This document shows, in pieces, positions 1 to 64,000 of a DNA stretch of 64,000 nt. The translations under genes were made by a program, and so were the position numbers. The number at the start of each line of letters is the position of its first letter. Position 1 is the first letter of the stretch. A model generated the notes under the pieces. It was not told the DNA's origin, ran no database searches, and saw only the letters and a program-made list of their open reading frames with translations. Source of the stretch: Cohaesibacter gelatinilyticus (GTDB lineage: Bacteria; Pseudomonadota; Alphaproteobacteria; Rhizobiales; Cohaesibacteraceae); contig NZ_OBEL01000008.1 of NCBI RefSeq assembly GCF_900215605.1, positions 1 through 64,000 of the forward strand, read 5' to 3'.

Positions 1-15
1 AAACGTGAAAACCAA

Positions 16-1059
16 ATGCGCCACTGGGCCATGGTCACCATGCTCGCCATATTGGCAATGCTCGTCACTATCCTTCATAGCATTGCTGCTGACTTTGATG
101 TAGCCATTGAGACCCATGAAAAAGCACTGGATTTTTCATCCCCTACCCTGCCTGTCAGGCTTTTCCCGCTGCAATCGGTGGAAAAGTCCTACTCCCTTTG
201 CGTTCTCGTGCCTCATATGAAGGATGAATACTGGATCAGCGTCCAGTCCGGTTTCAAGAACCGCGCCGGTGCCTTGGGACTGCAATTCAGCTGGCATGAG
301 GCGGGCGGCTATCTTGAATTGGATCGACAGATCAAACAGATCAAGGCCTGCGTTACACAAGGCCATGATGCCATCATTCTCGGTGCAGTCAGCGCCAATG
401 ACCCTGCGCTTTTGAAGGCAGTTGAGGCAGTATCAAAAAGCATCCCGGTCATTGCCATGGTCAATGAACTGCAATCTCCGCATCTTGCAGCCAAGGCCGC
501 CGTATCCTGGTACGAGATGGGCCGCATGCTGGGGCAAAAGGTCGTGTCAGATCTACCAGACAATATAAGGGAACCTCATCGAGTGACTTTGGTCTCCGGG
601 CCATCTGAATCCGGCTGGGCCCCCATTCTGGAAGAAGGCTTGCGAGAAGGCCTGAAATCCGACCGCATCCGCTTTGGCTCATCCTTGCAATCGGACAGTG
701 ACTATCGCAACCAGTTTGTGCAGGTCGAAAAAGCCGTTGCCGATTGCCAGCCCAATCACATCATCATTGGCAGCGCACCCGCAGCAGAAGCCGCCATGTC
801 GCTGGTTCGTTTGATCGATTGTCCCAGCAAACCCAAAATCTATGCCAGCTATTATTCCCTTGCCGTAAAACGAGGCCTGCGGTCCAAAAAGATCGAAGCC
901 GCCATTGTCGATTTTGCGGTTCTGCAAGGCTGGCTAGCCGTTGAGCAAAGCGCACGCATTCTGGAAGGCAAGTTGCGCTATAGACAATTGGGTCCGAAGA
1001 TCGACATCGCCACACCCACGCATATTCCTGCAGATCATTGGGCAGTGATTTCCCGCTAG
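16..1059 (+). CDS. torT: TorT-like periplasmic binding protein
   Basis: A 347-residue secreted protein of the periplasmic binding protein I fold, matching TorT, the TMAO-sensing partner of the TorS histidine kinase. An N-terminal hydrophobic segment (residues about 5-25) is the export signal. Recognisable TorT-type stretches are LCVLVPHMKDEYWISVQ near residue 61, EAGGYLELDRQI near 95, an AIILG segment near 120 and LAVEQSARILEG near the end. Length fits the family (about 340). No torS, torR or torCAD gene lies downstream; partners could lie to the left of the window. The start is close to the window edge, so an upstream start cannot be excluded. The stop codon is embedded in a long palindrome. 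Confidence 0.8.
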   Translation: MRHWAMVTMLAILAMLVTILHSIAADFDVAIETHEKALDFSSPTLPVRLFPLQSVEKSYSLCVLVPHMKDEYWISVQSGFKNRAGALGLQFSWHEAGGYLELDRQIKQIKACVTQGHDAIILGAVSANDPALLKAVEAVSKSIPVIAMVNELQSPHLAAKAAVSWYEMGRMLGQKVVSDLPDNIREPHRVTLVSGPSESGWAPILEEGLREGLKSDRIRFGSSLQSDSDYRNQFVQVEKAVADCQPNHIIIGSAPAAEAAMSLVRLIDCPSKPKIYASYYSLAVKRGLRSKKIEAAIVDFAVLQGWLAVEQSARILEGKLRYRQLGPKIDIATPTHIPADHWAVISR

Positions 1060-1132
1060 TGTGGTGGAATTGAAATAGGTATCATTTATCGGCAGGTTCA
1101 TTTGCCTATTTCAATTCCTGAAACCACACTAG
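1056..1132. repeat. Long palindrome overlapping the torT stop
   Basis: Arms CTAGTGTGGTGGAATTGAAA and, on the other side, TTTCAATTCCTGAAACCACA plus CTAG are almost perfectly complementary over 24-28 bases around a 25-nt loop. The left arm contains the torT TAG stop. There is no U-run, so it is not a classic intrinsic terminator. It may be a REP/MITE-like element with CTAG ends or a stabilising 3' hairpin. Confidence 0.7.
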
Positions 1133-1150
1133 AAACATATATTTGTTAGC

Positions 1151-1216
1151 CACCCTTTTGAATCTAAAGTTCGTTCGGTGCTCGCTGTTCAATGTGACGA
1201 ACTTTAGATTCGGGTG
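1151..1216. repeat. Second long palindrome, intergenic
   Basis: GAATCTAAAGTTCGT (1160-1174) is perfectly inverted at 1197-1211 around a 22-nt loop, and the outer CACCC/GGGTG pair extends the stem. With the preceding palindrome it fills the gap between torT and the convergent membrane-protein gene. No coding potential is seen from 1060 to 1291. Confidence 0.7.
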
Positions 1217-1291
1217 ACTAGAGCATTTTGAATGAATATCCGGCCATCAAAATACTCCAGGTTCCAGAATTTTCCATTGTCTGGTCTTTGA

Positions 1292-1720
1292 TCATTCTTC
1301 AGCTTTTGCCAGAGCCATCAATAATGGCGTGATCAAGAGTGTCAGGGTGATAATGTTAAAACCGACATTCGATAGAATGCCTGCTGCATATGACCCAATA
1401 CTGTCAACGACAAACCAAGCAATGACAGCAATAAGAGCTGCCTTGATGGTTTGCCGATCACCTTTGCGCACCGCCGGCGTCACAATCAGCAAATAGAACA
1501 CCGCCAGAGCACAAACCAGCCCGGCACCGATCGATGACAACCATATCGTTTCCTGATTCCATTGCGGCAGCCCGTCTCCAACGGGCCAATGCAGCAGATC
1601 AAGATAGATTCGGGCTGCTAAATCAAATGGTGGAAAGGCTGCCAGCCCCCAAAGAAAGCTGATCACAAAAAGTAGACAGGCAATCGCTTTTGTGAGGTTC
1701 GCACTCAATCGCTTGGTCAT
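1292..1720 (-). CDS. Small four-helix membrane protein, unknown function
   Basis: A 142-residue hydrophobic protein with about four predicted membrane segments (around residues 10-30, 60-82, 92-112 and 118-138). I recognise no family. The start MTKRLSANL at 1720 is chosen over an upstream in-frame start at 1780 because AAAGGGAAAACC lies directly before it as a good ribosome binding site. It is convergent with torT and divergent from the XRE regulator at 1911, so the regulator could control it. Function unknown. Confidence 0.6.
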   Translation of the reverse strand: MTKRLSANLTKAIACLLFVISFLWGLAAFPPFDLAARIYLDLLHWPVGDGLPQWNQETIWLSSIGAGLVCALAVFYLLIVTPAVRKGDRQTIKAALIAVIAWFVVDSIGSYAAGILSNVGFNIITLTLLITPLLMALAKAEE

Positions 1721-1910
1721 TGGTTTTCCCTTTTCAATGGCATTTCGCGACAAGAAGCCACCAAAAGAACTGCAAGACAATTACCTCGGAAGTAAGTGTT
1801 TGATCCCTCCAGATACGCTATAGAGGGAAATGCAAATCAGGCTACAGAGCCGAGCCTAAACTCATTGCGTCAAAGTTTTTTGCCCATCTATCAGGGAGAA
1901 GAATGCAATC

Positions 1911-2705
1911 ATGAACCCTGAACCCCAATTCGGAGATATTCTGAGACGATGGCGATCTCTAAGGCGGCTAAGCCAGATGGAGCTTGGTCTGCAAGCCAAT
2001 GTTTCGGCACGGCATATCAATTTCATTGAAAGAGGCCGTGCCCGACCCTCACGCTCCATGGTCGTGCAATTGGCCCAAACACTGGAAATGTCAAAAGCTG
2101 ATACCAATCTGGCCGCTCTTGCAGCAGGGCATGCTCCGATTTTCAAGCAGGATCCTTCATCCATCGATCTTGCTCCACTGCGATCCTGCATCCGGCGAAT
2201 GTTGGACAATCACATGCCATTCCCCGGCATTGTTCTGGATAAACACTGGAATATCATTGATGCCAATGAAGCTGCCCGGTTTTTCCTTCATCATGCAGGC
2301 TTCGCCAACGCCATAAACATCATGGAAGCACTGGCAGCGCAACCTCCCGAAGAAAGCTCGATAGAAAACTGGCATGAAGCGGTTGCTCTGATTCTGTACC
2401 GCTCAAAGATCGAACTGACCCATGCCGGTGATGATCCGATCCTGTTTCGATTGATCACCAGTCTGGAGGAGCATTTTCACAAATTTGGAGGTAAGGATTT
2501 TCACGTCGATTTCAGCCAGGCCATGTTGCCTACACGGTTCAAGATCGGGGGGAAATCTATCTGCATGTTTTCAACCATTGCACATTTTGGGACCGTCTTC
2601 GACATGTCCATTTGCGATATTCAGATCGAGTTGATGTTTCCATCCGACCCCAAAAGTGAAGCCGCACTGATTGAGATCGACCAGAAGGTGAAGGCTGAAT
2701 TCTGA
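1911..2705 (+). CDS. XRE-family regulator with MmyB-like ligand domain
   Basis: A 264-residue DNA-binding protein. Residues about 8-62 form a Cro/C1-type HTH (ILRRWRSLRRLSQMELGLQA, then SARHINFIERGRARPSRSMV). Residues about 95-250 resemble the MmyB-like ligand-binding domain found in alphaproteobacterial XRE regulators, which have been seen to bind small lipidic ligands (family knowledge). Length fits that family (about 260-280). It is transcribed divergently from the small membrane protein at 1720 with a 190-bp gap. Target genes are not evident. Confidence 0.8.
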   Translation: MNPEPQFGDILRRWRSLRRLSQMELGLQANVSARHINFIERGRARPSRSMVVQLAQTLEMSKADTNLAALAAGHAPIFKQDPSSIDLAPLRSCIRRMLDNHMPFPGIVLDKHWNIIDANEAARFFLHHAGFANAINIMEALAAQPPEESSIENWHEAVALILYRSKIELTHAGDDPILFRLITSLEEHFHKFGGKDFHVDFSQAMLPTRFKIGGKSICMFSTIAHFGTVFDMSICDIQIELMFPSDPKSEAALIEIDQKVKAEF

Positions 2706-2951
2706 CTGATGGTCAGATAGTCATTGTCCGGGAAGTTCATATTGGTGCGGCTTGGAGCTGATACAAACCGACATGATCATTTGCATGACAAACTGGATGG
2801 GAATTCGGTGGATCGCTCTTCTCTCAGATCAAGAATATGCATTGATCATATCTCTATGGCGAGCCGAATTGGGAGCACACTTCGATAGCGAGCAACCCAA
2901 ATAAAAGACGGAATTTTCCCGCCTCTCATTCTTCTTGTTAAATGCATTTTC

Positions 2952-3725
2952 TTATTCCGGCACATAGCGCGGATAGGTCTTTTTGCTGGTTCTGGCAAAG
3001 TCCAGATCAATCTTTGCTGTAGCAAAGGGATTATGCTCATCGGTTTTGGCCAGAATATTGCCTTCCGGATCGATGATCCAGGCAAGACCACCCATGCTTG
3101 GTCCCTCACCTTTCGGAGCCCAGAGATTGGAGGATAGGCAATAGGCACCGGAGCAAACTGCGGCTGCCTGGCCGCCTGCCAGCCATTTATCAACCGAGCC
3201 GTGAGGCGTTGCGCGTGGCACGCAGAGCAGATCAACGCGTGATTGCGCGTAATGGCGAGCCCATTCGAAGAACCACATCTCTGTACAGATCTGCACGCCC
3301 AGACGCATGCCGAGGAGGCGAGCGCTATCGAACCGCTTCTCGCCGCGATCATACCAGCTATGTTCCCAATAATCCTCTTCGTCAGGCAAGTAATATTTGT
3401 CATGGAAACCCGCAACGCCTTCTTCCTGTGACCAGACATAAGCCTGATTGCGACGGCTGCCTTGGGCATTGATGATCGGACGGGTGCCCATCACCGCCTT
3501 TGCCCCCAGATTGCCAAGATCGGCAATTCGGATCTCATGATCGGCTACAGCCTTTTTCCAGTCTGCTTCATTTGCATCGGGGCTGGCAGCCAACCAACCG
3601 GAAAAACTCATTTCAGGAACCAGAACAAAGTCGCTGCCATTCTCGCGAATATGCTCTTTCAGGCCAGCGATGGCATCATCCAGCGTGCTGGGATCCGGGT
3701 TCCATTGGCAAACAGTGACTTTCAT
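2952..3725 (-). CDS. Nitrilase-superfamily carbon-nitrogen hydrolase
   Basis: A 257-residue cytosolic amidase or nitrilase-type enzyme. The Glu-Lys-Cys triad is visible: E38 in VLVPEMSFSGW, K110 in GFHDKYYLPDEED and C147 in VQICTEMWF. The N-terminus MKVTVCQWNPDPST starts directly at the first beta strand, so the start is secure, and AGGAGAGACC precedes it. The length is typical of the family (250-300). The substrate cannot be deduced; omega-amidase or N-carbamoyl amidohydrolase activities are possible. It is monocistronic, with an IS481 remnant just upstream. Confidence 0.85.
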   Translation of the reverse strand: MKVTVCQWNPDPSTLDDAIAGLKEHIRENGSDFVLVPEMSFSGWLAASPDANEADWKKAVADHEIRIADLGNLGAKAVMGTRPIINAQGSRRNQAYVWSQEEGVAGFHDKYYLPDEEDYWEHSWYDRGEKRFDSARLLGMRLGVQICTEMWFFEWARHYAQSRVDLLCVPRATPHGSVDKWLAGGQAAAVCSGAYCLSSNLWAPKGEGPSMGGLAWIIDPEGNILAKTDEHNPFATAKIDLDFARTSKKTYPRYVPE

Positions 3726-3793
3726 GGTCTCTCCTCATCTTTTGATGAAAAGGTTACACCGCCTCAATTCTGGTCAATAGAGATTTTATTCGC

Positions 3794-4436
3794 ATGGATC
3801 ATCAAATTATGATCAAACTGACGTCGGACGACAAACCTGCAAAGAAGAAGTTCAAGCATTATCCAATCGGCTATTTCCATATCGATATTGCTCAGGTTCA
3901 GACAGCAGAAGGCAAGCAGCTGTACCTTTATGTTGCAATTGACCGGACAAGCAAATTTGCCTTTGTACAAGCCGTCAGAAAAACCGGAAGATCGTCAGCA
4001 TCTGCCTTTCTGGAAGCTCTGATAGAAGCAGTACCCTACAAGACCCCTACTGTTCTGACAGATAACGGGATCCAATTTACCTTTCCTCCTCGTTATGCTG
4101 ACGGTCCTACAGCACGCTACATGACCCATATGTTTGACATGCGATGCAGGGAAAACAGCATTGAACACTGTCTGACCAGGATCAGGCATCCCTGGACGAA
4201 TGGTCAGGTCGAACGCATGAACCGTACGATCAAGGAAACAACCGTCAAGCGTTATCACTATGACAACCATGAACAGTTAATCGCTCATCTCGATGACTTC
4301 ATCAATGTATACAATTACGCAAGACGGCTAAAAACACTCAAGGGCCTCACACCGTATGAATTCATATGCAAACAATGGACAAAAGAACCAAAAAGGTTCA
4401 ACCTAAATCCAATCCATCAAATGCCGGGACTGAACA
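3794..4436 (+). mobile_element. Truncated IS481-family insertion sequence
   Basis: The right end is visible: the transposase finishes at NPIHQMPGLN and the DNA stops matching at ACA (4434-4436), as expected for IS481 ends that run TGT...ACA. Beyond 4436 the sequence is the antisense of a broken mlrC gene. The left end and the N-terminal third of the transposase are missing, so the copy is defective. The left boundary near 3794 is approximate. Confidence 0.75.
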
Positions 4437-4528
4437 GATCGCAAGGTAGCTTGCCAGATCAACCATCACTTTCGAGATATTGGCATGCAGATCCAAACTG
4501 GCGACCAGAAGAATATCGGGCCCGATAA
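3794..4528 (+). pseudogene. IS481-type transposase, 5'-truncated
   Basis: The reading frame covers only the rve (RNase H-like) catalytic half of an IS481 transposase. All three acidic residues remain: D in YFHIDIAQV, D in VLTDNGIQF and E in GQVERMNRTIKE. The N-terminal helix-turn-helix, about 100 residues in full-length members, is absent. Real transposase ends at PGLN near 4432; the last 30 codons (from RSQGSLPDQ) are read-through into the antisense strand of mlrC. Not expected to be active. Confidence 0.8.
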
Positions 4529-4932
4529 GGTTACGCACGCGCCTCAGAATCTCGCCCTCTCCGTCCCCAAGGTTTCGGTGACCATGGCACCGTGAAGGTC
4601 AAGATAGACCGCATCAAGCAGACCAGCTTGTGCAATCCCCGCCAGAATCATTGAACAGATTGCCTCGAAGACATCATCGGTCACTTCGGCGGAGGGTTCG
4701 GCGGTACACCACAGAACAGGGATAACATCAAACCCCGCGGCCGGGGCCGGGGTCGCTGCGGCGAACCCCGCGAGGGGAAATTCATCCCGCATGTCTCTTC
4801 AATGACCCGGGTACCGTACAACATGGCAGGCCAGAAGTCGGCCATTCCAAACTCTGCCAATCCGGCCTTGGTCACGCCAAAGCAATTGGTTTCATACTGA
4901 AAACCAGCAATAGCAACGCGTGTCACCGTCAA
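4437..4932 (-). pseudogene. mlrC: Broken mlrC (M81 family metallopeptidase)
   Basis: Three reading-frame pieces line up with the N-terminal part of MlrC/M81 peptidases. The first has RVAIAGFQYETNCFGVTK; the second, after a frameshift near 4790, has VIPVLWCTAEPSAEV and YLDLHGAMVTE; the third, after a frameshift near 4565, has EILRRVRNLIGPDILLVASL and DLHANISKVMVDLA. The gene is then cut off at 4437 by the end of the IS481 remnant, so the C-terminal two thirds are missing. It starts (TTG) overlapping the stop of the upstream amidohydrolase, so it was once the last gene of the peptide-transport operon. Confidence 0.8.
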
Positions 4933-6563
4933 ACCCTGTCTGCACTGAAATCTTGGAACACAGTTTCCCCACGCCGAACCGTTGTTAAGACAGTCGTCTT
5001 CAGCAATTGATCCGCCTCTTCAAGCGGGTTGCGCGACAGGATGGCAAGATCGGCCAGTTTTCCAACCTCGATCGATCCGCGCTGGTCTTCCTGAAAGACC
5101 TGCCAAGCCGCATCAATGGTCTGCGCCTTGAGGGCTGAAAGCGGACTAATCTTCTGATCCTCGCCCAATACCCGACCTGAGGCAGTGGTTCTGTTTACAG
5201 CACAATGGGCCAGATGCAGCGGGCGGGTCGGCGTCACCGAGGCGTCATTGTGGATCGTGTAACGCAACCCAAAGCGCTCGGCCGAGGCAGCTGGTGAAAT
5301 CCGCTGCGCGCGTTCCGGGCCTAGGAAGGTATCGAAATGACGATCCCCCCAGAAATGGATATGGGCAGGGAAAAAGCTGACGGTCATGCCCAGTTCAGCC
5401 ATGCGTTGCAGTTGGTCATCGCGCAGGATCTGGCCATGAATGATGGTATGGCGGTGATCCGCGCGGGGACATTCCGCAAGCGCTTTTTCAACCGCATCAA
5501 TGAACATCTCGGCCCCGCCATCGCCGTTACAATGGCAGTGGATCTGATAGCCCAGTCGATGCAGCCGTTTGACCTCAGCGCTATGGGCCTGGGCATCGGC
5601 ATAGGTCATGCCACAGGGGTGCTCGGGGTCAACCGGCTTGTGATAAGGCTTGGATAGCAGCGCGGTTTGCAGCTGAAAGGCACCATCGGTGAACAGCTTG
5701 CGGGGCCCAAGATTGAAATGTGGATTACCGGGCCAATCAACTGCATCTGGACCTTCGGTAACCTCAGGCTCATCCTCGCCAATCGGCAACAGAACCAGAT
5801 CATAGCCGGGATCCTGATCCGCTGGCAGCGAAGCAAAGTGTTCCAGCATCTTGCGAGAGGTCCAGGCGTTCTGCGCAAAGGTCACGCCTTGGGACAGATA
5901 TTCGTCTCGGGTGGCTTGGAACCCCTGCCAGAATCGCTCACGTGTGATCAGGAAATCCGTGTCTCCCATGTCACCCATGGCAGAGATTCCTTCGATCAAC
6001 CCTGTTAATGCCCCGGTATCCATGTCTCGCCCAAAGCGGCCTCCCAGAGGATCTGGAGTATCACGGTTCACCCCGTGGTTCTGTAGCGCCAGTGAATTCG
6101 CCGAGCCATTATGCCCTGAGGCATGAATGACCCAAATCGGGTGATCGGTCGAGACGCTGTCCAGTTCCAATCGCGTTGGCATGCGGGCCTCTGCGATTGC
6201 CGTGTTGTCAAACAACACCCCCATCACCCATTCGCCTTTGGGCGTGTCAGCCGCCTTGGCACGAAGACGCTCAAGTGCGGTGGCCATGTCCGCGCAATCC
6301 CCACGCGGCGGTGAGGACAGATCCACCCGAAACAAACGGATAAATCCGGGATCCGGAAAATGCCCGTGTGGGTCGAGGAAAGCAGGGATCAGGGTATGCC
6401 CTTGCAAGTCATGTTCCCTGCTGCCAGCGGGCATTTCAGCACGAAGGGCGGCTTCTGTGCCAACGGCCTTGATGATTTGCCCCTCGGTTAGTACCGCTTC
6501 GGGGCGGCTGTTGTCCTCGTCCATCGTAAGGATTGGACCGTTGAAATAGAGCGTGCTCGACAT
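4929..6563 (-). CDS. Amidohydrolase (YtcJ-like, Amidohydro_3)
   Basis: A metal-dependent amidohydrolase of about 544 residues. The N-terminal beta domain is LYFNGPILTMDEDNSRPEAV. The HxH metal motif is LDPHGHFPDPG; further ligands are likely in QIHCHCNGDGG and HTIIHGQILRDD, and an HNDASVTP motif lies near residue 430. MSSTLYF at 6563 is preferred over a GTG at 6575 because AGAAG lies just before it. It sits in the operon between the ABC ATPases and the broken mlrC, so it probably hydrolyses an imported amide or N-acylated compound. The exact substrate is unknown. Confidence 0.85.
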   Translation of the reverse strand: MSSTLYFNGPILTMDEDNSRPEAVLTEGQIIKAVGTEAALRAEMPAGSREHDLQGHTLIPAFLDPHGHFPDPGFIRLFRVDLSSPPRGDCADMATALERLRAKAADTPKGEWVMGVLFDNTAIAEARMPTRLELDSVSTDHPIWVIHASGHNGSANSLALQNHGVNRDTPDPLGGRFGRDMDTGALTGLIEGISAMGDMGDTDFLITRERFWQGFQATRDEYLSQGVTFAQNAWTSRKMLEHFASLPADQDPGYDLVLLPIGEDEPEVTEGPDAVDWPGNPHFNLGPRKLFTDGAFQLQTALLSKPYHKPVDPEHPCGMTYADAQAHSAEVKRLHRLGYQIHCHCNGDGGAEMFIDAVEKALAECPRADHRHTIIHGQILRDDQLQRMAELGMTVSFFPAHIHFWGDRHFDTFLGPERAQRISPAASAERFGLRYTIHNDASVTPTRPLHLAHCAVNRTTASGRVLGEDQKISPLSALKAQTIDAAWQVFQEDQRGSIEVGKLADLAILSRNPLEEADQLLKTTVLTTVRRGETVFQDFSADRV

Positions 6564-6581
6564 GGTTCTTCTCACCAGTTT

Positions 6582-7508
6582 TTATTGACCCAGCGGAGCC
6601 AAGCAACGCAGGCCGTGACCATTGTCGACCTCCCAGCTTGGTGTCTGAATGCAGAAATCCCGTGCAAAGGGGCACCGTTCGCGAAACTCGCAGCCGGAGG
6701 GCCGTTTGAGCAGACTGGGCGGCTCCCCTTTCAAGGCAATACGTTCCAGCCGCGCATCAGGATCCGGCTCTGGATTTGCGGACAAAAGACATCGCGTATA
6801 GGGGTGACGTGGGTCGTCAAAGATCGCTTCTGTGCTGCCTTCTTCGACCAGTCGTCCCAGATACATAATGCCCATGCGATCGGCGACGTGGCGCACCACG
6901 TTGAGGTTATGGGTGATGATCACCATCGCCAGGCCCAGTCGCTCGCGCAGATCGTTGAGCAGATTGAGCAGCTCGCCCTGCACGGACACATCCAGACCCG
7001 CAGTGGGCTCATCCGCTAGGATCAGCTTGGGCTCCAGCGCCAGCGCGCGGGCGACACCTACGCGGCGCGCCTGTCCGCCGGACAGTTGATAAGGATAGCG
7101 GTCGGCAAAATGCGAAGGCAGGTTCACCATCTCCAGCAGGCGCTTGGCCTCAGCCTGCATGTCGCGCTCTTTCATGCCTTGAATACGATAAGGCTCGGTG
7201 ATCAGGCTGGCGATAGTCAGTCGCGGTGACAAGGAACCGATCGGATCCTGAAACATCATGGTAATGTCTTTGCGCCAGGGGCGCAGCGCTCGTTCCGAGG
7301 CCCCTCGGATCTCCTGACCGTTGAATTTGACAGAACCACCTTGGGCGGGAGCCAAACCGGCAATAGCACGGATCACCGTTGTCTTTCCCGATCCACTTTC
7401 CCCGACCAAGGCATAGGTTTCGCCTGCTTTCACCGAAAAGCTGACACCCGCCAGCACATTGACCTGTCCATAGCTGGTTTGCAGATCTTTTACATCGAGC
7501 AAGGTCAT
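6582..7508 (-). CDS. Dipeptide/oligopeptide ABC ATPase (DppF-like)
   Basis: A 308-residue cytoplasmic ATPase. Walker A is GESGSGKTT (about residue 37), the signature is LSGGQARR, Walker B is LILADEPTAGLD and the switch His is in ITHNL. A C-terminal oligopeptide extension with CEFRERCPFARDFC forms the conserved Cys region of the Opp/Dpp family. Its ATG overlaps the stop of the partner ATPase by four bases (ATGA), implying translational coupling. The two ATPases likely act as a heterodimer energising the permeases encoded upstream. Confidence 0.9.
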   Translation of the reverse strand: MTLLDVKDLQTSYGQVNVLAGVSFSVKAGETYALVGESGSGKTTVIRAIAGLAPAQGGSVKFNGQEIRGASERALRPWRKDITMMFQDPIGSLSPRLTIASLITEPYRIQGMKERDMQAEAKRLLEMVNLPSHFADRYPYQLSGGQARRVGVARALALEPKLILADEPTAGLDVSVQGELLNLLNDLRERLGLAMVIITHNLNVVRHVADRMGIMYLGRLVEEGSTEAIFDDPRHPYTRCLLSANPEPDPDARLERIALKGEPPSLLKRPSGCEFRERCPFARDFCIQTPSWEVDNGHGLRCLAPLGQ

Positions 7509-8482
7509 TGGGCTGTCTCCTCGTGATTGAGCCAGCAGGCTGCATGGTGACCCTCTTTTAGCTTAGTAAGCGGAGGCACCTTTGCACAGTGGGGCATAGC
7601 CTGATAGCAGCGACCACGGAAGATGCAGCCCCCGGGCAGTTTGGCCAGATCCGGCACCTCACCCGGGATGGTCGGCAGCACACGAGCGCGTTCCTTGATA
7701 TGGCCCGGATCGCAATCGATCAGACGGCGGGTATAGGGGTGTTTGGGATCATGGAAGATTTCGCGAACATCGCCGCTTTCGACGACGGTGCCTGCATACA
7801 TCACCACTACACGGTCACAGAGCTCTGCAATGACCCCCAGATGGTGAGAGATGAACAGGATAGCGCAGTCAAACTCCTGTTGCAGCTGATGAAGACGTTC
7901 GATGATCTGCACCTCCAGCGTGGCGTCCAGCGCCGTGGTGGGCTCATCCGCGATCAACAGGTCCGGCTCCGACATCAATGCCATTGCAATGGCGATCCGC
8001 TGGCGCATACCACCGGAGAACTCATGCGGGAACTGGTCCAGCCGAGCCTCCGGGTCCGGAATACCGACCGCGCCCAGCATCTGCGCTGCGCGTGCCCATT
8101 TTTCGGTCTTGGTCGCATTGGAGCGGTGCTGGATATCCAGCATCTGCCGACCAATGGACAGGACAGGGTTGTGTGTCTGCATCGGGTCCTGGAACACGAT
8201 GGAGATATCTGCGCCGCGCAAGTCACGCATCTTGCGCTTGGGCAGTTGCAGAAGGTCTTGGCCTTTGAAACGTACCTCGCCCTGACGGAACCTTGTGTTG
8301 GGCGCAGTCAGCCGCAGGATCGAGGAGATCAGGGTGGATTTGCCGCAGCCCGATTCACCAACGATGCCAACAATCTCACCTTTGCGGATGTCAAAGGAGA
8401 TATCGCGCAGGGCCTTCAGATCACCGCGGGCGGTTTCATAGTCGACGCTGAGGCGGTCGATTTCCAGAAGCGTATCACTCAT
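7505..8482 (-). CDS. Dipeptide/oligopeptide ABC ATPase (DppD-like)
   Basis: A 325-residue ATPase, partner of the DppF-like protein. Walker A is GESGCGKST, the signature is FSGGMRQR, Walker B is LLIADEPTTALD and the switch is ISHHLG. A C-terminal oligo/dipeptide extension contains GCIFRGRCYQAMPHC. The start overlaps the stop of the upstream permease gene (8479) by four bases. Belongs to the SBP-permease-permease-ATPase-ATPase-amidohydrolase operon running from 11950 down to the mlrC remnant. Confidence 0.9.
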   Translation of the reverse strand: MSDTLLEIDRLSVDYETARGDLKALRDISFDIRKGEIVGIVGESGCGKSTLISSILRLTAPNTRFRQGEVRFKGQDLLQLPKRKMRDLRGADISIVFQDPMQTHNPVLSIGRQMLDIQHRSNATKTEKWARAAQMLGAVGIPDPEARLDQFPHEFSGGMRQRIAIAMALMSEPDLLIADEPTTALDATLEVQIIERLHQLQQEFDCAILFISHHLGVIAELCDRVVVMYAGTVVESGDVREIFHDPKHPYTRRLIDCDPGHIKERARVLPTIPGEVPDLAKLPGGCIFRGRCYQAMPHCAKVPPLTKLKEGHHAACWLNHEETAQ

Positions 8483-9336
8483 CGCTGCTTCCTCAGTTTT
8501 GGGTCAACCACGTCACGCAGGGATTCACCCAGGAAAGTGAAGCCAAGGGTTGCCAGGATGATTGGTAGCCCGCCACCCACCACCAGCCAGGGTGTCTGGC
8601 GTATCAGGGAATATCCGTCCTTCAAAAGCGCTCCCCAACTTGGGGTCGGTGGTTTCACCCCGAGGCCAAGGAAGGACAGACCCGCTTCTAGCGCGATCAC
8701 TGTGGGGATATCCATCGCTGCCAGCACCGCCAGCACGCCGACGATGTTTGGCAGCATATGTACCCCCAGAATACGTTTCATGCTGGCACCCATCGAGCGC
8801 TCGGCTAGGATGAATTCAGAATTGCGCAAGGTCAGCGTCTGCGTTCGCGCCACCCGGCCATAGGTCGGGATCGAGGTTGCCATGACGACCAGTACGACGG
8901 TTTGCAGACTTGGCCCGACCAGGGCCACGACGGCCAAGGCAAACATCACAGTTGGGAAAGAGCGGATAGTGTCAAAGAACAGCATCAAGAGGTTGTCGAG
9001 CCATTTTGGACCGTAGCCCGCGATCATACCCAGGGTGAGACCAATGGCCATGGCGCCAAAGACAGCAGGCAAAGCGACCTTCAAGGCAACCTGTCCGCCC
9101 ATGATCACACGGGAAAACGTGTCGCGGCCCAGTTGATCGGTACCCAGCAGATGCGCGGCTGACGGGCCCTGCAGGCGGTCCTTGATGTTCATGCCAACGG
9201 GATCATAGGGCACGACCCAGACGGCAAAGATGGCACAGAACAGGATGCTGCCGACAATAATCAGCCCCATCAGCCCCAATGGATCGCGGGCTACTTCATG
9301 GAGGATCTGACCAAGTTCGGAACGGGATTTAGACAT
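8479..9336 (-). CDS. Dipeptide-type ABC permease (DppC-like)
   Basis: An inner-membrane permease of about 285 residues with an OppC/DppC layout: an N-terminal helix (around residues 20-45), a periplasmic loop with HLLGTDQLGRDTFSRVIMGG, then five helices. The EAA loop is MGASMKRILGVHMLPN with the ILAERSMGAS lead-in. MSKSRSELG at 9336 is chosen because GAGGGAACTGAT directly precedes it; the longer reading to 9378 would overlap the upstream gene. The gap to the DppB-like gene is 13 bases. Confidence 0.9.
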   Translation of the reverse strand: MSKSRSELGQILHEVARDPLGLMGLIIVGSILFCAIFAVWVVPYDPVGMNIKDRLQGPSAAHLLGTDQLGRDTFSRVIMGGQVALKVALPAVFGAMAIGLTLGMIAGYGPKWLDNLLMLFFDTIRSFPTVMFALAVVALVGPSLQTVVLVVMATSIPTYGRVARTQTLTLRNSEFILAERSMGASMKRILGVHMLPNIVGVLAVLAAMDIPTVIALEAGLSFLGLGVKPPTPSWGALLKDGYSLIRQTPWLVVGGGLPIILATLGFTFLGESLRDVVDPKLRKQR

Positions 9337-9349
9337 ATCAGTTCCCTCT

Positions 9350-10288
9350 TCAGACAGCCGCACGGGCGCGGGGGTCAAGCCAGGCGTTGATCAAGTCGGC
9401 AAGCGCTGTGGAAACCACAAACAGACCGGTCGAAATCAGCACCGATCCCATTACGATCGGGTAATTGCGGGTGGTGATGCTGTCAATAACCAGTTTGCCC
9501 AGTCCGGGGCGAGCAAAGACGATTTCGGCAAAGACGGCAGAGGACAAGAGGAACCCCATTCCGACGCCGATCACCGTGACTACGGGCAGAATGGCGATGC
9601 GCAGCGCATAGATCATCACAACCTGACGTTCGCTAAGTCCAAACGCTCGGGCGGTGCGGATGTGAGGCTCACCCATGACTTCCAGCATTGAGGCGCGTAC
9701 CAGCCTGGCGATGTATCCAACCCAGCTGAGGCCGATGGCAAAGGCGGGCAGCACCAAATGATTGAGACGCCCCCAGAAGCCTTCGCCTGCGCCGATGGCG
9801 GGAAACCACTGCAGGTTCACCGCAAAGATCAGCAGCGACAGCAATGCCACCACAAAAGCGGGGGCAGCCACGAAACTTACCGAAATGGCCGCGGTGATCC
9901 GGTCGATTACGGTATTGGGGTGTGCCGCAGCATAGGAACCCAGGGCGATACCCAAGGTGGCGGACCAGATGATCGAGCTCAGGATCAACCAAAGGGTATG
10001 TGGCAATTGCTGGAACACGATTTCAGTCACGGAGCGCCCCGAGAACACGTCAGTCCCCAGATCCCCTTGCAGCAGGTTGCCATAAAAGATGGCAAGCTGT
10101 TTCCAGATCGGCTGGTCCAGCGCCAGTTCAGCTGTCAGCCGCGCCTGCAATTCGGGAGTGGCGCGGGGACCCAGCATGATCTGCACCGGATCTCCAGGCA
10201 CGGCGCGGATCATAAGAAACATGGTGGTGATAGCGACGATCAGGATCAGCAGAGCCAGCCCAAACCGTCGGAAAGTAAAGATCAACAT
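9350..10288 (-). CDS. Dipeptide-type ABC permease (DppB-like)
   Basis: A 312-residue DppB/OppB-type permease. The N-terminal helix is followed by GDPVQIMLGPRATPE, then LALDQPIWKQLAIFYGNLLQ and GDLGTDVFSGRSVTE, all typical of DppB. The EAA loop is ARAFGLSERQVVMIYALR and the C-terminal end has VDLINAW-like ADLINAWLDPRARA. It forms the heterodimeric channel with the DppC-like protein. A 99-bp gap separates it from the substrate-binding protein gene upstream. Confidence 0.9.
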   Translation of the reverse strand: MLIFTFRRFGLALLILIVAITTMFLMIRAVPGDPVQIMLGPRATPELQARLTAELALDQPIWKQLAIFYGNLLQGDLGTDVFSGRSVTEIVFQQLPHTLWLILSSIIWSATLGIALGSYAAAHPNTVIDRITAAISVSFVAAPAFVVALLSLLIFAVNLQWFPAIGAGEGFWGRLNHLVLPAFAIGLSWVGYIARLVRASMLEVMGEPHIRTARAFGLSERQVVMIYALRIAILPVVTVIGVGMGFLLSSAVFAEIVFARPGLGKLVIDSITTRNYPIVMGSVLISTGLFVVSTALADLINAWLDPRARAAV

Positions 10289-10387
10289 TACCGCATGACT
10301 CCATTAGTTCATCGCTGTGCGGAAGAAGGGCAGCACGGCTGCAGCGAGAATGCAGCCGTGCCAATTGGTAAGGCCTGGGGGAGAGTT

Positions 10388-11950
10388 TTAGGCCTTGCCA
10401 AAGTACCGCAGCAGCGCTAGCCCATCGGGGCGCAATGCGGGGGTAACACTGGCGGAATGCACCACTGGCGTCGCCTCGTGTGTCAGGAAGCGATAGGCAC
10501 CGCTTTCTTCCATCAGATCCTGCGCGCGCTGGTACATTTCCGCCCGTTTGGTCTGGTCGGTCAGCTGCGACGCTTCGCTATGGATCTTGTCGAACTCTTC
10601 ATTGCTGAAACGTTCCCAGTTCCAGATGCCCGCCTGTTCAGTGGTGAACCAGGAGGTCGCATAATAGGGGTCCGGAGTCATGGAATAGCGGTTCAGCACC
10701 AGCTGCAGATCGTCATTGTCTCCGCTAGCCCAGAAAGCACCGGATTCCAGCACGTTGATTTCGACCGTAATACCGATCTGAGCCAGGGTCGCCTGGATCA
10801 CCTGAGCGGCGGTGGTGAAGGTGGTCTTGTTCAATGTATCGAGCTTGAGGGTCACATTGGTTTCACCCGACTCTGCCAGCAGCGCTGCCGCCTTCTCGAA
10901 GTTCGCTTGTGGGGGTACCATCGTTTTCGGCCGGTTGCCAGCCAGTCCCGGAGCAATGATACCCGTCGAAGGTTCGACTGCACCAAAATAGGCGGCTTCC
11001 AGAACCATCGGCACATCAATGGCGTGCTGGATGGCCTGGCGCAGCTTTTGGTTCTGCAGCTTTGGATGATCCAGATTCATGCCAAGCCATGCGTAGTACA
11101 GCGAAGGGTATTCCAGCAGGGTGCCGCCATTTGGAACTCCGGCACGGTAACGCTCGACCGAGCCCAGCGACACACGGGTAAAGTCCAGCTCGCCTGCCTC
11201 AAAGGCAATTTCGGCGGTGTTTTCATCGTCGATCGGCAGGATCTCGATGGTGTCCCAGGCGGGTGCTTCGCCTTTCCAATCCGGGTTGCGTTTGAGCGTG
11301 GTCTTGGCCTTCGGCTCCCAGTTCGTCCGCAGGTAGGGGCCGGATTCCGCCACAGGATCGGAGCCGATCCGCCCACCGGCAGCTTCTACCGCAACCTTGG
11401 AGACGATGTTGCCAGTGATATATGGCAACGCAATGCTCCAAAGCGGTGCAAAGGGTTCTTTCAGAACGATGGTGCCTTCGCGTTCACCTGTTACCTCAAC
11501 GTGACTCAGCGTCCCCATGTCGGGCTTGTTCGAGCTTTCGGTTGCATCGGCGATGATCCGTTCAAAGCTGAATTTCACATCCTCGGCAGTCATTGCGCCA
11601 AAGCCATTGGTAAAACCGATGTCATCGCGCAGGGCAAACTTGATGTGGGTCGGATCGGCTTGCTCGATCATCCCTGCGGCATCCAATTGCCAATCCCATT
11701 CACGGCCAGGTTTGTACTGAATCAGCTTGTTGTAGATGGAGGCGTAGACCTCTTCTTCGAAAACGCCAACACTATGTGCTGGGTCCATATTCTGAGCATC
11801 CCCATAGGCGCGTACCCGCAGGGTATTGTCACCAGCAGCCAGGACCCGATTGCCAAATCCCATGGGCAGTGCCGCTGCTGCTCCCAAAGCTGTGACGCCC
11901 CTCATAAAACTGCGTCGCCCTACTGCTGCCTTTTGCCATTCAATCTTCAT
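10388..11950 (-). CDS. Peptide-type ABC substrate-binding protein (SBP_bac_5)
   Basis: A 520-residue periplasmic solute-binding protein, first gene of the operon. A twin-arginine-type signal (VGRRSFMRGVTALGAAAALP) precedes the mature protein, so it may be exported folded through Tat. Family 5 hallmarks are visible: FALRDDIGFTNGFGAMTAED, the VKFSFERI segment, and LRQAIQHAIDVPMV. MKIEWQKAA at 11950 is preferred over 11977 because GGGAGGAAGAC precedes it. The ligand is unknown; the operon partners (amidohydrolase, former MlrC) suggest a peptide or N-substituted amino compound. Confidence 0.9.
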   Translation of the reverse strand: MKIEWQKAAVGRRSFMRGVTALGAAAALPMGFGNRVLAAGDNTLRVRAYGDAQNMDPAHSVGVFEEEVYASIYNKLIQYKPGREWDWQLDAAGMIEQADPTHIKFALRDDIGFTNGFGAMTAEDVKFSFERIIADATESSNKPDMGTLSHVEVTGEREGTIVLKEPFAPLWSIALPYITGNIVSKVAVEAAGGRIGSDPVAESGPYLRTNWEPKAKTTLKRNPDWKGEAPAWDTIEILPIDDENTAEIAFEAGELDFTRVSLGSVERYRAGVPNGGTLLEYPSLYYAWLGMNLDHPKLQNQKLRQAIQHAIDVPMVLEAAYFGAVEPSTGIIAPGLAGNRPKTMVPPQANFEKAAALLAESGETNVTLKLDTLNKTTFTTAAQVIQATLAQIGITVEINVLESGAFWASGDNDDLQLVLNRYSMTPDPYYATSWFTTEQAGIWNWERFSNEEFDKIHSEASQLTDQTKRAEMYQRAQDLMEESGAYRFLTHEATPVVHSASVTPALRPDGLALLRYFGKA

Positions 11951-12193
11951 GTCTTCCTCCCTCGGAACCAGTTGCACATGACCTCAGCCAAGTGATCTCT
12001 CTCAACTCACTTCGCCAAGAACTTTATTTTCATATCGATTTGGCGCGAGATGAACCTGTCATCCGCATCGCCCTTAAAGCCTGATTTCATGAGTAAAAAA
12101 GACGGGTTTTCGGCAAAACAAAATTGTGCAACTTTACGCAATATGACGCACATTGAAGTGAAGTCGCGTCAGATCGCGAAAGGAATGCCGACA

Positions 12194-12991
12194 ATGGACA
12201 AAAACTTTTCCACCAATCTTCGATCTCTATGCGCCGACTACGGCAGTATCTCGCAGATTTGTCGTGAGATTGGACTCAACCGGCAACAATTCAATCGCTA
12301 TCTGAATGGGTCCAGCTTGCCATCGGCCCATAACCTTCGACGGATCGCGCGCCACTTTGGTCTTGCCGAAGAGCTGCTGTTCGTACCAGGTTCCAAATTT
12401 GAAGAGGCGCAGATAGGGGCGCGCCAAGACCAAGAAGATGGACCTGCTGAGCGTTTTCTGGCCCCCTATCGCGGGCAGCAAAAGAACCTCCGACGATACC
12501 TCGGGTTCTATCATTCCTTTTTTTGCACCCCCTCCTGGGAAGGGCGCATTTTCTGCTCTTTGGTGCGGATAAGCGAAAAAGATGGAATAATTACAAGCAG
12601 ATCCTTTGAAAATGCCACCTCACGCGACAAATCAATCCGTCAGATTTCGAAATATAGCGGACTGGTAACCATGCGCGGCAATAGGATCTTTGTAACCGAG
12701 CATGAATGTTCGCACGAAGGAAGCATTGCCCATACAATCCTTTATACAGCTCAGCGTCAGCAACTAAAGTATCTGCGCGGAATGACCACGGGCCTTGCCT
12801 GGCGCCCACACCCTCACCCTTACTCATCTCGCACAATCTGGAAGCGGCTCAGTGAACGGATATCCGCGCGCGAGGCTATATCAGATTGCGGAATCTACCC
12901 TACTCATAGCCTCCAGATCGATCCAACTGTTCGTAAATTCCTAAGCGAGCCTACTGAGCCGACCTCCACAAGGTCCTTGGGTAAAACATAA
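12194..12991 (+). CDS. HTH regulator divergent from the peptide ABC operon
   Basis: A protein of about 265 residues. The N-terminal HTH (residues about 8-60) reads LRSLCADYGSISQICREIGL then NRQQFNRYLNGSSLPSAHNL, a Cro/XRE-like DNA-binding domain. The remaining 200 residues match no sensor domain I know. MDKNFSTNL at 12194 is favoured because the domain begins there and AAAGGA lies upstream; an in-frame ATG exists at 12050. It is transcribed away from the substrate-binding protein gene (start 11950) across a 240-bp gap, so it probably regulates that operon. Confidence 0.75.
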   Translation: MDKNFSTNLRSLCADYGSISQICREIGLNRQQFNRYLNGSSLPSAHNLRRIARHFGLAEELLFVPGSKFEEAQIGARQDQEDGPAERFLAPYRGQQKNLRRYLGFYHSFFCTPSWEGRIFCSLVRISEKDGIITSRSFENATSRDKSIRQISKYSGLVTMRGNRIFVTEHECSHEGSIAHTILYTAQRQQLKYLRGMTTGLAWRPHPHPYSSRTIWKRLSERISAREAISDCGIYPTHSLQIDPTVRKFLSEPTEPTSTRSLGKT

Positions 12992-13011
12992 CTATCCAAA
13001 CTGGCACTGGC

Positions 13012-13283
13012 AGCCGAGACAACAAAGACCTTCTTCCCCATCATGAAGAATGCCACCATCAATCGCATGTGGGCAGGTCTGAAAGCCCATATGCCGGATA
13101 ATCTGCCGGTCATCGGTCCGACAATTGGTGCGAAAAAGCCTATCACGCCTTCGCTTTCTCAGCTCATTGTTTTCGGCTTGGGACCATCCCTGGTGATGTG
13201 CTATCAGAACTCGTCACAAACAAAGCACCCTCTTTGATCTCACGACTTTTCGCGCGGATCACTGTGAGCGCAAGACATTATAA
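13012..13283 (+). pseudogene. C-terminal remnant of a DadA-like FAD oxidoreductase
   Basis: Three successive frames reconstruct the C-terminal end of an FAD-dependent D-amino-acid dehydrogenase-like enzyme. The first has MWAGLKAHMPDNLPVIGPTI; the second, after a frameshift in the A-run near 13135, has AYHAFAFSAHCFRLG and PGDVLSELVTNKAPS; the third, after a shift near 13235, has DLTTFRADHCERKTL and a TAA stop at 13281. The N-terminal FAD-binding part is gone. It lies directly upstream of ridA, a common neighbour of such oxidases because RidA detoxifies imine products. Confidence 0.75.
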
Positions 13284-13307
13284 TTTTCCCGATATGGAGA
13301 TGTCATC

Positions 13308-13658
13308 ATGACCATCGAGCGTATGGACTCCAACCAGCGCATGAGCAAAATCGTCAAGCATAACGGCACCATCTATCTATGCGGGCAAACCGCAGCCGAT
13401 GACGATAACTGGGATATTACCGAGCAAACCCAGCGTTGCCTCGACAAGATTGACGCTCTGCTGGAGCAAGCTGGAAGTGATCGCAACAAGATCCTCTCCA
13501 CCACCATCTATATCCGTGACATGAAGGACTTTGCCGCCATGAATGCGGTTTGGGATGCGTGGGTAGCAGATGGCGAAAAGCCAGCCCGCGCCTGCGTCGA
13601 AGCTCGCATGGCCCGCCCGCATATTCTGGTCGAATTCTCCGTCGTTGCGGCTGAGTAA
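13308..13658 (+). CDS. RidA-family enamine/imine deaminase
   Basis: A 116-residue RidA/YjgF-family protein. It shows [13 protein letters not shown], the strand and loop [39 protein letters not shown] and the conserved arginine-bearing [17 protein letters not shown]. RidA proteins form trimers and hydrolyse reactive imine or enamine intermediates released by PLP enzymes and amino-acid oxidases (family knowledge). The small Asn/Asp substitutions suggest a Rid subfamily member rather than archetypal RidA. It was probably co-transcribed with the now broken oxidoreductase upstream; an intrinsic terminator follows. Confidence 0.9.
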
Positions 13659-13714
13659 GTTATCAAGAAATCTGGATTTGGCCTGAGTATCATTGCACAG
13701 TCCAAATTCCATTT

Positions 13715-13753
13715 GAAACCGATTTGTCCAACCGGGCTGATCGGTTTCTTTTT
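13715..13753 (+). terminator. Intrinsic terminator after ridA
   Basis: GAAACCGAT (13715-13723) pairs with ATCGGTTTC (13740-13748) around a 16-nt loop and is followed by a run of Ts. It lies 57 bases after the ridA stop. Confidence 0.7.
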
Positions 13754-13856
13754 GGCCATATCCCACAATCCATCACAAGGCTTGCTTACACATCTCACCT
13801 GACGCACTATCGCCGTTTGCGGCAGTGAGCCACTCCACCTAAAGAAAGCAATAGAC

Positions 13857-14732
13857 TTGGTCCCTTCTTCCTTGCGTGCCACTTCTCCCGTGATTGGCAC
13901 TTTTTGTGTCATGGCAGCGGCCATGTGCTTTGGCTCCATTCCGCTTTTCTCTCGCATGACCTTTGCTGATGGCCTGACTCCGGCCTCTGTCACCTTCATG
14001 CGATATTTTCTGCCAGCCCTTCTTCTTTGTTTTCTTCTGCCACCCCTACTCGCAGATCGTACAACAGCCTTTCGCACTTTTCTGGTCGGCATCGCCATTG
14101 CTATCGGCACTTATGGATATGCCGTTGGCATTCGGGATCTGGATGTCGCCATAGCCGCCATCATCTTTTTCAGCTTCCCGCTTTTTGTCTCCCTCTACAA
14201 GCTGATCCTGTTGCGTCTTCGACCAACACAATCGGAAATCATCACCTTGAGCCTGATCACACTGGCGGTGGCATTGGTGGCAGGTCCGATTGATCCCGAC
14301 AAGGTATCGCTTGCCTCGGTCCTGACGACTTTTCTAGGGCCGGCCGCCTATGGCGCAGTACTTGTTACCTTCTCCACTCAAAAGCAGGATCTACCCGCTC
14401 TCTCACTCAGCGCAGCTCTATGTTTAGGCGGATTATTGGGATCGATTGCAATCATGCTTGTCTTTGACGGGAGCCTCATTCTGCCTAGCAGCACAAATGG
14501 TTGGATCGGGGTGATCGGGCTCAGTATAATCGCAACCCTTGCTCCCAATGCCTTTTTGGCAATCGGGGCCGGAGCCGCTGGTCCTGTTCGTTCTGCAATA
14601 GGCGGAACATTCGAGTTACCCGTTTCACTCAGTCTTGGCTGGTTTGTCTTGATGGAACCCATTGAACTCAACCAAATTGCAGGGGCGTCCATCATACTTG
14701 GCTCGCTGATCGTGAACATCCTCAAACGATAA
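13857..14732 (+). CDS. EamA/DMT-family transporter
   Basis: A 291-residue inner-membrane protein with ten predicted helices in two EamA repeats. The first repeat begins VMAAAMCFGSIPLFSRM and has VTFMRYFLPALLLCFLLPP; the second begins around residue 150 and contains LGWFVLMEPIELNQIAGA near the C-terminus. Family members usually export amino acids or other small metabolites. The start shown is a TTG preceded by AAAGAAAG; a downstream ATG (in VMAAAM) would remove part of the first helix. Its position after ridA and the oxidoreductase remnant suggests amino-acid export, which is inference. Confidence 0.8.
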   Translation: MVPSSLRATSPVIGTFCVMAAAMCFGSIPLFSRMTFADGLTPASVTFMRYFLPALLLCFLLPPLLADRTTAFRTFLVGIAIAIGTYGYAVGIRDLDVAIAAIIFFSFPLFVSLYKLILLRLRPTQSEIITLSLITLAVALVAGPIDPDKVSLASVLTTFLGPAAYGAVLVTFSTQKQDLPALSLSAALCLGGLLGSIAIMLVFDGSLILPSSTNGWIGVIGLSIIATLAPNAFLAIGAGAAGPVRSAIGGTFELPVSLSLGWFVLMEPIELNQIAGASIILGSLIVNILKR

Positions 14733-15032
14733 TCGGATTGCATTCATGCCTGTGGGACAGCCAATCTGGTTCGACCCCAAGTTTCGGAAAAATCGAAGAA
14801 TTTTTCCACCAAACCCGCCCCATCATCCAACAGCTCATCCTTTGGAACTTCCAACTCGGGTTCATCACTTTTCAGAAAATTTATGCAACCGGTTGCAATT
14901 TTTCTTTTCGAGATATAATCTCCCACTAGAATTTTCAGTCAGGACTACGAATAAATCTTTGTTTATTCGACCCATTCATTTCCTGATTCTGAAAAATTCA
15001 GCTTGCACTCGATTGCATTTTGGGAGGAATTT
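14733..15032. other. 300-bp regulatory gap before the sugar ABC operon
   Basis: No gene is seen. The stretch carries the LacI-type operator at 14884-14897, a TATAAT box at 14914-14919 and a leader of about 105 bases before the substrate-binding protein gene. The upstream part (14733-14880) shows no obvious structure. Confidence 0.6.
14884..14897. promoter_or_regulatory. LacI-type operator before the sugar ABC operon
   Basis: A perfect 14-bp palindrome TGCAACCGGTTGCA. It covers the likely -35 region; TATAAT follows at 14914-14919, so a bound LacI repressor would block RNA polymerase. The same palindrome occurs at 34036-34049 between the divergent inositol operons. Confidence 0.8.
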
Positions 15033-15965
15033 ATGAAAAAACTCAAGCTACTCGCAGCCGCCGCTTCTTTTGCAGCTCTGACCTCAGCCGCCATGGCGGG
15101 CACCATCGGCTTCTCCAGCCCGAACTTTGATGACAACTTCCAGACCGTTCTGCGTGAAACAGCAAAAAGCCATGCAGAAAAACTGGGTCACAGCATCCAG
15201 ATCGAAGATGCACGTGAGGATGTAGGCATGCAGCTGAGCCAGATCCAGAACTTCATCGCTTCCGGTGTTGACGCCATCATTCTGGCTCCTGTTTCTGCAG
15301 CCGCGACCCCACAGATCACCAAGATGGCAGAAGCTGCAGGCATTCCCCTTATCTATGTGAACCGCCGCCCTGCCGATCTGGACAAGCTTGGCGACAAGGC
15401 AGCCTTCGTTGGCTCCGATGAAACCTGGTCCGGTACTCTGGAAGCCTTTGAGATCTGCAATCAGGCAGCAGGCACCGGCAAAGCCGTCATGCTGATGGGC
15501 ATCCTGTCCAATGAGGCAGCCGTGACCCGTTCTGAAGACGTTCGCGAAGTGCTGAAGCTCTCCATGTGCAAGGGTATCGAACTGATCGCTGAGCAGGAAG
15601 CAAAATGGCAGCGAACGGAAGCCAACAACGTTGTGGCCAACTGGCTGAGCTCCGGCAAGGACTTCAACATTGTCTTTGCCAACAACGACGAAATGGCTCT
15701 TGGTGCCTTGCAAGCCCTGAAAGCGGCCGGTGTGAATATGGATGACGTATTGGTTGGCGGCGTTGACGCAACTGCTGATGCCCTTGCTTCCATGAAAGCT
15801 GGTGAGCTGGATGTGACTGTCTTCCAGAATGCCAATGGTCAGGCCACCGGTGCTGTTGATGCTGCCATTTCCGCGATGGAAGGCAACGCCCTGCCAAACT
15901 GGATCAATATTCCGTTTGAATTGGTGACCCCTGCCAATGTCGACAAATATATGGGCAACAACTAA
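15033..15965 (+). CDS. Sugar (probably inositol) ABC substrate-binding protein
   Basis: A 310-residue periplasmic protein of the ribose-binding type (peripla_BP_4). A classical signal peptide (MKKLKLLAAAASFAALTSA, cleavage after AMA) is followed by GTIGFSSPNFDDNFQTVLRE, then QLSQIQNFIASGVDAIILAP and IPLIYVNRRP. These resemble substrate-binding proteins found beside rhizobial iol genes (from memory). GGGAGGAATTT before 15033 fixes the start. It heads an operon of binding protein, ATPase and two permeases. A strong hairpin follows the gene and probably keeps its mRNA more abundant than the rest. Confidence 0.9.
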   Translation: MKKLKLLAAAASFAALTSAAMAGTIGFSSPNFDDNFQTVLRETAKSHAEKLGHSIQIEDAREDVGMQLSQIQNFIASGVDAIILAPVSAAATPQITKMAEAAGIPLIYVNRRPADLDKLGDKAAFVGSDETWSGTLEAFEICNQAAGTGKAVMLMGILSNEAAVTRSEDVREVLKLSMCKGIELIAEQEAKWQRTEANNVVANWLSSGKDFNIVFANNDEMALGALQALKAAGVNMDDVLVGGVDATADALASMKAGELDVTVFQNANGQATGAVDAAISAMEGNALPNWINIPFELVTPANVDKYMGNN

Positions 15966-15980
15966 AGCGCTTTGATTGGA

Positions 15981-16026
15981 AGCGCATTCTTATCCGAAAA
16001 CCGCACATGCTTTTCGGGAATGCGCT
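15981..16026. repeat. Dispersed palindromic repeat, copy 1
   Basis: Arms AGCGCATTCTTATCCGAAAA and TTTTCGGGAATGCGCT. It is one of at least five copies in the window (others near 25368, 30644, 31887 and 49547), all intergenic or at gene ends. It resembles the short palindromes scattered through Hyphomicrobiales genomes. Confidence 0.8.
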
Positions 16027-16043
16027 CCAACCTTGCAATAAGC

Positions 16044-16072
16044 ATCTCGCACCCTTTTTCAGGGTGCGAGAT
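16044..16072 (+). promoter_or_regulatory. Intercistronic hairpin after the binding-protein gene
   Basis: ATCTCGCACCCT and AGGGTGCGAGAT form a perfect 12-bp stem around TTTTC, 29 bases before the ATPase start. No U-run follows. Such hairpins commonly protect the upstream binding-protein message or attenuate transcription into the transporter genes. Confidence 0.75.
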
Positions 16073-16100
16073 ACCAGCATGAAACAGCCAGGAAACAGTC

Positions 16101-16883
16101 ATGACAGATAGTCGTAAACTCGTGCTGAGAACTCAGGATCTGTGCAAGAATTACGGTGGCGTGCAGGCTCTCAAGGGAGCAGATTTCGAACTCTATGAAG
16201 GCGAGCATGTTGCTATTGTCGGCGACAATGGCGCTGGCAAATCCACTTTTGTCCGTCAAATCACAGGTGTTGAGCAACCAAGCTCCGGCTCCATCTTCTT
16301 TGACGGCAAGGAAGTCGCTTTCAAAACCCCGCTCGATGCTCGTGAAGCCGGTATTGAAGCCGTCTTCCAGAATCTGGCCCTGGCCAATGATCTGGATGTT
16401 CCGGCCAATATCTTTTTGGGCCGCGAGGAAGTCTATTTCAATCTTGGTCCCTTCAGCTTTCTCAATGAAAAGAAGATGCTGGAGCAAGCCAAGGAAGGTC
16501 TGGAGCGGACCGCGGTCAAGATCCCGAACCTGCGCAATGCCATCGGCAACATGTCCGGTGGGCAGCGTCAGTGTGTGGCCATTTCCCGCTCCGCTGCCTT
16601 TGCTTCCAAACTGATCATCATGGATGAGCCGACAGCCGCTCTCGGTGTTCAGGAAACCACACAGGTGGAAAACATCATTCGCCGCCTGAAAGAACAGGGC
16701 GTGCCGCTCATTCTGGTCAGCCATAACTTGCGTCAGGTCTTCAATCTTGTGGACCGCATTTTCGTATTCCGTCGCGGTGAAATCGTCGGCGTTGTCAATG
16801 CCAAGGAAAGCGATGGCAACGAGATTGTTTCCCTGATAACAGGCGTTCAGACAGGTGTTCATGAAAATGCCAGCTACATCTAA
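16101..16883 (+). CDS. Sugar ABC transporter ATPase, single domain
   Basis: A 260-residue cytoplasmic ATPase with one nucleotide-binding domain, like FrcA and unlike the double-domain RbsA. Walker A is GDNGAGKST, the signature is MSGGQRQC, Walker B is LIIMDEPTAALGV and the switch is LVSHNLRQV. AGGAAACAGTC before the ATG is the ribosome binding site. It overlaps the first permease gene by about 23 bases, implying translational coupling. It would dimerise to power the two permeases that follow. Confidence 0.9.
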   Translation: MTDSRKLVLRTQDLCKNYGGVQALKGADFELYEGEHVAIVGDNGAGKSTFVRQITGVEQPSSGSIFFDGKEVAFKTPLDAREAGIEAVFQNLALANDLDVPANIFLGREEVYFNLGPFSFLNEKKMLEQAKEGLERTAVKIPNLRNAIGNMSGGQRQCVAISRSAAFASKLIIMDEPTAALGVQETTQVENIIRRLKEQGVPLILVSHNLRQVFNLVDRIFVFRRGEIVGVVNAKESDGNEIVSLITGVQTGVHENASYI

Positions 16884-17886
16884 TCCGACCGCCCCAGCCG
16901 ATATGAATCAGGCGCACAAGAAGAAACTTCCGCAGGAATTCAGCATATTTCTGGTGTTGATCGGCATTGCCGCCCTGTTCGAGATTCTGGGCTGGATCTT
17001 TGTCGGTCAAAGCTTTCTGGCCAACTCCAAACGTTTGGTCATCATCGTCCTGCAAGTTTCCATCATCGGCATCATTGCCGTTGGTGTAACACAGGTCATC
17101 ATCACCTCGGGCATTGATTTGTCAGGGGGCTCGGTCGCCGCCCTCGCCGCCATGATCGCGGCCAGTCTGGCACAAGCCTCCGGCGGGTTCTCCATTTTCT
17201 ATCCGGGCGTGGTTGACCTTCCGGTCATCGTGCCGATCCTGGCCGCCATTGGCGTCGGGATGCTGGCAGGCTGGTTGAATGGTGCCATCACCGCCTATAC
17301 CGGTGTGCCACCCTTCATTCCAACGCTGGGAATGCTTGTCGCTGCCCGTGGCATCGCGGTTCTCTATTCCGAAGGTCAGCCAATCTTTGGCCTGACCGAG
17401 AGCTATGTCGCGCTTGGCCAGGGTGCCATGCCAGTGGTGATCTTCCTTGGCGTTGCGGTCCTGTTCCATATCCTTCTGACCTATACGGTCTATGGGCGCC
17501 GCACCTATGCCATCGGCTCCAATGAGGAAGCCGCCCGCACGGTGGGTATCAAGGTCAACCGTCACAAGGTGCTGGTCTATTCCATCGCCGGTGGTTTGGC
17601 GGGCCTCGCAGGCATCGTGATGAGCGCGCGCGCCACCATGGGGCAGCCGGGCATGGGCTTCATGTATGAGCTCGACGCCATTTCAGCAGCCGTGATTGGT
17701 GGCACCTCGCTCTTCGGGGGTAAGGGTCGCATTTCCGGCACCGTCATCGGCGTCTTCATTCTGGGTGTCATTACCTCTGGCTTCACCTTTCTGCGCGTTG
17801 ATTTCTACTATCAGGAAATCGCCAAGGGCATGATCATTGTGGCCGCCGTGATTGCTGACCAACGCCGTCAAGGCAAGCGGGCTTAG
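16861..17886 (+). CDS. Sugar ABC permease 1 (BPD_transp_2)
   Basis: A permease of about 341 residues of the RbsC/FrcC class with 9-10 membrane helices. Family landmarks are [40 protein letters not shown] and [18 protein letters not shown]. The start at 16861 (ATG) is preferred to a GTG at 16855. It overlaps the ATPase gene and is followed after 14 bases by a clearly paralogous permease; the two may form a heterodimer. The cytoplasmic N-terminus is Pro/Ala/Lys-rich. Confidence 0.9.
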
Positions 17887-17900
17887 GATAGGAGCACCAA

Positions 17901-18926
17901 ATGGACACGACAAGTTCGACTGGCGGAGCTGCTTTCACCAAGCCACCGCTTATACAACGTCTGCCAAAAGACACCGGCATCTTCATGGTGCTGATTGGCA
18001 TCGCCGCCCTGTTTGAAATTCTGGGCTGGATCTATGCGGATCAGACCTTCATCTTCAACGGCCAGCGCCTCTTCATCATGATCTTGCAGATGGCCATCAT
18101 CGGCATCATGGCAATCGGCGTAACGCAAATCATCATCATGGCAGGGATAGATCTATCAGGCGGTTCGATTCTCGGCTTTGCCGGATTGGTCGCGGCATCC
18201 CTTGCGCAAAGTTCCGACTTTGCCCGGGCGGTCTATCCATCCCTGACCGATCTGCCGGTCATTGTTCCGGTTCTGGCTGGGATCGCCGTCGGCGCAGCCC
18301 TTGGTTTCGTCAATGGCGGGCTGATCGCCGCCACAGCCATTCCTCCCTTCATTGCCACCCTTGGCATGCTGGTCGCGGCGCGCGGTCTGGCCCGCTGGTA
18401 TACAAGCGGCAAACAGGTCAGCTTCTTCGTTGAAGATTTTGCGGTCTTTGGCTCAGGTGCCTGGCCCATCATCATCTTCCTGTCCGTGGCTTTGCTGTTC
18501 CATGTGCTGCTCAGCTATACGGTTTATGGACGCCGCACCTATGCCATCGGCTCCAATGAAGATGCTGCCCGTGTGGCTGGCATTGATGTCAAGAAGCACA
18601 AGATCCTGGTTTATACCATGGCTGGCGGTCTCTATGGCCTGGCTGCCATTGTACAGACCTCCCGTGCCATGACCGCACAGTCTGGCACAGGCCTGATGCT
18701 GGAGCTGGATGCCATCTCGGCTGTGGTCATCGGCGGCACATCGCTCTTTGGAGGGCGCGGCCGGATCTTTGGCACCATCATCGGGGTCATGATCCTTGGG
18801 GTTCTGACCTCGGGCTTCACCTTCCTTGGCATTGATGTCTTCTATATCAATATCGTCAAGGGCGTGATCATCGTTGCCGCTGTGGTGGCCGACACCTATC
18901 GGCAAAAACGCAGCTCGATCCGATAA
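17901..18926 (+). CDS. Sugar ABC permease 2 (tandem paralogue)
   Basis: A 341-residue permease closely related to its upstream neighbour: both share [22 protein letters not shown] and SLFGG(K/R)GRI(S/F)GT at matching positions. The helices and the [16 protein letters not shown] motif are intact. AGGAGCACCAA precedes the ATG. The pair is best explained by an old tandem duplication followed by specialisation into two channel halves. An intrinsic terminator follows. Confidence 0.9.
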   Translation: MDTTSSTGGAAFTKPPLIQRLPKDTGIFMVLIGIAALFEILGWIYADQTFIFNGQRLFIMILQMAIIGIMAIGVTQIIIMAGIDLSGGSILGFAGLVAASLAQSSDFARAVYPSLTDLPVIVPVLAGIAVGAALGFVNGGLIAATAIPPFIATLGMLVAARGLARWYTSGKQVSFFVEDFAVFGSGAWPIIIFLSVALLFHVLLSYTVYGRRTYAIGSNEDAARVAGIDVKKHKILVYTMAGGLYGLAAIVQTSRAMTAQSGTGLMLELDAISAVVIGGTSLFGGRGRIFGTIIGVMILGVLTSGFTFLGIDVFYINIVKGVIIVAAVVADTYRQKRSSIR

Positions 18927-18946
18927 ATCCGATTACCATCCTGTTT

Positions 18947-18978
18947 CGAGGCCGCAAATGCGGCCTCGATTGCGTTTT
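18947..18978 (+). terminator. Intrinsic terminator of the sugar ABC operon
   Basis: CGAGGCCGC and GCGGCCTCG form a perfect 9-bp GC-rich stem with loop AAAT, followed by a T-rich tail (ATTGCGTTTTATT). It lies 20 bases after the second permease stop. Confidence 0.85.
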
Positions 18979-18993
18979 ATTGATTTCTCTGTA

Positions 18994-19010
18994 TTGCAAG
19001 CGGTTTACAA
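18994..19010. promoter_or_regulatory. Degenerate LacI-type operator before the lacI-family gene
   Basis: TTGCAAGCGGTTTACAA is a LacI-type site with 15-bp core symmetry (two mismatched pairs), 75 bases upstream of the regulator gene. It differs in spacing from the two perfect TGCAACCGGTTGCA sites, so autoregulation would be weaker. Assignment is by pattern only. Confidence 0.5.
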
Positions 19011-19084
19011 GATCCCGGTAGCCATTTAGGACTTAAGAAAGCGCCTGTCAGCGCCAAACAGCACCTGGCAAACAAAGGATCACA

Positions 19085-20077
19085 ATGGCGGTCACTCTCA
19101 AGGATGTCGCACTGAAAGCCGGGGTTTCCACCTCTGCTGTCTCTCGCACCTTCACCGAAGGCGCGAGCGTGTCCGCCAAAACGCGCAAGAAAGTTGAAAA
19201 AGCTGCAAGCGAGCTGGGTTATCGCCCCAATGTGCTGGCCTCCAGCCTGACCACCCGCCGCACCAAGTTGATCGGTCTGGTCTCAAACAACTTTCACAAC
19301 CCGGTCTTTCTGCAGGTCTTCGATCTATTCACCCAGATGCTGCAGCAAAAAGGCCTGCGTCCGCTACTGGTCAATCTGTCGGGCGATATCGGCCCGGACA
19401 AGGCGCTGGACATGTTGCTGCAATATAGCGTCGACGGCGTGATCGTTGCCTCCTCTACCCTGCAGCCCGACTTTGCCAAGAGCTTTCGTGATGCTGATAT
19501 CCCGGTGGTGCATTCCTTCGGCCGCTGTATCGCCGCGCCAAGTGTGCATACCGTTGGCATCGACAACCGGCATTCCGGTGAGATCGCCGCGCAATTGCTG
19601 ATCGACAAGGGCTATCAGAAAATCGGCTTCCTGGGTGGCCCACAAAAAGCCACCTCCACACAAGACCGCCTGGAAGGCTTCGAAACCATCTTTGCCCGCC
19701 ATCCGGAACTGGATCTCAGCATCAATTTTGCCGATGATTATTCCTTTGATGCAGGGCGTGAGGCCATGGGCAAGATCCTGAAAGGCAAGCGCTCCGAGGC
19801 CTATTTCTGCGGCGATGATGTGCTGACCATCGGCGCGCTCAGTGCCGCGCAATCGGCTGGCCTGTCCGTGCCAGAAGATATCGGCTTCATGGGCCTCAAT
19901 GACATGGAAATGGCAGGTTGGGACAATATCAACCTCACCACCATCCATCACCCCATCCGCCAGATCATCACCTCATCCGTCGAGCTTCTGGTCGATTGCC
20001 TGGACGATCCCGCCCGCATGCCGGAAACCCGCCTCTTCCCCTGCCATGTGGTGGAACGAGGAACGCTGCGGAGTTGA
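19085..20077 (+). CDS. LacI-family regulator of sugar/inositol uptake
   Basis: A 330-residue repressor. The N-terminal LacI HTH is VTLKDVALKAGVSTSAVSRT, followed by the hinge helix KVEKAASELGYRPNVLASSL. Residues about 60-330 form a periplasmic-binding-protein-like effector domain (KLIGLVSNNFHNPVF, DGVIVASSTLQ, IGFLGGPQKATS, GFMGLNDMEMAGW). It lies immediately downstream of the ABC transporter. The LacI-type palindromes before the transporter and between the inositol operons are its likely targets, with inositol or a derivative as a probable effector (inference). Confidence 0.9.
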   Translation: MAVTLKDVALKAGVSTSAVSRTFTEGASVSAKTRKKVEKAASELGYRPNVLASSLTTRRTKLIGLVSNNFHNPVFLQVFDLFTQMLQQKGLRPLLVNLSGDIGPDKALDMLLQYSVDGVIVASSTLQPDFAKSFRDADIPVVHSFGRCIAAPSVHTVGIDNRHSGEIAAQLLIDKGYQKIGFLGGPQKATSTQDRLEGFETIFARHPELDLSINFADDYSFDAGREAMGKILKGKRSEAYFCGDDVLTIGALSAAQSAGLSVPEDIGFMGLNDMEMAGWDNINLTTIHHPIRQIITSSVELLVDCLDDPARMPETRLFPCHVVERGTLRS

Positions 20078-20166
20078 GCGGAGTAGCATTAGGAGTTGCA
20101 GCCCGGGCATAGAGCTGCCACTTTGTAGCAGCACATTCCCAACTCCCTGCAAACCAGCATTGATTG

Positions 20167-20856
20167 ATGACCAAGCAAGATCCCAACCGAGCTAATCAGA
20201 TCCTGTCCCATGCACAGATCTTATTCTTTCAAGGCGGTTATGAAGATACATCGATTGCTGATATCGTAAAATCTGCAGGGGTGACCAAGGGAGCCTTCTA
20301 TCATCACTTCAGCTCCAAAGCTGACATCCTTGAGCAATTGCTGGATCGTCTTGTTGCGCATCTTGGTGCACGCCTGAACGATATTGATCTGCAGCAGGTT
20401 TCCTCTCCGGTGGATAGCTATCTGACTTTTCTCCATGTGATGCGAAGCGAATTTGAGTTTCCCTCTCAGCAGGCAAATCCTGAACTGGGACGGGCCATCT
20501 ATCTTGATGAGAATGACAGCATTCGAAACAAGCTTTGTCAGAAAATAGTTGATCTGGCGGTACCGGTGCTTAGCGGAATTTTGGAAAAGGGACTGACAAA
20601 CACAAAACTCTCCCCTGATGAGGCCAAAGCCGCTTCAGAATTGGTGATGCAAATTTCATTGGCACATCAACCCGCTCTGAAACGCTTGAGATATGCTTCA
20701 ACACCTGCTGAAACCTTGGACCGGGTGCAAGAAGTGGAGCATCTAATCAAGCAACAGGGCATAGCTATTGATCGCCTGATTGGTTTGCCAGATGGGACAA
20801 CAGAACTGAGAAGCCAAAAGGCAATGTCCAAGCTTCCAAATCTTGGCAAAACATAG
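20167..20856 (+). CDS. TetR-family regulator
   Basis: A 229-residue repressor. Residues about 10-55 form the TetR HTH (RANQILSHAQILFFQGGYED, SIADIVKSAGVTKGAFYHHF, SSKADILEQL). The C-terminal ligand domain is variable, as usual for the family, and resembles the AcrR/YcdC-like group only loosely. ATG at 20167 is used rather than an adjacent TTG at 20164. No target is apparent; neighbours are the LacI gene upstream and an unrelated convergent small gene downstream. Confidence 0.85.
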   Translation: MTKQDPNRANQILSHAQILFFQGGYEDTSIADIVKSAGVTKGAFYHHFSSKADILEQLLDRLVAHLGARLNDIDLQQVSSPVDSYLTFLHVMRSEFEFPSQQANPELGRAIYLDENDSIRNKLCQKIVDLAVPVLSGILEKGLTNTKLSPDEAKAASELVMQISLAHQPALKRLRYASTPAETLDRVQEVEHLIKQQGIAIDRLIGLPDGTTELRSQKAMSKLPNLGKT

Positions 20857-20869
20857 GTTCGGCAGTTCG

Positions 20870-21109
20870 TCAGCGACGATTGCGAGGGTGGGATTTGGCC
20901 TGCCTCTCATTTCCGCGTTTGTAGTTGCCCGTCAACCGCGCCATCCATTGTTGGCTATCTGCATCAGACATATCTTCTATATCTTCCAAAAAGTCGTCTG
21001 CCTTATCACCCCGCAGGGTAGTCGCCAACCGGCCATGATGAAATATTTGCACTTCTTCCCCACGACGGATCTGATAGGTGAATCCCAAATAATCTGACGT
21101 CTCATTCAT
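20870..21109 (-). CDS. Small conserved hypothetical protein
   Basis: A 79-residue protein beginning MNETSDYLGFTYQIRRGEEV with QIFHHGRLATTLRGDKADDF and a basic C-terminal tail (ERQAKSHPRNRR). It resembles short uncharacterised proteins annotated in many Rhizobiales, where the hallmark is a GxEVxIxHxGRxATTLRG segment (from memory). No catalytic or membrane feature is evident. It is convergent with the TetR gene and lies 27 bases upstream of the ABA4-like gene's stop. Confidence 0.7.
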   Translation of the reverse strand: MNETSDYLGFTYQIRRGEEVQIFHHGRLATTLRGDKADDFLEDIEDMSDADSQQWMARLTGNYKRGNERQAKSHPRNRR

Positions 21110-21136
21110 TTTGTATCAGTCACTCCCAAGCAAGGC

Positions 21137-21559
21137 TCAAATAGAGACACGTTGCATAATGGCTTGCTGTCCAAGAAATAGAAGCAGCCCCAATGGTCCA
21201 AACAGCATGCATGAAATCAGGATGAGAATAAGAGGCCAGCGGTTTTGAAATCGGGCACGCTCCACGATCCAGATCCCCACAAAAAGATCAAAGGCCAGAT
21301 AATGCGTCCATCCCAACAGAACCCCATTAGGCGCAGAAAAAAGCCCCTGAACTGCGGTTATACTGGTAAAGCCACCTTCACCAGAGCCAGCTCTCAGGAA
21401 GATTTCAGTGATCAGAAAGGCACTGTAAATCAGGCATAGTAAGCCCGGTAAAAGCATGTTGTTCAATGCTATGCGGGTTATTTCTGCTTTTGGTGCAAAT
21501 ATCAAAAAACACCAGCCAACCAATGCAAGCAGGTTAACGGCAACAAACAGATCATTCAT
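21137..21559 (-). CDS. ABA4-like membrane protein (DUF4281)
   Basis: A 140-residue membrane protein with four predicted helices. The pattern fits the ABA4-like family: NLLALVGWCFLIFAPK at the N-terminus, GVLLGWTHYLAFDLFVGIWI in the middle and LLISCMLFGPLGLLLFL-like ILISCMLFGPLGLLLFLGQ at the end. Plant ABA4 acts in neoxanthin synthesis, but bacterial members have no settled role. ATG at 21559 is chosen over a TTG three bases upstream, with AGGGTG as ribosome binding site. Confidence 0.75.
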   Translation of the reverse strand: MNDLFVAVNLLALVGWCFLIFAPKAEITRIALNNMLLPGLLCLIYSAFLITEIFLRAGSGEGGFTSITAVQGLFSAPNGVLLGWTHYLAFDLFVGIWIVERARFQNRWPLILILISCMLFGPLGLLLFLGQQAIMQRVSI

Positions 21560-21606
21560 CAAGACACCCTACTCTTGCCAATAGAGATAAATCCGAAACA
21601 GAACTT

Positions 21607-21996
21607 CTAGACAAAAATCGATATCACCATCAGTGCAATGCCGGTGGTTGCGATCTTCCATGCCAAAGTTCGATACAAGACCACACCAAATGCATAAAGC
21701 GGCAAGAACATCAGCCTGCCTATCAAATAGATCATGCTTCCCCACTGGCTGAGTTGGTCAAACTCCTGAAGTTGAGCAAGCATGAAAATCAGCGCCAGAA
21801 AGATCGGAAAGGTCTCGAAGAAATTAGTCTGAGCTCTTTGTAATCGTCCGGCCAGACCAATCGGAGTTAAGGCATCATCACGGGGGCCAATTGTATAAGC
21901 ATGACCAACCTGTCTTTTGAATGCAAATGACGCGCAAGCAATGTGAGTCAGCCCAAGACAGCATGCGATCAACAGCACATGATATTCCAATTCCAT
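21607..21996 (-). CDS. MAPEG-family membrane protein
   Basis: A protein of about 129 residues with four helices and the MAPEG layout: an N-terminal helix, then GRLQRAQTNFFETFPIFLAL (the RAQxNxxE-type motif characteristic of the family), then helices ending FGVVLYRTLAWKIATTG. MAPEG proteins include glutathione-dependent enzymes, but many bacterial members are uncharacterised. MELEYHVLL at 21996 is used because GAGGGTGGAA precedes it. It lies in the same direction as the ABA4-like gene 48 bases away, so the two may be co-transcribed. Confidence 0.8.
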   Translation of the reverse strand: MELEYHVLLIACCLGLTHIACASFAFKRQVGHAYTIGPRDDALTPIGLAGRLQRAQTNFFETFPIFLALIFMLAQLQEFDQLSQWGSMIYLIGRLMFLPLYAFGVVLYRTLAWKIATTGIALMVISIFV

Positions 21997-22087
21997 TTCC
22001 ACCCTCATTCCTGATCGAGCAAGGTGCCAGGTTCTGCCCTTAAATGCACTTACGCCACAGGTTCAAACTCGTCGGCAACGATACAGC

Positions 22088-22123
22088 TTGATACAAAAAT
22101 ACCACTGGTATGTTTTGTGTCAA
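22088..22123. promoter_or_regulatory. Imperfect 36-bp palindrome in a divergent promoter region
   Basis: The half TTGATACAAAAATACCA is nearly the inverse of TGGTATGTTTTGTGTCAA, differing by one inserted base and a C/T change. It lies between the divergent MAPEG and serine-hydrolase genes and looks like an operator for a dimeric repressor. The nearest TetR gene is 1.2 kb away; no link is proven. Confidence 0.45.
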
Positions 22124-22175
22124 TTGGTTTCTTCATGCACCTTGAAAACCCCTTGCGAAAACTCAAGGAACCACG

Positions 22176-23225
22176 ATGGCTCATCAACTCTTTCGAATTC
22201 TAGTGGCCATATTGGCGACTGCATTTCTACTTTCTTCTGCGACAGGACAAACTATGGATCAAAAGCTGAGAAAGGCGATGAATGCCGGTAAACTGGAAGG
22301 CCTTCACTCTGCCGTCGTTGTACTGACTGGCAAGCTGATAGCCAGCTCCTACTTTTCCGGTATGGATGAACGCTGGGGAAGGCCATTGGGAAATGTAGAG
22401 CATGGTTTCACCACGCTCCATGACACACGTTCGATCACCAAATCCGTCGTCAGTCTGCTCTATGGCATAGCACTTGCGGACCATGATGTACCTGACATCA
22501 ACCAACCCTTGCTGGATTTTTTCCCTGATTATCAGGATTTACGAGATGGTTCTGCTCGTGAGCAAATCACCGTTCGAGACGCCCTGATCATGAAGATGGG
22601 AACCAAATGGAACGAAGATCTGCCCTATACGAATCCACGCAACAGCGAAATTGCGATGGAGATGGCCGATGGTATCGCCCCCGGCAAAACCTGGTCTTAT
22701 AATGGTGGAGCCGTTGCCATTCTTGCCAAACTGATTTCTGAAGGAACAGGACAATCAATTGAGCATTTTGCACAACAGAAGCTTTTTGCTCCTCTTGGAA
22801 TCACTGAATTTGAGTGGGTAAAAGGAGCAGATGGCGTACCATCCGCTGCGTCCAGCTTGCGATTGACCGCTTCTGACCTCGCCAAGATAGGCACCATGAT
22901 TGCCCAGAATGGCCAATACCAGAATGGCCAATATAAGGGCCAGCAAATTGTACCCAAAGATTGGCTGGAAGCCTCATTTCAACCCGCTTCGACCCTTCGC
23001 AATGGCGTCCAATATGGTGTCCTTTGGTATCTGGCATCCGGCCCGATTGGTGACCAGATAATCTTCGCTCTCGGGAATGGAGGCCAGCGCCTCACCATTC
23101 AACCAAGAACCCGCTTTGTGGTTTCCACCTTTACCGGAAATTATAACGGCCCAAAGGCGTGGCAATTATCTTTGAAGGTTCTATTGGAATACGTAATCCC
23201 CGAAGCATCCAAACATAGAAAATAA
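22176..23225 (+). CDS. Class C beta-lactamase-fold serine hydrolase
   Basis: A 349-residue secreted protein. A signal peptide covers residues 1-24. The catalytic SxxK motif is in TRSITKSVVSLLYG (about residue 86), the YxN-like motif is WSYNGGAVAILAK and the third box resembles ALGNGGQRLTIQP near residue 298. It is more likely an esterase or peptidase of the EstB/AmpC fold than a true antibiotic beta-lactamase, because it lacks the classical KTG box. A 15-bp in-frame tandem duplication at 22904-22933 repeats QNGQY. AAGGA precedes the ATG. Confidence 0.8.
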   Translation: MAHQLFRILVAILATAFLLSSATGQTMDQKLRKAMNAGKLEGLHSAVVVLTGKLIASSYFSGMDERWGRPLGNVEHGFTTLHDTRSITKSVVSLLYGIALADHDVPDINQPLLDFFPDYQDLRDGSAREQITVRDALIMKMGTKWNEDLPYTNPRNSEIAMEMADGIAPGKTWSYNGGAVAILAKLISEGTGQSIEHFAQQKLFAPLGITEFEWVKGADGVPSAASSLRLTASDLAKIGTMIAQNGQYQNGQYKGQQIVPKDWLEASFQPASTLRNGVQYGVLWYLASGPIGDQIIFALGNGGQRLTIQPRTRFVVSTFTGNYNGPKAWQLSLKVLLEYVIPEASKHRK

Positions 23226-23230
23226 GCCGC

Positions 23231-23268
23231 AAAACAAAAAAACCATCGGGATGATAAAATCCCGATGG
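23231..23268 (-). terminator. Intrinsic terminator of the lipoprotein gene
   Basis: CCATCGGGAT pairs with ATCCCGATGG around a 6-nt loop. On the minus strand the stem is followed by TTTTTTT from the A-run at 23231-23242. It serves the convergent lipoprotein gene and sits just after the serine hydrolase. Confidence 0.8.
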
Positions 23269-23311
23269 CCTGAATTCTTGCTGATGTGATCAGATATAGA
23301 AGTTCAAACGA

Positions 23312-23821
23312 TCAATTGTCTTTCTTCATCATCTCACTTGCTGCCTTGCCCATTTCCTTGAGCTTGTCACCAGCCTCTTCCAGCTTGGTGCCAGCTGCGT
23401 CTTTGGTTTCAGACATCTTGTCTTCCATCACCTTCATGGCGTCAGAGGCTTTTTCCTTGGCATCAGATGCTGCATCTTTCATGGCATCCTTTGCTTTCTC
23501 GGCTGTCTCTGCGGCCTTGGCAGCCGCCTCTTCAGCGGCTTTTTTGGCTTTTTCAGCCTGCTCCGCAGCCATTTTCTTGGCAGCTTCGGCTTCAACGCGA
23601 AGCTTTTCTTCCGCTTCTTTCTTCAGGCGCGCGGCTTCTTCAGCGGCGGCATCCATCTTTTCTTTTGCCTTGGCTGCAGCATCATCCATTTTGGATTTTG
23701 ATTTATCGGCCTCTGAGACTGCAGGTGCGGTGTCAGATCCGGCTGCTTCTTTCTTTTCTTCTTCGCTGCAAGCAGCAACAAGAAGGGTAAGCGAGGCTGC
23801 GACAATTAACTTACGGAACAT
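23312..23821 (-). CDS. Ala/Lys/Glu-rich coiled-coil lipoprotein
   Basis: A 169-residue protein with a lipoprotein signal: the lipobox LVAAC is followed by SEEEKKEAAG, so Cys is lipidated and the next residue Ser favours the outer membrane. Residues about 35-165 are a near-uninterrupted heptad-like helix rich in A, K, E and D (repeating AEKAKDAMKDAASDAKEKA-type units). It resembles apolipoprotein-like or LEA-like stretches and could be a structural or stress-related envelope protein. Low complexity prevents a firm assignment. GGAGTTATCA precedes the ATG. Confidence 0.75.
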   Translation of the reverse strand: MFRKLIVAASLTLLVAACSEEEKKEAAGSDTAPAVSEADKSKSKMDDAAAKAKEKMDAAAEEAARLKKEAEEKLRVEAEAAKKMAAEQAEKAKKAAEEAAAKAAETAEKAKDAMKDAASDAKEKASDAMKVMEDKMSETKDAAGTKLEEAGDKLKEMGKAASEMMKKDN

Positions 23822-23994
23822 TGATAACTCCTGCTATCCGTTACCAGACCCGGTTCCCGGGCCCTTTTATATACATGTCTCTAACCAACATGCGGCGCCT
23901 GAATAGATCGTTAATTAGGCGTTAATGTGATATTCACCTGATTTCTCGGATCAGGCTTGCCGAAAGACAGAAATGTTGATTTTTCTGCTGGATC

Positions 23995-24213
23995 TCAAAC
24001 GCCAGATTTAATCATCTCACGGATTTTCACCGCTTTTTCAAAGTGATCAAGCTCGTGCGTCTTGATCCACCAAACCGCCGCTTCCAAAAGCAGATCCGGG
24101 TCATCATTCTTATTGGCGAAGAAAGCATAAAATGAAAGACCCACACCCTCTCCTTTCTTTGCAATCTTTTCATCACAGATTGCTATCGCTTTGGCTCTCA
24201 AACTTGATCTCAT
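23995..24213 (-). CDS. DUF6500-like small protein
   Basis: A 72-residue soluble protein: MRSSLRAKAIAICDEKIAKK, then GVGLSFYAFFANKNDDPDLL and WWIKTHELDHFEKAVKI. The pattern fits a short family I recall as DUF6500, of unknown function. Both ends look natural and no frame interruption is seen. It is followed on the same strand only by an intergenic gap and the lipoprotein gene. Confidence 0.65.
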   Translation of the reverse strand: MRSSLRAKAIAICDEKIAKKGEGVGLSFYAFFANKNDDPDLLLEAAVWWIKTHELDHFEKAVKIREMIKSGV

Positions 24214-24478
24214 GTTGCTCTTTCATTGGCTGTTTCCGATACCCGTCGACAAGTTGAAACCCGGCAGGTCTGATCGATGGGTCATTCCTGCATCCGCCAG
24301 ATTCTGCCTCGGTGGTCAAGTCTGTCGTCAATTGATTGCGTTGCAAAACCCTGACAAGACCAATCATGCGCAGAATGAATCCCAGACAGATAATGCGGAC
24401 AATATGCGCATTGCACCATTCATCCTGCCGTGCCAGCATCAGATCGTCGCTGGTGTGGCATATGTCGAAGGATTTTGA

Positions 24479-25321
24479 ATGCAATTCATCTGGCTCCTAT
24501 ATCCCATTGCCATGCTGGCACTCATAGGTCTGACATTGATCGTCTGGCGTCGATCGGACCGCCTCAATGAAAAATCAGCATGGGAATTTCTTGCCACACA
24601 TTCCAGTGCAAAATCGCACCGTTTCGAATATGCGCTCATTGCGGAATTGCCAGAGCCCGCACAACAATATTTTCGCTACATGATCGAACCAGGCACCCCC
24701 CTTTGCAGCACGGTCGAAATTGAAATGACCGGCCAGCTGGGCCTCGGTTCCAAGGAAGAACCAAACTATCAATCCATGCAGGCACATCAGATATTGTCGC
24801 CGCCATACGGACTGGTTTGGAAGCTGAATTCAGGCGCACTAGCCGGCTCAGATGGCGCATTACCGGATAGATCATGGACACGGTTCTGGCTTTTGGGGAT
24901 GATCCCTGTTGTCAGAGCCAGCAGTGCCGATCATAAGCGTTCAGCATTTGGCAGAGTTGTCGCTGAAGCTGCGATCTGGGCCCCTGCAAGCCTTCTACCC
25001 AGCAGGTTTGTGCATTGGGAAAGCCCTGACAATGAGACTGCCCGCGCCACCGTCCGGCATGGCAACTTCACCCAATCTGTCGATATAACCCTGGATGAGT
25101 TCGGCATACCCAGGAAAGTCTCGATGCTACGGTGGAGCAATGAAAACAAAGAAAAAATCTTCCGTGATCAGCCCTTTGGCGGCCTATTGTCAGATTTCAG
25201 ATGTTACCAAGGCTACAGATTGCCTGCTCATGTGGAAGGCGGTAATCACATCGATACGCCATCCTACTTCCCTTTCTTCAAAGCTGACATAACAAAATTC
25301 GTCTTTCACTATCCAAAATGA
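24479..25321 (+). CDS. DUF6544/DUF6920-family protein
   Basis: A 280-residue protein with one N-terminal membrane helix (residues about 3-25, FIWLLYPIAMLALIGLTLIV) and a soluble domain. It shows LPEPAQQYFRYMIEPG, the central WTRFWLLGMIPVVRA and the segment EAAIWAPASLLPSRFVHWE, which fit the DUF6544 family as I remember it. The function is unknown. GAAGG precedes the ATG. Nothing downstream appears to be in the same operon. Confidence 0.7.
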   Translation: MQFIWLLYPIAMLALIGLTLIVWRRSDRLNEKSAWEFLATHSSAKSHRFEYALIAELPEPAQQYFRYMIEPGTPLCSTVEIEMTGQLGLGSKEEPNYQSMQAHQILSPPYGLVWKLNSGALAGSDGALPDRSWTRFWLLGMIPVVRASSADHKRSAFGRVVAEAAIWAPASLLPSRFVHWESPDNETARATVRHGNFTQSVDITLDEFGIPRKVSMLRWSNENKEKIFRDQPFGGLLSDFRCYQGYRLPAHVEGGNHIDTPSYFPFFKADITKFVFHYPK

Positions 25322-25367
25322 ACCGGTGTTCTCTGGACAAATGCAAAGGCTTTCCATCTTCATTTTC

Positions 25368-25415
25368 GAGCAAATTCTTATTCGAAAAGTACTTCAATTC
25401 TTCAGGAATGCGCTC
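25368..25415. repeat. Dispersed palindromic repeat, copy 2
   Basis: GAGCAAATTCTTATTCGAAA at the left and CTTCAGGAATGCGCTC at the right. This is a degenerate copy of the element described at 15981, placed between the DUF6544 gene and the LysR gene. Confidence 0.75.
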
Positions 25416-25463
25416 TAATATTGAAAACTCAGATTCAATTGAGACTCTATTGGATTTTCTAAT

Positions 25464-26345
25464 ATGCTGACCCATCGTCAGATCCGCTATTTTCTGGCTG
25501 TTGTCGATGCCGGGCAAATTTCGGCTGCAGCAAAAGCTTTGAATGTCTCTCAATCTGCCGTGACCTTGTCAATCAAGGATATGGAGGAGAGACTGGGAGC
25601 AATGCTTTTCGAGCGATTACCGACCGGTTTGCGCCTGACCCGAGCCGGACAGCAATTTCAACATCATGCAAGAGATATAGCCGCCTCTTTTGAAGCGGCG
25701 ATGAAAAGTGTTGTAAGCATTGATGAAAGCATCACCGGTCACATCAGACTGGGCATGAGCTGGACGCTTTCTTCCTATTTCGCCATTCCCGTGATGGAGC
25801 AATTCTGGCGCAAGCATCCACAGATCGAAGTGGAGCTCATCGAGGCCCCACGCGAAAATCTGGAACAGGCCCTGGTCGAAGGTCAACTTGATCTGGCACT
25901 TGTTCTGACCTCCAATCTGTCAAGGGATCTGGGCCTGACAAGTCGCACCTTCCACAAATCCAAACGGCATCTCTGGGTCAGCGTCGACCATCCATTGGCC
26001 AAGCAAAAACAAGTAAGCCTGGCGGATATCGCACAACATTCTTACGCAATCCTGCGCTCGGACGAAGCGGATAGACAAGCACTTACTTACTGGAATGAAC
26101 AAACAGGTCAGCCCCACATCAAGCTGGAATCGGCTTCCATCGAAGCGGTGCGCAGTCTGGTTGCCTCTGGTCAGGCGGTCAGCATTCTCAGCGATGTCAT
26201 CTATCGCCCCTGGACACTCGAGGGACGGCGCGTGGAGAAAATTGAAGTCCTGGAGCCCATTCCAACCATGGATGTCGGCATCGCCTGGAAGGCATCACGC
26301 GAGTTGAATACAGCAGAGGAATTACTGCTTCAGGCATTTAATTAA
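25464..26345 (+). CDS. LysR-family regulator
   Basis: A 293-residue transcription factor. The N-terminal HTH (residues 1-60) is MLTHRQIRYFLAVVDAGQIS, AAAKALNVSQSAVTLSIKDM, then the turn into ERLGAMLFERLPTGL. Residues about 90-290 form the LysR effector domain (IRLGMSWTLSSYF, EALVEGQLD-like QALVEGQLDLALVL). It lies 87 bases upstream of an EamA transporter in the same direction and may regulate it, although LysR genes more often regulate divergent neighbours. Confidence 0.9.
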   Translation: MLTHRQIRYFLAVVDAGQISAAAKALNVSQSAVTLSIKDMEERLGAMLFERLPTGLRLTRAGQQFQHHARDIAASFEAAMKSVVSIDESITGHIRLGMSWTLSSYFAIPVMEQFWRKHPQIEVELIEAPRENLEQALVEGQLDLALVLTSNLSRDLGLTSRTFHKSKRHLWVSVDHPLAKQKQVSLADIAQHSYAILRSDEADRQALTYWNEQTGQPHIKLESASIEAVRSLVASGQAVSILSDVIYRPWTLEGRRVEKIEVLEPIPTMDVGIAWKASRELNTAEELLLQAFN

Positions 26346-26432
26346 TTAATAGTACACATTTGAAATCTGAATTCCCAATATCTTTGTCTGTCTGATAAAC
26401 ATGAAACATCGGGTAGCAAAGGCAAACCAGAA

Positions 26433-27317
26433 ATGACAATGATCAGCAACAAAAGAGAGACACAGAATCTTGCTATTGGCATTTTCTGGATGATTGGCAG
26501 CCTCGCCTCCTTCATCGGCATCGCCGTTGCGTCGCGGGAATTGTCACAATCTTTGTCGATCTTTCAAATTCTGTTTTTCCGCTCGCTCGTTGGTGTCGGC
26601 ATTATATTGCTGTTCGTGCGCACCTTGTTACCAGAAATACGCCAAACCAAGCGGATGATGCTGCATTTCTCGCGCAATGTGGTGCATTTTGGAGCGCAAT
26701 GTTGCTGGACCTTGGGCGTTGCCCTTCTGCCCTTGTCAGAAGTTTTCGCATTGGAATTCACCATGCCGGTCTGGGCGGCTTTGTTCGCTTTTCTGTTCCT
26801 GGGAGAGAAAATCAGCCGCGCCCGGATGATCGCGGTCTTTGCCAGCTTTGCCGGAATATTGGTGATCCTGCGGCCGGGCTTCGAGATCGTCGATCCGGCA
26901 TCCTTCATTGTGCTGATCGCAGCCATTGGCTTTGGTATATCCGTCATCATGGTCAAGATCCTAACCAAGGATTGCTCGCCTGCCGTAATTGTTGTCTGGA
27001 TGATCCTGCTGCAATTGCCCATGGGACTGGCATTGGCAATCCCCAATTGGCAATCACCCAGCCTTGAAAATGTGCCATGGATCATTCTGGCCGGAATTAC
27101 CGGCATGAGCGCGCATTACACAATGGCCAAGGCGTTGAAGCTGGTGGATGCCTCGATCGCCATTCCGATCGACTTCTTCCGGGTGCCCTTGATCGCTCTG
27201 GTCGGCTTCTATCTCTATGGCGAAGTGATTGAAGCATGGTTGTTGCTGGGAGCGCTGCTGATCTTTGGCTCAAACTATTACGCACTTCGAAGCGAAGCGC
27301 GTAACAAGACCATCTAG
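26433..27317 (+). CDS. EamA/DMT-family transporter
   Basis: A 294-residue membrane protein with ten predicted helices in two EamA repeats. Landmarks are FQILFFRSLVGVGIILLFVR, SEVFALEFTMPVWAALFAFL, GEKISRARMIAVFASFAGIL and, in the second half, DASIAIPIDFFRVPLIALVG. Family members export metabolites such as amino acids; the substrate is unknown. It is convergent with msrB downstream. Confidence 0.85.
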   Translation: MTMISNKRETQNLAIGIFWMIGSLASFIGIAVASRELSQSLSIFQILFFRSLVGVGIILLFVRTLLPEIRQTKRMMLHFSRNVVHFGAQCCWTLGVALLPLSEVFALEFTMPVWAALFAFLFLGEKISRARMIAVFASFAGILVILRPGFEIVDPASFIVLIAAIGFGISVIMVKILTKDCSPAVIVVWMILLQLPMGLALAIPNWQSPSLENVPWIILAGITGMSAHYTMAKALKLVDASIAIPIDFFRVPLIALVGFYLYGEVIEAWLLLGALLIFGSNYYALRSEARNKTI

Positions 27318-27326
27318 GCCCCCCAA

Positions 27327-27824
27327 TCAGACATTGGTTGGGCGGAATGCCATGGCAATGCCATTGATGCAATGACGTTTGCCGGTTGGCTTTGGGCCGT
27401 CATCAAAGATATGGCCAAGATGGCCCCCACAATTGCTGCAATGAACCTCGGTGCGGGTCATGAAGAAGCTGGTATCAGTGCTGGTCCCCACCGCATTTGG
27501 CAGGGCTTCATAGAAGCTTGGCCAGCCGGTGCCGCTGTCAAACTTGGTCTTGGAAGAATAGAGCGCCTGCTCACAGCCAGCACAATGGAAAATACCATCG
27601 CGCTTTTCATTGTTCAGCGGGCTGGTGAAAGCACGCTCTGTCGCATGTTTGCGCAGGATCGCATATTGATCGCTGGTCAGGCGCTTGCGCCATTCCGCAT
27701 CAGACAAGTTCAAAGGAAAGGCACCATTCTGACCGGCATCCGAGCGCGAGGCACCTAGCAATCCATAAGCTCCTGCACCAAACAAGGCTGCAGCACCTGA
27801 CAGAAAGAATGTCCGTCTATTCAT
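27327..27824 (-). CDS. msrB: Exported methionine-(R)-sulfoxide reductase
   Basis: A 165-residue MsrB. A Tat-type signal (MNRRTFFLSGAAALFGAGAY) suggests periplasmic repair of oxidised methionine. Two zinc-binding CxxC pairs are present (HCAGC and HCSNCGG). The core motifs are FDSGTGWPSFYEAL, GHLGHIFDDGPKPTGKRHC and ING, with catalytic Cys in RHCING. The downstream of two adjacent ATGs (27824) is chosen for spacing to AGGAG. It is monocistronic and convergent with the EamA gene. Confidence 0.9.
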   Translation of the reverse strand: MNRRTFFLSGAAALFGAGAYGLLGASRSDAGQNGAFPLNLSDAEWRKRLTSDQYAILRKHATERAFTSPLNNEKRDGIFHCAGCEQALYSSKTKFDSGTGWPSFYEALPNAVGTSTDTSFFMTRTEVHCSNCGGHLGHIFDDGPKPTGKRHCINGIAMAFRPTNV

Positions 27825-28045
27825 CATGATCTCCTGTGTCCTCAATGTCTTTTGAGCCTAACTTGATAGTCCGGATCCAAGCCCTCTACCCTTCGAAGTC
27901 AAGATAGGAGGCTGGTCGATCAATCGCCAATCACGATCGTGAGAACAGTCGGTGAGGTCGGATAAGTGCATGAGCAACAGCCAAAGATTTGCCACTAATC
28001 ATGATATAATTTGCCAAACAGCGCGAGAAACCGGAGGTAAGAGCC

Positions 28046-28672
28046 ATGAAAAAGAACAAGATGACCCGTCGCGGCCTGATAGCCAGCTTGGCCACCTTGG
28101 CTGGTGGATCCTTTTTTCTGCGAAATGCTGATGCCTCCGGTTTGACCCCACGCGCGTCCGAGGGCCCCTTCTATCCAAGGCCTTCCATGCGCATGCCCGA
28201 TATCGACAATGATCTGGTCAAGGTGATGGGACTGGTTGAAGAAGCTGGCGGCGAGGTGATCACGCTGAAAGGCACTATCACCGACAGGAACGGCAAGCCA
28301 CGCCCGGGCGTTCGGATCGAGATCTGGCAATGCGACATGAATGGCAAATATCTGCATCCCGGAGACAACCGCAATGTCGCTTATGACCAGGGCTTTCAGG
28401 GCTTTGGCCATGATATCACCGGCAAGGATGGATCTTACAGCTTTCGCACCATCAAACCGGGCAAATATCCCGGCCGCACACCTCATATCCATGTGAAGGT
28501 TCTTGACGGCGATACGGAATTGCTGACCACGCAATTCTATGTGGCCGGTGAGCCAGCCAATGAGCGAGACGGTCTCTATCGCCGCATGTCCGAAGCACAA
28601 GCAAAAAACGTGTCGATGGTCTATGCTGAGACGAGAGACGAAACCGAGGCCATCATCAATGTGACAGTTTGA
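28046..28672 (+). CDS. Exported intradiol dioxygenase-like protein
   Basis: A 208-residue protein with a twin-arginine leader (MTRRGLIASLATLAGGSFFL). The core matches protocatechuate 3,4-dioxygenase-type enzymes: EGPFYPRP, GTITDRNGKPRPGVRIEIWQ, then YDQGFQGFGHD and GKYPGRTPHIHVKV. Candidate Fe(III) ligands are the tyrosines in GKYLHPG and GKYPGR and the two histidines in PHIHV. GGAGG precedes the ATG. Small exported intradiol-type proteins are common but poorly assigned, so the substrate is open. Confidence 0.8.
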   Translation: MKKNKMTRRGLIASLATLAGGSFFLRNADASGLTPRASEGPFYPRPSMRMPDIDNDLVKVMGLVEEAGGEVITLKGTITDRNGKPRPGVRIEIWQCDMNGKYLHPGDNRNVAYDQGFQGFGHDITGKDGSYSFRTIKPGKYPGRTPHIHVKVLDGDTELLTTQFYVAGEPANERDGLYRRMSEAQAKNVSMVYAETRDETEAIINVTV

Positions 28673-28676
28673 TCTG

Positions 28677-29570
28677 TCATTGAGATATTTGACCCAAGAC
28701 AGCCTTTAGAAAATCAGAGATATCCTTTTGAACCAAAGATTTCTCCAGCAATGCATGCTGCTTGATCAGTTCCTTGTCGCGATAGACAATGGACTTGCTG
28801 CCATTACTGCTGTTCAGAAAAGACCCACAATCCCCTTTGGTCCATTGGTTCTGATACCAAGGATCCTTTTCAGCCACCAGCGTCAGCACCGGCTCGCCTA
28901 CAGGCGCATTCACCCCTTTATATTCTGACCATGGTGTTTGGCAGGTCCAGCCTTCGACAATTCTTGCGCTTACCTTTTGATGCTCATTGCCAGCTTCGAA
29001 TGTGGCAGCCACAACCGCACCTTCACTAAAGCCCATCAGAACGAGCTTCTGATCATCGACCATGGGTAGCTGTCTTGCCTGTTCAATCGCATATCCGGCG
29101 TCATGCTGGCGCAACTTCAATGTCCCGCGAAAGAGCGCGCCCTTTTTGGTCTCGACATCGCATGATTTCGGATATTTTTGTCGCGCAAGACTGGCGGGAG
29201 CAATGACTACAAATCCCTTGTCTGCAAGCAGGCTCAACCTCGTATGAATGCCAGACCAAAATCCACTGCAACCATGCATATAGATGATGGTTGGAAAGAT
29301 TTGTCTTGAACCAACTTTCGCCAGTTCCAATTCTGCCATCGTGATGCGTTTGGATTGACCAGAGCCATTGGGCAAATAGGCCAGAGCGGCGTCCCAAGTG
29401 CGTTGCATCTCTGCCTCATCCGCCCAATCTTCCCATGAGATGTCCACAGGCGCTGAAAAGACCTTCGAGCTGTTATGAAGCCCTTGCTCTTGAGCATCGG
29501 CCAAACCAGCAAATGCCATGATCCCAAGCACTGAAAAAGTCGCAAAGCTTAATGTCTTGAACAAATGCAT
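28677..29570 (-). CDS. Secreted alpha/beta hydrolase
   Basis: A protein of about 297 residues with a signal peptide (MHLFKTLSFATFSVLGIMAF, cleavage after ADA). The fold is that of dienelactone-hydrolase-like enzymes: FPTIIYMHGCSGFW carries the oxyanion loop, LVLMGFSEGAVVAATF is the nucleophile elbow (Ser in GFSEG) and LTLVAEKDPWYQ probably holds the acid residue. Start 29570 is preferred over 29588 because AAGG lies upstream. It ends four bases from the dioxygenase stop, in convergent orientation. Confidence 0.75.
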   Translation of the reverse strand: MHLFKTLSFATFSVLGIMAFAGLADAQEQGLHNSSKVFSAPVDISWEDWADEAEMQRTWDAALAYLPNGSGQSKRITMAELELAKVGSRQIFPTIIYMHGCSGFWSGIHTRLSLLADKGFVVIAPASLARQKYPKSCDVETKKGALFRGTLKLRQHDAGYAIEQARQLPMVDDQKLVLMGFSEGAVVAATFEAGNEHQKVSARIVEGWTCQTPWSEYKGVNAPVGEPVLTLVAEKDPWYQNQWTKGDCGSFLNSSNGSKSIVYRDKELIKQHALLEKSLVQKDISDFLKAVLGQISQ

Positions 29571-29643
29571 CTCATCGACCTTATCCATGGAGGTTTGAGC
29601 TCAAATCCCATGCTATTAGCAGTAGTGCATTCACGCAATCAGA

Positions 29644-30186
29644 TCACATTGATGCGTCTGTAACCGGAATCGGACGACGGAGCCGAGATAGGGTTATCTT
29701 AGCCCCACAGATCAATGTGATGAGCAGCAGGACCTCACCTAAGAGCCGAAAAAATACCTCATGAAATTCATCTACATGAGCGTAGTTGAACACTCGCGTT
29801 TCCATCTCCATCTCATAAACTCGATCCCCCAAAACATGAGCAATGCGATCAGAAAATGGATAGGTCCACGCATATTCTCTAACGACGACAGTTCCAGCCT
29901 CATTTTGTTCAATCTGTAATTCATAATTACAGCGATCTTTCTGATCATAACGACAGGCAAGCTCTTGTCTGGTTGGCAGTCTGTTATGCTCTCTTTCAAA
30001 TGACTTTATGTAGCCAACCGCAGCCTGAAGTTTCTTTTTGCTGCTCTGAGCCGAACTTACATATTGCTTCACATTGAGAAGGTTCTGTATCGAAAATGGA
30101 ATAATTATCAAAGAAACCAATAAGATGAGAAGGCATATAGACTGGGCAACTCTTGAAAGAGATGCAAAGAATATCGTTCTGAACAT
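29644..30186 (-). CDS. Hypothetical two-helix membrane protein
   Basis: A 180-residue protein with an N-terminal membrane helix (residues about 14-34, SICLLILLVSLIIIPFSI) and a second near residues 145-165 (LLGEVLLLITLICGAKITL). Between them is a periplasmic domain with ELACRYDQKDRCNYELQIEQ; two cysteines there could form a disulfide. I recognise no family. It lies just downstream of a terminator hairpin. Confidence 0.55.
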   Translation of the reverse strand: MFRTIFFASLSRVAQSICLLILLVSLIIIPFSIQNLLNVKQYVSSAQSSKKKLQAAVGYIKSFEREHNRLPTRQELACRYDQKDRCNYELQIEQNEAGTVVVREYAWTYPFSDRIAHVLGDRVYEMEMETRVFNYAHVDEFHEVFFRLLGEVLLLITLICGAKITLSRLRRPIPVTDASM

Positions 30187-30292
30187 ATTGCAGCCTCAGA
30201 AACTTAAAAGAGCATAATTTACCAATACAATTCATAAATATTCTGAACAAGCCCTCAATTCTTGGAACTCATCTAAACCGCTATTCCCAAAC

Positions 30293-30318
30293 AAAAAAGC
30301 CACGCCGGATGGCGTGGC
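30293..30318 (-). terminator. Intrinsic terminator of the inositol minus-strand operon
   Basis: GCCACGCC (30299-30306) and GGCGTGGC (30311-30318) form an 8-bp stem with loop GGAT. On the minus strand it is followed by TTTTTT. It lies 385 bases beyond the last gene of the operon that begins at 34009, because a MITE-like element and a repeat now sit in between. Confidence 0.75.
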
Positions 30319-30323
30319 AAGTG

Positions 30324-30588
30324 AGGACGTAGATTCATAAATGAGCTGGATTTGGCGTCAAAATGGTCTGATATGGCTAGAAAAAGGGTGAAGGATGGGC
30401 TGATTGCCCATTCAAGCTCTTTGCCGACGCCAGATCTTGACCATTTTGTCGTCCGAAGGATAGGGCGATTTTTCCCGATCACCACGTCGCAAGGATTTGA
30501 AAATGCAACACATTGTCTGCATCCTTACTCCTTGCGATCAAAAAAACTTGCCTCTACCAAATGCATCACATTTATGAATCTACGTCCT
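30324..30588. mobile_element. 265-bp MITE-like element
   Basis: Perfect 20-bp terminal inverted repeats AGGACGTAGATTCATAAATG (30324-30343 and its inverse at 30569-30588) are flanked by a 4-bp direct repeat AGTG (30320-30323 and 30589-30592), the expected target duplication. An inner inverted segment around GACCATTTTG also exists. No transposase frame fits inside, so it must be mobilised in trans, probably by an IS5-group element with the same ends (family assignment by resemblance). Confidence 0.85.
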
Positions 30589-30643
30589 AGTGACTCTCAA
30601 GGGGCTTAACCTCATATCGTCACGTCCATCTCTTGGACCTTTT

Positions 30644-30691
30644 GAGCGAATTCTTATCCGAAAAGTCTGCAATTTTTCGAAGAACGCGCTC
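30644..30691. repeat. Dispersed palindromic repeat, copy 3
   Basis: Left arm GAGCGAATTCTTATCCGAAA, right arm TTTTTCGAAGAACGCGCTC. It lies 13 bases downstream of the last gene of the inositol minus-strand operon. Confidence 0.75.
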
Positions 30692-30703
30692 CAAGGATGA
30701 AGA

Positions 30704-31861
30704 TCACTTCAAGATATTTGGCACTGCATTCACCCAGCGACCATCGCCCTTGGCGCTATCGGTTGCGGCATAAACACTTGCCATGGACCGCAGGCCATCT
30801 TCGGCGCGCGGGAAGAGATTGGCTGCAGGATCTGCGGCACGACCTTCCTTCTCGGCACGGATGATTTCAGCCAGGTCCGTATAGATATTGGCAAAAGCCA
30901 AAGGCATGCCTTCGGAATGACCGATGGTCACACGAGAAGCGCGGCTTGCCTCGGCATAAAGATCCCCTGCTCCACGCTCGATGATCTGGGTGCGACCATT
31001 CAATGGCGTGTAATAGAGCTGGTTCGGATGTTCCTGCTGCCACACCAAACCACCGCTCTCACCAAACACCTGAATGGTCAGGCCATGCATGCGCCCAATG
31101 GCAACGGCAGAAGTCCAAAGACGTCCGACGGCCCCGCCATCCATGCGGAAATTGACCATGGCATCATCTTCCAGCTCGCGGCTGGCAATGGTGGACGCAT
31201 AGTCAGCGCTGATGGTTTCTACATCCTGCCCGGTCACGAAGCATGCCATATGCAGAGCATGGATACCGGCATCAGCCAGCACAGCGGAAACGCCAGCAGC
31301 TTTTGGATCATAGCGCCAACGAACACGTGGATTGTCAGCATCGGCTGCATCAGCATGGAAGCCATGAGCAAACTCAGCCTTCACCAGACGCACCTTGCCA
31401 ATGTCACCATTGGCAATCATCGCTTTCATCTGACGCACCAGAGAGAAGCCGGAATAGCCAAAATTCACCGCACATTGCTTGCCGGTGGCCTTGGAGATCT
31501 TGTAGATCTCCTCACCCTCTTCAACGGTCATGGTCATCGGCTTTTCGCACAGCACATGAAAACCGCCTTCAAGGAAAGCCTTGGTGATCTCAAAGTGTGT
31601 CGCGTTCGGCGTTGCAACAGTCACAAGATCGATCTTGTCATCACGCTTGCTTTCTCCGGCCAACATTTCTTTCCAGTCACCATAAGCGCGATCTTCCGCC
31701 ACGCCGAGAGATTGAGCGTAAGCCCGGCCCTTTGCTGGATCCACATCCAGAGCACCGGCTGCAAAATGGAACAGACCATCAATGCCAGCACCAAGGCGGT
31801 GCGCAGGACCAATCTGGCTGCCTTCACCGCCACCAATCAGACCCCAATTCAATTTGGTCAT
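30704..31861 (-). CDS. Gfo/Idh/MocA-family oxidoreductase (inositol locus)
   Basis: A 385-residue NAD(P)-dependent dehydrogenase. The Rossmann start is MTKLNWGLIGGGEGSQIGPA; the catalytic-domain motif is HVLCEKPMTMTVEEGEEI (the EKP signature), and the conserved histidine is in LADAGIHALHMACF. Start 31861 is chosen because AAGGATAGAACC precedes it. It is the third gene after a related oxidoreductase and iolE-like gene, so it probably oxidises inositol isomers or a related cyclitol. Which of the two oxidoreductases is the true myo-inositol dehydrogenase cannot be decided. Confidence 0.85.
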   Translation of the reverse strand: MTKLNWGLIGGGEGSQIGPAHRLGAGIDGLFHFAAGALDVDPAKGRAYAQSLGVAEDRAYGDWKEMLAGESKRDDKIDLVTVATPNATHFEITKAFLEGGFHVLCEKPMTMTVEEGEEIYKISKATGKQCAVNFGYSGFSLVRQMKAMIANGDIGKVRLVKAEFAHGFHADAADADNPRVRWRYDPKAAGVSAVLADAGIHALHMACFVTGQDVETISADYASTIASRELEDDAMVNFRMDGGAVGRLWTSAVAIGRMHGLTIQVFGESGGLVWQQEHPNQLYYTPLNGRTQIIERGAGDLYAEASRASRVTIGHSEGMPLAFANIYTDLAEIIRAEKEGRAADPAANLFPRAEDGLRSMASVYAATDSAKGDGRWVNAVPNILK

Positions 31862-31886
31862 GGTTCTATCCTTAGTATTTGTCTGA

Positions 31887-31932
31887 AGCGAATTCTTATC
31901 TGAAAAGTGCTGCAACTTTTCAGGAATGCGCT
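31887..31932. repeat. Dispersed palindromic repeat, copy 4, supplying the iolE stop
   Basis: Arms AGCGAATTCTTATCTGAAAA and TTTTCAGGAATGCGCT. The reverse strand of the right arm encodes the last residues AHS and the TGA stop of the iolE-like gene, so the insertion has become part of that gene's 3' end. Confidence 0.8.
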
Positions 31933-32822
31933 GTGAAACCAATGGAGTCGAGATAATTGCGGTTCAGCTTCGCATTATCGATTGGCGAGGTATCGCCTTC
32001 AGGATCGCAATCCTGCTCAACAGTACACCAGCCATTGAAACCGGCATCCACCAATTTCTGACGCACAGCCGGGAAATCCACTTCGCCATCACCAAGATTG
32101 CAGAAAATGCCTTGTCCGCAAGCATCATAGAAACCGGTGCGTTTTTCAATGACATCGGCTTTCACAGCAGCGGAAGTATCCTTGAAATGCATGTAGGAGA
32201 TGCGGTCCATGTGACGCTCCATGAAGGCAACCGGATCGAAGCCTGCATAGGTACAGTGACCGGTATCGAGGCAGAGTTTGAGGATATTCTCATCTGTCTC
32301 AGCCAAAAGACGCTCCAGCTCATCTTCAAAATCCATGAAGCCAGCGGCATGGGCATGCATACCAACCGTCAGGCCATATTCCTCATGGCCCATCTTGGCG
32401 ACAGTCATGATGCGATCCTTGAAGGCTGTCCATTCGGCGTCATCCATCTGCTCGGCTTCGGACGCACGGCCAGCAGTTGGAGCACGGCGTGGGGAAATGG
32501 AATCGATCAGCACCAGATGCTCGGCACCATGGGCTTTCAGAGCCTTACAGGTACGAACGGCGCCATCCATTACATCATCCCATGCGCTTGCATCATGGAA
32601 TGGACGGAACACAACGCCGCCAATCAGCTCGAGATCACGCGCAGCCAAGGCATCGCCCAGCTTTGCAGGGTCTTCCGGCATATAACCAACCGGACCAAGT
32701 TCAATGCCCTTATATCCAGCCCCGGCGCATTGATCGAGTACATGCGTCCATTCGGGGTTTCTTGGATCATCGGCAAATTCCACACCCCATGAACAGGGGG
32801 CATTTCCAATTCGGATGCTCAC
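31920..32822 (-). CDS. iolE: Inosose dehydratase-like TIM barrel (IolE)
   Basis: A 300-residue xylose-isomerase-like TIM barrel. Features are GNAPCSWGVEFADDPRN, GYKGIELGPVGYMPED, then KLCLDTGHCTYAGFDP and ISYMHFKDT with the metal-binding acidic and His residues, and WCTVEQDCDP at the end. It fits 2-keto-myo-inositol (inosose) dehydratase, which makes the substrate for IolD. The final residues lie in a dispersed palindromic repeat. It sits between two Gfo/Idh/MocA oxidoreductases in a three-gene operon divergent from iolDCB. Confidence 0.85.
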   Translation of the reverse strand: MSIRIGNAPCSWGVEFADDPRNPEWTHVLDQCAGAGYKGIELGPVGYMPEDPAKLGDALAARDLELIGGVVFRPFHDASAWDDVMDGAVRTCKALKAHGAEHLVLIDSISPRRAPTAGRASEAEQMDDAEWTAFKDRIMTVAKMGHEEYGLTVGMHAHAAGFMDFEDELERLLAETDENILKLCLDTGHCTYAGFDPVAFMERHMDRISYMHFKDTSAAVKADVIEKRTGFYDACGQGIFCNLGDGEVDFPAVRQKLVDAGFNGWCTVEQDCDPEGDTSPIDNAKLNRNYLDSIGFTAHS

Positions 32823-32887
32823 GGATGATATTCCTTATCTTGTCTTGAATGATCTGTTTCTGAGACTGTCAGCTAAGAATGTGCTGA

Positions 32888-34009
32888 TCAGCCCTGTATC
32901 TTTGTCCAAGCGCCGCTTTGCGCGGATTGTTTGGCGGCATCGACGACGCGGGAAACCGCCAGCCCATCGGCAAAGGTCGGCCAATTGGTGTTGCCGGTCT
33001 CAATCGCTTCGAGAAAATCTCGCGCTTCCATGATCAATTGATCCTGATAGCCGGTGCCATGACCTGGTCCAAGGCAGAAAGCCTTGTAATCGGGATGCGC
33101 TGGACCAGTCAGAATTTGGCGGAAACCGGCCAATCTTTCCCCATCTTTGCTTTGATAGAGCCAGAGGCTATTCTGGTCTTCCTGATTGAAGCGGATGGCA
33201 CCCTTGGTGCCTGTAATCTCATAAATCAGACCCATCTTACGACCTGTTGCAACGCGGCTGAACATCAGATGACCGGCTATACCGCCTTCGAAGCGGCACA
33301 TGAACTGTGCGACATCATCATTGCTCACCTCAACCATCTGGCCAGAACCTTCCTCGGAAGGGCGTTTTTTGTAAACGGTTTCAATTTGCGCATTCAACTC
33401 AGTGATCGAGCCCAGCAGGAATTGCGCGCAATTGATCATATGGGGAGACAGATCCCCCAATGTGCCATTGGCATCCCCAAAGGAGCGCCAGCTGGCAGGC
33501 TGATCCGGGTCAGCAAAAAAGTCTTCGGTATGCTCACCTCGAAAGAAGGTGACATCACCAATTGCGCCCTCGGATATCAGCTCCTTTGCCAATTGAGTGG
33601 CAGGGGTGCGGATATAGTTGAAACCGATCAGGTTCACTTGACCAGACTCCCTAGCGGCTTGCACCATGGCGGTCGCATCTGCAAGACTTGCACCCAAGGG
33701 TTTTTCACATAAAACCGGCTTTCCAAGTCGAAAAGCTTCAAGAGCGATTTCGCGATGCGTGGTCTGCGGACTGGCAATGACAATGGCTTCGACTTTGGAA
33801 TCGGATACCAGCATTTTCCAGTCAGATGTTGCCCGCGCAAAACCAAATTGCTGCGCCTTTGCAGCAGCTCCTTCTTCGGTCGTGGTACAGATCATTTCCA
33901 GGCGTGGGCGCAGAGCAGTGTTGAAGACACCAGGTGCTGCCTGCATGGCCACGGCATGCAGTTTACCCATATAGCCACCACCTATGAGTCCAATGCCGAT
34001 TTCGCGCAT
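32888..34009 (-). CDS. Gfo/Idh/MocA-family inositol dehydrogenase candidate
   Basis: A 373-residue NAD-dependent oxidoreductase, first gene of the minus-strand inositol operon. Rossmann motif: IGIGLIGGGYMGKLHAVAMQ. The EKP motif is PVLCEKPLGASLADA, and the catalytic-region histidine lies in LGDLSPHMINCAQF. GGGAGGTGTAAA before the ATG at 34009 fixes the start; the longer frame to 34099 would run through the operator. It is a candidate for myo- or scyllo-inositol dehydrogenase (IolG-type), by context. Confidence 0.85.
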   Translation of the reverse strand: MREIGIGLIGGGYMGKLHAVAMQAAPGVFNTALRPRLEMICTTTEEGAAAKAQQFGFARATSDWKMLVSDSKVEAIVIASPQTTHREIALEAFRLGKPVLCEKPLGASLADATAMVQAARESGQVNLIGFNYIRTPATQLAKELISEGAIGDVTFFRGEHTEDFFADPDQPASWRSFGDANGTLGDLSPHMINCAQFLLGSITELNAQIETVYKKRPSEEGSGQMVEVSNDDVAQFMCRFEGGIAGHLMFSRVATGRKMGLIYEITGTKGAIRFNQEDQNSLWLYQSKDGERLAGFRQILTGPAHPDYKAFCLGPGHGTGYQDQLIMEARDFLEAIETGNTNWPTFADGLAVSRVVDAAKQSAQSGAWTKIQG

Positions 34010-34034
34010 TTTACACCTCCCTGAAAAAGAAATC

Positions 34035-34050
34035 TTGCAACCGGTTGCAA
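34035..34050. promoter_or_regulatory. LacI-type operator between divergent inositol operons
   Basis: TTGCAACCGGTTGCAA is a perfect 16-bp palindrome. It lies 26 bases before the dehydrogenase start on the minus strand and 114 bases before iolD on the plus strand, so one repressor dimer could control both operons. The 14-bp core is identical to the site before the sugar ABC transporter at 14884. Confidence 0.85.
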
Positions 34051-34164
34051 AATAGGTATCCTTCAAAATAACTGCTTCGTCAATAGCGAAGTATCTCAAT
34101 TACAAAATTCTTCAGCCCAAGCTACTCTCTGGCAGGTGCTGAATTCGGACAGGGAAAAGACGTC

Positions 34165-36060
34165 ATGACCAATTCTTCTGACGCAATCCAGACCGCAGAA
34201 AGCGGCACCCTGCGCCTGACCATGGCGCAAGCAATCGTCAAATATCTTGCCAATCAATATATCGTAATTGATGGCGAAGAGATGCGCCTTTGTGGTGGTG
34301 GCTTTGGTATTTTTGGCCATGGCAATGTTTCCTGCCTTGGGGAAGCACTCTACCAGCATCGTGAGGAATTGCCGCTCTATCGTGGTCAGAATGAGCAAAG
34401 CATGGGCTTTGCTGCAGCAGCCTATGGCAAATATCACCTGCGCCGACGCTTCATGTTCTGCACAGCTTCTGCCGGTCCTGGCACCACCAATCTGGTGACA
34501 TCCGCTGCACTTGCGCATACCAATCGTCTGCCGATGCTGTTGCTTTGTGGAGATGCCTTCATGACCCGCTTGCCAGATCCGGTTCTGCAGCAGGTGGAGC
34601 ATTATGGCAATCCAACTGCTTCCGTGAATGATGCCTTCCGCTCTGTTACCCGCTATTGGGATCGGATCACTCATCCGGCTCAGATCATTCAGTCTCTGCC
34701 GGCAGCCATTGCCACCTTGCTGGATCCTGCCGATTGTGGCCCGGCTTTCCTCGGTTTGCCGCAGGATGTACAGGGTTGGGCCTATGATTATCCGATCAGC
34801 TTCTTTGAAAAGAAAGTTCATCATATTCGCCGTGTCACCCCGGATCAGTATGAGCTCGGCGCGGCGATTGCAGCCATCAAATCTGCAGAAAAGCCTGTCA
34901 TCATTGCGGGCGGTGGCGTGCAATATTCTGGCGCTGTCACTGATCTGACCAGCTTTGCCGAGAAGCATTCCATTCCAGTGGTTGAGACCATCGCCGGTCG
35001 CGCCAATATGCTCGCCGACCATCCGCTCAATTGCGGTCCGGTCGGTGTAACCGGCTCCAATTCCGCCAATGCCATTGCGGCAGAGGCCGATGTGATCATT
35101 GCCGTTGGCACCCGCTTGCAGGATTTCACCACCGGTTCCTGGACCGCCTTCCGCAAGGACGCACAATTCGTGTCTCTCAATGCGGCGCGCCATGACGCAG
35201 CAAAGCACCGCTCCCTGCCTGTGGTTGGTGATGCCAAGCTTGGCCTAAATGCGCTGCAGGCCGGTCTGGGCACGTTCGAGACCGCCCAGAGCTGGCGCGA
35301 CTTTGCTGCCAATGAGAAAACCCAATGGCTGGATTATGTTGCCCGCAATGTCGACCCTGCCAATGGCCCGAATTCCTATGCGCAAGTGATTGGTGCCGTC
35401 AATGATCTATGCGATGACAAGGACCGTGTGGTAGCCGCCGCTGGTGGCCTTCCTGCGGAAGTTACTGCCAACTGGCAAACCAAAGCAATTGGCTCAGTTG
35501 ATGTAGAGTTTGGCTTCTCTTGCATGGGCTATGAGATCGCCGGTGGCTGGGGTGCCCGTATTGCACAGAGCGAGAAAGAGGCTGATCAGGACACCATCGT
35601 CTTTACCGGAGATGGCTCTTACCTACTGATGAATTCCGATATCTATTCGTCAGTTCTGACCGGCAAGAAGATGATCCTCATGGTCTGCGACAATGGTGGC
35701 TTTGCAGTCATCAACAAGCTGCAGAACAATACCGGCAACACCTCCTTCAACAATCTGTTTGCCGATTGTCCGACCATCACCAATCAGGTGGAAGTGGATT
35801 TTGTCGCTCATGCACGCTCACAAGGAGCGCAGGCCGAAAGTGTCACGGACATGGATGAGTTGCGCGAAGCTTTCAAGCGCGCCAAGGCCAATGATCGCAC
35901 CACCATCATCTATATCAAGGTGGATCCATATGAAGGCTGGACACAGGAAGGCCATGCCTGGTGGGAAGTTGGCTTGCCTGAAGTATCAAAAGATCCGTCA
36001 GTTCGCGAAGCTCGGGTCAATTGGGAAGCTGGTCGCGTCAATCAACGCAAAGGTGTGTGA
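34165..36060 (+). CDS. iolD: Trihydroxycyclohexanedione hydrolase IolD
   Basis: A 631-residue thiamine diphosphate enzyme that opens the ring of 3D-(3,5/4)-trihydroxycyclohexane-1,2-dione to 5-deoxy-glucuronate. The N-terminal pyrimidine-binding domain has GGGFGIFGHGNVSCLGEAL and LYRGQNEQSMGFAAAAYGKY with the catalytic Glu region. The C-terminal PP-binding motif is TGDGSYLLMNSDIYSS, then MVCDNGGFAVINKLQ. Length matches IolD (about 620-640). Its stop overlaps the iolC start. The operon runs iolD-iolC-iolB-iolJ. Confidence 0.95.
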   Translation: MTNSSDAIQTAESGTLRLTMAQAIVKYLANQYIVIDGEEMRLCGGGFGIFGHGNVSCLGEALYQHREELPLYRGQNEQSMGFAAAAYGKYHLRRRFMFCTASAGPGTTNLVTSAALAHTNRLPMLLLCGDAFMTRLPDPVLQQVEHYGNPTASVNDAFRSVTRYWDRITHPAQIIQSLPAAIATLLDPADCGPAFLGLPQDVQGWAYDYPISFFEKKVHHIRRVTPDQYELGAAIAAIKSAEKPVIIAGGGVQYSGAVTDLTSFAEKHSIPVVETIAGRANMLADHPLNCGPVGVTGSNSANAIAAEADVIIAVGTRLQDFTTGSWTAFRKDAQFVSLNAARHDAAKHRSLPVVGDAKLGLNALQAGLGTFETAQSWRDFAANEKTQWLDYVARNVDPANGPNSYAQVIGAVNDLCDDKDRVVAAAGGLPAEVTANWQTKAIGSVDVEFGFSCMGYEIAGGWGARIAQSEKEADQDTIVFTGDGSYLLMNSDIYSSVLTGKKMILMVCDNGGFAVINKLQNNTGNTSFNNLFADCPTITNQVEVDFVAHARSQGAQAESVTDMDELREAFKRAKANDRTTIIYIKVDPYEGWTQEGHAWWEVGLPEVSKDPSVREARVNWEAGRVNQRKGV

Positions 36061-37046
36061 TGCAGACCATGCTGGAAAAATTGACAGGTGGGAAGTTTCT
36101 CGTGGTGGGTCGTGCCGGTATGGACCTTTCTCCGATACCTGCCGGTACCAAAGCAGAGGATGCCACCCAGATGTCCGCGCATCTGGGTGGCTCTTCGGCT
36201 AATATCGCCGCAGCGCTGACCCGCCATGGCTGTGAGGCTGATTTGGTGACCTGTGTATCAGACGACGCCATCGGTCGCTTCTGCCTTAATCAGTTGGATC
36301 ATTACAAGATCGGCCGGGACCATGTGCGCTCGATTGGTGGTGAATATCGCAATACTCTTGCCGTTACCGAGAGCCGTATTGAAGATCATCAGACCGTCAT
36401 CTATCGCAATGGTGCCGCTGATTTTCAGATGGACAAGAGCGACATCGACAAGGTGGATTTCTCGCGCTTTGATGCCATGATCGTCACCGGCACACTCTTC
36501 GCGTCCGAGCCATCTCGCACTGCCTCTCTCTATGCATTGGAAAAAGCAAAAGCAGCTGGCGTGATCTGCATTCTCGATGTCGATTATCGCCCCTATAGCT
36601 GGGAATCTGATAAGCAGGCAACCGAGATCTACAGCCAGATTGGCCCACTTTGTGATATTGTCATCGGCAATGATGACGAGTTTGGCTTCATGGCTGGCAG
36701 CAAGGATGCCGGACAAGCTTTTGCCAAGGACTTGGCCCAGCGCATCAATGGTATCTGCGTTTATAAGATGGGCCCGGAAGGCTCCATCACCTATGCCGAT
36801 GGCTGCTCATTCCAGACCGGAATTTTCAAGGTGGATGCTCTGAAACCAACTGGTGCAGGCGATGCCTTCATGGGTGGTTTTCTGGCCACCCTCGTCAAGA
36901 AAGGCGACTTGCAAGAGGCAGTCCTGCGCGGCTCTGCCTCTGCCGCCATCGTGGTGTCAAAGCCGGGCTGCGCGCCTGCCATGCCGACACCAGATGAGCT
37001 GAACGCCTTTTTGAACAGCAATCATGTCACCTCACAAACTGCCTAA
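36060..37046 (+). CDS. iolC: 5-dehydro-2-deoxygluconokinase IolC
   Basis: A 328-residue PfkB-family kinase that phosphorylates 5-dehydro-2-deoxy-gluconate. Signature motifs are LGGSSANIAAALTRHG (first PfkB motif) and KPTGAGDAFMGGFLATL (second motif; Asp of GAGD is the catalytic base). ATG at 36060 overlaps the iolD TGA in a TGATG arrangement, giving tight coupling; a longer in-frame start at 36021 lies inside iolD and is unlikely. Confidence 0.93.
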   Translation: MQTMLEKLTGGKFLVVGRAGMDLSPIPAGTKAEDATQMSAHLGGSSANIAAALTRHGCEADLVTCVSDDAIGRFCLNQLDHYKIGRDHVRSIGGEYRNTLAVTESRIEDHQTVIYRNGAADFQMDKSDIDKVDFSRFDAMIVTGTLFASEPSRTASLYALEKAKAAGVICILDVDYRPYSWESDKQATEIYSQIGPLCDIVIGNDDEFGFMAGSKDAGQAFAKDLAQRINGICVYKMGPEGSITYADGCSFQTGIFKVDALKPTGAGDAFMGGFLATLVKKGDLQEAVLRGSASAAIVVSKPGCAPAMPTPDELNAFLNSNHVTSQTA

Positions 37047-37090
37047 CGTCCCTCATTTGTGAGGTCAGGAAAGAATTAAAGGATCAAATC

Positions 37091-37933
37091 ATGCATATCC
37101 CTCCCTATGACAATCAAAACAAGCCAATCGTTGATATGGATGATAAACGCGTGCCGCTGAACTATTTCAACATCGTCAAGCTCACGCGCGGTCAGGCTTT
37201 CGATTATCAGGTTCCTGGCTATGAGACCTGTATCGTGCCAGCAACTGGCAGCATTGATATCGAATGCGAAGGGATCAAATGGGATAACATTGGCGGACGT
37301 GGCGTCGATGTTTGGGATGGCGAGCCGGAAGGCGTCTATATCCCGACCGGAGCCAAGGCCACTTTCGTCTGTACCTCTGACGCTGCCGAAGTCTTCATTG
37401 CAGGTGCGCGCTTTGATGGTGTGCTGGAGCCTTTTGCCGTACGTGCTGAGGAGATCGATCTGGTTCAGTATGGCTCTGATGACACCAAGACCCACCGCAA
37501 GATCAAGCATATCCTTGGTACTAAATATCATGACAAGGTCGGCCGCCTGCTGGTCTCCGAGCTGTTCACCGTTGGTCAGGGCGGCTGGTCCGGTTTCCCA
37601 CCGCACAAGCATGACACTGATCGCCTGCCTCTTGAGACACGTCATGACGAGACCTATAATTTCCGCTTCCGTCCGGGCCACGGCTTTGGCACCCAGCTTT
37701 TGCAAAAAGAAGATGGCAAGGTTGGCGAAGCTTTCCATGTGGTCGATGGGTCCACCTTTGTCATCGACAAAGGCTATCACCCCTGCGTGGCCGCTCCTGG
37801 CTATGAGATGTATTATTTCACCATTCTTGGTGGCCTGAGTCAGCGCTCACTGGTGCAATATTTCCAGCCGACCCATGCCTATCAGGTTGAAACCATCCCC
37901 GGCATCAAAGACATGATCGCCAAATTCAAATAA
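37091..37933 (+). CDS. iolB: 5-deoxy-glucuronate isomerase IolB
   Basis: A 280-residue bicupin that isomerises 5-deoxy-glucuronate to 5-dehydro-2-deoxy-gluconate, the substrate of IolC. Metal-binding motifs are SGFPPHKHDTD (His-rich) and LETRHDETYNFRF in the first half, and DKGYHPCVAAPGYEMYYFTI in the second. Length is close to known IolB (about 270). AAAGGATCAAATC precedes the ATG. It lies 44 bases after iolC. Confidence 0.93.
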   Translation: MHIPPYDNQNKPIVDMDDKRVPLNYFNIVKLTRGQAFDYQVPGYETCIVPATGSIDIECEGIKWDNIGGRGVDVWDGEPEGVYIPTGAKATFVCTSDAAEVFIAGARFDGVLEPFAVRAEEIDLVQYGSDDTKTHRKIKHILGTKYHDKVGRLLVSELFTVGQGGWSGFPPHKHDTDRLPLETRHDETYNFRFRPGHGFGTQLLQKEDGKVGEAFHVVDGSTFVIDKGYHPCVAAPGYEMYYFTILGGLSQRSLVQYFQPTHAYQVETIPGIKDMIAKFK

Positions 37934-37951
37934 GAAACACGGGTATCTGAC

Positions 37952-38785
37952 ATGCCATTGGCCACCCTGAAAGACGTGCTGGCCCCTGCCAAGGAGCAGG
38001 GCTATGCCGTCGCCGGATTTGTTGTACTGGGATGGGAAGATGCCCGTGCCTATGTCCGTGCAGCCGAAGCCACCAACAGTCCGGTCATTTTGCAGGCCGG
38101 GCCGGGCTGCCGGGCCCATACGCCTCTGGAAGTGTTGGCCCCGATGTTCCGCCATCTGGCTGAGACTGCCAGCGTGGATGTGGTTGCCCATCTGGATCAT
38201 GGATATGAAGCGGCTGATTGCTTCAAGGCCGTTGATCTTGGCTTTTCATCGGTGATGTTTGATGGCTCCAAACTCGCGATAGAAGAGAATATCGAGATTA
38301 CCCGATCCATCGCTGATTATGCCCATAAACATGGTGTCAGCGTCGAAGGGGAAGTCGGCTATGTAGGCTATGCCGAAGGGGCTAATTCTGCCGGTACCAA
38401 GGTCGGGGAAGCCGCCCTCTTTGCCCGGCAAAGCGGTGCGGACGCCATGGCCATATCCATTGGCAATGTTCATCTGCAGCAGGAACAAGCCGCCGAGATC
38501 GACTTTGATCTCTTGCGCAAGATCGAAGCCGATTGCGATATCCCGCTGGTGCTGCATGGTGGGTCCGGCATTCCGAGCGCTGTTCGGCAAAAGCTGGCCC
38601 AAAGCAGTCATGTCAGCAAGTTCAATATCGGCACCGAAGTGCGCATGGCCTTTGGCAAGAGCTTACGGGATGTCTTGAGCGACAATCCCGATATGTTTGA
38701 TCGGATTTCAATTCTCAAACCAACCGAAGAAGCCGTATTTGAGGCCGCCAAACAGGTCATCAAACCCCTCTTGCCACGCTCCTGA
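37952..38785 (+). CDS. iolJ: Class II aldolase, IolJ-type
   Basis: A 277-residue class II ketose-bisphosphate aldolase. Zinc-binding histidines are in VVAHLDHGYEA and PLVLHGGSGIPS, with the substrate loop at FDGSKLAIEENI. In this operon it most likely cleaves 6-phospho-5-dehydro-2-deoxygluconate to dihydroxyacetone phosphate and malonate semialdehyde. The next enzyme, malonate-semialdehyde dehydrogenase (IolA), is not in the window. The last codons (PLLPRS and stop) lie in a 25-nt stretch repeated at the end of the gene ending at 41140. Confidence 0.85.
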   Translation: MPLATLKDVLAPAKEQGYAVAGFVVLGWEDARAYVRAAEATNSPVILQAGPGCRAHTPLEVLAPMFRHLAETASVDVVAHLDHGYEAADCFKAVDLGFSSVMFDGSKLAIEENIEITRSIADYAHKHGVSVEGEVGYVGYAEGANSAGTKVGEAALFARQSGADAMAISIGNVHLQQEQAAEIDFDLLRKIEADCDIPLVLHGGSGIPSAVRQKLAQSSHVSKFNIGTEVRMAFGKSLRDVLSDNPDMFDRISILKPTEEAVFEAAKQVIKPLLPRS

Positions 38786-38787
38786 AT
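38763..38787 (+). repeat. Direct repeat, copy A (iolJ 3' end)
   Basis: 25 bases beginning AACCCCTC and ending TGCCACGCTCCTGAAT span the iolJ stop codon. The same sequence with one mismatch (T for C at the ninth base) occurs at 41118-41142, across another stop codon in the same frame. Confidence 0.8.
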
Positions 38788-38900
38788 GCCTTGCTGGAGA
38801 TGTTCCTAACAAGACCCAGCAAGGTCAGAGATATAAAAAAGATCATGAAGAAAGCTGGCCCGCTATCTTGTCGAGGAACATAGAGCAATATTTCCGCTGC

Positions 38901-39794
38901 CTAAGCTCGACGTCTCAAGTTCGACGAAACCGTATCCAGAAACAACCGTGCCAACTTGGAGAGGGTGGCCTTACCGGGATGGACGGCATAAAGCTTGATC
39001 TCCGGAAGATGCCATTCGGGAAGCACTTCAATGAGCTGCCCAGCAGTTAATGCTTCCTGACACAAAGGTTCCGGCAACTCACCAATTCCATGAGATGCTA
39101 AAACCGCTGCCTTGACGGAGGCATAGTCGTTGATGGTCAGATCAGGTTCAAAGCAGAGCTTCTCAATCTGCCCCTGTCGCAAGAATGACCAATTCACTTT
39201 GCGAGAATTGTGAAATCCAAAGCCGATGGTCTTGTGATCTTGAAGTTCCGCAATCAAGCCGGGCGCGGAATGGGCAGCCAGATAGCTTGGCGAGGCAACC
39301 AGCCGATGCCGATATCTCAGAAGCGTCCTGACGATGAGTTCAGGGGTTTCGGGACGGGCAACACGAAATGAGAGATCCACTCCGTCATCGACAAAATCCA
39401 GCATCCGTTCCGATACCAAAATGCGCAGACGGGCGTTGGGGTAATGTCTTTGGAAAGAATTGATTGATTCCAGAAACAGGACCTCCAACAAGTTCGGAGG
39501 AACCGTGATCGTGATCGTCCCAGCGGTGTCACTATGCCTGTCTGTCATGACACGGTTGGCATAATGGATCGTATCAAGCCCTTTGCGACAAAGCTCAAGA
39601 TAGCTCTGGCCCGCTTCCGTCAAGCGAATTTGACGTTTGTTCCGATCTATCAGACGGACATTCAAATCCGTTTCCAGCTCCGATACTTTCCTGCTGACAG
39701 ATGACAGGGGCATTCCCAAAACCCGCGCCGCCTCGGTGAAGCTGCGAGATTGTGCCACTTGGGCAAAGATTGCAATCGCGTCTAAGCTTGTCAT
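38901..39794 (-). CDS. LysR-family regulator
   Basis: A 297-residue LysR protein. The HTH is MTSLDAIAIFAQVAQSRSFT, EAARVLGMPLSSVSRKVSEL, then RLIDRNKRQIRLTEAG. The effector domain (residues about 90-290) belongs to the CrgA-like group (ITITVPPNLLEVLFLESIN). ATG at 39794 is used; a longer frame to 40199 runs into the divergent gene and has no ribosome binding site. It is divergent from the VOC and SDR genes, whose products it probably controls. Confidence 0.88.
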   Translation of the reverse strand: MTSLDAIAIFAQVAQSRSFTEAARVLGMPLSSVSRKVSELETDLNVRLIDRNKRQIRLTEAGQSYLELCRKGLDTIHYANRVMTDRHSDTAGTITITVPPNLLEVLFLESINSFQRHYPNARLRILVSERMLDFVDDGVDLSFRVARPETPELIVRTLLRYRHRLVASPSYLAAHSAPGLIAELQDHKTIGFGFHNSRKVNWSFLRQGQIEKLCFEPDLTINDYASVKAAVLASHGIGELPEPLCQEALTAGQLIEVLPEWHLPEIKLYAVHPGKATLSKLARLFLDTVSSNLRRRA

Positions 39795-39893
39795 AAAGAT
39801 TTCCAAATATGGAAGAACCCTTCCTAAAAATTGTATTTCTTTATTATATGGAAACATTAATCTGCTGCCAACAGGACAAAAAAGGGTAGCCCA

Positions 39894-40253
39894 ATGACGC
39901 ATGAACACAAGAAGATCAACTATATCGAATTTCCACTCATCGACCCCACCGCGACCAAGCAATTTTTTACCTCTGTCTTTGACTGGGAATTTCAAGAGTG
40001 GGGCCCAAACTATCTGAGTTTCAGCGGTGCTGGCATCGATGGTGGCTTCAACGGTGAGGATAATACGCCAGTTCAAAATCCAGGTGTTTTGATCATCCTG
40101 TACTCCAATGATCTCGAAGCTTCTCTGGCTGATGTCAAAGCAGCCGGTGCCACCATCATTCGTGATATCTATTCCTTCCCCGGTGGGCGCCGGTTCCACT
40201 TTGCCGATCCAAATGGCAATGAGCTGGCAATTTGGTCCGAGGTGACGGAATGA
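39894..40253 (+). CDS. VOC-family (glyoxalase-like) protein
   Basis: A 119-residue single-domain vicinal oxygen chelate protein: INYIEFPLIDPTATKQFFTS, VFDWEFQEWGPNYLSFSG and the C-terminal FPGGRRFHFADPNGNELAIW. Proteins of this kind act as glyoxalase or dioxygenase-like metalloenzymes or as binding proteins; the reaction here is unknown. It overlaps the following SDR gene by four bases (ATGA), so the two are coupled. It is divergently transcribed from the LysR gene. Confidence 0.85.
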   Translation: MTHEHKKINYIEFPLIDPTATKQFFTSVFDWEFQEWGPNYLSFSGAGIDGGFNGEDNTPVQNPGVLIILYSNDLEASLADVKAAGATIIRDIYSFPGGRRFHFADPNGNELAIWSEVTE

Positions 40254-41140
40254 GCATTCTCCTCACTGGTGCCACCGGTACAATCGGAAAAGAGATGCTT
40301 CAGATCTTGGGACAAAGGCGCATATCAGGTGTGCGAGCACTCGTACGAGACGCAGAAAAAGCAAATCTGGTTACCGCTCACGGACTGGATCCAGTCTTTG
40401 GTACATTCGAAGACCATTCAGCGCTCAATGCAGCTCTGTCCGGGATAGAGACCGTGGTGCTGATCACTCCTGCCAACCCGCTGGCAGAGGAACAGGCTTC
40501 CAATTTGATTGAGGCGGCCAAGTCAGCAGGAACACGACGGATCGTTCGTGTCTCGGCTATCAAGGCAGCCCCTGAAGGACCGATCAATAACACCCGCGCT
40601 CACGGCAGAACGGAAGCTGAGATTGTCACCAGCGGTCTGGGATATGTCTTTCTTCGGCCCAATCTGTTCATGCAAAACTTGTTCATGGTGACTGACTTCA
40701 TCAAGCAGAATGGAAAATTCTCCTTTGCCATGGCTAACGGCAAAATGGGCATGGTCGACACACGCGACATTGCCAGCTGCACCGTGGCATGTGCGTTATC
40801 AGATCAATGGGATGGACAATCCTTCGAACTGACAGGGCCTCGAGCTATCAGCTATGCCGATGTAGCCGTTGCTTTAAGCAAGTTGGTTGGCAAACCTATT
40901 GAATACAAGCCGATATCGCCAGAAGACGTGTATTCGATGATTGAGAGCGCAGGATGGGGAAACTGGATGGCGGCATTGGCCCGCGACTATGGAAAAGCCT
41001 ACGCATCAGGTTGGGGTGACTTTACCACGAAAAATGTCGAAAAGATTACGGGCAAACCACCACGAGACTTCCACGATTTTGCCAATGAAATCCTTTTGCC
41101 GGAACTTAGGCTCGTGCAACCCCTCCTGCCACGCTCCTGA
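40250..41140 (+). CDS. NmrA/SDR-type NAD(P)-binding protein
   Basis: A 296-residue atypical short-chain dehydrogenase. The nucleotide motif is ILLTGATGTIGKEM; further motifs are RIVRVSAIKAAPEGP and FLRPNLFMQNLF, as in NmrA/quinone-oxidoreductase-2 relatives. The C-terminus is unusual: after DFHDFANE it continues ILLPELRLVQPLLPRS, whose last six residues and stop match those of iolJ. This suggests the original end was replaced or extended by the duplicated 25-nt sequence. Confidence 0.8.
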   Translation: MSILLTGATGTIGKEMLQILGQRRISGVRALVRDAEKANLVTAHGLDPVFGTFEDHSALNAALSGIETVVLITPANPLAEEQASNLIEAAKSAGTRRIVRVSAIKAAPEGPINNTRAHGRTEAEIVTSGLGYVFLRPNLFMQNLFMVTDFIKQNGKFSFAMANGKMGMVDTRDIASCTVACALSDQWDGQSFELTGPRAISYADVAVALSKLVGKPIEYKPISPEDVYSMIESAGWGNWMAALARDYGKAYASGWGDFTTKNVEKITGKPPRDFHDFANEILLPELRLVQPLLPRS

Positions 41141-41142
41141 AT
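41118..41142 (+). repeat. Direct repeat, copy B (SDR gene 3' end)
   Basis: 24 of 25 bases are identical to 38763-38787, in direct orientation, about 2.36 kb apart. The two copies bracket the LysR-VOC-SDR group exactly. Confidence 0.8.
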
Positions 41143-41153
41143 ATCCTGATAAA

Positions 41154-41216
41154 TGATGTCGATAATTGACAATATTCGACATCACTCCTATATTTCCAAG
41201 TAATGAGTTTACTTGG
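41154..41216 (+). promoter_or_regulatory. Promoter and operators of the parDE-type pair
   Basis: A near-consensus promoter is visible: TTGACA (41166-41171), 17-bp spacer, TATATT (41189-41194). TGATGTCGA (41154-41162) is inverted at 41176-41184, straddling the -35 box, and a second palindrome CCAAGTAA (41196-41203) / TTACTTGG (41209-41216) covers the start of transcription. These fit autoregulation by antitoxin or toxin-antitoxin complex. Confidence 0.75.
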
Positions 41217-41225
41217 AGTGACAGC

Positions 41226-41456
41226 ATGGCAAAAGCAATGAATGTGTCTTTGACAGAGCCCTTGCGGGAATTTGTCGATAGCCAGACCGGCGAGAATGGC
41301 CTCTTTGCCACTCCATCCGAGTATTTGCGCGACCTCATCCGCCGAGACATGGAGCAGAGCGAAGTCGTCAATCATGTCCTTGCCGGTTTGAAAGATATTG
41401 AAGAGGGCAATTTCTCTTCCAATTCAATTTTGGATATTGAAGCGGAAGACGAATAA
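41226..41456 (+). CDS. ParD-like antitoxin
   Basis: A 76-residue protein with an N-terminal ribbon-helix-helix (AKAMNVSLTEPLREFVDSQT, then FATPSEYLRDLIRRDMEQ) and an acidic C-terminal tail (SILDIEAEDE) that probably wraps the toxin. ATG at 41226 is preceded by TTGGAGTGACAGC. It ends five bases before the toxin gene, the usual order for parD-parE. It likely binds the two palindromes upstream. Confidence 0.88.
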   Translation: MAKAMNVSLTEPLREFVDSQTGENGLFATPSEYLRDLIRRDMEQSEVVNHVLAGLKDIEEGNFSSNSILDIEAEDE

Positions 41457-41461
41457 TTCCC

Positions 41462-41842
41462 ATGTCACAATCAAGGCCCAAATCAAGGCTGCCCTACATT
41501 CTGACCGAGACGGCCGAGAATGATTTTCGCAATGCGCGAAACTGGTCAAGACAGCGCTGGGGCAAGGATCTGACCAAGCAATATTTTCAGGACCTGCACG
41601 AGAGCGCCCTCTATATTGCCAAGAATTGGCGATCCCTGCCTGTCAGAGAAGACCTGACCGGAGCAAGTGGTCTGGGCGTCCATGCGGCGCGAGAGCATTA
41701 TCTTGTCTATCTGCCCTCACCCGACACGGATCAGCTCATCATTGTCGCCCTGATCCGTCAGACAAGAGATGTTCCGTCTATTCTTCGGGCGAACAATTTC
41801 CTGATCAAACGTCAGTTGAAACGCCTGTTCAACAAGCACTAA
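41462..41842 (+). CDS. ParE/RelE-family toxin
   Basis: A 126-residue protein of the RelE/ParE fold: YILTETAENDFRNARNWSRQ (the typical first strand and helix), RSLPVREDLTGASGLGVHAA, EHYLVYLPSPD and LIIVALIRQTRDVPSILR. It is longer than typical ParE (about 100) owing to a basic C-terminal extension (RANNFLIKRQLKRLF). ParE toxins poison DNA gyrase and RelE toxins cut mRNA; the sequence alone favours ParE. Confidence 0.85.
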   Translation: MSQSRPKSRLPYILTETAENDFRNARNWSRQRWGKDLTKQYFQDLHESALYIAKNWRSLPVREDLTGASGLGVHAAREHYLVYLPSPDTDQLIIVALIRQTRDVPSILRANNFLIKRQLKRLFNKH

Positions 41843-41893
41843 GTGTTTACAAAAAAGGTCAGAGGACCCCAAAATCCCCTCACCTTCATCTTA

Positions 41894-42748
41894 TCAATCG
41901 AGTGGGAAAACCACATTGGTCTGGCCGGTGCCAGAGCTTGGGAAGTAATCGGTGATCACTTCTGCCTTGCCTTCATACTTGTCCCAGCCAAGGGCACCGA
42001 GCAGCATGACGGTGTCATGCATGTCGCCTTCCCCATCGCAATAATTGGCATAATCCGGCAGCATCTTCACGAAGGTCGCAAAGTCACCTTTCTGCCAGAG
42101 ATCCAGCACGCGCAAATCAACCTGCTGGTTGAACTCGCTGGAAATGGTGAAGGTGCCGTTATTCTCGGCATAGATATCGTTTGGCCAGATCTTGTGAGAC
42201 AGGGAGCCCGATGCAACCAGCGCCACATTGTTGTCGCTGGCCTCGATGGCTTCGCGAATGGCCTCACCCAGCTTGCGTGAAGAAGCATGGCTATGCACGG
42301 TGCACCAGGCAGCGATGGAGACAACCTTCAGATCACGCTCTTCATTCATGTAGCGCATCGGTACCAGTGTGCCATATTCCAGCTCAAGTGAATCCACCTG
42401 ATGAGACATGGCGTTGACGCCTTTGACCTGCGCTTTCTCGGCAATCAGATCGCCGAGAGCGGCATTGCCTTCATAGGCATAGTCCATATCCTTGATGAAT
42501 TGCGGGAATTCATTGGAGGTAAAGACACCCTTGAAGGAGTGATTGGCATTGATGTGATAGGCGGCATTGACCAGCCAGTGGGTGTCGAGCACGACCACCG
42601 TATCAGCACCGGCTTCGCGTACGCGACGGCCGATTTCCTTATGCCCGTCAATCGCGGCCTGACGGCACCCTTTGAGGGACCCATCCATCTCGGAAAGCAG
42701 CATGGTTGGCACATGTGTCACCTTCGCTGCATAGACAAGCTTACCCAT
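41894..42748 (-). CDS. hpaD: Class III extradiol dioxygenase, second HpaD copy
   Basis: A 284-residue 3,4-dihydroxyphenylacetate 2,3-dioxygenase-like enzyme of the LigB type. Visible motifs are AAKVTHVPTMLLSE (His ligand region), TVVVLDTHWLVNAAYHINAN, LALVPM-like EYGTLVPMRYMN and VALVASGSLSHKIWPND. GAGGAAACT precedes ATG 42748. A perfect HpaR-type palindrome lies 20 bases upstream. It is a paralogue of the hpaD in the main operon (46668-47513) and may have a different catechol preference. Confidence 0.85.
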   Translation of the reverse strand: MGKLVYAAKVTHVPTMLLSEMDGSLKGCRQAAIDGHKEIGRRVREAGADTVVVLDTHWLVNAAYHINANHSFKGVFTSNEFPQFIKDMDYAYEGNAALGDLIAEKAQVKGVNAMSHQVDSLELEYGTLVPMRYMNEERDLKVVSIAAWCTVHSHASSRKLGEAIREAIEASDNNVALVASGSLSHKIWPNDIYAENNGTFTISSEFNQQVDLRVLDLWQKGDFATFVKMLPDYANYCDGEGDMHDTVMLLGALGWDKYEGKAEVITDYFPSSGTGQTNVVFPLD

Positions 42749-42767
42749 AGTTTCCTCCTGAAATTCC

Positions 42768-42781
42768 ATTAACATGTTAAT
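42768..42781. promoter_or_regulatory. HpaR-type operator before the second hpaD
   Basis: ATTAACATGTTAAT is a perfect 14-bp palindrome 20 bases upstream of the hpaD start. The core TTAACATGTTAA recurs with one mismatch each in two sites between hpaF and hpaR. Confidence 0.75.
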
Positions 42782-43012
42782 TGATATTCTGACGCTAATG
42801 GCTTCCGGATGTTATGCATTTGACCTGCATCAAAAATACGGATTACTGCTTAGGATGCTGAAAAATATAAGTTTAATTATAATCCATTGAAGTAGTTTAT
42901 GTTTTCAGAGAATTTCAAAAATATTTATCATCGCAATTATTTTCCAAAAAAGACAAACAAATTTTTCAGATCGCCCAAATGGGGTGACAAGAATCTGCTA
43001 CCACAAAGCATC

Positions 43013-43040
43013 AAAGTGCCTCATATTCATGAGGCACTTT
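43013..43040 (+). other. Orphan hairpin upstream of the AEC transporter
   Basis: AAAGTGCCTCAT and ATGAGGCACTTT form a perfect 12-bp stem with loop ATTC, followed by TTAGTTTC. It lies between divergent genes, so it does not end either. It may be a leader attenuator or the end of a short unannotated transcript. Confidence 0.5.
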
Positions 43041-43083
43041 TAGTTTCAGAAGAAACTACTTGCTTATTCCGACAAAGTAATTA

Positions 43084-43095
43084 TTAACATATCAA
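43084..43095. promoter_or_regulatory. Possible HpaR site before the AEC transporter
   Basis: TTAACATATCAA matches the HpaR palindrome TTAACATGTTAA at 10 of 12 positions and the site at 49625 at 11 of 12. It lies 26 bases upstream of the transporter start. Confidence 0.4.
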
Positions 43096-43121
43096 TCAAT
43101 TAATCCAATCGCAGGCCTGAT

Positions 43122-44057
43122 ATGCAATCGCTCTTTTCCCTTACCGGACCGATTTTTGCCCTGATTGCTATCGGCTATCTTGCCGTCTCCTACAAACTTG
43201 TGCCGAAAGAAGGCGTGGCTGCCTTTGGACGCTATCTGGTGACCTTCGCCATTCCGGCGGCTTTGTTCAAAGCCTTGGGCGAGCGGGATCTTGCCGAAAT
43301 CATCCAGCCGGATTATCTGCTGATCTATGGCACCGGCTCGCTGATACCCTTTGCCATTTTGTTTCTTGTCGCCAAAAAGATGCGTAACCGTCCGCTCGAC
43401 CAAAGCGCCATCATCGCCATGGGCGGCAGTTTTTCCAATACGTTGATGATCGGCTACCCGATCATCTATCAGCTGTTCGGGGCCAAGGCGCTTGTCCCCT
43501 TTGCGCTGACGCTGATGGTTGAAAATCTGATCATGATGCCTCTTGTCCTGACATTGGCGGAGCTACAGCAGAACAAGAAGGATCATGTCCTCAAAACGCT
43601 TGGCCGCACCTTTGCCCAGTTGCTGAAAACCCCCATCATCATGGGCATCATTCTCGGCCTTGCCTCATCCGCTCTGGCCTTGCAGGCCCCGGCTCCCGTC
43701 CTGAAAATCATAGATATGCTGGCGGCAAGCGTCGGGGCAGTTGCGTTGTTCGCCGTGGGTGGCAATCTGGTCGGCATTCGTTTTCAGGGCATGGCGCTGG
43801 ATCTGTCCCAAATCGTGGCAACCAAACTGATCCTTCATCCGCTGGCCGTCATAACCTGTCTGTATCTCGGACCAACGCTGGATCCGACATTGACCGCTGT
43901 TGCCGTTATCCTCTCGGCCATGCCGATGTTTGGGATCTACTCCGCGATTGGTGAGCGCTACAATATGGGTAGCCTCTGCGCAGCAGCATTGATCCCCGCC
44001 ACCCTTCTCTCCTTCATCACCATCAATCTTGCCGTCTTCTGGACCACAAGCGGTTAG
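43122..44057 (+). CDS. AEC-family (auxin efflux carrier) transporter
   Basis: A 311-residue inner-membrane protein with about ten helices in two inverted halves. Typical AEC features are GPIFALIAIGYLAVSYKLVP at the N-terminus, MGGSFSNTLMIGYPIIYQLF with the conserved Asn, and a second half beginning LKTPIIMGIILGLASSAL. Bacterial members carry organic acids such as malate or malonate. Set between hpa genes with a possible HpaR site, it could move homoprotocatechuate or a related aromatic or dicarboxylic acid (inference). Confidence 0.85.
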   Translation: MQSLFSLTGPIFALIAIGYLAVSYKLVPKEGVAAFGRYLVTFAIPAALFKALGERDLAEIIQPDYLLIYGTGSLIPFAILFLVAKKMRNRPLDQSAIIAMGGSFSNTLMIGYPIIYQLFGAKALVPFALTLMVENLIMMPLVLTLAELQQNKKDHVLKTLGRTFAQLLKTPIIMGIILGLASSALALQAPAPVLKIIDMLAASVGAVALFAVGGNLVGIRFQGMALDLSQIVATKLILHPLAVITCLYLGPTLDPTLTAVAVILSAMPMFGIYSAIGERYNMGSLCAAALIPATLLSFITINLAVFWTTSG

Positions 44058-44076
44058 TTTCCTCCCGATTGAGCAA

Positions 44077-44112
44077 AGAAAAAGGCGTGTTGCGAAATGC
44101 AGCACGCCTTTT
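44077..44112. terminator. Bidirectional terminator between AEC gene and hpaI
   Basis: GGCGTGTTGC (44084-44093) pairs with GCAGCACGCC (44099-44108), with an A-run before and TTTT after. It can end transcription from both convergent genes. Confidence 0.75.
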
Positions 44113-44138
44113 GTGATTTTCTATCGGGGAGCGAGATT

Positions 44139-44921
44139 CTAGTCGCCGTCCCTCATAGCCCTGGAGCGTTTGGCCAGATCGCGCATCCCGCCAGCAAACA
44201 ACGTGACATCAATGCCGGTGGCAACGAAGGTTGCCCCAATCTCCAGGCATTTTTTGATCAGGTCCTGATTGAGTGTCAGGATACCGCCAGCTTTGCCAGC
44301 AGCCGCAATGCGGGTCATCGCATCGATCACTGCTTCCATCACTTCCGGGGCCGCCGGGTTGCCAATATGACCCATGTCAGCAGCCAGATCAGATGGACCA
44401 ATGAAGACCCCATCAACGTCATCGGTTGCCAGAATGTCATCCAGCGCTGCAAGGCCAGCGCGATTTTCCACCTGAAGCAGCAGGCAGATCTGCTTATCTG
44501 CACTTTTCAGATAATCAGGAATGGCCGCAAATTTGGAAGCACGAGCAAGGGCAGAACCGACACCACGTTTGCCAAAGGGCGGATAGCGCACGGCCCGCAC
44601 CAGATCGGCGGCTTGCTCACCGCTTTCCACCATCGGGATGAGCAGGGTCTGCGCACCAGCATCCAGCACCTGTTTGATCATCCAGTCTTCGCCAATGGGA
44701 AGACGCACGACCGGATGGCTGCTTGAAGCTTCAATCACCTGAAGCTGAGCCAGAATGGAGCGCAGATCATTGGGTGCATGTTCACCATCAATCAACAGCC
44801 AGTCAAAGCCAGCCGTTGCAGAGATTTCGGCTGCATAAGGATCGGCCATACCGACCCAGCAACCCATTTGTGCCTTGCCTTCATTGAGGGCTGCCTTGAA
44901 GGTATTTTTCGGTGCAGGCAT
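44139..44921 (-). CDS. hpaI: 4-hydroxy-2-oxoheptanedioate aldolase HpaI
   Basis: A 260-residue HpcH/HpaI-family class II aldolase, last step of the hpa pathway, yielding pyruvate and succinate semialdehyde. The motifs are GCWVGMADPYAAEISATAGF, DWLLIDGEHAPND (catalytic His), VVRLPIGEDWMIKQVLDAGA and LLLQVENRAGL with the metal-binding Glu, then DGVFIGPSDLAADMG with the Asp. Length matches the family (about 260). It is the last gene of the operon, ending at a bidirectional terminator. Confidence 0.92.
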   Translation of the reverse strand: MPAPKNTFKAALNEGKAQMGCWVGMADPYAAEISATAGFDWLLIDGEHAPNDLRSILAQLQVIEASSSHPVVRLPIGEDWMIKQVLDAGAQTLLIPMVESGEQAADLVRAVRYPPFGKRGVGSALARASKFAAIPDYLKSADKQICLLLQVENRAGLAALDDILATDDVDGVFIGPSDLAADMGHIGNPAAPEVMEAVIDAMTRIAAAGKAGGILTLNQDLIKKCLEIGATFVATGIDVTLFAGGMRDLAKRSRAMRDGD

Positions 44922-44933
44922 GAACTTATCTTT

Positions 44934-45737
44934 CTATTCGAACTGGCAGGTGACGGAACCGAAAGTGCCGAAGTCAGCATCAAAACGGCTGCCCGGCGTT
45001 GCCTCGATCGGCCGGATGAAGGAGCCGGACAGCACAATATCGCCAGCCCGGATGTGATCGCCATAAATGGCGAGGCGATTGGCCAGCCAGGCAACGGAAG
45101 TCGCCGGATCATCCAGCACCCCTGCCCCCAGTCCGGTTTCTTCCACCTCACCATTGCGTTTGGCGATGGCACCTGCCCAACGCATATCAATTTCACTTGG
45201 ATCGAACCGCTCATTACCCAGAACAAGTCCGGCATTGGCGGCATTGTCGGCAATGGTATCGAAGACCTTGCGAATGGCACCGGTCTCTGCATCCTGACGC
45301 ACGATGCGGGTGTCAAGAATTTCCAGCGATGGCGCAAGGCTCTCGGTCGCTGCAATCACTTCATCGCGGCCCACATCCGGCCCCTTCAGATCCTCTTTCA
45401 TGATGAAGGCAATCTCAGCCTCGATCCGTGGCTGAATGAAGCGCCCTTTGGGAATGGTCGCGCCATTTTCAAACCGCATGTCATCAAACAGAATGCCACT
45501 ATCGGGAATATCGATTTTCAATGCATCCTGCATGGCCTTTGAAGTCAGGCCAATTTTCCAGCCGATGATCTTGCGACCAGCACCCAGCTTGTGATCGACC
45601 AGCGCCGACTGCACCCGATAGGCATCTTCCATATCCATTTCAGGATTGGCCTTGGTCAGCAGACCGATCTGTGTGCCGGTCTTTTCCGCTTCAAACAGAG
45701 CATTGGCAACCGCAAAGACATCTTCTCTCATGCTCAT
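44934..45737 (-). CDS. hpaH: 2-oxo-hept-4-ene-1,7-dioate hydratase HpaH
   Basis: A 267-residue hydratase of the FAH-related HpaH/MhpD group. It shows [35 protein letters not shown], then [19 protein letters not shown] with the metal-binding glutamates. It hydrates the diene to 4-hydroxy-2-oxoheptanedioate for HpaI, 12 bases downstream. Its start overlaps the hpaG stop by four bases. Confidence 0.92.
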
Positions 45738-46585
45738 TGTTCGTCCTCCACTCCGTTGATCAGGGTCCCGATCCCTTCAACCTCAATCTCGACCACATCG
45801 CCGGGTTTGAGATATTTCGGCGGATCAAAGCGAGCACCGGCACCGGTTGGCGTACCGGTGATGATGATATCGCCCGGCTGCAGGGTCATGAAGGTGGAGA
45901 TATATTCGATCTCGCGGCGGATGGGAAACATCATGCGGCTGAGCACATCATCCTGACGCACCTCACCATTGACGCGGGTAATGATGCGCGCATCATCCAG
46001 TTGAGAGGCGTCTGTGAAAGGCACAAGCCATGGGCCGATGGAGCCGGATTTGTCCCAATTCTTGCCTTGGGTGACATTGAATTTGGCATGACGCACCCAG
46101 TCACGGATGGTGCCCTCATTGCACAAGGTAAGCGCCGCAATATGATCATAGGCGTCAATCTGACTGATCCGGCGACCACCCTTGCCGATGACGATGGCAA
46201 CTTCACCTTCATAATCGAGCGTATGGTTTTCCGGTGGGCGGATCAGAGGGCGATTATGGCCGGTAAAACCGGAAGCAAAGCGCGGGAAGAGCGACATATA
46301 TTTCGGCTGAGTGCTGCCATCCTTATATTCGGCATTGCGATCCGGGAAATTCACCCCCACGCACAGGATACGCGGTGCGCTCGGCATCACCATTTCATAA
46401 TCGAACTCGGTGTGAGTGACGGCGCGATCTTTGGCTGCTTCCACCAATTGCTCCAGCGCACCAGCGGCAACAACATCATAAAGCGTTGGCCATTGCGCAA
46501 AGTCCGGAGACAGGGCAATCGCCCCATCATCCGTGATGGCACCATAAAAGGTTTCGCCCTTGGCGGTATAAGTTGCAATGCGCAT
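45734..46585 (-). CDS. hpaG: HpaG-type fumarylacetoacetate hydrolase family protein
   Basis: A 283-residue FAH-fold enzyme. Motifs are ILCVGVNFPDRNAEYKDGS, RPLIRPPENHTLDYEGEVAI with the acidic metal ligands, and GDIIITGTPTGAGARFDPP with the GTPxG loop. In this operon it should decarboxylate and/or isomerise the dienoate produced by HpaE and HpaF. E. coli HpaG is a fused tandem protein of about 430 residues; here a single domain carries the function, so the decarboxylase could be homodimeric. Confidence 0.88.
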   Translation of the reverse strand: MRIATYTAKGETFYGAITDDGAIALSPDFAQWPTLYDVVAAGALEQLVEAAKDRAVTHTEFDYEMVMPSAPRILCVGVNFPDRNAEYKDGSTQPKYMSLFPRFASGFTGHNRPLIRPPENHTLDYEGEVAIVIGKGGRRISQIDAYDHIAALTLCNEGTIRDWVRHAKFNVTQGKNWDKSGSIGPWLVPFTDASQLDDARIITRVNGEVRQDDVLSRMMFPIRREIEYISTFMTLQPGDIIITGTPTGAGARFDPPKYLKPGDVVEIEVEGIGTLINGVEDEQ

Positions 46586-46667
46586 TCAAGCCTCCTCGGC
46601 GGCATCGATCCCGCCCATGCAGAGATATTTTAATTCCAGAAAAGAACAATGAATCAATAGTGTAGCT

Positions 46668-47513
46668 TCAAGCCAGCGAGAAGCTTGCATTCACCTGACC
46701 GGTGCCGGAGCTACCAAAGTAAGGCGTATGGATTTCGCAAGAACCTTTATAGTCTTCCCAGCCAAGAGCCCCGAACAGCAGAGCCGTATCGACCATGCCG
46801 CATTCGCCTGCGCAATTGGCAGCATAGGCAGGCAGCATGTCGAGAAATTCTTCCCAGCGCCCTTCCGCCCAGAGATCCAGCACACGCAAATCCATCTGAC
46901 GATTGAATTCGCCATTCACCTTGTTCAGGTAATCGCTGGAAATCTCATTGGGAGCAAAAGCATGGCTAAGAGAACCAGAGGCATAAATCGCAACCTTGCG
47001 GTCCGACTTGGCAATCGCCCGTGCAATGGCTTCCCCGGCAATGCGGTTTTCCTCAATGGACGAGAATTGGTTGGCCGCCATGGGCAACACATTGGCAATC
47101 GGGCCTTCATTAATGAAATGCATCGGCAAAAGCGTGCCATATTCCACACCAAGGTCAGGCTGGTTATGAGCCATGGCTTTCAAGCCGGTTTCCTGAATTT
47201 CCTTGACCACCAGATCCGCCAGATCCGGTGCTCCGTCATAGCCATATTCCATATCTGCCAGCATATGTGGCAATTCATGGCTGATGAAGCGGCCTTGATG
47301 GCGGGGTTTGGAATTCAAATGGAAGCCCTGATTGACGATCCAGTGGGTATCGAAAATCAGAAATGTATCGACGCCCGCTGCCAATGCTTCTTCGCGAAGT
47401 TTGGCAAAACCATCGATGGCATTTTGGCGAATGCCCTTATGCTGAGGCATGGTATGCGACATCCAGATGGATGGAACATGCGTAATCTTCGCCGCCTGTA
47501 CAATCTCTCCCAT
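46668..47513 (-). CDS. hpaD: 3,4-dihydroxyphenylacetate 2,3-dioxygenase HpaD
   Basis: A 281-residue LigB-type extradiol dioxygenase that cleaves homoprotocatechuate. Motifs are AAKITHVPSIWMSHTM, FLIFDTHWIVNQGFHLNSKP, DLGVEYGTLLPMHFIN and VAIYASGSLSHAFAPN, matching the second hpaD at 41894 in order and spacing. It lies between hpaE and hpaG in the operon. The ribosome binding site GAGGAAAAG precedes ATG 47513. Confidence 0.9.
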   Translation of the reverse strand: MGEIVQAAKITHVPSIWMSHTMPQHKGIRQNAIDGFAKLREEALAAGVDTFLIFDTHWIVNQGFHLNSKPRHQGRFISHELPHMLADMEYGYDGAPDLADLVVKEIQETGLKAMAHNQPDLGVEYGTLLPMHFINEGPIANVLPMAANQFSSIEENRIAGEAIARAIAKSDRKVAIYASGSLSHAFAPNEISSDYLNKVNGEFNRQMDLRVLDLWAEGRWEEFLDMLPAYAANCAGECGMVDTALLFGALGWEDYKGSCEIHTPYFGSSGTGQVNASFSLA

Positions 47514-47574
47514 CTTTTCCTCCCTGTTTTGTCTCTCAAAAGCCTGATGCTTGCCGACCCTTTATTCCTATAGA

Positions 47575-47600
47575 CGAGAGGGAAGATATCTCCCCTCTCG
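47575..47600 (-). other. Intercistronic hairpin between hpaE and hpaD
   Basis: CGAGAGGG and CCCTCTCG form an 8-bp stem around a 10-nt loop, with no U-run. It probably affects message processing or relative expression within the operon. Confidence 0.55.
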
Positions 47601-47613
47601 AATAAGTTTTGGA

Positions 47614-49125
47614 TCAAGCGCCAAGCTTTGGAATGGAATGCTCGCCAAGTGCGAAGGCGATATTCTTCTGCTCCATGTAGAATTCAAAGGACCAGTCACC
47701 ACCATCGCGACCGATACCGGACGCTTTGACCCCACCAAATGGTGACGGCAGATGGCGCACATTCTCCGAGTTCACCCAGATCATGCCAGCTTCCAGCTTG
47801 TCAGTGAAGCGGATGGCACGGGTCAGATCGTTGGTCCAGACATAGCCGGAGAGGCCATAGTCAACACCATTGGCGATTTCCAAGGCCTCTTCCTCGGTCT
47901 CGAACTCGATGGCGGTCAGGAATGGACCAAAGATTTCTTCCTGAGAAACGCGCATGTCAGGCTTTGCATTGGTGACAAGGGTCGGAGCAACGAAATAACC
48001 CTCGTTACCTATACGCTTACCACCTGCTGCAATGGTTGCACCATCTTCCTTTGCGATATCGAAATAGCTGGTCACCTTGTTGAAATGCTCTTCATGGATC
48101 AGCGGACCGACTTCGGTCTTTGGATCCAGAGGATGACCCACACGGATTTTCTTCACCCGCTCGATCAGCTTTTCCTGAAATTCCTTGGCAACAGACTTCT
48201 GGATCAGCAGACGCGAAGAAGAGGTACAACGCTCACCATTCAATGAGTAGATCATGAAGATCGCGGCATCCAGAGCGCGGTCAAGATCGGCATCTTCAAA
48301 GACCACGACAGGGTTCTTGCCACCCAGTTCGAAATGCACGCGCTTCAGGGTATCTGCGCCTTGCTTCATGATCAGGGAACCGGTGCGGCTCTCACCGACA
48401 AAGGCAATCGCCTTGATATCAGGATGCTCGGTCAGACGCTTGCCTGCATCTTCACCAAAGCCGTTGACCAGATTCCAGACGCCTTTCGGCAGACCTGCCT
48501 CATGGGCAATCTCCGCCAGAATGCGAGCGGTCAGTGGAGAGAATTCCGCAGGCTTGTGCACCACAGTACAACCTGCCGCCAGAGCCGGAGCGATTTTCCA
48601 GGTGGACAGCATGAAAGGCGTGTTCCACGGAGTGATGACGCCGACCGGTCCGATTGGTGTGCGGGTGGTGACATTCATCAGGGTCGGAGACTGCAAATTC
48701 TGACCATCACGTGCCGAGGATACCTTGTCAGCAAAGAAGCGGAAGTTGGCCGCGCCACGCAGGGCCGCCTTGGACATGAAGCGATAGGCCTGTCCGGTAT
48801 CCCAGCATTCACAAAGGGCGATTTCTTCGGCGCGCTCTTCAATCAGCTCGGCAATGCGGATCAGGATAGCCTTGCGCTCTTTGGCAGGCATATCACGCCA
48901 AGCGGGAAATGCTGCCTTAGCGGCTGCGGCTGCTGCATCCATGTCAGCAGCATCTCCCTTGGCTACCTGGCAGATCAGGCTATTATCGACCGGAGAGGTC
49001 GTATCAAATCTTGCGCCATTGATGGCTGGACGGCTTTCACCATTGATCAGATTTTCAATCCCTGATGTTTTGAAGCGGTCCAGATAGCCTTCAAGCTTTG
49101 CAATATGGGTCTGTAGATCTGACAT
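47614..49125 (-). CDS. hpaE: 5-carboxymethyl-2-hydroxymuconate semialdehyde dehydrogenase HpaE
   Basis: A 503-residue aldehyde dehydrogenase. Features are GVITPWNTPFMLSTWKIAPA, FELGGKNPVVVFEDADLD with the general-base Glu, and NGERCTSSSRLLIQ with catalytic Cys. The N-terminal extension and the NFRFFADKVSSARDGQ segment are typical of HpaE. It oxidises the ring-cleavage semialdehyde. Its ATG overlaps the hpaF stop by one base (TAATG). Confidence 0.93.
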   Translation of the reverse strand: MSDLQTHIAKLEGYLDRFKTSGIENLINGESRPAINGARFDTTSPVDNSLICQVAKGDAADMDAAAAAAKAAFPAWRDMPAKERKAILIRIAELIEERAEEIALCECWDTGQAYRFMSKAALRGAANFRFFADKVSSARDGQNLQSPTLMNVTTRTPIGPVGVITPWNTPFMLSTWKIAPALAAGCTVVHKPAEFSPLTARILAEIAHEAGLPKGVWNLVNGFGEDAGKRLTEHPDIKAIAFVGESRTGSLIMKQGADTLKRVHFELGGKNPVVVFEDADLDRALDAAIFMIYSLNGERCTSSSRLLIQKSVAKEFQEKLIERVKKIRVGHPLDPKTEVGPLIHEEHFNKVTSYFDIAKEDGATIAAGGKRIGNEGYFVAPTLVTNAKPDMRVSQEEIFGPFLTAIEFETEEEALEIANGVDYGLSGYVWTNDLTRAIRFTDKLEAGMIWVNSENVRHLPSPFGGVKASGIGRDGGDWSFEFYMEQKNIAFALGEHSIPKLGA

Positions 49126-49514
49126 TATTGGTCACCTTCCAGAAACTGACGTATTGAATTCTTCTTCGGGCTTAATTCGGGATCGATGTCACGCATTTCC
49201 ATCGATAGAGCCAATGGCATCTCTTTCATCAGCGGTGCCAGATAGGCGCTGGCCGCTTCAAAGATCTGCTCCGTTGCGGCTTTGCGCACTTCCAGAGTAC
49301 GCCCACCACGCAAGCGAACAGAGATGTCGATATAGGCCCTGTTGTCCTCACCATCGGCAATGGAACAATGGCTCGCTGCAAAGGCCCTCACCCGAATGCC
49401 TGGCATGGGAAAAACACCGGTTTGCAAACCCACTTCCCGCAGGTGGTTGCAAAAGTCTGCCATATCCATCCGGTCTTCCAGATTGGGTGAGTAATCGATG
49501 CAGAAATGCGGCAT
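49125..49514 (-). CDS. hpaF: 5-carboxymethyl-2-hydroxymuconate isomerase HpaF
   Basis: A 129-residue tautomerase-related isomerase beginning MPHFCIDYSPN, with the N-terminal proline expected to act as catalytic base after Met removal. Further features are GVFPMPGIRVRAFAASHCSI and DISVRLRGGRTLEVRKAATE. Length fits HpaF (about 126). It is the first gene of the hpaF-E-D-G-H-I operon. HpaR-type operators lie 90-120 bases upstream. Confidence 0.92.
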   Translation of the reverse strand: MPHFCIDYSPNLEDRMDMADFCNHLREVGLQTGVFPMPGIRVRAFAASHCSIADGEDNRAYIDISVRLRGGRTLEVRKAATEQIFEAASAYLAPLMKEMPLALSMEMRDIDPELSPKKNSIRQFLEGDQ

Positions 49515-49546
49515 GAATGCCTCCCCTCACGCGCGTCTTATTTTGA

Positions 49547-49591
49547 AGCGGATTCTTTTCCGAAAGGTGCTTCAACCTTTCGGGAATACGC
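49547..49591. repeat. Dispersed palindromic repeat, copy 5
   Basis: Arms AGCGGATTCTTTTCCGAAAG and CTTTCGGGAATACGC. It sits between the hpaF start and the HpaR operators, so it is in the hpaF leader. Confidence 0.75.
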
Positions 49592-49602
49592 AATAAAATT
49601 AA

Positions 49603-49636
49603 TTATCATGTTAAGTAATAAAATTTAACATGTCAA
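49603..49636. promoter_or_regulatory. Pair of HpaR-type operators in the hpaF/hpaR divergon
   Basis: TTATCATGTTAA (49603-49614) and TTAACATGTCAA (49625-49636) each differ from the palindrome TTAACATGTTAA by one base. Their centres are 22 bp apart, about two helical turns, so two dimers could bind the same face. They lie between hpaF and its divergent MarR regulator gene. Confidence 0.75.
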
Positions 49637-49744
49637 CATTATTGGGTATTTTTTTGAAAAAGCCAATTGCTTGCGATCTTAAATAACAGGTGGATGTCTA
49701 CGAGCCGCTCTTGCACCCCATCTGGAATGGCTCCATAAAGGGAT

Positions 49745-50209
49745 ATGAGCGAAAAACCAGACATACAGCCACTCGCGGACGGCAGTGTTCGCCACACCTC
49801 ACGAGCCTTGCCCATCGCCCTGTTGCGCGCCCGGGAAACCGTGATGATTCCCATTCGTGAGATGCTGAATGAGAATGGCCTGACCGAACAGAAATGGCGC
49901 ATTCTGCGGACCCTGGATGAATGTGGTGAAATCGAGCAAACCCAGATTGCAAGAGAAGCCTGTTTGCTGCTACCAAGCCTGACGCGCATTTTGCGTGGCA
50001 TGGAGGCCGATGGTCAGATTTCTCGCAAATCCGATGAAGTGGATCGCCGGCGGACGCTGGTACAGATCACGCCACTTGGCCGGGATCTCCTGATGCATAA
50101 CATGCCGACCAGCAATCAGATTTATGAACGCATCGAGTCTCAATATGGCCGTCAGAAACTCGAAACCCTGCTTGATCTTCTGGAAGAGCTGCAAGATCTC
50201 AAGATCTGA
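49745..50209 (+). CDS. hpaR: HpaR, MarR-family regulator of homoprotocatechuate degradation
   Basis: A 154-residue winged-helix MarR protein. Motifs are RALPIALLRARETVMIPIRE, NGLTEQKWRILRTLDECGE, REACLLLPSLTRILRGMEAD and the wing DEVDRRRTLVQITPLG. It fits HpaR, which represses the meta-cleavage operon until the aromatic acid is present. It is divergent from hpaF with a pair of operators between them. An inverted repeat follows the stop. Confidence 0.92.
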   Translation: MSEKPDIQPLADGSVRHTSRALPIALLRARETVMIPIREMLNENGLTEQKWRILRTLDECGEIEQTQIAREACLLLPSLTRILRGMEADGQISRKSDEVDRRRTLVQITPLGRDLLMHNMPTSNQIYERIESQYGRQKLETLLDLLEELQDLKI

Positions 50210-50221
50210 AGTCTCGTAACT

Positions 50222-50266
50222 GATCCCGGCAAGGTGTTGGAAGGAACAACAAAGCTTGCCGGGATC
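50222..50266. terminator. Bidirectional hairpin between hpaR and the aminotransferase gene
   Basis: GATCCCGGCAAG and CTTGCCGGGATC form a perfect 12-bp stem around a 21-nt loop. It separates two convergent genes. No strong U-run follows, so it may act with Rho. Confidence 0.65.
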
Positions 50267-50283
50267 AATGCGTTTAAAGAAGA

Positions 50284-51642
50284 TCAGCCGCTTACGGCTT
50301 TCAAACCAGTCTCCAAAGCGGAGATGATCTTCTGACAGTCTTGCGAAGTGACAACCAGCGGCGGTGACAACAGGATATTGTTGCCGGACACACGCACCAT
50401 CACCCCATCTTCATAAGCAGCTTTCTGCAGAACCACCGGTAGATTCTTATCGACGGGCTTCTTGGTCGCCCGGTCAGAGACCAGCTCAAGGCCAAGCATC
50501 AAACCTTCACCACCGCGCACATCACCGACCAATTCGTAGCGTTCCATCAAACCTTTCAGCCCGGCATGAAGTTCATCACCACGCGCCGCTGCATTTTCAT
50601 GCACACGCAGACGTTTGATTTCTTCCAGACAGGCAATACCAGCTGCTGCCCCAACCGGATGGCCGGAATAGGTATAGCCACTATCAATGGAGGCTTTTCC
50701 GCTAACGTCTTTCTCGAAGACATCAGCAACATGGTCTGAAATCATGACCGCACCAAACGGGAAATAACCATTGGTAATCGCCTTGGCTGTACACATGAAA
50801 TCAGGCTTCACGCCCCAATGACGCGCACCAGACTCCGTGCCTGTCCGTCCAAAGGCGGTGATAACCTCGTCGGAGATCAGCAAGATGCCATGCTTGTCGC
50901 AGACTTCGCGCACCATCGGCATGAAGCTTTTATGAGGCGGAATGACACCCCCTGCTCCCAGTACCGGCTCCATGATCATGGCTGCAATGGTATTGGCACC
51001 TTGAAAGGCGATCTCATCTTCCAACGCAGCCACACAGAGCTGCGCCAGTTTGGCCGGATCACTCTCATTGAATGGATTGCGATAGGTGTAAGGTGCCGGA
51101 ATATGATAACAGCCCGGCAACAATGGCTCATAGGAATTGCGGAATTTACCATTGCCGTTGACACTGGCAGCACCGGTATGCGTGCCATGATAGCCTTTCT
51201 TGAGGCTAAGATATTTCACACGGCCAGCCTCGCCGCGGATCTTGTGATATTGCCGTGCGAGACGAAGAGCAACCTCGACAGAATCCGAGCCCCCGGAAGT
51301 AAAGAAAGCGCGAGACAAACCATCTGGGGCAAAGAATTGCGCCAGCTCGTAGGAAAGCTCGATCACCTTGTCATTGGTGGTGCCACGAAAGGTCGAGTAA
51401 TAGGGCAAATCATTGAGCTGATCTGCAATGGCTTTTTTGACTACATCGCAGGAATAGCCAAGATTGACATTCCAAAGACCACCAACCGCATCAATCACCT
51501 TGTTGCCATCCACATCGATGATGGAAACACCCTCACCACCGGTCAGGATGGTTGGCAGATTTTTCTGGCTATCAGCCGGATGCGCCATGGGATGCCAGAC
51601 ATGGCGGGCATTATTCTCTTTCAGAAAATTGGAATCTTTCAT
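50284..51642 (-). CDS. Class III omega-aminotransferase
   Basis: A 452-residue PLP enzyme. Features are RHVWHPMAHPADSQKNLPTI, FTSGGSDSVEVALRLARQYH, GYHGTHTGAASVNG, LISDEVITAFGRTG with the PLP-ring Asp, and CTAKAITNGYFPFGAVMIS with the Schiff-base Lys. It fits omega-amino-acid:pyruvate or polyamine transaminases. The start overlaps the stop of a 57-codon gene (ATGA), and the operon is headed by an IclR regulator. Confidence 0.88.
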   Translation of the reverse strand: MKDSNFLKENNARHVWHPMAHPADSQKNLPTILTGGEGVSIIDVDGNKVIDAVGGLWNVNLGYSCDVVKKAIADQLNDLPYYSTFRGTTNDKVIELSYELAQFFAPDGLSRAFFTSGGSDSVEVALRLARQYHKIRGEAGRVKYLSLKKGYHGTHTGAASVNGNGKFRNSYEPLLPGCYHIPAPYTYRNPFNESDPAKLAQLCVAALEDEIAFQGANTIAAMIMEPVLGAGGVIPPHKSFMPMVREVCDKHGILLISDEVITAFGRTGTESGARHWGVKPDFMCTAKAITNGYFPFGAVMISDHVADVFEKDVSGKASIDSGYTYSGHPVGAAAGIACLEEIKRLRVHENAAARGDELHAGLKGLMERYELVGDVRGGEGLMLGLELVSDRATKKPVDKNLPVVLQKAAYEDGVMVRVSGNNILLSPPLVVTSQDCQKIISALETGLKAVSG

Positions 51643-51812
51643 ATTTTCTCCTCCGGCTGCAGGCCGAGATGGTCCAGCGCCTCTTGATAGGATTGGGCCT
51701 GGGCCATTACGCCGAATTCAACGCAGCACATGCTGACAGCTTGCGCGCCGATAATGTTGCGATGCTGGTCATCGACAGAATTCAGAACAAGGGACTGGTT
51801 CACATCAGGCAT
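51639..51812 (-). CDS. 57-residue small protein, possibly RebB-like
   Basis: A short gene between the IclR and aminotransferase genes. It reads MPDVNQSLVLNSVDDQHRNI, then IGAQAVSMCCVEFGVMAQAQ and ends LQPEEKI. Both ends overlap neighbours (ATG inside the IclR stop region, TGA within ATGA of the aminotransferase start), and GGAGGAATGGAAGA is a strong ribosome binding site. The pattern weakly recalls the RebB killing-trait family of small R-body proteins, but no other reb gene is near. Function unknown. Confidence 0.6.
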   Translation of the reverse strand: MPDVNQSLVLNSVDDQHRNIIGAQAVSMCCVEFGVMAQAQSYQEALDHLGLQPEEKI

Positions 51813-52587
51813 TCTTCCATTCCTCCAATAGAGCGACAGGCGTGATCCCGCCCCATTCCTTGGTCAGTTGCTGCGAGGCTTTCCTCAAGGCAACTTCGAT
51901 AATGCCAATAAGCTCGGCATCCAGTCGGCTGCTCGGTGTGGCAACGGCCACCGCTCCAATCGCGGTTCCCTTGGCATCAAAAATCGGGGCGGCAATGCCA
52001 TAGACTTCTTTTTCAAACCCGTCGCGAGAGCGGCCAAATCCGGTTTGGCGCGCCTCTGATATCTCCGAGCGCAGCACTTCGGCGTCCGTTACGGTCTCGG
52101 AAGTGAAACTTTCAAACGGCGTTTCCAGCCATTCGTTCAACGCGCCCGACTGCTGAAAGGCCATCACTGCCTTACCTGAGGCCGTGGCGTGAAGAGGCAG
52201 ACGCACAGCCGGGTCAATCATCACGCGTGTGCCATGTTTCAGGGTCTCTTGCTGCGCGATGGTGCTCAAGGTTTCCCCTTCCAGCATGGAAAGATGCACC
52301 GTCTCGGTCGTGGTCTCACAAAGAGCGGCAAGAATGGGACGCGCGGCCTCTTGGGCTGGAAAAGTCTGTTCGCGCACATTGGCAAGACGCAGAACAGCGG
52401 GGCCAAGACGATAGGTTTTGCGTTCCATATCCTGTTCAAGAAATCCCATTTCAACAAGTTCGGTCAGCAAACGCAGAACCGTTGCCTTGTTATGACCGGT
52501 AAGGCGCGTGAATTGGGTCAAACCAATTTCCGGCAAATCATTCGAGAAGTAATCCAGCAACTTCAATGCTTTACTTACCGTTCCCAT
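51805..52587 (-). CDS. IclR-family regulator
   Basis: A 260-residue repressor. The winged helix is VSKALKLLDYFSNDLPEIGL, TQFTRLTGHNKATVLRLLTE, then GFLEQDMERKTYRLGPAVL. The C-terminal effector domain includes PLHATASGKAVMAF and GFGRSRDGFEKEVYGIAAPI. It is the first gene of the operon with the small protein and aminotransferase, and is divergent from the TTT transporter. A matching palindromic operator lies at 52683. Confidence 0.9.
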   Translation of the reverse strand: MGTVSKALKLLDYFSNDLPEIGLTQFTRLTGHNKATVLRLLTELVEMGFLEQDMERKTYRLGPAVLRLANVREQTFPAQEAARPILAALCETTTETVHLSMLEGETLSTIAQQETLKHGTRVMIDPAVRLPLHATASGKAVMAFQQSGALNEWLETPFESFTSETVTDAEVLRSEISEARQTGFGRSRDGFEKEVYGIAAPIFDAKGTAIGAVAVATPSSRLDAELIGIIEVALRKASQQLTKEWGGITPVALLEEWKNA

Positions 52588-52682
52588 TTTTACCTCCCGA
52601 CATTTTGAAAAATAAAATCGCTGTTCTCATACAGAAAGCTTGACAGAAATTAATTCACATCGCAACATAAAAAATAAATCAA

Positions 52683-52701
52683 TGGTTCAAATAATGAACC
52701 A
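52683..52701. promoter_or_regulatory. IclR-type operator in the IclR/TTT divergon
   Basis: TGGTTCA and TGAACCA form a perfect 7+7 inverted repeat around AATAA. It lies 46 bases upstream of the TTT substrate-binding gene and 95 bases from the IclR start, so it could serve both. Confidence 0.7.
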
Positions 52702-52747
52702 ATAAGAAAAACGAAGTCACCGATTATCTTGTCTAGAGGGACGCAAA

Positions 52748-53701
52748 ATGAAAAAAGCTCTCAATCTCCTCACAGCGCTCAGTATGCTTGCTGCAACCGG
52801 TTTGGCTGCAACCACACCAGCTCAAGCCGAATATCCTGAAAAGCCTGTTTCCTTCATCGTGCCGTGGCCCCCAGGTGATCTGGAAGATGTCCTGACCCGC
52901 ATCATCGCAGATGAGTTTCAGGCCACCTATGGCGTGCCAGCTGCCGTGGTCAACAAGCCCGGCGGCGGCGGCGGCCCATTCCCGGGTGCGGTCTCTGTGG
53001 CAACGGCTCCGGCTGATGGCTACACCATCGGTTCCTTTGTGGTCGACGTTCCTGTCTCAGGCCCTGTTATCGGAATTCCGGAATTGTCCCCAAATCCGTT
53101 TGAACCAATCGGCGGCTTCATGACCTATCCGTTCGTGATTGTCGCAAAAGGGGATGCGCCTTACAGCAACTGGGCTGAATTCTCCGAATATGCAAAAAAG
53201 AACGAAGTCACCCTTGGCCATTTTGGTGCGCCCCTGCCTCCAACCCGCATCACGCTTGCTGCTGCCAAAAAATCCGGCTTTGACTTTGGCTCTGATGCTG
53301 CCTTTGACGAGTTGACCTGCAATACGCTTGCCTCAGGCGATGCTGATGTCATCAACACCACCATCCAGCTGGTGCTGCCGTGCCTGAAAGACGTGAAGGT
53401 CCTTGCTTCCATTGGTGAAGAACGCATCAGCCTGACCCCTGACGTTCCAACTGTCGCGGAACTCTTCCCGGAACTGAATGTGTCGCTTTGGAATGGCCTT
53501 TATGTCCGCAAGGGCACCCCGGATGACGTGCGCGAGAAAATTGCTACCGTTGCACAAAAGGCTCTGAAATCTGAGAAAGCTCAAAAGCTGATCAAGGAAA
53601 CCGGTGTTCTGATCTATTGGAACAACCCGGAAGAAACCAACAAGGTCCTCGAGAAGCATACCGGCATTCTTGCCAATATCGACAAGCTTCTGGACGAATA
53701 A
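52748..53701 (+). CDS. TTT-family substrate-binding protein (TctC/Bug)
   Basis: A 317-residue periplasmic protein. A signal peptide (cleavage after AQA) is followed by YPEKPVSFIVPWPPGDLEDV and NKPGGGGGPFPGAVSVATAP, typical of tripartite tricarboxylate transporter binding proteins. Bug-fold features such as the loop DVPTVAELFPELNVSLWNGL are clear. Ligands are usually small carboxylates; here the natural ligand may be the substrate of the downstream enzymes. A terminator separates it from tctB and tctA. Confidence 0.9.
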   Translation: MKKALNLLTALSMLAATGLAATTPAQAEYPEKPVSFIVPWPPGDLEDVLTRIIADEFQATYGVPAAVVNKPGGGGGPFPGAVSVATAPADGYTIGSFVVDVPVSGPVIGIPELSPNPFEPIGGFMTYPFVIVAKGDAPYSNWAEFSEYAKKNEVTLGHFGAPLPPTRITLAAAKKSGFDFGSDAAFDELTCNTLASGDADVINTTIQLVLPCLKDVKVLASIGEERISLTPDVPTVAELFPELNVSLWNGLYVRKGTPDDVREKIATVAQKALKSEKAQKLIKETGVLIYWNNPEETNKVLEKHTGILANIDKLLDE

Positions 53702-53719
53702 GTTCCCTGGAGCCGAGAA

Positions 53720-53765
53720 GAAGCCGATCTGACCCTGCATCCATCTGCAGGGATCGGCTTCTTTT
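53720..53765 (+). terminator. Nested hairpin and terminator after tctC
   Basis: GAAGCCGATC (53720-53729) pairs with GATCGGCTTC (53752-53761), with an inner CCCTGCA/TGCAGGG stem and TTTT following. It is likely a partial terminator making the binding protein more abundant than the membrane components. Confidence 0.8.
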
Positions 53766-53834
53766 CACACATTGCGAACCTGCCGACTGACCATCGGCAG
53801 AACGGGCTATTGCATCACATAAAAGGATCGGCAC

Positions 53835-54374
53835 ATGTCGCGCATCAAGACATTGCAGGAACTTTTCAAGCGCTATCGCAGGCCGGGAGATATTGTCTTT
53901 GCAATTCTCTTTTGCTTCTTCTCCTTCTTCCTGCTTTCCCAGCTTGAATTTCAGACCAAATGGGTTGCCCGCACCAAGCTTTATGCGCAACCAAGTTTCT
54001 GGCCTGCTGCCTCCATTTTGGGCATGACCATCTTTTCGGTCCTGCATTATATCGGCTCGCTCTGCTCTCCGCGCATTGCTGGCCGTTGGACCGAGGTCTG
54101 GTTCTGGCTGCGCTCTGCGGAATATGTGCTCTATTTCCTGATCTATGTCGCTCTCGTTCCATGGCTCGGCTATCTGCCCTCCACCATGGCTTTCGCGCTG
54201 TTTCTAGCCTTGCGTGTCGGCTATCGATCCAGGCAGGCCATCCTCAGTGCAGTGGCCTTCGGCATGGGTGTGGCAATCATTTTCCGGGCTTTTCTTCAGG
54301 TCAAAATTCCATCGGGTGAGCTTTACAACCACCTGCCTGATGCCGTGCGGGCCTTTGCCCTAACCTATTTGTGA
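53835..54374 (+). CDS. TTT-family small membrane subunit (TctB)
   Basis: A 179-residue membrane protein with four predicted helices (first at residues about 18-40, FAILFCFFSFFLLSQLE). Motifs include VLYFLIYVALVPWLGYLPST and LRVGYRSRQAILSAVAFGMG, typical of TctB. It joins with TctA to form the permease. AAAGGATCGGCAC precedes the ATG. It ends nine bases before tctA. Confidence 0.85.
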   Translation: MSRIKTLQELFKRYRRPGDIVFAILFCFFSFFLLSQLEFQTKWVARTKLYAQPSFWPAASILGMTIFSVLHYIGSLCSPRIAGRWTEVWFWLRSAEYVLYFLIYVALVPWLGYLPSTMAFALFLALRVGYRSRQAILSAVAFGMGVAIIFRAFLQVKIPSGELYNHLPDAVRAFALTYL

Positions 54375-54382
54375 GAATCATC

Positions 54383-55918
54383 ATGGAACAATTGCTTTCC
54401 GGCTTTATCATTCTCGCTCAATGGGAAGTGTTGATCGCACTGCTGATCGGCTCTGTTGGCGGCGTCATCATCGGTGCCATCCCGGGGGTGGGTGCCCCTG
54501 TCGCCATCGCCATCCTGCTGCCCGCCACCTTTTCCTTTGAGCCTATTGTCGGCCTGACCTTGCTACTTGGGATCTATGGCTCTTCCATGTATGGCGGCTC
54601 CATTCCGGCCATTCTGATCAACACGCCCGGCACAGCAGTAAACGCGCTGACCACCTATGACGGTTACCCCATGACCAAACGTGGTCAAGGACATCGCGCG
54701 CTATCGCTTGCTTATTCCGCCTCTTTCTTCGGCGGCATCTTTTCTATTCTATGCCTGATCATTCTCTCTCCTGTTCTGGCCTGGATTGCGCCGCATTTTG
54801 GCTCTCGAGAGATTTTTCTGGCAGCCCTGATGGGCATCATTCTGGTTGTCCTGGCCCATCGTGGACAGGTCTTGGCCGCCGGCATGCTGGCCTGTTTCGG
54901 TGTCTTCCTCTCCACCGTCGGGCTGGAGCCGGTCAAATATACCAAGCGCTTCACCTTTGATCAGACCTGGCTCGGCTCCGGTATCGATCTGATCGTCGTG
55001 GTGCTTGGCCTGTTCGCCATCTCGCAAGCCCTTCTGTTGTTGATCGACAAGGAACATGCGCCAAAATCCACCCATGTCGAGGGCAATCTCTTCTCCGGCC
55101 TGAAAGAGCTTTTCGGCATCAAGCGTGTCGCAACCGCCGCCTCAAGCCTTGGCGTTTTGATGGGTATGATCCCCGGCGTTGGCGAATTCACCGCCCAGTT
55201 CCTGTCCTATACCTATGCGCAGAAAAGCTCGAAAGATCCGGACAAGTTCGGCAATGGATCCCCGGAGGGTCTGGTCGCCTCTGAAGCCGCCAACAATGCG
55301 GTACCCGGCGCAGCCATGATCCCGCTTCTGGCATTGGGCGTTCCAGGTGAGGCCCTGACCGCGATGATGCTATCGGTCTTCTATGTCCATAATGTCATTC
55401 CCGGTCCGCAATTGTTCGATACCAAGCTCGACTTCGTCTTTGCGCTCTATATGGCATTGCTGCTGCTCAATATCTTCGTGATGATCTTCCTGCTTTTCTC
55501 AACCAATTGGCTCTTGAAGATCATTCAGATTCCGACCCGGTTCCTCGGCGTGATGATCATCATCCTGTCCTTTGTCGGCGTTTATAGCCTGCGCAATTCC
55601 ATGACCGATTGTATGCTGGCTGCTGGCTTTGGTGTCTTCGGCCTCATATTGAAACGGCTCAATCTGCCGGTCGTTCCGATCATTCTTGGCATGGTGCTAG
55701 GCGGCATCATGGAAACCAAGTTCAGGACAGCCATGGCCCGGGTGAAGAACCCGTTGGATTTCATCGATCGGCCCATCGCTGCCATCCTGTTCGTGATGAT
55801 CCTGGTCATTCTGGTGGCACATGTGCGCACGGTGATGCAGGAGCATCAGATGAACAAGCAAAATCATGATGATCCGGACGATCATGTCGGTCCGGAAACC
55901 TCCACTCAACAAGGCTAA
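54383..55918 (+). CDS. TTT-family large membrane subunit (TctA)
   Basis: A 511-residue permease with about 11-12 helices. Hallmarks are GAIPGVGAPVAIAILLPATF, GIYGSSMYGGSIPAILINTP and the second-half repeats GMIPGVGEFTAQFLSYTYAQ and ALGVPGEALTAMMLSVFYVH. ATG at 54383 is chosen over a GTG at 54371. It ends in a hydrophilic, His- and Asp-rich tail (HDDPDDHVG). The next gene, an aldehyde dehydrogenase, starts four bases later. Confidence 0.9.
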   Translation: MEQLLSGFIILAQWEVLIALLIGSVGGVIIGAIPGVGAPVAIAILLPATFSFEPIVGLTLLLGIYGSSMYGGSIPAILINTPGTAVNALTTYDGYPMTKRGQGHRALSLAYSASFFGGIFSILCLIILSPVLAWIAPHFGSREIFLAALMGIILVVLAHRGQVLAAGMLACFGVFLSTVGLEPVKYTKRFTFDQTWLGSGIDLIVVVLGLFAISQALLLLIDKEHAPKSTHVEGNLFSGLKELFGIKRVATAASSLGVLMGMIPGVGEFTAQFLSYTYAQKSSKDPDKFGNGSPEGLVASEAANNAVPGAAMIPLLALGVPGEALTAMMLSVFYVHNVIPGPQLFDTKLDFVFALYMALLLLNIFVMIFLLFSTNWLLKIIQIPTRFLGVMIIILSFVGVYSLRNSMTDCMLAAGFGVFGLILKRLNLPVVPIILGMVLGGIMETKFRTAMARVKNPLDFIDRPIAAILFVMILVILVAHVRTVMQEHQMNKQNHDDPDDHVGPETSTQQG

Positions 55919-55922
55919 TCTC

Positions 55923-57410
55923 ATGCTGCAACAAGAAGCAATTGATGCCGTCCGCGGCCAGACCCTCGCCCCGCGTGGCCATTTCATCGATGGCCGAAGC
56001 ATCGCCTCAGACAGTGGGGATGTTCTGGATATCATCTCCCCGATTGATGGCGCGATCCTCACGTCCGTTGCTGCGGGCAGCAAGGCAGATATGGACCGCG
56101 CGATCACGTCCGCCCGCTCAGCTTTTGAAGATGGCCGCTGGTCGAAAATGGCTCCGGCGCAGAGAAAAAAGATCCTCATCAAGCTGGCCGAACTGATCGA
56201 GCGCGACGCATTGGAACTTGCCGTGCTCGGTGTCCGCGACAATGGCACCGAGATCAACATGGCCTATAAGGCGGAGAGCTTGTCCGCCGCCGGCACCTTT
56301 CGCTATTATGGCGAGGCAATTGACAAGATTTATGGTCAGATTGCCCCCACCGCCAACTCCGTTCTTGGTCTCATTCATCATGCCCCCGTCGGCGTGGTGG
56401 GAGCCATTGTGCCCTGGAATTTCCCGCTGATGATCGGTTCCTGGAAGATTGCACCTGCGCTCGCTGCAGGTAACAGTATCGTCCTGAAACCGGCTGAAAG
56501 CGCCTCCCTCTCCCTGCTGCATCTGGCCAAATTGGCCTCGGAAGCAGGTGTCCCTGACGGGGTCTTCAATGTCGTGACAGGCAAGGGAAGCGTAGTTGGC
56601 GAGGCCATGGGCCTATCCATGGATGTGGATGTTCTGGTCTTTACCGGATCTGGCGCAACGGGTCGACGTCTTCTGGAATATTCCGCCCGCTCCAATCTCA
56701 AGCGCTGTTATCTGGAACTTGGCGGAAAGTCACCAAACATCATTTTCAATGATGCTCCAGATTTGGCACAAGCCGCCAAGGTCTCTGCCGCGGGCATTTT
56801 CCGCAATTCCGGTCAGGTCTGCGTGGCCGGGTCCCGCCTTCTGGTCCAAGAAGACATTCACGATGACTTCGTTGCTGAAATGAGCCGCCATGCCAAGGAC
56901 TTCAAGGTCGGCAATCCCCTTGATCTGAGCAGCCAGATTGGGGCTGTACATAGTCTGTCCGAGCTGGAAGCCAATCTGCAATTCGTGCAAACGGCGCAAG
57001 AGGAAGGCGCGCAATGTGTGGCTGGTGGAAAGCGGATCCTTTCGGAAACCGGTGGCTACTACATGGCCCCAACGGTCATGAGCGGCGTCAAGGTAGAGGA
57101 CAATCTGCACCAGAATGAAGTCTTTGGCCCGGTTCTCGCCGTCACGCCTTTCAAAGATGAAGCAGATGCCATCCGCATTGCCAACAGCACCGTTTATGGC
57201 CTCTCTGCCGGTGTCTGGACATCCAATCTCTCCCGCGCTCACCGCATGATCGAGGAAATCAAATCCGGTGTCATTCACGTCAACACCTATGGCGGGTCGG
57301 ACCTGACCGTGCCCCTTGGTGGCGTGAAGCAATCGGGCAATGGTCATGACAAGAGCCTGCATGCCATGGACAAATATTTCGATCTGAAATCCGCCTGGAT
57401 CCAGCTTTAG
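55923..57410 (+). CDS. Aldehyde dehydrogenase
   Basis: A 495-residue NAD(P)-dependent aldehyde dehydrogenase. Motifs are GAIVPWNFPLMIGSWKIAPA, FTGSGATGRRLLEY, LELGGKSPNIIFNDAPDL with the catalytic Glu and NSGQVCVAGSRLLVQ with the nucleophilic Cys. ATG at 55923 is preferred over 55866, which lies inside tctA. The family member resembles gamma-aminobutyraldehyde or PuuC-like enzymes. It probably oxidises the aldehyde released by the PLP enzyme encoded next. Confidence 0.88.
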   Translation: MLQQEAIDAVRGQTLAPRGHFIDGRSIASDSGDVLDIISPIDGAILTSVAAGSKADMDRAITSARSAFEDGRWSKMAPAQRKKILIKLAELIERDALELAVLGVRDNGTEINMAYKAESLSAAGTFRYYGEAIDKIYGQIAPTANSVLGLIHHAPVGVVGAIVPWNFPLMIGSWKIAPALAAGNSIVLKPAESASLSLLHLAKLASEAGVPDGVFNVVTGKGSVVGEAMGLSMDVDVLVFTGSGATGRRLLEYSARSNLKRCYLELGGKSPNIIFNDAPDLAQAAKVSAAGIFRNSGQVCVAGSRLLVQEDIHDDFVAEMSRHAKDFKVGNPLDLSSQIGAVHSLSELEANLQFVQTAQEEGAQCVAGGKRILSETGGYYMAPTVMSGVKVEDNLHQNEVFGPVLAVTPFKDEADAIRIANSTVYGLSAGVWTSNLSRAHRMIEEIKSGVIHVNTYGGSDLTVPLGGVKQSGNGHDKSLHAMDKYFDLKSAWIQL

Positions 57411-57421
57411 AGGGCATGCCG

Positions 57422-58732
57422 ATGACGCTGTCAGCAAAATCTCAAGATCTCTTGGACCGGCGCGCAAAATTGCTCGGCCCCAATGTCTCAACCTTCTATG
57501 ACGAACCCATTCATGTGGTCAAAGGAGAAGGCGTGTGGCTATGGGATGCCGACGGGCGCAAATATCTCGATTGCTATAACAATGTGCCCCATGTGGGCCA
57601 TTGCAATCCGCGCGTGGTGGAAGCAATCCATCGTCAGGCCAGCACCCTCAATGTCCATACCCGCTATCTGCATGAAGGCATTCTGGATTATGTCGAGCGG
57701 CTCACCTCCACCTTTGATGACAGCTTATCGACCGCCATCATGACCTGCACCGGGTCCGAGGCCAATGACATTGCCCTTCGTATGGCAACGGCTGTGACCG
57801 GCAAGCGCGGTGTCATTGCAACGGACGCCACCTATCATGGCAACACCACTGCTGTCTCCCAGCTATCACGCAGCAATGTGCCGGGTACTGGCATCGGCGA
57901 TCATGTGCGTTTCGTACCAGCGCCCGACAGCTATCGCCCTCTTGGCAGCGAAGGGGGTATGGCGCATGCCGAGCTTTTTGCCGAGAAGCTGCGCGAAGAG
58001 ATCGAGGCGCTTGAGAAAAGCGAATATGGCTTTTCGGCGTTCATTCTCTGCCCCTTTTTCTTGAATGAAGCCTTTCCGGATCTCCCGCAGGGCTGGCTGA
58101 AATCAGCCTTTGACGCCGCACGCAAGGCTGGTGGCCTGATCATTTGCGATGAGGTGCAGCCGGGCTTTGGTCGTCTGGGCAGCCATTTCTGGGGTCATCA
58201 AAAACAAGGTGTTATGCCGGATATCGTGACCATGGGCAAACCCATGGCCAATGGCCATCCGGTCGGCGCGGTTGTCACACAAACAGACATCATAGCGGCG
58301 TTTCGAAAGTCCTTTCGTTACTTCAACACCTTTGGTGGTAATCCGGTTTCCTGCGCTGCTGCCATGGCCGTTTTGGACGAATTGCAAGACCGATCCCTGA
58401 TGGACAATGCCCACACTGTCGGAGCCTATGCCAAACAGCGCCTGCTGGACTTGCAGGAAAAGCACGAACAGATCGGTGATGTCAGAGGCAGTGGCTTGGT
58501 CTTTGGCGCGGAATTGGTGCTGGATCGTGGGACCAAGGAACCGGCTACAAGCTATGCAAACAAGCTGGTGAACGAGATGCGCCAGCGTGGCATCATCCTG
58601 TCCAAGCTTGGACGGCATTACAATATGCTGAAGATCCGCCCACCCATGCCATTCTCTAGGGAAAATGCTGATCTGCTGTTTGATCACCTGGATGAAGTGC
58701 TGGCAAGCCTGCCGATGGATGCGCCCTCATGA
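57422..58732 (+). CDS. AGXT2L-type PLP enzyme (putative phospho-lyase)
   Basis: A 436-residue class III aminotransferase-fold protein. It carries [20 protein letters not shown] and [20 protein letters not shown], and the PLP lysine lies in [17 protein letters not shown]. These features are typical of AGXT2L1/AGXT2L2, the ethanolamine-phosphate and phosphohydroxylysine phospho-lyases (from memory), not of ordinary omega-transaminases. The upstream GAGGG spacing favours MTLSAK at 57422 over 57416. It overlaps the downstream kinase gene by four bases. Phospho-lyase activity is inferred, not shown. Confidence 0.78.
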
Positions 58733-59700
58733 ATGGTGTAGTGAAACCGGCCCACACCGCTCCTGATCTGGCTGTGATTGTCAAAGCAGCTCTTACCGAA
58801 TGGGACTTGATGGGCGCCGATTATCATCTGGTGGCAGAGCGAGAAAACAGAGTGTTTCAGGTGCGGCATAAGAACGGCACTTTTGCGCTTCGTTTGCATC
58901 GCCCCGGCTATCGCATTGATGCGGAGTTGCGCTCCGAGCTGAGCTGGATGCGGATGCTGTCTGATCAGGGTCTGTTGGTGCCAACACCGCAGACCACCAA
59001 GAATTGTCAACTTCTTTGCACCATCGGTGGATTTCAAATCGATTGTCTGAACTGGTTGAATGGCACGCCTCTGGGTAAGACAGGCCATCCCATAACAATT
59101 GAAAATCTGTCTGAACGCATACTCAGCATTGGGCGCGATATTGCTCTCCTTCATCACCATTCCGATGCATGGGCACCGGATGCCGATTTCACACGCTGGC
59201 ATTGGAACCAGAACGGATTGATCGGCGAGCAGCCGGTCTGGGGGGCATTCTGGAAGAACCCTGACCTAACAGCATCCCAGCGCGATCTGTTTTTGGAAGC
59301 AAAAGCCTTCGCCAATCAGCGGCTGAGCAAGTATCACACATCGCTGGATTACGGACTGATCCATGCTGATCTGGTGCGCGAGAACATTCTGCTCGGCGAG
59401 CAAGGCACCCAATTCATCGACTTTGACGATGGAGGATATGGCTATCGCCTGTTCGAGCTGGCAACCTTGCTGTCGAAATTGACTGACAGAGATGATTTCG
59501 AACAGCTGAAAGCCGCTCTGCTGAATGGTTACAGGCAAGTGAGACCGATCGATACCGCCTTGCTTGATCTCTTCATGATGATCCGTGCGCTGACCTATCT
59601 CGGCTGGATCATTCCGCGATTGAGCGAACCGGGAGGGACCGCTCGCAATGCCCGCTTCATCGCAACAGCAGGGCATTGGGCACGAAAGATTATAGAATAA
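58729..59700 (+). CDS. APH/ChoK-fold small-molecule kinase
   Basis: A 323-residue phosphotransferase of the aminoglycoside-phosphotransferase fold. The catalytic loop is LIHADLVRENILLGE (HxDxxxxN) and the DFD-like motif is FIDFDDGGYGYRLFELATLL. The N-terminal lobe contains VFQVRHKNGTFALRLHRPGY. It is translationally coupled (ATGA) to the phospho-lyase-like gene, the pairing seen for hydroxylysine kinase and its phospho-lyase partner. The acceptor is unknown; an amino alcohol is the favoured guess. Confidence 0.8.
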   Translation: MNGVVKPAHTAPDLAVIVKAALTEWDLMGADYHLVAERENRVFQVRHKNGTFALRLHRPGYRIDAELRSELSWMRMLSDQGLLVPTPQTTKNCQLLCTIGGFQIDCLNWLNGTPLGKTGHPITIENLSERILSIGRDIALLHHHSDAWAPDADFTRWHWNQNGLIGEQPVWGAFWKNPDLTASQRDLFLEAKAFANQRLSKYHTSLDYGLIHADLVRENILLGEQGTQFIDFDDGGYGYRLFELATLLSKLTDRDDFEQLKAALLNGYRQVRPIDTALLDLFMMIRALTYLGWIIPRLSEPGGTARNARFIATAGHWARKIIE

Positions 59701-59728
59701 CGCTTTGGCAAAGCGTTGGGAGGACGCA

Positions 59729-60967
59729 ATGAATGACAAGGTAATTCTCATTATCGGGACATATGACACCAAGAATAATGAGCTCGATTATATCGCATCC
59801 AAGATCCGCGATCAGGGCGGCAAGGTTCTGACCATGGATGTCAGTGTGTTGGGTGACCCGGTCGAGCCAACGGACATCTCCAAGCATGATGTGGCAAAGG
59901 CCGGTGGCATGACCATCGAACAAGTTATTGCCCAGGGCGATGAGAATAAGGCCTTCCGCGTCATGTCCCGTGGTGCAGCCTCCGTTGTGCTGGAAGCCTA
60001 TATGGCCGGGCGCTTTGATGCGATGATTGCCCTTGGTGGCACCATGGGAACCGATCTGGCGCTGGATTGCGCGCAAGCCCTGCCCATGGGTGTGCCGAAA
60101 TATATTGTCTCCACCGTCAGCTTCTCCCCGCTCATCCCGCCCCATCGTCTTGCCGCTGACATTCAGATGATCCTTTGGGCCGGTGGCCTCTATGGCATGA
60201 ATTCCATCTGCAAATCCTCCCTCTCCCAGGCAGCCGGGGCCGTGCTTGGTGCAGCCCGTGCGGTGGAAATGCCAGCCCGTGACAAGCCGATGATCGGCAT
60301 GACCAGCCTTGGTTCTTCTTGCCTTCGATATATGAAAAGCCTGAAACCCGCTTTGGAAGAACGTGGCTTTGAAGTGGCTGTCTTCCATTCCACCGGCATG
60401 GGGGGCATGGCCTTTGAAAAGCTGGCACGAGAAGGCGCCTTTGCCTGCGTGATGGATTTCTCCATGCAAGAATTTGGCAATATGCTGGCGGGATCCTTGG
60501 TCTCCAGCGGCACTGATCGACTGACCAATGCCGGAGCCTCTGGAACCCCGCAGCTTGTTGCAGCTGGCGCGCTGGATTTACTCGATTTTGCAGGCTGGCA
60601 GGAAATCCCCGAACAATATCAGGATCGCCCCTTCCATGAGCATAACCGACTGATCAAGAGCGCCGTCTTCAATGCAGAGGAACGCCGTCAATGGGTGCGT
60701 GAACTGGCCAACCGCTTGAAAGAGGCCAAGGGCCCGACCCACTTCTTCCTCACTGCTGGTGGCGTGGAAGAATGGGACCGCGAAGGTCAGGAAGCCCATG
60801 ATCCGGAGGGTCTGGCGGCTCTGATTGATGAGGCCCGCAAGGTCATACCAGCCGCCTCTGAGATGAGTGATCTCGAGTGCCACATCAATGATCAGGCCTT
60901 CAGCGATGCAGTGCTAGCCAAATTCGATGAATGGCTAGCAAACGGAACCGTCAAATCCGCCATTTAA
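59729..60967 (+). CDS. Tm-1-like ATP-binding domain protein (UPF0261)
   Basis: A 412-residue cytosolic protein of the UPF0261 family. Motifs are ILIIGTYDTKNNELDYIA, MIALGGTMGTDLALDCAQAL, MGVPKYIVSTVSFSPL, MIGMTSLGSSCLRYMKSL and FHSTGMGGMAFEKLA. The N-terminal domain resembles the ATP-binding part of the tomato Tm-1 protein. Biochemical function in bacteria is unsettled. TTGGGAGGACGCA precedes the ATG. It lies 28 bases after the kinase and probably belongs to the operon. Confidence 0.85.
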   Translation: MNDKVILIIGTYDTKNNELDYIASKIRDQGGKVLTMDVSVLGDPVEPTDISKHDVAKAGGMTIEQVIAQGDENKAFRVMSRGAASVVLEAYMAGRFDAMIALGGTMGTDLALDCAQALPMGVPKYIVSTVSFSPLIPPHRLAADIQMILWAGGLYGMNSICKSSLSQAAGAVLGAARAVEMPARDKPMIGMTSLGSSCLRYMKSLKPALEERGFEVAVFHSTGMGGMAFEKLAREGAFACVMDFSMQEFGNMLAGSLVSSGTDRLTNAGASGTPQLVAAGALDLLDFAGWQEIPEQYQDRPFHEHNRLIKSAVFNAEERRQWVRELANRLKEAKGPTHFFLTAGGVEEWDREGQEAHDPEGLAALIDEARKVIPAASEMSDLECHINDQAFSDAVLAKFDEWLANGTVKSAI

Positions 60968-60980
60968 TAAGCCAGCAGGG

Positions 60981-61015
60981 AAGCGCCCGTGCTGGCGACG
61001 ATGCCCCGGGCGCTT
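60981..61015 (+). terminator. Hairpin after the Tm-1-like gene
   Basis: AAGCGCCCG (60981-60989) pairs with CGGGCGCTT (61007-61015) around a 17-nt loop and is followed by GGCTTTG. The T-run is short, so termination may be partial. Confidence 0.55.
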
Positions 61016-61152
61016 GGCTTTGAGCGAAAGGAAGAAAGCAATCCAAAGGGTCGTGCTGTTTAAAGATGGTTGAGAAGCGCAACCTAATATGACACTAATT
61101 GTATGTGTAAATTTCCAGAATGAGTTCCCGCCCTTCAATCAAGTGTCCTACC

Positions 61153-61818
61153 ATGATCAGACTCATCTCTTTCTTCTGCATCAGCTTGTCTCTGGCGATT
61201 GTTGCCAAAGCCGAACGCGCCTTTGTCATTGATGGAGACACCATCATCATTGGCGACATAACCCACCGCCTGCATGGCATTGATGCTCCGGAAGAAGGGC
61301 AATTATGCAAGGCGGGCAAAGACGGTAATTGGCCATGCGGAAAAGCAGCCACGGATGAGATGGTTCGATTGTTGGCAGGTGGAACAGTTCGCTGCCAATC
61401 TCAAGGCAATGACGGCTATGGACGCGAAATATCCATCTGTTCGCTGAATGGAAAAGAGCTCAATCACCATCTGGTCCGCCAAGGTCTGGCCTGGGCATTC
61501 AGGAAATATTCCAACGACTATATCGAAGAAGAAGAGCAGGCCAAATCCGAGGGCGTCGGCATTTGGCGCACCCAAAGCGACCCTGCATGGGCCTATCGGG
61601 AAGAGAAATGGCAGCACGCCATTCAGGCCAGACCGGATGGCTGCCCGATCAAGGGCGACATTTCCGAGCAAGGCCACATCTATCACGTGCCATGGTCACC
61701 CTGGTATTCCGAGATCGAGATCAGCGAAGCCAAGAACGAGCTTTGGTTCTGCACCGAAGCGGAAGCCATTCAGGCCGGTTTCCGCGCGCCCATCTGGCGC
61801 TATCAACCCACCCATTAG
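61153..61818 (+). CDS. Secreted thermonuclease-family protein
   Basis: A protein of about 221 residues. A signal peptide (MIRLISFFCISLSLAIVAKA) precedes an SNase domain: FVIDGDTIIIGDITHRLHGI then DAPEEGQLC, CQSQGNDGYGREISICSL and LVRQGLAWAFRKYSNDYIEE. The calcium- and phosphate-contacting Asp, Arg and Glu residues are present. A C-terminal cysteine-bearing segment (CPIKGDISEQGHIYHVPWSP to WFCTEAEAIQAGFRAP) is the small sunset-type domain often attached to such nucleases. The start at 61120 is also possible. Confidence 0.85.
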   Translation: MIRLISFFCISLSLAIVAKAERAFVIDGDTIIIGDITHRLHGIDAPEEGQLCKAGKDGNWPCGKAATDEMVRLLAGGTVRCQSQGNDGYGREISICSLNGKELNHHLVRQGLAWAFRKYSNDYIEEEEQAKSEGVGIWRTQSDPAWAYREEKWQHAIQARPDGCPIKGDISEQGHIYHVPWSPWYSEIEISEAKNELWFCTEAEAIQAGFRAPIWRYQPTH

Positions 61819-61850
61819 ATGACTGATATCATGATGATCTGATCAGACCG

Positions 61851-63554
61851 CTATTTGGCGAACTTTGGCATCTGATTGATGAGGGTTTGCGAATAGCTAT
61901 GTTGTGGTTGTTCGAACAGAGCTTCCGTCTCCGCTACCTCCACAAGATCCCCATGGCGCATGACGCCGATGCGGTCGCACATCTGACGAATGACCGGCAG
62001 ATCATGGCTGATGAAGAGCAGCGTCAATTTCAGCTCATCCTGCAAATCTTTCAGCAAATTGAGAATCTGGGCCTGGATGGAGACATCCAATGCGCTGGTT
62101 GGCTCATCACAAATCAGGAAGCGCGGGCGCGTTGCCAAGGCTCTTGCAATGGAAATGCGCTGCCGCTGACCCCCTGAAAACTCATGCGGATATTTGCGTG
62201 CAGCATCCTTGCCCAAACCCACCAGCTCCAGAAGATCCATGACAACCTCATTGCGCTCTTCCTTGCTGGAGGCCAGCTTGTTGACAATGATCGGTTCTGC
62301 AACGATTGAGCTGACTTTCATGCGGCCATTGAGGGAAGAATAGGGATCCTGAAACACCATCTGAATGTCACGCCTCAGATCATCCTGTCGTCTGGCCCCT
62401 TCCTTGCCGATCAGGTCCTGACCCGCAAATCGCATGGCCCCACCGCTGGCTGAGTGAATGCCGGTGATGACACGGGCAACGGTCGATTTGCCCGATCCAC
62501 TTTCGCCGACAAGACCAAAGGTTTCCCCTGCCTTGACGTTGAAGCTGATGCCATTGATCGCATCAAGATATTTTCTGTTGCGCTTGAAGAAGGCTTTCTG
62601 CACCACAAAACGCTTATGCAGATCGCTCACTTCCAGCAAATTGACCTGACTGGTATCGAACGCATCCCCCTGCCCCAACCAATGGCTCTGAAGGTCAAAA
62701 TTCTGCAAGGCATTGCCATCGCTCTCTTCAATGGCAACCTTTGGAAAGCGGTCAATCTTCCTGTTGGATGGCGGGACAGCTGCAATCAGGGAACGGGTAT
62801 AGGGCTCCTTCGGATCGCTCATGATCTGCTCGGTATCACCCACCTCAATCAGACGGCCGCGATACATCACGGCGACACGATCAGCCGTTTCGGCAATCAC
62901 ACCCATATCATGGGTGACCAGAATGACCCCGAGATTGCGATCCCGGCACAGATCCTTGATCAGTTGCAGGATCTGCGCCTGAATGGTCACGTCCAGCGCC
63001 GTGGTCGGTTCATCCGCGATGATCAGTTCCGGTTCCACGCACAGTGCCAGTGCAATCACCACGCGCTGACGCATACCGCCGGAAAATTGATGCGGATATT
63101 GCTTGATGCGCACGGCCGGGTCGGGAATGCCGACCTGATCAAGCAGATCCACCGCCCGCTTTCGTGCGTCCTCGCGCGAAATATCGAGATGGGTGAGAAT
63201 GGTCTCCATCAATTGATGCTCGATGGTCTCGATCGGATTGAGCGAGGTCATCGGATCTTGAAAGATCATCGCCACGCGCTTGCCACGAATACAGCGATAA
63301 TCGGCCTTTGAGAGCTGATCAATCCGCTCTCCATGCAACAGGACTTCGCCTTGCACCATCTTGCCGGGCGATTGCAACAGACCCATCACGGCATTGCCGA
63401 CGGTCGATTTGCCTGCGCCGGATTCCCCGACCAGGCCAAGGATTTCCCCTTCCGCGACAGACAGGCTGACATCATCGACCGATGTGAAGACGCCGTGACG
63501 ACCCGGAAATTCCACCCGCATGTTTTTGATATCCAAGAGTGTCATATCAATCAT
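61851..63554 (-). CDS. Peptide-type ABC ATPase with two fused ATPase domains
   Basis: A 567-residue double ATPase (GsiA/YejF-like). Domain 1: Walker A GESGAGKST, signature FSGGMRQR, Walker B LIIADEPTTALD. Domain 2: Walker A GESGSGKST, signature FSGGQRQR, Walker B LICDEPTSALD. Domain 2 lacks the usual oligo_HPY tail, which is common in fused forms. The gene overlaps the upstream permease stop by eight bases (ATGATTGA); an alternative ATG is at 63545. It is the last gene of an operon that starts beyond the window. Confidence 0.9.
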   Translation of the reverse strand: MIDMTLLDIKNMRVEFPGRHGVFTSVDDVSLSVAEGEILGLVGESGAGKSTVGNAVMGLLQSPGKMVQGEVLLHGERIDQLSKADYRCIRGKRVAMIFQDPMTSLNPIETIEHQLMETILTHLDISREDARKRAVDLLDQVGIPDPAVRIKQYPHQFSGGMRQRVVIALALCVEPELIIADEPTTALDVTIQAQILQLIKDLCRDRNLGVILVTHDMGVIAETADRVAVMYRGRLIEVGDTEQIMSDPKEPYTRSLIAAVPPSNRKIDRFPKVAIEESDGNALQNFDLQSHWLGQGDAFDTSQVNLLEVSDLHKRFVVQKAFFKRNRKYLDAINGISFNVKAGETFGLVGESGSGKSTVARVITGIHSASGGAMRFAGQDLIGKEGARRQDDLRRDIQMVFQDPYSSLNGRMKVSSIVAEPIIVNKLASSKEERNEVVMDLLELVGLGKDAARKYPHEFSGGQRQRISIARALATRPRFLICDEPTSALDVSIQAQILNLLKDLQDELKLTLLFISHDLPVIRQMCDRIGVMRHGDLVEVAETEALFEQPQHSYSQTLINQMPKFAK

Positions 63555-64000
63555 CCAATTTCGGGTTTAGGGCGTCGCGCAGCCAGTCACCCAGCAGGTT
63601 TACCGACAAGGCAAGCAGCAACAAGGTGACAGCCGGGAAGAAGAGGATCCACCATTCGCCGGAGAAGAGATATCCTTGCCCGATGCGGATCAACGTCCCC
63701 AAGGAAGGCTCGGTTGGCGGCGCGCCAATTCCAAGGAAACTCAAAGTCGCCTCGGCAATGATGGCCAGTGCCAGTGAGATGGTGGCAATTACCAGCACAG
63801 GCGACAACACATTGGGCAGAATGTGAAGAAAGATGATCGCCGTTGGCTTGCGTCCGACAAGAGCCGCCGCTTCGACATATTCCTTTTTCTTCTCAACCAA
63901 TGCAGCACCGCGCACAACGCGGGCAAACTGCACCCAGTCAGACAGACCGATGGAGATAATCAGAACCCAGATGGCCACCTGATCGCGCATGTCAACAGGT
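63547..64000 (-). CDS. Peptide-type ABC permease (DppC-like), partial
   Basis: The C-terminal 150 residues of a DppC/OppC-type permease; the gene continues past the window's right edge. The EAA loop region is EAAALVGRKPTAIIFLHILP and the end has GIGAPPTEPSLGTLIRIGQG and LLGDWLRDALNPKLDD, as usual for DppC. It forms an operon with the fused ATPase. Together with other, unseen genes it would import oligopeptides or similar compounds. Confidence 0.88.
   Translation of the reverse strand, partial: PVDMRDQVAIWVLIISIGLSDWVQFARVVRGAALVEKKKEYVEAAALVGRKPTAIIFLHILPNVLSPVLVIATISLALAIIAEATLSFLGIGAPPTEPSLGTLIRIGQGYLFSGEWWILFFPAVTLLLLALSVNLLGDWLRDALNPKLDD

Follow-up and report, generated by a model that had tools for sequence, protein, structure and literature searches.

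A kinase and phospho-lyase gene module linked to a homoprotocatechuate operon in Cohaesibacter gelatinilyticus: a probable catabolic unit for aromatic beta-hydroxy-amines

The window analysed here is a 64-kb stretch of the genome of Cohaesibacter gelatinilyticus. The original prediction placed in it, at 52748-60967, a catabolic module of a TTT importer, an aldehyde dehydrogenase (ALDH), a PLP-dependent phospho-lyase-like enzyme, a kinase and a Tm-1-like protein. Every one of these genes lies where it was placed, is open and full length, and belongs to the family assigned. The limits of the module were drawn too narrowly: because the neighbourhood is conserved, the IclR regulator, the transaminase and the Hpa genes at 44139-50209, together with the HpaD gene at 41894-42775, belong with it. 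The genes, and the evidence for each, are as follows.

41894-42775, minus strand: second 3,4-dihydroxyphenylacetate 2,3-dioxygenase, HpaD_Fe, LigB type (TIGR02298, 494 bits; cut-off 316)
44139-44921, minus strand: HpaI aldolase (TIGR02311, 373.9 bits; cut-off 368.8)
44934-45737, minus strand: HpaH hydratase (TIGR02312, 367.3 bits; cut-off 351.5)
45734-46585, minus strand: FAA-hydrolase family protein, putative HpaG-like isomerase/decarboxylase (TIGR02303, 158.9 bits, below the cut-off of 276.4; operon position)
46668-47513, minus strand: 3,4-dihydroxyphenylacetate 2,3-dioxygenase HpaD_Fe (TIGR02298, 360 bits; cut-off 316)
47614-49125, minus strand: HpaE, carboxymethyl-hydroxymuconate semialdehyde dehydrogenase (TIGR02299, 797 bits; cut-off 638)
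49125-49514, minus strand: putative HpaF-like CHM delta-isomerase (NF011605, 78.8 bits, below the cut-off of 215; clusters with the gene of locus L090, which matches Pfam CHMI at 131 bits)
49745-50209, plus strand: HpaR, MarR-type regulator of the homoprotocatechuate operon (TIGR02337, 143.5 bits; cut-off 121)
50284-51642, minus strand: class III (omega-type) transaminase (NF005683/PRK07481, 720 bits, cut-off 575; solved omega-transaminase 5lh9, 438 bits)
51805-52587, minus strand: IclR-family regulator, divergent from the module (Pfam IclR_C and HTH_IclR)
52748-53701, plus strand: TctC, TTT substrate-binding protein with the loop PPGDLEDV (Pfam TctC)
53835-54374, plus strand: TctB, small membrane subunit (Pfam TctB)
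54371-55918, plus strand: TctA, large membrane subunit (Pfam TctA)
55923-57410, plus strand: ALDH, proposed to oxidise arylacetaldehydes (Pfam Aldedh)
57422-58732, plus strand: PLP-dependent phospho-lyase, AGXT2L/ETNPPL type (PDB 5g4i, 406 bits; 6tor, 353 bits; tree)
58729-59700, plus strand: APH-fold small-molecule kinase (Pfam APH; PDB 6ef6; motifs)
59729-60967, plus strand: UPF0261/Tm-1-like protein (NF002676, 594 bits; cut-off 556)

The genes at 44.1-50.2 kb apparently form a complete homoprotocatechuate (3,4-dihydroxyphenylacetate) ring-cleavage operon. HpaD, HpaE, HpaF, HpaG, HpaH, HpaI and the regulator HpaR are all represented, the HpaG-like and HpaF-like proteins scoring below cut-off, and of the nine genes between 41.9 and 50.2 kb, six pass curated homoprotocatechuate cut-offs (HpaI, HpaH, both HpaD, HpaE and HpaR). 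The second HpaD gene is separated from the operon by a transporter gene on the plus strand. These enzyme types, and HpaR, are those of the Hpa/Hpc meta-cleavage pathway, from which the locus differs in having two HpaD_Fe genes and in apparently being fed by an amine module. A further difference is that a search of the C. gelatinilyticus genome returned no match to HpaB; in this organism a different hydroxylase would have to act on mono-phenolic substrates.

Within the module, the start of the kinase gene overlaps the end of the PLP gene by ATGA and the ALDH gene begins four bases past tctA, both in line with the original description. The PLP gene has a further in-frame ATG at 57416, and a TTG at 59705 is a possible alternative start for the Tm-1-like gene. 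The ALDH is most similar to PuuC among NCBIfam models and matches KauB (PDB 6b4r) at 519 bits; the PuuC, HpaE and BADH models outscore those for phenylacetaldehyde dehydrogenase, all of them below cut-off. The Tm-1-like protein carries N- and C-terminal UPF0261 domains above cut-off (PF06792 and PF23189), and matches PDB 9mpy at 187 bits and Tm-1 itself (3wry) at 131 bits.

The PLP protein had been recognised by its AGXT2L hallmarks, and these hold. Both NNVPHVGHC and [10 protein letters not shown] are found in it; all 98 close orthologs retain the active-site lysine motif GKP[MF][GA]NGHP, and 88 of them NNVPHVGH. In a quick tree of 97 sequences chosen from 165 (the sister clade and loci L054-L133 each sampled at every second row, L154-L171 left out), it groups with the solved phospho-lyases 5g4i and human ETNPPL (6tor) in an 86-row clade with SH-aLRT support of 100, and not with true transaminases. 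The neighbouring transaminase falls outside this clade, as do seven other class III proteins of the genome, taken from ten encoded elsewhere than in the window, the fusion not counted (13 matches in all, 8 of them with loci). Sequence evidence supports a predicted phospho-lyase activity of the AGXT2L/ETNPPL type. ETNPPL, human and bacterial, shares the clade, the catalytic motifs and the predicted 1,2-elimination of phosphate and amine, whereas the window lyase lies in a different subclade, has an adjoining kinase gene and is linked to an aromatic ring-cleavage operon. Known AGXT2L-type lyases act on terminal amines. Against the model for PbfA, the protein scores 206 bits (cut-off 525). PbfA is the (R)-1-hydroxy-2-aminoethylphosphonate ammonia-lyase, a class III aminotransferase relative that performs 1,2-elimination from a beta-hydroxy amine, as proposed here, but needs no kinase to act on the hydroxyl itself, unlike the proposed window route (PMC8154272).

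The kinase has the catalytic loop HADLVREN and the metal motif IDFDD, consistent with the HxD(x4)N and DFD-type signatures, and of the 121 kinases from the two clades, 118 carry the HAD(x4-5)N motif and 118 the IDFDD motif. The nearest solved relative of the window kinase, 6ef6 (106 bits), is a mycobacterial (S)-1-amino-2-propanol kinase that belongs to a microcompartment. The 1-amino-2-propanol/aminoacetone microcompartment likewise combines an APH-type phosphotransferase, an aminotransferase-like protein and an ALDH for a beta-amino alcohol, with a predicted aminotransferase route and not a phospho-lyase (PMC6620236). Here, in contrast, no microcompartment gene was seen, and the side chain is probably aromatic.

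Conservation of the gene set was examined in 89 lyase loci, the window included, of which 80 are the best 80 of at least 576 relatives. Loci L154-L171 partly duplicate L054-L133, the contigs of L154 and L056 being equal in length. Neighbours were counted from tblastn maps, an earlier ORF-based map having found the PLP gene in 72/89 loci owing to antisense shadow ORFs. The set is conserved together, as the original prediction required: all five gene types (TTT, kinase, lyase, ALDH and Tm-1-like) occur in 31/89 loci, which is not chance, and the kinase gene accompanies the lyase in 84/89. Further partners near the lyase are the Tm-1-like protein (59/89), the IclR regulator (58/89), the transaminase (54/89) and the ALDH (54/89). 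The Tm-1-like protein is therefore a conserved partner of the module, although it still has no step in the route, as had been said of it.

Aromatic genes recur in these neighbourhoods. At least two Hpa enzymes lie in the fetched stretch of 27/89 loci and at least four in 23/89; the other 62 loci have fewer than two. In four loci (L049, L067, L102 and L123), Hpa enzymes are found near the lyase without UPF0261, transaminase, TTT or ALDH genes, and L102 has no kinase match either. HpaB hydroxylase (9/89), a PLP decarboxylase (9/89) and phenol hydroxylase (2/89) are occasional neighbours that fit aromatic amines. A DMGDH-GcvT fusion occurs in 11/89 loci; N-methyl demethylation as the main function was rejected as core, since the fusion is absent from the window and from the other loci. 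In Ruegeria pomeroyi DSS-3, genes for the transaminase, ALDH, lyase (SPO_RS21625), kinase (SPO_RS21630) and Tm-1-like protein are clustered, and no Hpa enzyme is annotated within 16 kb of the module. The annotations there include 'aminotransferase class III-fold', 'Tm-1-like' and 'homoserine kinase', the last of which is probably misleading.

The recurrence of ring-cleavage genes beside the lyase bears on the substrates originally suggested. For 5-hydroxylysine (AGXT2L2-like) or a close analogue, the enzyme logic would be the same and there is clade-level kinship to AGXT2L, but no lysine-catabolic gene is found among the annotated neighbour families (several families carry no annotation), and we regard this substrate as very improbable. 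Ethanolamine or 1-amino-2-propanol, with the Hpa operon merely a frequent neighbour in catabolic islands, would agree with the nearest solved relatives, namely a bacterial phospholyase, the human ethanolamine-phosphate phospho-lyase and the APH kinase 6ef6. Further, the sister clade has lyase and kinase without an aromatic reference gene (20/20 fetched), so the ancestral substrate may have been of the aliphatic amino alcohol kind. Within the order, the neighbourhoods fetched cover 20 of the 31 genomes with the sister clade and 18 of the 32 with the close clade; none of the 20 held any module or Hpa reference gene, and only 3 of the 18 further close-clade loci held any Hpa enzyme.

Genome-wide co-occurrence argues against such an aliphatic substrate, which we consider unlikely. 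Among 273 genomes of the order, HpaE is present in 26 of 32 with a close lyase and in 54 of 210 without a lyase match (p=2e-9), where related genomes are not independent of each other and the split between close and sister lyases, at 62% identity, was chosen after the first neighbourhoods had been viewed. The association survives distance, as HpaE and the close lyase lie on different contigs or more than 1 Mb apart in 16 of the 26 genomes, although draft contigs may still be neighbours. It is absent from genomes with only the sister clade (6/31) and for the inositol control gene iolE (9/32 versus 64/210). The control paaA gives a weak link (24/32 versus 114/210, p=0.03), and the lyase-HpaE link persists inside paaA-positive and inside paaA-negative genomes. 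In a class-level sample of 385 genomes, which includes that of the window, HpaE was found in 7 of the 8 lyase-bearing genomes and in 9 of the 377 others; a sample from another order, at 15 genomes too small to use, had the lyase in one, HpaE in two and both in one. HpaE is missing from 6 of the 32 order genomes with a close lyase, some of which keep much of the module (G674/L158, G588/L160 and G642/L159). Linkage to hydroxyphenylacetate catabolism, which is expected of an octopamine dehydratase though outside its formal definition, is thus present with exceptions.

The importer is a TTT system by family, its TctA, TctB and TctC subunits being encoded together, and known ligands of such systems are mainly carboxylates. 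Its binding protein has the loop PGD[LFVM][ED]D, which recurs in all 48 module orthologs (a narrower pattern caught 45, the other three reading APGD). The matching loops in the solved proteins 2f5x, 2dvz and 4x9t read GGPTD, GGSTD and GGGTD, of the carboxylate-binding GGxTD type; the module loop departs from it and has two more acidic residues than those of BugD, 2dvz and 4x9t. The ligand may differ from the TTT norm. TTT genes occur in 39/89 loci and an amino-acid permease in 17/89, together in none, as if the two imported the same substrate.

In Rhizobium loci the amino-acid permease stands in place of TTT, and the best TctC match is BugD, presumably an aspartate binder. Both would suit a beta-hydroxy aromatic amino acid (beta-hydroxytyrosine or dihydroxyphenylserine), or a differently shaped aryl amino alcohol, on which the same kinase and lyase would act. 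A PLP-dependent decarboxylase, which may act first in some loci, lies near the module or inside the Hpa operon in the 9/89 loci noted above. The remaining 80 have no such decarboxylase, and the terminal-amine preference of AGXT2L-type lyases also speaks against this substrate, to which we give a small probability, below that of the aliphatic amino alcohols.

We consider it probable, though well short of certain, that one catabolic unit for aromatic beta-hydroxy-amines takes in both the aromatic genes of 41.9-50.2 kb and those between 50.3 and 61.0 kb. Candidate substrates are the aryl-ethanolamines octopamine and noradrenaline, with synephrine or adrenaline after N-demethylation. The amine would be imported by the TTT system and phosphorylated on its benzylic beta-hydroxyl by the APH kinase. 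The PLP protein would then form an aldimine with the amine and eliminate phosphate; hydrolysis of the resulting enamine would release ammonia and an arylacetaldehyde. The ALDH would oxidise the aldehyde to arylacetate, and 3,4-dihydroxy substrates would pass as homoprotocatechuate through the Hpa operon to central metabolites. The omega-transaminase probably deaminates tyramine and dopamine, the non-hydroxylated analogues, to the same aldehydes. The data show the gene families, their evolutionary placement, the conserved linkage and the co-occurrence with HpaE across genomes; from these we infer the substrate, the step order and the roles of the TTT system, the transaminase and the Tm-1-like protein. 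The substrate assignment rests on association and chemistry. Homology, tree, motifs and linkage support the original scheme, in which import is followed by phosphorylation, phospho-elimination and finally oxidation. Its suggested substrates are not favoured because of the nearby Hpa operon, which had been overlooked, and the co-occurrence with HpaE; hydroxylysine, ethanolamine and aminopropanol are less likely than aryl-ethanolamines.

The proposed net reaction is that of octopamine dehydratase (EC 4.2.1.87) and synephrine dehydratase (EC 4.2.1.88), which convert aryl-ethanolamines to arylacetaldehyde and amine. To our knowledge, these activities have been orphans for decades, with no gene assigned. 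It is also that of the phenylephrine dehydratase of Arthrobacter, an ATP-dependent kinase and lyase; we know of this arrangement only in an actinobacterium, whereas genes of the window type occur in alpha- and gammaproteobacteria in association with the Hpa operon. A search of the literature by title found no paper on octopamine, synephrine or phenylephrine dehydratase. We tentatively suggest, as a possibility rather than an expectation, that the kinase and phospho-lyase are the genetic basis of octopamine, synephrine and noradrenaline 'dehydratase' in alpha- and some gammaproteobacteria. They would form a neurotransmitter-amine catabolic system in which TctC, once a carboxylate binder, has become adapted to cationic aromatic amines, and to which the Tm-1-like protein belongs as a dedicated component.

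If true, this would supply genes for enzyme activities that have long been orphan, and would show that proteobacteria too use the kinase and phospho-lyase strategy on aromatic amines, which goes further than the Arthrobacter phenylephrine case. The clustered module genes of R. pomeroyi DSS-3 make the proposal directly testable there. It would also provide testable metabolic contexts for an unusual TTT class and, for the first time, for UPF0261. Finally, it would show how marine and rhizosphere bacteria feed on adrenaline-like amines, and on trace amines, that come from animals and plants.

The five gene types of the original prediction (a TTT importer, an aldehyde dehydrogenase (ALDH), a PLP phospho-lyase, an APH-fold kinase and a Tm-1-like protein) are present in the window as real, intact and closely packed reading frames, and their families are confirmed by Pfam and NCBIfam profile searches. 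They run in the order tctC, tctB, tctA, ALDH gene, PLP gene, APH-fold kinase gene and UPF0261 (Tm-1-like) gene. As described at the outset, the ALDH gene starts 4 bases past tctA, and the kinase gene is coupled to the PLP gene by an ATGA overlap. Left of the module lie a divergently transcribed IclR regulator gene and a second class III aminotransferase gene, also divergent, whose product scores over the PRK07481 cut-off and is closest to solved omega-transaminases. Overlooked earlier was an apparently complete operon for meta-cleavage of homoprotocatechuate (3,4-dihydroxyphenylacetate, HPC) left of this transaminase, as judged from its gene families:

41894-42775, second HpaD_Fe, beyond a plus-strand transporter gene, over its curated cut-off
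43122-44057, plus strand, transporter resembling auxin efflux carriers (64 bits to TIGR00946, under its cut-off), with the second HpaD on one side and HpaI on the other
44139-49514, minus strand, HPC operon with HpaI, HpaH, HpaE and HpaD_Fe, each over its curated cut-off
49745-50209, plus strand, HpaR regulator, over its curated cut-off

HpaG-like and HpaF-like genes, both below curated cut-offs, fill out the set. The auxin-efflux-carrier-like gene, present in the window alone among the 89 loci mapped below, is a possible extra transporter of the catabolic unit. Genes for a TPP enzyme, a PfkB kinase, KduI/IolB and a class II aldolase (Pfam; 34165-38785, plus strand) look like a myo-inositol catabolic operon and so mark the edge of the aromatic region. 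Further left, a protein with a dioxygenase C-terminal domain (28046-28672, plus strand) and a dienelactone-hydrolase-like protein (28677-29588, minus strand) possibly serve another aromatic function. Directly after the module comes a gene for an SNase-type, nuclease-like protein that has a 'sunset' domain at its C-terminus (61120-61818, plus strand). Also on the right, an open reading frame resembles, from its translation judged by eye, a two-ATPase ABC transporter component.

The assignment of the PLP protein as a phospho-lyase is supported by its relatives. At 406 bits the phospholyase 5g4i is the best solved match, followed by 6tor, human ethanolamine-phosphate phospho-lyase, at 353 bits; the next scores 200 bits. 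In a 97-row tree, a quick tree with long branches in which 5g4i (end branch 1.73) joins locus L045, it falls with both in an 86-row clade (SH-aLRT 100). The neighbouring transaminase and seven further class III proteins of this genome lie outside that clade. A second AGXT2L-like domain (39% identity) is encoded elsewhere in the genome (G000:C1:1169329-1170606), inside a 1023-aa open frame that, by its length, is probably a fusion of the PRK06148 type. The closest solved relative of the kinase is 6ef6 (106 bits), named in the PDB only as 'aminoglycoside phosphotransferase', which we take to be the Mycobacterium smegmatis kinase for (S)-1-amino-2-propanol. Two kinase catalytic motifs are each kept in 118 of 121 kinases, spanning both the close clade (lyase identity at least 62%) and the sister clade (54-61%).

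Neighbourhoods were mapped by tblastn in 89 loci: 80 named loci (the best 80 of at least 576 relatives), eight unnamed and the window. These are close relatives and non-independent, and several end at contig edges. The gene set is kept together as predicted, with all five types in 31 of 89 loci. Individual neighbours comprise the kinase (84), Tm-1-like protein (59), IclR (58), transaminase (54), ALDH (54), any TTT subunit (39), HAD phosphatase (31), the HpaF-like isomerase family CHMI (27) and HpaE (26). Two or more HPC enzymes are encoded near the lyase in 27 of the 89 loci, and four or more in 23. These and 38 further loci yielded 122 kinase genes, of which 121 share the strand of the lyase match and are no more than 400 bp from it, the exception being L068. 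At four loci (L049, L067, L102, L123) HPC enzymes accompany the lyase without the Tm-1-like, transaminase, TTT or ALDH genes; L049 reads HpaR-CHMI-HpaE-HpaD-HpaG-HpaH-HpaI-lyase-kinase on one strand, and L102 gave no tblastn kinase match. In public annotation, the module of a Rhizobium beringeri plasmid has hpaR, hpaH and hpaI next to it. The Ruegeria pomeroyi DSS-3 megaplasmid carries transaminase, ALDH, lyase, kinase and Tm-1-like genes together, and the plasmid gene tables, which are incomplete, list no HPC gene within 16 kb of them.

Several further genes recur near the module. The HAD-family phosphatase (e.g. L082:9324-10004) possibly removes dead-end phospho-amines. A cytochrome P450 and glutamine-synthetase-like pair in 7/89 loci (L058, L060, L068, L074, L091, L110, L117) perhaps O-demethylates and gamma-glutamylates amines. 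A metallo-beta-lactamase-fold protein similar to RNase Z is encoded beside the transaminase in another 7/89 (L046, L051, L061, L069, L077, L083, L105), in five of them between transaminase and phospho-lyase. Lyase homologs also occur in 39 Klebsiella plasmid records of a plasmid collection, and the 30 matches listed are from other genera.

The association with ring cleavage extends to whole genomes. In a class sample of 385 genomes, which counts the window's genome, the lyase occurs in 8 (orthologs at E <= 1e-140), HpaE (TIGR02299) in 16 and both in 7 (Fisher p=4e-10); the one lyase genome without HpaE, G082, has a lyase of 59% identity. In an order sample of 273 genomes, split at 62% identity after inspection, HpaE is found in 26/32 with a lyase of at least 62%, 6/31 with only a 54-61% lyase and 54/210 without a lyase match at the set limit. 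In those 26, HpaE lies within 30 kb of the lyase in 7, at 30-100 kb in 3, and on another contig or more than 1 Mb away in 16. An inositol control gene is present in 9/32 lyase genomes versus 64/210 without, and a paaA control in 24/32 versus 114/210 (p=0.03). The HpaE link persists among paaA-positive (20/24 with lyase versus 45/114) and paaA-negative genomes (6/8 versus 9/96). The 32 close-lyase genomes span 24 genera, with HpaE in every sampled lyase-bearing member of 18 and in at least one member of 20.

The tree supports the sister clade as separate (SH-aLRT 98) and places L124 (62%) in it. A few genomes counted as 'close', G450 for one, may therefore be sister-clade members. In the neighbourhoods of 20 of its 31 genomes, the kinase is present in all 20 and any other module or HPC reference gene in none; at these loci (L134-L153), other neighbouring open frames, none of them reference genes, are common to up to 20/20. 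Close-clade neighbourhoods from 18 of 32 genomes have module genes in 13 and HPC genes in 3. Within the genus, the ortholog occurs in the window's genome only, the best lyase match in the 17 others being 47% identical, and HpaE is present in 9/18 genomes, the window's counted. The amine module was probably gained, we infer, by a lineage where ring cleavage was already common.

HPC degradation begins at an arylacetate, Ar-CH2-COOH. Phospho-lyases of this family convert a vicinal phospho-amine, R-CH(OP)-CH2-NH2, to R-CH2-CHO, as established for phosphoethanolamine. Ethanolamine-phosphate phospho-lyase is described in PMC8154272 as a class III enzyme catalysing 1,2-elimination. The substrate joining the two would be Ar-CH(OH)-CH2-NH2, an aryl-ethanolamine such as octopamine, noradrenaline or their N-methyl forms. 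In this scheme the phosphate would come from the kinase, ALDH would perform the final oxidation, and the transaminase would suit analogues that lack the hydroxyl. Accessory genes that fit the scheme turn up among the 89 loci: HpaB (9) and phenol hydroxylase (2), which could hydroxylate the ring, a PLP decarboxylase (9), which could turn amino acids into amines, and a DMGDH-GcvT fusion (11), which may strip N-methyl groups. HpaB has no match anywhere in the window's genome, which suggests that the substrates here are catecholic or that a different hydroxylase is used.

As for import, TTT is present at 39 loci and an amino-acid permease at 17, and none of the 89 has both, as expected if both carry the same substrate. 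A TctC loop that presumably contacts the ligand reads GG-x-T-D in BugD, 2dvz and 4x9t, whereas the window protein and 48/48 orthologs have PGD-[LFVM]-[ED]-D (a narrower pattern matched 45/48, the remaining three reading APGD). The window type has two more acidic residues than those three proteins, which is suggestive of a positively charged ligand. The Tm-1-like protein (relatives 9mpy, 187 bits, and Tm-1, PDB 3wry, 131 bits) is a conserved partner of the module, present in 59/89 loci. PMC5028733 describes the UPF0261 domain as uncharacterised and, outside plants, as generally encoded apart from its TIM-barrel partner.

Pairing a kinase with a phospho-lyase is a known strategy for hydroxylysine, and one that has been proposed for further small amino alcohols. 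Arthrobacter reportedly has an ATP-dependent phenylephrine dehydratase, and to our knowledge octopamine and synephrine dehydratases are orphan activities. None of the phenylephrine, octopamine and synephrine dehydratases turned up among the open-access papers searched, and overlap with the subscription literature is possible. The aryl-ethanolamine reading of this module is a strong prediction, and one that is directly testable.
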